From assembly GCF_035582795.1 (NCBI RefSeq), contig NC_134367.1, positions 88,953,062 to 89,017,061 on the forward strand: a stretch of 64,000 bases of DNA, read 5' to 3'. Below, piece by piece: positions 1 through 64,000 of the stretch (positions are counted from its first letter, which is position 1; each line of letters opens with the position of its first letter). Origin of the DNA: Mycteria americana. Lineage: Eukaryota; Chordata; Aves; Ciconiiformes; Ciconiidae. Position numbers and translations under genes: made by a program. The notes below the pieces were generated by a model, which was given only the letters and a program-made list of their open reading frames with translations, searched no databases and had not been told where the DNA came from.

Positions 1-168
1 TTAATGTTTTGTAGAACCTTTACTTTTACGTGCACACACTGGTTCTTTTCTTGCTGGGAGATTCCCAATAGGTATGCTATTCCATGGCAGATTTTGCTAC
101 CAAAATGGAGATTCATACATTTGAGCCACGTAAGCGAGTTCTTTTAGGTCCATCAGCAGCTCCTTAAC

Positions 169-184
169 AAAAAAAAAAAAAAAA
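169..184 (+). repeat. Poly-A tract, 16 A
   Basis: An uninterrupted run of 16 A followed by A-rich sequence. It is a simple repeat, and no retrocopy was recognised next to it. Confidence 0.9.
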
Positions 185-434
185 CAAACAAAAAAACCCA
201 CAACATTTTACATCGTTTGTAGGAATTTGGCATGTTGTACTCCGCAAAGAAACTAAGGGAGTTAATAGATCCTGCACCCATCTTGCCACCAGGGCAAGCC
301 TCGTGAACCACACAGCACACACTATGCGCACAGTTGTTGTATAAAAAATCTGCTCAAGACTCTTAGCATTTCAGAAAGGTACTTGGGGCAGGGGAGAAGG
401 AGAAGTAGTCTGCCCAGCTTTTATTTCTTAAATT

Positions 435-456
435 AAAAAAAAAAAAAAAAAAAAAA
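435..456 (+). repeat. Poly-A tract, 22 A
   Basis: An uninterrupted run of 22 A. It is a simple low-complexity repeat, and no retroposed body is recognisable upstream. Confidence 0.9.
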
Positions 457-1443
457 GGTGCATTCATCTGCACAAACTCCCATTTTTTCAAAAGATGCAA
501 GATTTTGTCTTGTTATCAGTATCATTCCCTTATTCGCTTGTAAGCTCTGTACCGGGACAAAAATATTTCTATTCCATAACTGCCATATAAAAAAACCTGC
601 TTTTCCACGGCTTGGGTGGGATCCCTGCTCTCTAGTCTCCTGCTTGTACCTTCGCTATCTTCTATTTGCTTGCTTCACCAGCTCAGCTGTTCGTCCTGGA
701 AAGGATGGCTGTGGTTTCTGTCCCGGGCAGCAAGGATGGGTCCGCAAGGCACATGCATCTGGAGGAGCTCCAGGGTAAGCTTGTGCGTCAAGGTAAACCC
801 ATAAGACCTGTGGAATAAGCCTGTCCCTTTTATGCCTATTGTGGGCAACATTGCAACAACTTCTAATGATTTTTTTATGACTTTGGCCTAAAAGAGGAAC
901 AACAAGAGAATCCGGGCAGAGTAAACCAAAACTACATCCAAAAGTTTTTGGCCATACCAGGAGTGCTGCATGACCTGAATTTATTACGTATATGAGAATC
1001 TAGAATGGAAATTGTAAAAAAAAATGCTGGGGTTTTTCCCCCCCATGAAAATTTGTTGTATTGCACATCAACTTCAAAATATGTTTAATTTTTTAAAAAA
1101 TTTTTAAATGTTGTAGTCTATTTCTGTTGGGAAGTCAAGACTTCAAAAATTCTAGTAATAGTAAACTGATGCAGTTAGTTGCTCAACTGCAAGAAGCACA
1201 ACCCTTATCATGCTAATTACAAGTCAGATGGAGCCAATTGAACACTACTGAATTATTAAGGTCTTACTGTACATTCTCAGGCTGTTAATATCTATTAGAT
1301 TACAGCTGCATTATACTGAGTGCTCATTTCAGCAGGAGATTAGAAAGTACATTTATAATGCTGGCTACCCTTTGGGTGGATCATGGTATTTACATACCAT
1401 ATGTCAGTGTGAGATTACAGAATGATTTATGCTTTTTGCCTAG

Positions 1444-1628
1444 ACCTTTCAGTAAACTGCAACTGGCTCCAGTAAACTACGAAGCTGAAATTCCAGTCCA
1501 ACCTGACTTTGACAATTCAGCTCTCAGGAAGCATGTGCATTTTCAGAAAATAATGAAAAAGACCACCAGCGACTGGTACAATCAAACTTCATACAAAGCA
1601 GCATTTGACTTGCCATATCTCAACACAA
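1444..1628 (+). CDS. SPMIP3: SPMIP3 (C1orf100)-like internal exon, partial gene
   Basis: This is a probable exon of the sperm microtubule inner protein 3 gene (C1orf100), whose mammalian product is a small protein of about 145 residues in sperm axonemes. The acceptor is a pyrimidine tract ending TTTTTGCCTAG at 1443. The exon then reads as one base plus 61 open codons. Its translation starts RPFSKLQL and contains QPDFDNSAL and DWYNQTSYKAAFDLPY, which matches the mammalian pattern RP..., QP.LD...L and WY..T.Y...LP from my memory of that protein. A possible donor (GTAATC) follows at 1629. If it is not used, the frame runs on to a TAG at 1679-1681. Plus-strand orientation, tail to tail with ADSS2, fits the human gene order. 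Earlier exons would lie left of the window, and I did not find the last exon. Identification rests on remembered homology and synteny. Confidence 0.6.
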
Positions 1629-4600
1629 GTAATCAATCCATGCTGTTTTTCCTGTTGACACAAGCACAGAAGATGAACTAGGGAGGTTTACTCTGCTGTA
1701 AACAAACTAGTCCTAAACTGCACAGAGAAAAAAGTGAATAGTCATCTCACTTTTTTGGAAAAAGAGCTGCCACCTGCCCCCCAAAGCCCTGCCCTCTCTC
1801 CACTACCAACACTCAGGTATCCCAGGTCCCTCTGGAATACGTAGAAGGCAACCAATGAACGAGAACAAGGCAAACTATTTGTACTTGTGCAGGTTGTTAT
1901 CTAAAAATTGTTACTCAAACATGCTGTAGATAATGCCAGTAGTGTGTATTGAAAGAGCTAAAGAGCAAGTACCTGGATGTATGCACAAATTGATTCATCA
2001 CTGAAAAAAACTAACAGTGTAAGAAAATACATTGCTTTGATACACTTGATTTAATAGTTCTAAAGTGGCAGTGAAGAACATTAGGATTTAACTCAAGTGT
2101 TTTAAAGTTGAATGGAAGATATTTGAATGTGTATTTATTGCAAGGTATTTTAAAGATGACATGTCAAATGAGTTGTAACACTCAAACCAACAAAGAATAG
2201 TGTACAATTTAAGTCTTTCCATCATCTGTGTGTGTATATATGTATGCACAGCAGTCTGCCTTAAGTAGGTAAAGCTGTCATGCACCAAAAAGAAGTGTGC
2301 TTGATTACTATACCACTAGGTTTATTAAGTTTCACTGTTTCAGAGTCTAGGAACAGTATGGGAGGGAGAAAACTCACCAGATTGAGTTGTCCCTTATCTT
2401 CATTCCCAGCCACTTTGCCTTTTACTTTTTCTAAACCAGCCAAACCTTTGATTATATTTCATTAAGGGAGCTGGCTGCAACATCAAAAGGAAACTATAAT
2501 CTTCTTTAGAAAGTAGATTTCCAGGATGATGATAGACAAAAGCAGCCGTCATGCATTACATCAACATTATCTGTCTGCCACTTTATCTGAAGGTTTTGTC
2601 CATTAGCTACATGCCAAAACCCAATTACACATGAAATACAAATGGAAAGACTAAGCAGCAGAAGTATCCCTCCCTTCCCTTCCTATTAGTTAGTAAAGGA
2701 GGCTCACTAAACTGTAGGGACATAAGGGCTATTAAATGCTGCAGTGCAGCACAAGCCTAGGAGAATCAACCTCGTAAATATTTCAGTGGCAGCAAGAATG
2801 GCATGAGATCAAAATACCTTGTCTGTCATCAGCCTTGTCAGGTCTAACAGGTATCCATGCCTCCTGAAAACATCCCATTAGCAGGAAGGGATACGTGGAG
2901 GAGAATCGATTTCAAGTACTATCCTATGCTGCTATCCTCTCCCCTTACATGCTAGCAACAGAAGAGACTTCACAGAGGGAGGGAGTATACAGGAAGGGCC
3001 TGAGAAATACATGCTTGTCATTGAAGTACAAAGGGTTTTTCCTTTTATTACAGCTTACTACTAGCTTTGACAGACAACCAAAAGCCTTTTGCCAATGAGC
3101 GTGGCAATTCCTTCAAGGCCAAAGGGCTCTTGATTAATGAAGGGGGGAAAAAAAGCAGAACAGTGAATTTTGGCTAGAGAAAAAACTGCAAGAGCCTTCA
3201 AAGACATGTAACTTTGCCCCTGCTAAACACACTGCTGGTGGTAGAGTATTGGGCTGTTGTTCTCTTCTTCCTCCTTGCTTCTATAGTTGAACATAGCATG
3301 GTTTCAAGAGCAGAGCATACAGAGTAACTTTTAACATTTGTTTCCACAACATTCAGGTTGGTGATAACACATCCCAGCCTATTTCCCCATACGTACAAAT
3401 GAGTAGCATTGGGGGAGGGGAGAATTTGGTAGAATATAACCATTCTTTGACACCAGGAAAGTGTTTGTGCACCAGTCCAAGAATTCACTCTAGCAAAGCT
3501 TATGCAAAACTGGCATTCAGGGACAACATAATAAGCTTTGCAAATGCCAAGTTCAACCACCTGAAATTTAAAGAGAAAAATTCTTTGTTCTAGGTCATGA
3601 GAGTAAATATACACTAACAGATCCTGGACCACATATTATCTCGATAAGTACTGGTAGGAGGATGTTTTCAACTTTCCAGGCCTGCACTTGAGTGGAAGAA
3701 TCAAAGAAAAACCTCATCTGAACTTAAAAGAAAGCAAAAGAACATAAACCACTCTTCCATCCAAGACAATTCTGTTTTGTTTCTTTAACTGCACAAATAC
3801 TTTGTATCATTTTAGGCTATAGCTATATTGCTTAGAAATCCTGATACATCTGGGAATATGAATTCCTCAACTAAAAAACAAGAGTAGTTTGTACAGTGGA
3901 GTTACAACAGTGCAAGAATTGAAACAGGCCTTGAACTTGAAGATGTCTCCTTGGCAGAAGCAAAACACAACTACATAGTAAGCCCTCATTTATTCACTCA
4001 CTGTAGGAGGAAAGCATGCCCTCATTTATTTATTTACTCACTCCTTGAACCAGGCAGGCCCCCAGTCCTTGGCTGGTAGTTTCACTGACAGCACAAATCC
4101 CCTTGGTGCCTCCTACAGCTACAGGAAGACAAGAATACTTAGTAATTATTACCTATTGTTCACACTGCAAGGTCAATTCCCTCCATTGCCTAGAAAATAG
4201 TAGTATTGTTTTTTTCCTTCTAAAGGAACATTGGAATTTATGTTTCACACAGTTATATCCCTCCTTCTCTTCATCAGGGAATTAGGAAGAGATTTTTAAT
4301 TCAGATGTCCCTTACTTAGGGAGGGATGGTATGGTTCTCTCCTGGGCTGTGAGGCTGACAGCAGAACTAGACCCTCATCCCCTCCAGAAAAAACTGAGTA
4401 TGAAGTTGCTCATTTTTTAATGCTGAGGAGAATGGTCTTTTACATGCAATGCTGATACAAAGGTCTCAATGTATTTGCCAATTTACCAGCATTCTGTGGT
4501 ATCTTCCTCTTTCCGCATATTACACAAGTAAAACACACCCTGCTAACTGCTCTGTCACATGCAAACAATTCAATAGAAAATGCTTCTTAAATATCAGTAG

Positions 4601-4773
4601 TTTTATCCTTCAACCCTCCTGTTCCTCCCCTTACGATAAGCAATTTTATTTTATCTCAATTGAGAACATAAACATTGTGCTGAATACCTCAATAGCAGCA
4701 TCAAGCCAACAAATCTATTCCATTTCAGGCAATATCTAGTTACCTAAGACATAATCTCGAAGGCCTTTTATCT
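1629..4773. other. Intergenic or intronic DNA between SPMIP3 and ADSS2
   Basis: No exon was recognised. The final SPMIP3 exon should lie here or overlap the ADSS2 3' UTR, but I found no match to its C-terminal sequence. The longest open frame (3198-3632, minus strand) has no known motif. Near 3986-4045 a short imperfect duplication of CCTCATTTATT...ACTCACT occurs. Confidence 0.5.
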
Positions 4774-6130
4774 TTTATTTTGCATTAAAAGTTTCTTATG
4801 TTCACCTGCATAGCCGAGATGTACTAAACTCTATCTAAAACCACTGCTCCACCCTGATACAAACTTGTTTTTAGGAAGCAAAGTAAGTTTTATTTGAAGT
4901 GAAAAGGAAGCACGTGAATACTATAGTATAGTGTGTAAAAACAAAGTCATTCTCAAAAAACCTGGAAAGGGAATATGTAATTACTGGGTTGTTGCCAAAA
5001 GAAATCAGATTCTTTGAAATATATAATAATGGTTATAAATTAAAGTCATTCTAGAACAGTTCCCAACACTAATAAGCCAAAATATGTCAGATGTCATGAG
5101 GTGAATACTTGTTATTTTCCCTACATCTAAAGCAAACTCATTGAATACTTTAAATGTTATTTCTAAAGCATCTTCAATTTATAATTACAAAAGTGTCTGT
5201 GCTTTGCCAGTTCTCTAGAGAAAGATCTTCTATTGGCTATGTAGAAAGGAATTTAAAAGGGCATCGAAATGTTAGACTTCTCACCAAATATAAATATAAC
5301 CTCGTTTAATTAGGGAAACAGTTTGAGATATGCGCCTTGGAAGTAGAGAAGTGCAGGGGTTTTAAAATACCAGAAAAAAATGAGTAACATTATAAAACGT
5401 TTAACTCAAAATCAGAACAGTTCTTTAATAATTGCAAATGAACTTTTTACAATACCAATTTTCTAACTTTCTGGGCACACTTCCTGTTAAACACTTGAGT
5501 GTCCTCTGTGAGTTACAAAGAGTAAGTTTTCTGTGTTACACAGCTAAAAAAACCTGGACATTCTTAATAACTTGGCATCACATCCTTTTTTAAAAAACAG
5601 ATCACACAATAATTTAGACAGCATTTATAGCATTATAAAACCAGAATCCCCCTCTTTAATCACTCACAAGAACAGCCATTAAGAATACAACAGCTTTAGG
5701 AATACAAATAATGAGGATGTAAAACTATCTGTGCAAAACTGCATTATTTTTACTGTCTAAAATTTCAGGGAAGTAACACCGCCAAAAGCAGAGAGAGGAT
5801 AACAAAGACAAACAGTCATGAAAGTAATGCTACCTTAGATTTTCAAACAGGAATTACATTATGAAGTAAATATTAGGTAAAGAAAAAAAATTCTGATGGC
5901 ACCTTGAACAACAATGACAAGTGTCCTGGAAACCGCAGCTGAACAAGAACTGATACAGGTTCATGTTAAAGTCTCTTTCAGGAATAGCGATTGATTTGGG
6001 GGTATCAACTCTAGCATTTCTTTCCATGCAAAAATCTATCCTTCCAACATCTTTGCTTTGCGGGCTACTAATGCATTTAAGAATGAGCAGTCTTTTGAGG
6101 AGTGTGCTTTCTTCCATGCATCTGAAATCT
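4774..6130 (-). other. ADSS2: ADSS2 3' UTR, end uncertain
   Basis: This is AU-rich sequence downstream of the ADSS2 stop codon. AATAAA hexamers on the minus strand occur at 4889-4894 and 4774-4779. ATTAAA variants lie nearer the stop, for example around 5305, 5423 and 5656. The real cleavage site cannot be chosen by eye, so the low end given here is the furthest of the two AATAAA candidates I favour. Confidence 0.4.
4889..4894 (-). other. Candidate ADSS2 polyadenylation signal AATAAA
   Basis: TTTATT on the plus strand is AATAAA on the ADSS2 strand, about 1.24 kb past the stop codon. A second copy is at 4774-4779. Either would give a 3' UTR of plausible length. Confidence 0.35.
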
Positions 6131-44898
<38,768 letters not shown>

Positions 44899-44979
44899 GG
44901 CTCGCGCTGCCCGCTCCGGCTCCGCTCCAGGCACATGCGGCAGCGCGCGGCGGCTCCGCTCCCCCCGCCTCCTCCTCCA

Positions 44980-45001
44980 GGGCGGGCGGGCGGGCGGGCG
45001 G
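44980..45001 (+). promoter_or_regulatory. GC-box cluster (tandem GGGC)
   Basis: Overlapping GGGCGG-type sequences in a short tandem GGGC repeat, about 80 bp upstream of the ADSS2 start codon. These match the Sp1/KLF recognition core. Confidence 0.6.
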
Positions 45002-45203
45002 TGGTGCCGCTGCCGCGTCCAGGTGCCGCCGCCTACCGGCCCCGCCAGCGCGGCCTCCCCCGCCGCTCCCCGCCAGGCAGACCCCTGCCCTCAGGGGGAG
45101 CCCCGCCCCGCTCCCCCGCGGAAAACCGGAGCCGCCGTCGCCGCTCCCGGCGGCTTTTTTCCTTCCTCGCCCTTGCGCCGCTCTCCCGCGCCTCGCAGCC
45201 CGG

Positions 45204-45227
45204 ACTACATTACCCAGCGCGCTGCGC
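45204..45227 (+). promoter_or_regulatory. ZNF143/THAP11 (SBS)-type motif, plus orientation
   Basis: The sequence ACTACATTACCCAGCGCGCT closely follows the consensus ACTACAATTCCCAGCATGC found in many housekeeping and bidirectional promoters. It lies between the two divergent start codons. Confidence 0.65.
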
Positions 45228-45262
45228 GGCCTCCCCCGCGCAGGGCGCCGCGCGGGGCCGGG

Positions 45263-45287
45263 CGCGGTGCATGCTGGGGCGCGTAGT
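45263..45287 (-). promoter_or_regulatory. ZNF143/THAP11 (SBS)-type motif, minus orientation
   Basis: Read on the minus strand it is ACTACGCGCCCCAGCATGCA followed by CCGCG. The 3' half (CCCAGCATGCACCGCG) is a very good match to the SBS consensus. It faces the motif at 45204, about 35 bp away. Confidence 0.65.
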
Positions 45288-45334
45288 CCTCCGGTGCCGC
45301 ACCTGTGGGAGGACGGTTCCTTGCGGGTTGCCCC

Positions 45335-45459
45335 ATGCGGCGGCGGCAGGCCGTGTCCGTGGGGGGCCGGGTAGGGGGCGGCTGCGGAGGAGCGGCCGTG
45401 GCGCTCCAGCGGGCACTGCTGGCCCTGCTATGGCTGCATGGCGGCTGCGCCTGGTGGAG
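45335..45459 (+). pseudogene. CATSPERE: CATSPERE exon 1 (signal peptide)
   Basis: The frame begins MRRRQAVSV and contains the hydrophobic core ALLALLWLHGGCA followed by WWR, comparable to the human VLLLWLSCYGSALWR. It would end with AG before a possible donor GTGGAA at 45460 (phase 2). The first base of exon 2 then completes the Arg codon, which independently supports the boundary. The reading frame is intact, but the donor is weak. The start codon is not independently supported. Confidence 0.55.
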
Positions 45460-46989
45460 GTGGAAGGAGGGGGCCAGGCGCGCTAAGGGGAGCCGTGGAG
45501 GGAGGCCTTTGTGCGTCGCGTCTGGCCTCGGCTCAGCGCGTACTCAGGCTGCGGCCTTGGGTTTGGTGGCCGCAGATCCTGCGTCCGCTCCCCAGAGCTG
45601 GCTCTCTGGGACGCAGCAGCCCGCGGCCTGACGTGCTACAGGTGTCCCCGCGCCGCTCCTGAACCGGAGTGGGTGGCCGCTGGTCCCTGCCAGCCTGGGG
45701 TCTCGGTGCTGCTGTGGCTCCCCGTTTCCCCTCGGGTTACATCTGCTGTGGGCAAGGCGTACCTGTGGCTCCTGTCACGCACGTCAAACCTGCAGGCGTG
45801 TGCTTGCAGTGTGTCATCACAGCTTCGCCTATGTGGTTAGTTTTGCTGACTTAATGATAAGAATGTAAACGAGTGTTTGTAGAACCAGGGGCTAAATGTA
45901 AGAGGCCATTTTCTCCAGAGACACTGGAACATGGCCCCAAGCTTATTCATGAGGAAAAAAAAAAATGGAAAAACCCCATAGCAGAGAAATGCCTTCATCA
46001 TGCATACTTGAGGGTTTAGCACTGGAACCGATGTCTCAGTGGCTGTTTTCATTCTTTCCTGCTTCACAGAATCAACACCCCTGGGGGAAGATTTTTTTTT
46101 GTAAAGTAGCTATTAAAAAGACATAAACCTGAATGATGTAATTATTGCTAAGACAGCTATTCAAAAACCTGAGTCACTGAGCAGTCACAATTTGCAGCTG
46201 TCTGGCAGTCTGTAGAGTTTGATTTTAGTTGCTTCTTTGCTCCTTCGGGTTTACTCTAATCAAGAATTTGAGGATCTATAAAAGCCCCTGGAGAAGAGTT
46301 TAACTGTGGCATGTAAAGCTAGGGAGATATATAAGAGAAAATTAAATACGACGTTGACAGAGAACATTTTTTTTTAAAACTGAAAATAACCTAAATCCTG
46401 AACGGCAGTGCAAAGAGATGCAATGACAAAGTAGTCAGTTCAGTACAAAGATGTTGAGCAATTGCAAATGATACGAGGCAATTGTGTACATACACTTCAA
46501 AGAGCAAATAGTTCCTTAAGCATTCTGTATAGTCCATAGTATTAATATTTTTGTCTGCTTATGCTAAAAAAAAACATAGCCATGATTTCTGTATCACTGC
46601 ACAGAGCTTGTGGGAAGTCACTAAAAGCCACAAGGAACTGCTGAAGTCAATTTCTCCAGTCTTGCTGACACAATGGCAAACTTTGCTTTAGTACACTCAC
46701 TTCTGAGGCCATAGATCACCTCCTGACTCCCCAAACAATGGTCTAGATTAATGTTTCGGGATATGATTTTCCAGTGTAGCTGAATCATTAACACCTCACC
46801 ATTGCCAACGCAAATATTCCCTCGAATCTCAAAATAAATCTGAGCCTGTCGTCGTAGTGTCCTAGCAATGTGGTATTAATGTAATGCCACTTTCCAAAGA
46901 GGTCTCATGCACACGAATCCATTGTTCTGCTGTTTTTATTTGGTGTAGAAGAGTTTTGAGATTTATGTTTTGGTATGTTTTCTTGGTAG
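45460..46989 (+). other. CATSPERE intron 1
   Basis: It begins in the tail of the CpG island and becomes AT-rich after about 45840. Several overlapping open frames at 45305-45854 are by-products of high GC. Nothing else was recognised. Confidence 0.55.
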
Positions 46990-47038
46990 GTATAGAACCA
47001 GTGAAGAAAACTATGAACTCTTCACTTCCAGAAAACCT
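46990..47038 (+). pseudogene. CATSPERE: CATSPERE exon 2, splice donor lost
   Basis: The acceptor TTTTCTTGGTAG is followed by 49 bp reading (R)YRTSEENYELFTSRKP. This aligns without gaps to human (R)YSTNSPNYRIFSTRST. It enters in phase 2, matching exon 1, and ends in phase 0, matching exon 3. The six bases at the expected donor are CTAAGT, one base away from the ideal GTAAGT, so the obligatory G has apparently changed to C. Confidence 0.75.
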
Positions 47039-48990
47039 CTAAGTATTTAATGAAGATCACGCTAATCAATACTGATTAGTACTGCAACGTTTGGAATTTT
47101 TATTTAATATATGGTATTATGGGTCCGTCATTCCTCCACCCCCTTTTCTTTGCAAACTAAATGGAGGCTTTCATTCTAATACTGTAAAAGACAATAAAAA
47201 CTCTTTATTGACATGATTCACTACGTGTATAGTATAGTTCTAAAACATGGTAAGTCTTGACCAAAGTACAAACATAACTGATGTCTTATGCCCCTTGTCA
47301 AAAACAGGCATTTGCTGTAGTATAAGTAAGAGTTTAGAATAAAACTGTGCAGAAACTCCTAATTGCACTTATTTTGGTTCATTTACTATAAGCAAGAAAA
47401 CCAGCAAGAGCATGCAATGTTACAGTACTGTGTTTTCCCTCTAACATGTATGGACTTTATTTTTTTTATTAACTTTTTTTGCTATTTAAGCAAGCTGAAT
47501 ATGCTCTGTGAGAGGTCAGGTGGGCATTTAGAGGTGGCACAAAGCGGCAAGACTTTATGTTCAAGGAATGAAGGAATGTGACTGCCTTTTCTCGCATTAG
47601 CAAGCTGGTATATGGGACTGACTTTGTAAAACTGAACCCACGGCAGAAGTGTGCACTGATAAAGTTTAGGTTGTATTGTCTTCTGAATTGTTCAATGTTA
47701 TTGACTGGATATGAAGAACCGAGGCAGTTACATTTATCACAAATTTCACTCTTAATTTGGGTACATTCAGGCTTTTCATATGACTGCATTTCCTGCCTCC
47801 CAATAAATTGGAAGAGACTCAGACAGGAACTTTTCATAGATAAACACTGAACGGAAGAAGTATGAGATTTGCGTTTCATTCAGATGTGTTGAAGAGATAC
47901 GTGGAATTGTTACATCTGTATGTTTTCAATTATTCTGATGAAGTATCCCACATATTCTGATTATGTATTTAAAAAAAAATTGACAGACAAAGTAGTTTAG
48001 AGGAGAATTTAGGTAAGAACTTCAGTAGTTCAGAAAATCAAGGGTGAGTATGAATGAAGGGAAAATGCTGTAACAAGGAAGAAGGCTGACTGGACTATTA
48101 GCTAATGCTCAGCATAACTGATGGGTCATAAAGTGTTCTTTCTTTCTCCTTATTAATGCTTCTTAATTGTGTTGAAGCACTACTGAATGATGTTAATACT
48201 TTCCTGATATGATACTGTTTTTCCTACTGTAAGCAATTTCTGAGTTTCAGGAAAAGTATATATTGAAGAAATAGCCCTTGGCAATGAAAATGTCAGCGCA
48301 CGTGGTCCATGGTACGAGTTTGTTAAAATTGGTTCTGCCTGTGACAATGTAATACTCAAGATATTTTACACTGAGGTCTTATCTACAGTAGAACAGTGGT
48401 TACAGAAAAGTGGTCTGTGGACCATGGTTAGCTAATCTGCAGGTGTCCTACAGAACTCCGTTAAACAATAACATGTTGACATTTGTCACATTAATCTCAT
48501 TAAAACATTCAATGAAAGGTAAGTTAATTTTACTTCCTGATTATTTACAGCATCTTTAGAGCATTTTCCTGTTTTAATCTGATGTTAAGATGTACAGCAG
48601 CTCACAAAAAATAATGGGTATTGATAGTGCCATGGTCAAAAAAAAGTCTAAGAATCACTGTGCCAGACACAATTGGCATCTGTAGCACTTCAAACTCTCC
48701 AGAATGCTGTCAGCTTAGCTTAGGAGGAAGAGAAATCATTATACAGTTAGGACATACATAATTTTATTTGAACAGTGTGCTAATGTGATTGATCCCTGCT
48801 TGTTGCTTGTTATTACTGTTTTTAAATTAGTTTTTCCAGTTAAAATTTCCCTTAATTATTTTTGTTATATTCATTAATCTTTTTATCATTATAAAAATGA
48901 GATTAAGAACATTATAATGTAATATTTGTATATGTTGTCACAACCGATACATTTGCACACACTAGCAAGTGTTTTCAACTCTTTGGTTAG
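47039..48990 (+). other. CATSPERE intron 2
   Basis: AT-rich, about 1.95 kb. It contains a short hAT-like DNA transposon (48394-48660). An open stretch at 48251-48433 partly overlaps that element and shows no similarity I recognise. Overlapping frames at 47469-47879 look like chance. Confidence 0.7.
48394..48660. mobile_element. Short non-autonomous hAT-like DNA transposon
   Basis: The left end, CAGTGGTTACAGAAAAGTGG, and the right end, ...AGTCTAAGAATCACTG, form imperfect terminal inverted repeats of the CAGTGGTTCT(C/T)A type seen in hAT/Charlie elements. The interior motif GGTCTGTGGACCATGG is also typical. It is 267 bp long, too short to encode a transposase. An 8-bp target duplication is no longer visible. 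Confidence 0.6.
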
Positions 48991-49064
48991 ATATATCTAG
49001 AATATGAAGGAACTTCATTTATTGAGTGGGAATTTCCTGATGTATGTACTGCAGAAGGCAAAAG
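48991..49064 (+). pseudogene. CATSPERE: CATSPERE exon 3 (frame intact)
   Basis: 74 bp from acceptor TTGGTTAG to donor GTAAGA, phase 0 to phase 2. It reads IYLEYEGTSFIEWEFPDVC and then TAEGK. This aligns directly with human IKLEYEGTLFTEWSVPETC. No lesion was seen in this exon, and both splice sites are intact. Confidence 0.85.
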
Positions 49065-52000
49065 GTAAGAACTTAAAAAATCATAAACATCACCACAATA
49101 GCAAGATTTTGAATTTAGTGGGAGAATAGTTAAGATAATACAGGATACTTTTGAAATTTCATTGGCAGTTTACAGAAGTGCATTTTTTACATGCAAGTGT
49201 AAATGAGATAGCAGCTGACAAGACTGGAGATACACAGGAAAATAAAATACTGTCTTTGAAAAGTTGTAAAGCGAAATCCTTTGCTTGAAAATGAGATTTG
49301 TAAATTATGATTTGCAAAGACAACTATATTATATAATAATACTAAAAAAAAGTAAAACAATTTTAAATGAGTTCTTCAAATCTGCATATTCCATTCTCTA
49401 AAAGAACAGCAAACAAATTGCTGTCTTTACAGAGCAGAAATGAAACACAGTTTTCTGTATGTATAATACTGTAATTTAAATATTTACCTACAACATGATG
49501 AAGATGAAAATGGACATATATGATACAAGTTAGCTTTTATTACAGTGTTCCCCCCGGAATGTCATTGCTTCCTGCGATTTGAGCAGCAGCTTACCCTGCA
49601 AGGCAAGTGTAAATAAGTTCCCTGTTCCTGAGTGTTATAACATGTTAAGTGTGTACAAAGACACTGTGTTCTGTCTCTGCCTTAGCCTTTGACGGCATCA
49701 GCCATTAAAAGTTTAATAGAATGCATTTGTGATAGATCTTGGGTGATTAATTTTTTGCAGGACTTTATAGATTTATAAATTTCTCAGAATATGTCTCTCT
49801 GAGTCAGGGAGAATGAAGAACTATGTAAGGGAAACAAAAAACCCTAATGAATGTATGAATCCTTTTTGTTGTTTTTATTCATTAAAACAGGACGCCAAAT
49901 ATTGCACAATATTTGACTAAGAAAGTTCTTTAATTGGCTGAAAGCTTTTCCTTTTTCCTAGGTCTGTTTTTTGGCTAGAATAGTTCTCTTATCTGGGTCA
50001 TTGCAAAAGTGTCACCTCAAGGGAGGGGAGCACAGTAGCACCAGTTTACATCAGCTTTATCTGTTTGAAAACAGCACCCTGAGTTCACCATCTCTTGAAA
50101 GTGCCACAGGCGCTGTGGGTGAGAGCTGCTGCATCAACCAAGATTGTATTTGGTTGTTAAATATAGGTTAGGACAAAGGTTCTTGGCTGTGTTAACCTGT
50201 AACCCATAATACCCGAGTCCTGATAAATCCTTAATTTCTTTTGCTACTAATCCTATCTGATGTTTTGGGACAAGATAGGATGAGACTAAACTGGTGAATG
50301 GGGTGAAGCGTGACCTTAAAGGCAGGCGATCAGGATGTGCAGGCCTCTAGAATGACCCATACCGCATTCTTAGAGAGCTCAGGGGCTGGGACATGTGCCC
50401 TGCCAGTTGTCTGTCATTACGGGGCTTGTTTATATAGCTGTTGCGAGACAGTCATCTTGGAGTTCCCCAAAGTGTCACTGATACTGTACAGTAGCTAGGC
50501 TGTCTCACATACACGTGAGAAAAACTTGAGCCAAAAGCTTAATGAGTATTTTACATGCTTTTAGGCTCGAGTTTCTCTCACATTCTTTTTTCTTTTCTTT
50601 TTTTTTTTTTTTTAATTTGGTCCAATGTGCTTATAAATAATGCCCTAGAACTATAATCATTCAGTCTTAGAGATGTAGATTGTCTGTCACTGGAGTGCTG
50701 AATTGCTAGATTGTATTCTCTGTTTAATAGAAATGTGGGGTTTTGCTCTTGCACAAACTTATGAAAAGGACCCTGAAATCCTGCATTTTCAAGATTTAAT
50801 CTAAATAGATTCTCAGATGCACATATCTCATGTTAACTAATATTAAACATTTGTGTTATGTGTGGCGTTTATTTTTTAAATAAATTTAGTTCATCAAAAA
50901 CAACACTGGCCTGTCCATTTGCTGGGACTTACAGAGTAAAAGCAAAAGTAAGACTAACGTAACCTGTGAGAATAAATTGTGAGAAAATTAATTGCGGTCT
51001 GATCATTGTGGACTTGGTGATGGTTTGGATGCAGATGTTTCTCATAGCACCCATAGTCTGTTGTGAAATGGAGCTCCAGAATTGAATATGCTATTTACAA
51101 AATAAGCCATCTTTATCTGTAAAGGTTGTGAAGGAAAACTTCCACATAAGAACAGAGTTTAACTAGCGTAGAGATGGTTTGTTTGCTTGCAAGATGAATC
51201 ACTGAATTCTGAGATTTCTGATAGCCTCTTTTATTTTATAGAAATATTAAATATTTTACACTTATTCCTTTAACATCCAGTTACTCTTCTTGCTCTGCAG
51301 ACCTGTCTGCATCACATATCTTCTCTGGGGACAAAAGACAGCTGCTTATCATACATAGCTGCAAAAACCCTCAGCTTTTTCACAGTAGTTTTTGTAATGA
51401 CCATTGAGTGTTTCTATACCAAATTCTGTAGTATAATTACAGCTTAAAAAAAGTATGGGAGAATGTTAATAGATTTTAATCTTACATTAAATGAGATATA
51501 AGAAACCATTGTGCAGACATTATGAATTTTCTTATTAAGTTCATCAGAACTCTTGATTCTTAAATGGGTTTGTAATAATAGTATTTCCTGCCTGTTACGC
51601 TGGAACAGCACACATTATGTGGATATTGTCACAGATTTCCACCATGTTTACCGCAAAAAACTTGGGATTTGACTAATTAGGATTTTTTCAGTATTTTGTA
51701 AAGAATGTAAGTAAGTGGTGTTTTGGGATCTGAACTGTAATTGGTTTTGGATCTGAAGAAGTTCATGCTGAATCCTTATTGTGATGACTGACCAGAAGGA
51801 ACTGTAGTATCTTTTAAAGAGATTAAAGAAGTCTGCAATATCATGTTGAATCCCTGTTTGTTAGGTAAGACTGTTATAAAGAAGTGAATAGTATTGGGTT
51901 TATGTCGCCATTTAAGGTGGCACAGAAACATATGTAAACTGCATAAATGCAGTGCATTCTATATACAGGATCTAATATACAGGCATTTAAAAAAAAACCA

Positions 52001-52587
52001 AACACATTTCATGTAAGAAACCTCTCTTGAGTATTTTCTCTTACCAATGGGATTGCTGCAACTTATTTCATTAACATCAAAACTAATTGTTGCCTATTTG
52101 TTCATGTTCTCTAACCTTCTAACATAGGAAAGTGTCCTATGACCCTTTCCCAGTGCAAAACCTTAGTTCTCTCCCATTTATGTTTCACCTCACCCTTTCT
52201 ATCTAAATAATCCTAAATCCTACCCATGTGTGCCAGCTCTCTTGTTGCCTTTAATACTTCCATTTCGTACCAGTATGTCTTGAGCCATTCCCGAATAGCT
52301 TAGCTGTTCGAGTTTCCAACTACTGGTTGAACAAGAGGTAGCAAGTGCTGTGATGAGTCCTAACCTGCAGATGTGATTATTGACCAAAGCTTCAGGACCT
52401 GGAGTTTCCAAGCATGCTTGTGTGTTCATAAATAGTCTCACTGAATTCAACTGGACTATTCATAAATCAAAACTTTTTCTGTAAGTAATAAAGCATTATG
52501 TAGATGTATATATTGATACAAGTAAAATATAAACCAATAGCACTAGGAAGACAGTATATCAAAGCAAAACATGTTTCTGTCTTTCAG
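49065..52587 (+). other. CATSPERE intron 3-4 region
   Basis: About 3.5 kb of AT-rich DNA. It should contain exon 4, for which only a doubtful candidate was found (49546-49602). A pyrimidine run lies at 50585-50613. Confidence 0.6.
49546..49602 (+). pseudogene. CATSPERE: Doubtful CATSPERE exon 4 remnant
   Basis: It follows an acceptor (TTTTATTACAG) and ends at GCAAGT, a GC-type or mutated donor. One frame reads VPP and, after a one-base shift in a run of six C, PECHCFL, loosely resembling human SPTTELRCSS. The expected phase does not fit without an indel. This is a weak case. Confidence 0.25.
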
Positions 52588-52672
52588 ACATTTGAGGCTA
52601 AAGAGCAGTATTTGCCTGCTTCTGATCATTCTAATTGTTTCATGTGGTATGTGACGGCAGCTTCGCAGACAG
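52588..52672 (+). pseudogene. CATSPERE: CATSPERE exon 5 (frame intact)
   Basis: 85 bp from acceptor CTGTCTTTCAG to donor GTAGGG, phase 0 to phase 1. It reads TFEAKEQYLPASDHSNCFMW followed by YVTAASQT. This aligns with human PDEEERYLFVESSHTCFLWY, including the conserved Cys and Trp. The frame is open. Confidence 0.8.
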
Positions 52673-55600
52673 GTAGGGGGGTTTTCTATGTAAATATTTT
52701 TTGAAATAAATAACAGTAACGTTTTTTAACAGGGATAATAATGACCTGTTTGAATAAATGAAAAACCTGACAGTTTGGAATTTATGAATTTTGGATAATG
52801 TTGGGTATTGTGTATATATATATGTATGGGTCAAATTGAGAACTCTTTTGTTTCTATATTGAATCAAAATCCATAGAAGGTGAAAAGAGCTTTTGTACTT
52901 AGTACAGGTCTAAAAATGAAGGATATTGACATGTGGGTTCAGATGTAGCACTGAACAAAGACACAGCCAGCCATTGCCCAAGGTAAATCAGTGTTTAAAG
53001 ACAGAATTGCAGAAGGCAGCTCATGAGCAATAGGTTACAAAGAAAAGGGTGTTTTATTCTTCTAAAGAGACGGACTTGGGAGGACATATGTCTAACAGGT
53101 CTAAAGGTTATTGAAGAACCTCCTATCTAGTGTAGAAAGCAGGGGGATTTTGATTGCAGGGGCCAGAAAGAAGTACATGTTTCTTGAAAGGAGTCAATTG
53201 TAGAAATAAAAATATTTTGGATGCTGTTGCAGGACTCCAAAGAATGCTCAAAAGAAGGGAGGAAAATGAGGCAGAGACTTTATTCTTTTGTCTGTGTATG
53301 TGTATTTATCCTGCTCATTAAAGTAATGATTTTTAAACCTTAGAACGTAAGCATGTGTCCCTGCACACTCTTAACGTCTCTGAAGAAGGCTATGTCAGAG
53401 TGAAGTTGCAGCTAAAATGCATGTGCTCAGACAAACAGAAATTAAAAATAATTGAAGAGAAGGTGCCCCTTGTGTGGAGGGAGAGCACATGCTCTTGAAG
53501 TGTGCTAGACAGATCAAGAAAGAAATGAATAGTGAAGCCTAAGAGCACACATTTTAACATAGTAAGACCAGACAGGAACCCTGGTGGTTGTCAGTCTAGG
53601 AAGCCCTACTGGAGTTATGAACACCTTACACTCGGTAGCATTAGGAAAAAGGAAAGAAAAAGTCTGATGGTTGTGACACTACTGAAAAAGTTCTGTAGAT
53701 TTCCTGAATAAAACCAGTAGATTTTAGGCAAAAACAGTAACTTGTGTTCTGGTCCTATCATCCATGGAGTTTGCCAGTATTTGGCTTGCTTTACTTAGGA
53801 GGAAAACATCTATAATGCTCGTTAGGAATATTTTTAATGGCATACTTTTGCTTATGAAATATGTATACAATGTCCTGCTTCTCTAAACAGAGTAGAAATA
53901 AATAGCAGTAGCTTTCCTTTTCACAGTTTTTGAACCCCTCTGGTAGCTCTTGTGTAATGCAAAGCATCACGTGCTTGCCCTCAGAGCCATGTAACTGTTT
54001 TATCTGTTTATTTGTGTAGTAGGCTAGTAAGCCCCTTATTCGGATTTTTTTTCTGCCAACCCCAGGGTAAACTTCCTTGAATGTTTTCTGTTTTGATTAG
54101 TGTTAATGTTGCCTGAGAATGTCTTCCTACATTTCCCAGATATTACTGCAGAAAGGAGCAATTAATTGCTTTTTTTGTTTTGTTTTGCTGGAAGGAATGC
54201 ATTGAGTTCAGTTACCAAACTTAAACAAAACGTGATTGACAAGAAGCCAAAGACAACCTTAATGGCAGCAATCTCTCTCATCCTAGAAAAACCATAGATC
54301 AGACTTTTGTCTTCTACTTCAGTCACGCTAGTTAGAATTACTTGTGTCTTTGCCTTAAAACTGCAAATTTAGTTTAGTCGTCCTATGGAATCTTTTCAGC
54401 AAATTTGAAGATAATTGGTAGATTTTTAACATTTTACTTGAGTGGTGATTAAAACATGCTTCCGTATTATAAACTCTGATCCTTGTCTGCGGCTTCTTTT
54501 TTCCGTTTAAACTGATGGATGAATTCTTGACCTCTTTTGAAAAGGCAGTGGATGTTTTAGCATTGACTTCATCAGAATTAACATGTCATCCAGGATGTTT
54601 AATGGGGTTTGATTTCATGCAATCCTAATTCTATTGTATTTCTGACATCCAAGATACAGCAATTTCCCTGCCTTTCCCTTGCCCTTGGACCTTACCCATT
54701 CCAGCTGGAGCAAGAGTGCGGAAGACTCAGAGGCCCTAATTCTAACACAAGCAGCACTTTGCTGCCTGTCATGTCGTTACAGAGAGGGACACATCTCCCT
54801 TATTGGAGCAAGGAGTCTTCTGCTCATATAGGACGCAACACAGGGTCTCCACTGTGCACTCTGATACAGCAGGTATACTTCCTTGCAAACTGATCTTTTT
54901 AATCTGGTAACTTTAAATAAGGTGAACTTTTCAGAAGACATGCTTTATTTGAATAGTACGTATTTTTGGTACGAGAGAAGCTACGTTATAAAAAAGCCTA
55001 TGAAAGATGCTTAAAGTATGTTTTTAAATGAGAAACATCAGCAAATATAGATCTCTCTTTAAATATTAAATATTTATGCAATGGAACAACCAAAGCCAGT
55101 ATGTTAAAAACATTGTTTTAGACACTGTATACACGTCATACAAGCAGATTGATTTAAATAATGTACAGTAGTTCTATTCAATAGCAAGCTTTTGAATGAT
55201 AATTTAAAGTAATATGTAATTTATTGTTTTTGTAGGACAGATCCACTGTCCATAAGAGAAAGCCGGGTAAATTTAAGTTTGAATGTGTTCTTTGGCCTTA
55301 TATCTTAATCTATCTCCAATTTTTTTTCTCATTTTTATGGAATACAATTTTGACACAAATTCAGGCTGATTAATGGCAGACTTTGGCAGATGAACCTATT
55401 ATTTGTTGCTTTGAATCTGTGTACTTGTTTGAGACTTTTAAAATGTGTGTGGCATACAATGAATCTGATTAAACATTCCATTGGTACAGTGAACTAGTAT
55501 CATCTTGTTTATGAAATTCCTTATTTCGTAACATCTGCCAAATTTAATATAAAGAGATGATAACATGAACTATTTCCTACCTCACCCCCTCTTTGACTGT

Positions 55601-58600
55601 GAGAAGGATTGTGATCATGTGGGGAAATATGAGAACTTTAAATAATAAAGAAAGTGTCCTTGCTAACAAACTGAATTCATAAGTAGTTTGCAGTCTGCTA
55701 AAAATAATTGCACTTCACAGCTGTGTAAGCAAGCTTATATTCTCCTTGTGCAAGTTCTTCTACTCAGCCACCTCTGAGCAAGCAGCTGTATGATTACTCA
55801 GCTTGCTCTATTCTAAGGACGGATGGCAAGACTTGGCATTTTTGATTTGAGTAGATAAATAGGAAACTGCAGGATGCGAACTGTACGATGTAAACTTGCA
55901 GCACGTCAGCTGTTTAATGGTAACTGCCCCTGTGCACATCCTTACACTGCTATACTTGGTGGCAAAGGTGGTGAGTCCGCCTCACTGAATGATTCTTCCC
56001 CTTGCGTGTACCATGCGATGGAAATACCAGGTATTTGCCTTCTTCCTCACTGAAAGAGCACCATGTCATCCGTGTGCCAGTCGTGGAAGCATACACGATG
56101 CACATTTAAGTAACAGCTTCGTAACATTTCCTTGGCAAGAAACAAGTTCTGTTTTGTTTTAACAGTGAGTAACCCCTCTTCCTTTGCCGCAGCAGAACAG
56201 GCTCCATATATAGCTGCACAGCCCACAAGAACAGAGAGAAACTGAGGAAGGGCTCCTGAGGGAAGTATGGCAAAAAATTCTTCTGCATAAATTCTTACTC
56301 TTTCCCCCTTTATTTCTGAGAAAAGGAGGTGCTGCTCCCCTCAGTTGTTGCTGCCTCTTCACATCAAAAAGAAACAGAAGAGTACAAGACTAGCTTGCAG
56401 CATGCACATTGCCTAAGTAAGTTAATACTATTACGTTATCTTATGTGTTGTCACAAGAAGAAATGCTATCGCAGTGACAGAATATTAGCATTTGTTAAAA
56501 AACTACCAACTTTTGTCTCGTTTTTACTTGTTAGAAGTTAATTTTGTGCATATATGATCCCGAAAGTGCAGATGCTTCCGAACTGAACCACGCTGCAATT
56601 ATTCCATCGCAAGTACGTTGAAATGATGCCACTTAAGAAAAAGGTTAAAATGCACGTCTTGTGAATATTTACCAGCTGAAAGTGGAAATGTCTTATTGAA
56701 ATATACTGCCTGCATACATCTTTACTTATTTCCTTTTACTGTGTTAGGAAAAAAAATTTGCAAGATTTTCTCTCCTGTTAATACTGCAGCAGTTACACAG
56801 CTATGAGTGCGGTGGAATTTTCTATTGTCTATTTCATAGAGATAGAATAATTAGCAAGTTTTAGTGATTCAGTCCAATTTTAGTCTTTGTGAAAATTATA
56901 TTCATAAATTGTAACTGGCAGTAACTTGTGACAGTTAAACTGAAGTCTCTTTTCAGATTTCCTCATGCACCTGCATAGCAAACTGTTGGAAAAAAGTTTA
57001 AGCAAAAGCATTGTGGAAGTAATGAAATGTGATAACCAGGGATGACAATTTACTGCTTTAATTTAGACCTAAAGTGACAACCTATTGTACAAGCTGAATG
57101 GAGATTCATTCAAAAGATTATCCCACATGGATTAGTTGTAGGGATTAATATGTACAATAATTTTTGTTAGGAGTGGGTTTCTGATCTAAACGAATGGCAG
57201 AAAGTAATTAGTCATTAGTACAGTACCTGACATGAGGTATGCATGCATGGCACCACAATTTATTTCAGGTTTTCTTATTATTAAGTTGCCATCATTATAT
57301 CTTCTAAATCTTTAACATTTGTTTAATAATTGACATTACTATCTTCAAGACTAAAATGAAACAGAAGAAAAAGGTAGCAGTATTAATTGCATTGTGAAGG
57401 CATTTTTGTTATTAGATAACTAGATGTTAGGAAAGTGTTTTTGTTTTCTGTCTGCTGCTACAGAAAGAATGCAGAGAAAACTGAACTTGGCTCTGAGTGT
57501 TGTGTATTCTGAAATGAGTAGATTGAGTAAATATGATTTTAATGGTATGTCATTGTTTGAAAATGTATTTTATAATATCAAAGCTTATTCCAACTTCATC
57601 ATTTCAAAAGAGAAATGTTGTCATAAACAGCCTTATACTAGTTGGACAAAAATATATTTAATAATAACCTTTATTTTATGTAGAGTTCTCAGATACTTGG
57701 AAGGCTGTTTTGGAATTTGGGACAGGAACCTGTTGTTCATACCTATTTCAAAAAAAGAAAAGTACTATTCTCAGGAGCATCCAAAATTAGGGTATGGTAT
57801 TTTATTTATATTTTTTAAATGGAATGCTATTTAAAATTGTTACACTTGTGACTCTACAAACAGCTGTTGATGAGAGGCCCATATGTGGGCCTCTTTTTTT
57901 CTACTTTGAGATAATTCTGTGCTACAGTAATAATTTTGCCATTTTTCCTTTTCTTTGAAGACAGCTTGTCATCTACTAGGCAGGTTTAGCTGCCCTTTGT
58001 TTCATTCACCATAGTACTTAAACTTTCATAGGCCTTTCTCTCAGTCCTAAAAACCTCACTGTATGTAATTGTTCTGCTTCATGTGTATAGAAGCTCATGG
58101 AGTAGAAAGCAAGACTGGGCTCAAAAACCACTTAACATTTTTACTGTAATGAATGGTCTTGGAGTCTTAATTGTCAAGTTGTAGGTATCAGCTCGAAGTT
58201 AAACATATCCCCCCATTCAGGCATGCCATTCCTGGAAGTTCAGAACATGTGTGAGGTATTACACCAAACACCTCATCCTCATTTAGGAAAAAATCTTGGA
58301 CAGATACCCTTCTTCACCCTTCTCTAGACTTCTAAGCGGGGGTTGCACATTTTTACTTTATGTGCTGATATTGCAGGCACAATTTCAAAAAAGAAGTAAG
58401 GTAACTCGGCAGAGTATCATTCAGGTTCAATTAAAGTGCTTCCAGTGTCTCTGCTAGCTTGTTTAGGATAAAGTTCAGGTATTTGTGCAAAGTACCACAT
58501 CTTAGACATTTTCTTTCACCTGTTGCTGAAGAATTCAGCGTGTTCTGTGAATCAACAGTTAACTATACCCTTGATGAGCAGGAGTAGGGCAATGGCCGTA

Positions 58601-59359
58601 GTAATAGGGTTCTAAACATATGTGATAAAATAATACCCAAAGTATTAATCCTTCTTTTAATGCTTATATTACAGTCATGCTTTGACTGGGTGCTTGCATG
58701 TTCTGCATAGGAAATAGAATGGCAAGGAAGCAGCTGGAAGGTGAGGGAAAAGCGAAAGGGGTCCCGGAACCTCCTCGTACTACAGCATCCACCATCAGGT
58801 GATGTTCATAGGAGCTTTTTTCTTAGGAACATCATATAGGATTCCAAAGGGTGAATAAGTTTCTTTCTTTTCACAAGCAACTATTGTCAGTTTTCTTAGA
58901 AATAAATAAAGGGATTGTGGTAAGATTTTAGTGAGTCTGGACAGTCACAAAAAGGCAATTCATGAATCCAGACAAACCTGGCATTTGAAGAGCTTCCTGA
59001 GGCAGTGCCATCCCCTTCAATTCCTATTTTTTCTGTGCTGGAGCCCCTGATGAAACTCTTCTGCACTGTTATTTCTAGTATTATGGACTAATAAATATTA
59101 GAACTAATGTAAGGACACTCATACTGTCAGATGCTCTACTTTTATCACTGCACTGGAGGGCAATTACTTCTTTTCCTTTCCAAGAGTATGTAGAATTCAC
59201 CATATGTTGCAGTGTGCTGTGAAAACACAACAGGTCAGCAGTGACAAAAATTCACAGTTTTTATTTGATTGTGAGTTCATAAGAAAATAGAACAAACCAG
59301 TAAATAATAGTGATGTGAACATACCAGGAGTTATGTGAAGGAAAGGTATTTGCCACAAG
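52673..59359 (+). other. CATSPERE intron 5
   Basis: 6.7 kb of AT-rich DNA. It has a TA/TG microsatellite at 52810-52827 and a hairpin plus T-run at 57873-57900. The 136-codon open frame at 57424-57834 shows no recognisable domain. No exon was recognised. Confidence 0.6.
57873..57900 (+). other. Stable small hairpin followed by T7
   Basis: A perfect 9-bp GC-rich stem (AGAGGCCCA / TGGGCCTCT) with a TATG loop is followed at once by seven T. In bacteria this would be read as an intrinsic terminator. In a vertebrate intron it could at most end Pol III transcription or be a relic. No A/B box or RNA gene was recognised upstream. Confidence 0.5.
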
Positions 59360-59441
59360 TTTTGTGATCTGTAAAATTTTATCCTATTTGGGCCTTCAGT
59401 GAAGCTAATCCAAATACATCAGAGCTGAATTTTGTCATGGG
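59360..59441 (+). pseudogene. CATSPERE: Candidate CATSPERE exon 6, with in-frame TGA
   Basis: 82 bp from a weak acceptor (CCACAAG) to donor GTAGTG. It enters in phase 1, exactly as exon 5 requires. It reads VL, a TGA at 59365-59367, then SVKFYPIWAFSEANPNTSEL and NFVMG. This is comparable to human LITVWAYDPESADPDELLG in the WA..., N/E and SEL/DEL positions. The upstream pyrimidine tract is poor, so the exon may be further decayed or misplaced. Confidence 0.5.
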
Positions 59442-62066
59442 GTAGTGAGAATGACTCGGGATTTACATTTTACAAGGGGTTCTCAACTGCAGCTGTTTCC
59501 TGCAGCATATTTGCCATCTGACCCTTACCCATTTTACACACTCTCCTAATGCCAATTTTAAGTTCACTACTATTTTGTGACTTTACCTTCTTTTTTAAAG
59601 AGTTTACTCTCAGCATGTAATTAATGCTATGTATTATACTGCAAGAAACGAGTATGACTTCTAATGGGGTAGGTAGTACTGTTTATGTAGGTTTGGTCTG
59701 CTCTCCCTCCGTCGTTATCTATTGTACCTTTCTATTTTATCACTAGATGGCAACATAGCAACACTCCATATCAAAAGTTGCTCTAAACAGAGATGGGCTT
59801 TTTCTATCGCATTTTTCACAGCAGAGCTTAAATAATTGACCCCACCCCCCGAAATGGGAACATAAGCATTCTGGCAATTTCAGTAAATTGTTTCTTAATG
59901 GTGTGAGTTCTGGTATTACTTTTTTCTATCTTATTAACTGCTTTCTAGACAACTGAAATGCAGAATAATCAAGTAAGAGCAAATAACATTGCTTTATAAA
60001 TTAACAGTCTTTTTTCTTCCAAATAAGGAAGAGAGTCTATTGATTCATCTGAATCATCTCACATATGCTTGGTTATTTTGTGGAAACACCTTTTATTGAA
60101 GCCAGTGGCACTTGTGTTCACATCTACAAGAACAGAATTTGCATCATTTTTGCCTTTCCAAATATTTCATTTACTGAGATAAGTCTGGAAGTTCATACAT
60201 CTGTTGATAGAAAAACACTGAAGTAAGTTTGGGGTAGAACAACTTGTATCCAATAATCATATGCAAGAGTCTCCTTAGCATCCCTCTTGAGAGCACTGAG
60301 CCCACAGACTAATTCAAATTCTAGTCAGACTGGACAGGATGATTATCACTAGACAAGGTATGAAAACTGAAATTTCAAACTCAGTTTCTCAGGAGACATA
60401 TTTTCCAGTGAAATGAGAGAAAAAGAAACAAGACCAATCTTAACTGAGCTACCAGCTTCTTTTGCTTTTGGAACCTTGGACAGGCTCACAGTGTTGCTCA
60501 GTATTTGGTAAACAGCCAGTGAGAGGCTCTTAGGCTTCTTAAGTCTCCTCTGAAACTCAGCAGCAGCTTCTCAGGAAATTCAAAACAGTTTGTAAGAATA
60601 GGAATCGGTTCTGTCCTGCATCACATTTTCTCCAGAAGCCAAAACTAGAAAGCTTATACTCCTCCCAGGTCTGCTTTATCCTGACCTGAATTTTTTGATT
60701 TTTAAGTTTCTGTCAGCCCTGCTGTATCCTGATGTAGTGAAACAGAACTGTTTGGGCCTTGATACTTGAACAAGTCATCTTCTTCAGAGATGCTGGCCTT
60801 TTGCACCCTATCAGATCCATTATTATCTTACGTATTTAATGAACAAGTCGTATTATGCCAACTGAAGTTAGGGAAGTAATATTGGAAAGCTGTGCAGCTA
60901 CTATTAATTGAAAAGTAACAAAAATAATTTCTCTGTCTTGATTAACTTGCATTATCCACACCCTCTGTTTCCTGGGAATGTTCGTCAAGGAAACCTCTTA
61001 AGCTTCAAACTTACTCCGGACTTGATGTATTGGAGCTACTAGAGCTGTGTTCATATCAATGTATATCCTAATAAAGTGACAGTATGCTATGTACCTGTAA
61101 CTGGGACAACCACACATATTGTTGATCTCTGTAAGGAACCCATCAATGAATGGATTAGTAGAATTAATTAATAATTCTATGCAATACACTGAGCATGGGC
61201 AAGTGAAGCATATAAGCATAAGGATATAGAATTACATAATATGATTTGGGTTTTTTTAATCTGATTCTCTAAGTTAGTTGCTTACCAAGCATACTAACAT
61301 TTTCTGCTTTCAGTGCTTAGAATATCTGCATTAGGGATGCATATGTAACTGTCAATGTGATGCATACATACACATACACTGAGTGTGTAAGAAACCAAGA
61401 ATTCTTCTTCCCAAAGGCTTAGAAATTCCCAAGATTCATGACAATTTCTTTTGTCAGGTTTGCTAGTCTGCATGATTTACAATAAGCCTATTCCTACACA
61501 TAGGTTATCTCTTTTAAGCCCCGTTTTCTCTTACTGCTTATCAACACAACTCTTGCTGAATTATCAGTGGCCCTGATCATCATCTGCAACAGGGTTTGGT
61601 ATTAGTTCTTGTTAATCTGTTTTCCTCTACGCATTCCAAGTAGCTCAAAGAAGGCTGTGGGAAAGGTGGGGAGAACGTGTCCTCAGTAATAGTGAAAGCT
61701 GTATTATTCCATGGAGTTATAATGTTACAACCATTCATTTTTAGCTCCAGATACTCTCTTCTCAGTCAGATCTTTCAGTCATGTACAGTTTCCAGACAGC
61801 ACTAAGACAGGAATATGTCTGGTTTTGTAAGTTTAGAAGTTAAAGTCCAACTGCAGGCAAATTTTGATCTTTTTCTCCCTGATTTAATTTCATCATCTAT
61901 CTTTTGGAATTAGAACAGAATCTGGAAATAATTTGTACCACTGTAGGTGCAGTTCTTCTACGAATGTGACATTAATCAGTAGCTGAATTTCTTTCAGTCA
62001 GTTCAACTGACTGAAGTTTTCATCTTTTAAGTTTCTCTGTTTATCTTTTGTTTCTTCTATTTCCAG
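59442..62066 (+). other. CATSPERE intron(s) with one unlocated exon
   Basis: Phase and alignment imply one or more exons here encoding the segment around human GQKPVIHT. I could not place it securely. The minus-strand frame at 60998-61219 has no recognisable similarity. Confidence 0.5.
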
Positions 62067-62559
62067 ATTATGGACTGTTGATGCACCTGCAATATCTGGT
62101 GACATCATAGCAAAAATACCTGAAAAGCCAATGGTATTTCAGGGATGCTTTGTTCTAGATACTCCTTTTATAATTCCACAGCCCAAACAGTCATTTCCTA
62201 GCAAGGAAAATTACATCTCACTCTGTTCCCCCCAAAATAGTGACCTCTCTGTTAAATGGTCTGCATGTTTTCCAACAACAGCAGCTTTGTTATCAAATTT
62301 TGGAACTTTCTATAAAAATGATGGATTCAAAACGTATATAGAAATAAAAGTTCCCTCAGATGCTTTGACCCAAGGCCTAAATAACAATGTAACCAATGTG
62401 ACTCTAACAGATAATGGAATCATATTTTTAATAAATGGTACTTTTTATAAACAAGAAGCTAATAATTTTTTTAAACTTGAAGCAGAACACAAGCTTCCTT
62501 AAAGTGAAGTAACTGGAATACATTCAAGATATTGGTGTTCATCTGTCTATCCAGTGCAG
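62067..62559 (+). pseudogene. CATSPERE: CATSPERE large exon with premature TAA
   Basis: 493 bp from acceptor TTCTTCTATTTCCAG to donor GTAAGT. It reads LWTVDAPAISGDIIAKIPEK and later NVTNVTLTDNGIIFLINGTF, aligned with human VSDVTLSRDGIVFLINGVLY. After HKLP comes TAA (62500-62502), then SEVTGIHSRYWC to the donor, which aligns codon for codon with human GGITGISSRKWC. The stop replaces an Asp codon in human. Several NxT/NxS glycosylation sites are present. Confidence 0.88.
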
Positions 62560-62946
62560 GTAAGTTATCTGTAGTTCTCATTTGACATTTAAGATATGGA
62601 TGGTCTTCATTAAATGTCTGGATGAATCTATTTTAGATCTACTTTTCATTGATGTAATGCTGGGTTTGGAATTACAAATGACCAGACAGCAACAACTTTA
62701 TTTAAAGAACATTTTGAAATAAGGTCTGCACACTGTCTGTGGCTCTCACTGCATGAGCTCATGCAGCCATATGAAATCATTTTTAGGATCACAGCTTAAA
62801 TTCATAAATTAATTTCAGTGAAGCTCTCCTAATTACATTAGCTGAAAATGCATCCCAAAACATCTTGATTTCTTAATGTATATCCTTGATATTAAACTTT
62901 AAGAGAAGTTACCATTTACCTAATCACTGTGTCATTTTTTTAACAG
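62560..62946 (+). other. CATSPERE intron between the two large exons
   Basis: 387 bp with intact GTAAGT and TTTTTTTAACAG ends. It contains an 18-bp perfect palindrome, CTGCATGAGCTCATGCAG, at 62749-62766. Confidence 0.8.
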
Positions 62947-63414
62947 AGTGGAAAACAATTAAGTACTTTGGCACCATGCACACCTACTGAGGTTTATCTT
63001 GGATATAATGAAACATTTAATAAAATAGGAGATACAGGAAACGTCGTGAAGTTCTTAAATTTTCCAAACGCTACTTCTTTATATATAGAGCCTGTTAGCT
63101 ATGACTCAGTCCCATCTGAAATTATGTTGTTGCTGATCTGCAGTGGCTGCAGCTCCTCCAGACTTTTTTTTCTGGCAGTTTATAATGCAGACAATTTTGG
63201 GGCTTAAGAAATCTTTACTTACCCGTTCCTTGCAGTTCTGTTATGAGCATGATATACATAAATGCAGCATTGTCATCTGGGCTGCTGTGGGATGACGTGA
63301 GCGTTTACTACACCTGCAAAAACAACACAGATAATGGATATTTTCAAGTATCTGGATGAAAATTTTCTTTATCAGAGATGTCTCATGGGAGCACTATTCA
63401 CCAGATTATTCTTG
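62947..63414 (+). pseudogene. CATSPERE: CATSPERE exon with two stops and a frameshift
   Basis: It starts in phase 0 with SGKQLSTLAPCTPTEVYLGY, aligned with human AKELKSSFAVWTENEIYLGY. The frame continues through EIMLLLICSGC and LFFLAVYNADNFGA to a TAA at 63205-63207, then EIFT. After a one-base loss near 63217 the alignment moves to another frame: LLWDDVSVYYTCKNNTDNGY, FQVSG, TGA at 63357-63359, KFSLSEMSHGSTIHQIIL. This matches human LWDKHRVYY and LSEGSIIHQV. A possible donor GTTAAG follows at 63415. Confidence 0.85.
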
Positions 63415-64000
63415 GTTAAGTATGTTATATTTTAAGTAGTTATGAAGCATTTTCTTGTAATGAAGTGAGAAAGTGAAAGAAATTTCAAGACCATTGAAGC
63501 TACCTTTTTGTAAATGACTGTAGTAGAATAATATTTATTCATTTCATTGGTCTGTTAAGACTGAAAATTATTATTTTTAGATGGACAGACATACCAAGAA
63601 GAGAGTTAGCAAACTGTTATTCTTCAGGTATTGTTAACCTGCACCCCTATCAGTATGATTCTAACCTGCTTCCCCTATTCAGTATGGTTCTAATAAGAAC
63701 ACTCTGGCTTTCAGCCTTAGCATTTGTTACAAGAAGATAACTTGATTATTTTTGTGCAATTCTGTTTGACTAGAAGTTTAATGGCGTGATAGCTCTGATT
63801 TTTCTCAGGAGAAGGTGACTGAAATGGCATGACAACAACAACTTTTTCAGTACATCAAAGAGAGATTATTTTGCAACTTTATGACTTTTTAAGGCACTCA
63901 CTTTCAGATTATAATCACAGCATCATATTGAAAATACCTGGAATTCCCAAGTAGGACACAACTGTTTTTAAGTCCTTTTATTCATTATTCCAGTCTCAGG
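63415..64000 (+). other. Presumed CATSPERE intron to window end
   Basis: No further exon was recognised. The next CATSPERE exons and then DESI2 would be expected to the right by synteny. Confidence 0.5.

Follow-up and report, generated by a model that had tools for sequence, protein, structure and literature searches.

A lightly decayed CATSPERE relic, very probably a unitary pseudogene, lies head to head with intact ADSS2 in Mycteria americana

Results

CATSPERE exons and their order

The 64-kb stretch of Mycteria americana DNA analysed here (the window) contains nine collinear CATSPERE exons on the plus strand (45335–63413), head to head with ADSS2. CATSPERE is the accessory epsilon subunit of CatSper, a calcium channel of sperm, and, judging from sequence, the locus is very probably a unitary CATSPERE pseudogene in its ancestral place. 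The unexpected part of the finding is its light decay, which seems to point to a late death of the gene and not to one in an early ancestor of modern birds.

The preliminary description had recognised at least six exons in order and mostly in matching phase. Spliced alignment of human CATSPERE residues 1–560 to positions 45000–64000 bears this out with nine, scoring 574 as against 63 on the minus strand, 85 for the reversed protein, 67–75 for two other window stretches (one on both strands), and a mean of 69 and maximum of 87 for 16 random Markov sequences. The small N-terminal exons alone (residues 1–178 against 46000–61500) scored 185, and mouse CATSPERE 167 over the same positions; 40 Markov sequences gave a mean of 51 and a maximum of 67, and five other controls 46–51. 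Taken singly these exons are weak (e.g. E 1.8 and 6.8), and their significance is that of the set.

Exon 1 (45335–45459) encodes the signal peptide and ends in ...LLALLWLHGGCAWW-R at donor AG/GTGGAA (slashes mark splice points); its start codon, ATG 45335, is tentative. Then come exons 2 (46990–47038; YRTSEENYELFTSRKP), 3 (48991–49064; IYLEYEGTSFIEWEFPDVCTAEGK; donor GTAAGA), 4 (50890–50947; SSKTTLACPFAGTYRVKAK; donor GTAAGA), 5 (52588–52672; TFEAKEQYLPASDHSNCFMWYVTAASQT; donor G/GTAGGG), 6 (56535–56612; ..YDPESADASELNHAAIIPSQ) and 7 (57684–57790; SSQILGRLFWNLGQEPVVHTYFKKRKVLFSGASKI), and two beta-propeller exons, 8, which starts the propeller (62067–62559; donor GTAAGT), and 9 (62947–63413). 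The boundaries given are those predicted from mammalian CATSPERE. Junctions 1-2 (split codon AG/G), 3-4, 4-5 (by eye), 6-7 and 8-9 match in phase, and at 2-3 the phase fits and the donor is broken. Together the nine exons represent human residues 1–502, with one unclear stretch at about 106–119.

Domain profiles follow the same order, with NTD1, NTD2, the beta-propeller and the CATSPERD/E C-terminal domain collinear. CATSPERE_NTD1 matched exon 3 at 6.6e-6 (26.6 bits, slightly below the cut-off of 27), CATSPERE_NTD2 matched exon 7 at 4.9e-9, above its cut-off, and Beta-prop_CATSPERE, likewise above its cut-off, matched 62011–62499 at 9e-21, and at 7e-37 in a stop-tolerant frame. The mouse CATSPERE structures 9ubw_H and 7eeb_H matched at 5e-23 and 6.5e-23. 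Exon 8 had no relatives among viral and genome contigs, 44000–46000 had none among phages, and Rfam and ARAGORN returned 0 matches. Repeats (14 CR1-like words, a CR1 tail and a self-comparison) yielded no usable pointer to the species.

An orthologous place beside intact ADSS2

ADSS2 occupies 6131–44898 on the minus strand (start codon 44898, stop codon about 6131) and is intact, as had been described: 13 coding exons without a stop or frameshift, 12 introns all GT-AG, and, over 443 aligned residues, 406 identities with what we take to be the human ADSS2 sequence, which itself matches 2v40_A. The two start codons lie 437 bp apart, and the strandless gap between them (44899–45334) is, by base composition, a candidate bidirectional promoter, with a GC content of 0.76–0.79 and CpG observed/expected of 0.83–1.04 in three covering 250-base windows.

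To the left lies a C1orf100-like gene (DUF5530, 3.2e-9) and to the right, beyond CATSPERE, DESI2, giving the order C1orf100-ADSS2-CATSPERE-DESI2; the place is orthologous by its ADSS2 and DESI2 neighbours, with the mammalian order around CATSPERE, ADSS2 and DESI2 as reference. COX20 had no match in the right flank. The eight introns in the window are kept, GT-AG apart from the lesion sites. Human CATSPERE gave six matches with E up to 10 in the whole 1.35 Gb assembly, four at this locus and two at a CATSPERD copy on C2, and scoring of all ten best candidates revealed no second CATSPERE copy. Gene order, kept introns and the single place rule out a processed or transposed copy and thus, in agreement with the preliminary description, argue for the native gene as a unitary pseudogene.

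Disabling changes

That description had also claimed several independent disabling changes, and six lesions were found in the window, all on the plus strand. The intron-2 donor reads CT for GT (CCT/CTAAGT; 47039–47040), the next GT being 4 nt downstream and out of phase. Exon 6 (56535–56612) clashes in phase with exon 5 and lacks some 4–5 residues; an alternative exon 5 donor, TAT/GTGACG (phase 0), is possible at a price of about 12 residues. At exon 7 (57684–57790) the in-phase donor reads AG/GGTATGG, so that the first GT comes one base late and junction 7-8 clashes; a second GT restores the phase, yet creates a TGA at the junction. Each of these two clashes amounts to one base of phase. The remaining lesions are an in-frame TAA (62500–62502; human D324), a frameshift in exon 9 (63193–63197) and an in-frame TGA (63357–63359; human H485). 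With GT-AG sites only, exon 1 can be joined stop-free as far as the TAA at 62500, but this takes a 6-nt exon and further pieces that lack support.

The whole gene has two stops, two lost splice donors (reading CT and GA), frameshifts at three points within exons and phase clashes at two exon junctions, and lacks residues 503–650. As the exon 2 donor and a second donor are lost, junctions 5-6 and 7-8 clash, exons 8 and 9 carry stops and there are three frameshifts, no full-length product is predicted.

The C-terminal half

The preliminary description had placed the locus at 45335–63414. Its limits agree with the ATG of exon 1 and the end of exon 9 at 63413, but the gene continues for another 17 kb: mammalian CATSPERE aligned with exons 1–9 in the window and with ten more (10–19) in the right flank, to about 80995, followed by DESI2. 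This half scored 353 in spliced alignment, compared with 94 on the minus strand and at most 112 in eight Markov sequences, and one of its exons matched PF22850 at 25.2 bits, below the cut-off of 27.4. Exon 72342–72395 and the first part of 73146–73273 are backed by the mouse alignment and phases only, the human alignment having picked other pieces.

Residues 503–650 left no trace between 63414 and 66305 (score 37; Markov sequences averaged 35.6, and 37 of 100 scored at least as high), and neither 63414–82000 nor 82000–120000 held anything above six Markov sequences each. A candidate exon 10 inside the window (63414–64000) was rejected, since 31 of 100 Markov sequences matched or beat its score of 33, and pieces at 64105–64204 that the human alignment assigned to residues 503–650 were dropped as chance. 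The locus thus retains traces of the signal peptide, two N-terminal domains, the beta-propeller, the C-terminal domain that CATSPERD also has, and one membrane helix; the propeller end (503–650) is gone.

Other CatSper genes and STK33

CATSPERD is present as an intronless copy on C2 and is, like CATSPER3, lightly broken; a strict run on CATSPER3 gave no fully open path, an inserted stretch holding a stop being needed. As far as searched, CATSPER1 and the CATSPERG propeller had no orthologue-like match. The best of 80 matches to STK33 did not exceed 51 percent identity (84 of 337 candidates scored); an open kinase on C5 near 55.43 Mb, about 41 percent identical (82/198), was taken as another gene and rejected as an STK33 relic.

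Decay load

Dating used the total lesion load, the lesion-by-lesion dating envisaged in the preliminary description being a matter of comparison with other species; frameshifts were left out because the indel rate is not known. Four sure substitution-type lesions (six with two ambiguous ones) fall in 774 codons and 72 splice bases, a count that leaves out split codons, frameshift bases, the 18 bases preceding YDPES in exon 6 and the first part of one C-terminal exon (73146–73199), whose upstream frame contains a TAA. With kappa 2, divergence since loss (d) is 0.022 (0.006–0.057) for four lesions and 0.033 (0.012–0.072) for six. At published bird rates this corresponds to 6–17 million years, with upper limits of 15–36, the rates applied running from 1e-9 (assumed) to 3.9e-9 (given in a passage of PMC2946954); across this range the load expected for about 90 million years, that of a loss common to all Neognathae, was not found. 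Pooled, CATSPERE, CATSPERD and CATSPER3 hold two stops in 1854 counted codons, a figure biased toward a low count by CATSPER3, for which the phase with fewest stops was chosen per exon. Fixed exon spans served for counting stops, because a penalised alignment path misses some of them when decay is high. Cysteines conserved between human and mouse are kept in eight of eight cases, and C, W and Y together in 28 of 32.

Discussion

Selection on CATSPERE would have ceased when this lineage came to do without CatSper; lesions may then have built up at the neutral rate while ADSS2 preserved the intervening CpG island. CATSPERE would have stayed intact through the greater part of avian history and died only late, alongside the other lightly broken CatSper genes. 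We tentatively suggest, as a reading still short of even odds, that there was no single CatSper loss at the base of Neognathae: CATSPERE, the intronless CATSPERD and CATSPER3 may have been under selection until perhaps 5–30 million years ago, CATSPER1 and CATSPERG (as far as searched) having disappeared long before. Some birds would hence have kept either a pared-down CatSper complex or individual subunits serving sperm in some other way, with final losses late and lineage by lineage.

It is unlikely, though a real contender, that CATSPERE instead died in the neognath ancestor, about 90–100 million years ago, and stayed readable through slow mutation or luck. The pertinent part of PMC6679542 names CATSPER1, CATSPER4 and CATSPERG as absent from Neognathae and gives CATSPERE in zebra finch and chicken as fragments only; the lack of orthologue-like matches to CATSPER1, the CATSPERG propeller and STK33 in this assembly, as far as searched, points the same way, and the absent block 503–650 is a large lesion. 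Moreover, mean visible stops in simulations were 2.6, 3.1 and 1.2 at an added d of 0.03, 0.09 and 0.18 and, since they do not rise steadily, few stops alone are no proof of youth. Even so, the full load is hard to square with a single loss in the neognath ancestor. At d = 0.09 (90 million years at 1e-9), the probability of at most four lesions is 3e-4 and of at most six 3.5e-3 with kappa 2 (1e-3 and 9e-3 with kappa 4), falling to 4e-10 and 1.6e-8 at d = 0.18 (2e-9), and the two pooled stops have a probability of 4e-7 at d = 0.09. When d = 0.18 was added to exons 8–9 in 20 simulations, the score averaged 82 (409 before) and the aligned span shrank from 322 residues to 134, while human and mouse score only 785 over the same residues.

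That the gene is still used, its lesions escaped by alternative splicing or by a truncated secreted N-terminal fragment, is improbable. Exon 8 is open over 144 codons, and the conserved cysteines and the CpG island are intact, but exon 2 has no in-phase donor, skipping it runs into a stop in exon 3, junctions 5-6 and 7-8 are out of phase with the donors seen, and the best stop-free GT-AG path stops at residue 323. Slighter still is the chance that the gene is intact and only looks broken through errors of assembly or base calling: three lesions (5-6, 7-8 and the exon 9 frameshift) do lie near short T or G runs, but the stops, the two donor substitutions and the 148-residue gap are not homopolymer errors, and the clean ADSS2 on the same contig (443 residues, 12 introns) argues against sequencing error.

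A readable relic, an intact neighbour as control and further CatSper genes in the same genome make the loss datable and comparable across bird orders, and bear on when and why birds gave up a calcium channel indispensable to mammal sperm. If the light decay holds, a single ancient loss in modern birds is the wrong picture.

The premise that CatSper genes are absent from birds proved too strong: passages of the respective papers report that two palaeognaths retain CatSper (PMC6660944), list CatSper2-4 sequences of a few birds (PMC11289002), and place CATSPERE fragments of zebra finch by synteny, chicken being said to share the pattern (PMC6679542). Judging by the sections concerned, the relic is not new in kind, with fragments published in 2019 (PMC6679542) and bird CatSper loss in 2008 (PMC2572835). 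In zebra finch and chicken the same gene is described as fragments, for which the CatSper passages of PMC6679542 give no exon-by-exon or lesion list, whereas 19 exons and 774 counted codons are mapped here; a remark there on likely pseudogenization concerns another gene class. Chicken and zebra finch CatSper-beta and CatSper3 are likewise degenerate fragments decayed in place between conserved neighbours but, as excerpted from Cai and Clapham (2008; PMC2572835), they are short (66 aa for beta) and belong to other subunits. Neognath STK33 is, in the portion of PMC4509753 devoted to it, also a unitary pseudogene and syntenic relic of a testis-expressed gene, intact in palaeognaths; several exons are missing from its relics (six in mallard), which also carry indels and several stops, unlike the less decayed CATSPERE. 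With mouse (7eeb_H, 9ubw_H) and human CATSPERE the relic shares its domain order and, over eight hand-picked blocks of 450 residues that leave out exon 1 and links 4-5 and 5-6, 144 and 160 identical residues, respectively, although mouse CATSPERE is complete and functional.

A CATSPERE pseudogene beside intact ADSS2

Human CATSPERE residues 1-502 were readable across nine plus-strand exons (45335-63413), about 106-119 being hard to place. The plus-strand, in-order arrangement, proposed in the preliminary description for at least six exons, was borne out by a home-made spliced protein-to-DNA aligner, which scored 574 over the CATSPERE region. Controls did not exceed 87, with 63 for the minus strand, 85 for the reversed protein, 67-75 for two other window stretches and a maximum of 87 for 16 order-2 Markov sequences. 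On their own, the small N-terminal exons reached 185, against a maximum of 67 in 40 Markov sequences. The human query was checked against mouse 7eeb_H (1149 bits, residues 3-951). Exons 8 and 9 matched Pfam Beta-prop_CATSPERE and mouse CATSPERE (PDB); CATSPERE_NTD2 was also matched, and CATSPERE_NTD1 gave 26.6 bits in exon 3, versus a cut-off of 27.

Exon 1 (plus strand) ends in AG/GTGGAA and exon 2 (46990-47038, plus strand) opens with G, thus forming a split Arg codon, and the resulting WW-R-YRTSEE agrees with human LW-R-YSTNS. The donor of exon 2 is CT where GT is expected (CCT/CTAAGT), and use of the nearest GT, 4 bases downstream, would break the reading frame. Splice sites are good and phases compatible for exons 3, 4 and 5; exon 6 (YDPESADASELNHAAIIPSQ) is incompatible in phase with exon 5. 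Exons 7 and 8 join in phase only by splicing after ATTAG, where the sequence reads GGTATGG and the first GT comes one base late; the later GT chosen by the alignment recovers the phase, but creates a TGA at the junction. Exon 8 (62067-62559, plus strand) runs for 144 open codons to a TAA at human D324, and in exon 9 (62947-63413, plus strand) the frame shifts at 63193-63197 and a TGA falls on human H485.

The preliminary description had also called for a check of the right flank with CATSPERE. Over the 59 kb examined, this located the rest of the gene at 66306-80995 (window coordinates extended beyond 64000), all on the plus strand. The C-terminal exons lie at 66306-66364, 71027-71102 (donor lost, CAG/GAAGGC), 71505-71557, 72342-72395, about 73146-73273 (frameshifted, its upstream frame holding a TAA at 73174), 74228-74327, 75040-75119 (frameshift), 78415-78575, 79823-79876 and 80872-80995, the last encoding the membrane helix and natural stop. 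For the fourth of these and the beginning of the fifth, support comes from the mouse alignment and from phases, the human alignment having picked other pieces for both. Residues 503-650 left no trace in the expected 2.9 kb, nor anywhere in 63414-120000. Shortly past exon 9, close to the edge of this missing block, a 29-base unit is repeated in tandem over a short stretch (63635-63693).

The divergent neighbour ADSS2 has 13 coding exons, 12 GT-AG introns, no stops and no frameshifts, and matches the human protein at 406 of 443 aligned residues. Because ADSS2 is clean, base errors do not account for ten adjoining CATSPERE lesions. DESI2 follows downstream of CATSPERE (85226-97402), and C1orf100 (SPMIP3)-like exons carrying DUF5530 lie left of ADSS2 (241-1640, plus strand), the first visible one apparently ending at a GC donor or without a donor. 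Between the ADSS2 and CATSPERE starts, the two window-wide best matches to a ZNF143-type motif, facing in opposite orientations, occupy 45204-45222 and 45269-45287 (14 and 15 of 17 positions). Searching the whole assembly (1.35 Gb), in which the window corresponds to C3:88953062-89017061, with human CATSPERE at E up to 10 returned six matches, four lying at the CATSPERE locus and the other two in a CATSPERD copy that lacks introns.

Other CatSper genes in the genome

That copy was the only CATSPERD found (contig C2:127110719-127113126, plus strand); a search with its C-terminal domain yielded no second one. It is nearly full-length, covering the propeller, Ig-like and C-terminal domains. There are three frame changes, and the 728 codons counted hold no stop; the one TGA flagged in the match is placed at the third frame change, at the end of the frame-0 stretch. 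The copy looks old, lacking both a poly(A) tract and any clear target-site repeat, yet it is free of stops; the simplest reading would be that it stayed functional until late. Bird genomes generally contain few retrocopies.

CATSPER3 is nearly complete (C8:4405055-4414113), its best alignment containing no stop and one possible frameshift. Within C8:4400429-4414113, this frameshift precedes the S4 helix, and the filter stretch TVDGW is retained. CATSPERB keeps several exons on C5 (55760001-55780000, minus strand; head, Ig-like and C-terminal); a single frame change, in the head domain, has weak support. The chicken gene is on chromosome 5 (PMC2572835), a parallel that suggests a bird genome. 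CATSPER2 gave one match, on C6, and CATSPER4 two exon-like matches at 50-51 percent identity (C21:5216784-5220208), of which one contains a TGA. Six CATSPER1 candidates at 21-34 percent identity were judged to be other channels. No CATSPERG propeller match exceeded the profile cut-off in the assembly, and STK33 gave none above 51 percent identity among 80 matches (84 of 337 candidates scored), the STK33, CATSPER1 and CATSPERG queries being approximate or partial. These absences hint at a neognath, a pointer weakened by the CATSPER4 traces.

Loss of CatSper in birds, with short fragments left, is described in PMC2572835. PMC6679542 lists CATSPER3, B, D and E fragments in zebra finch, and the same plus CATSPER2 in chicken, so an avian CATSPERE relic is not new; it also gives CATSPER1, 4 and G as absent from Neognathae, despite which CATSPER4-like exons were seen here. 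CatSper genes are stated to be present in Apteryx and Tinamus (PMC6660944), and CatSper1 alone to be absent in birds (PMC11289002). Titles and abstract openings of the open-licence literature yielded neither a lesion map of avian CATSPERE nor a report of an intronless avian CATSPERD.

Age of the CATSPERE loss

Lesions were counted over 774 codons in fixed exon spans plus 72 splice bases. Two stops and two donor substitutions make four substitution lesions, or six once the donor of intron 7 and the 73174 TAA are included, and with kappa 2 these give d (substitutions per site since gene loss) of 0.022 (0.006-0.057) and 0.033 (0.012-0.072), respectively. At avian neutral rates of 2-3.9 × 10−9 per site per year, as quoted in PMC2946954, the central estimates are 6-17 million years, with upper limits of 15-36; an assumed slow rate of 1 × 10−9 gives 22-33 million years, with upper limits of 57-72. 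The window part alone yielded d = 0.029 (0.007-0.076) from lesions only and 0.038 (0.017-0.074) with cysteine, tryptophan and tyrosine retention added. Pooling CATSPERE, CATSPERD and CATSPER3 (2 stops in 1854 codons) gave 0.009 (0.001-0.032). On the four- and six-lesion counts for CATSPERE, a loss 90 million years ago would be unlikely at 1 × 10−9 (P = 3 × 10−4 or 3.5 × 10−3) and practically excluded at 2 × 10−9 (P < 2 × 10−8).

Decay of exons 8-9 was simulated 20 times per level, assuming 0.1 indels per substitution. From a starting score of 409 and span of 322 residues, extra d of 0.03, 0.09 and 0.18 reduced the mean score to 334, 192 and 82 and the span to 317, 294 and 134 residues. Visible stops averaged 2.6, 3.1 and 1.2, so score and span are better gauges of decay than stops on the alignment path. 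For comparison, human and mouse CATSPERE are identical at 237 of 502 residues over the window part and score 785 over the exon 8-9 residues. A relic that had decayed for 90 million years should be much less readable than the one observed, and the STK33 relics described for neognaths in PMC4509753 agree with this expectation of poor readability after long decay.
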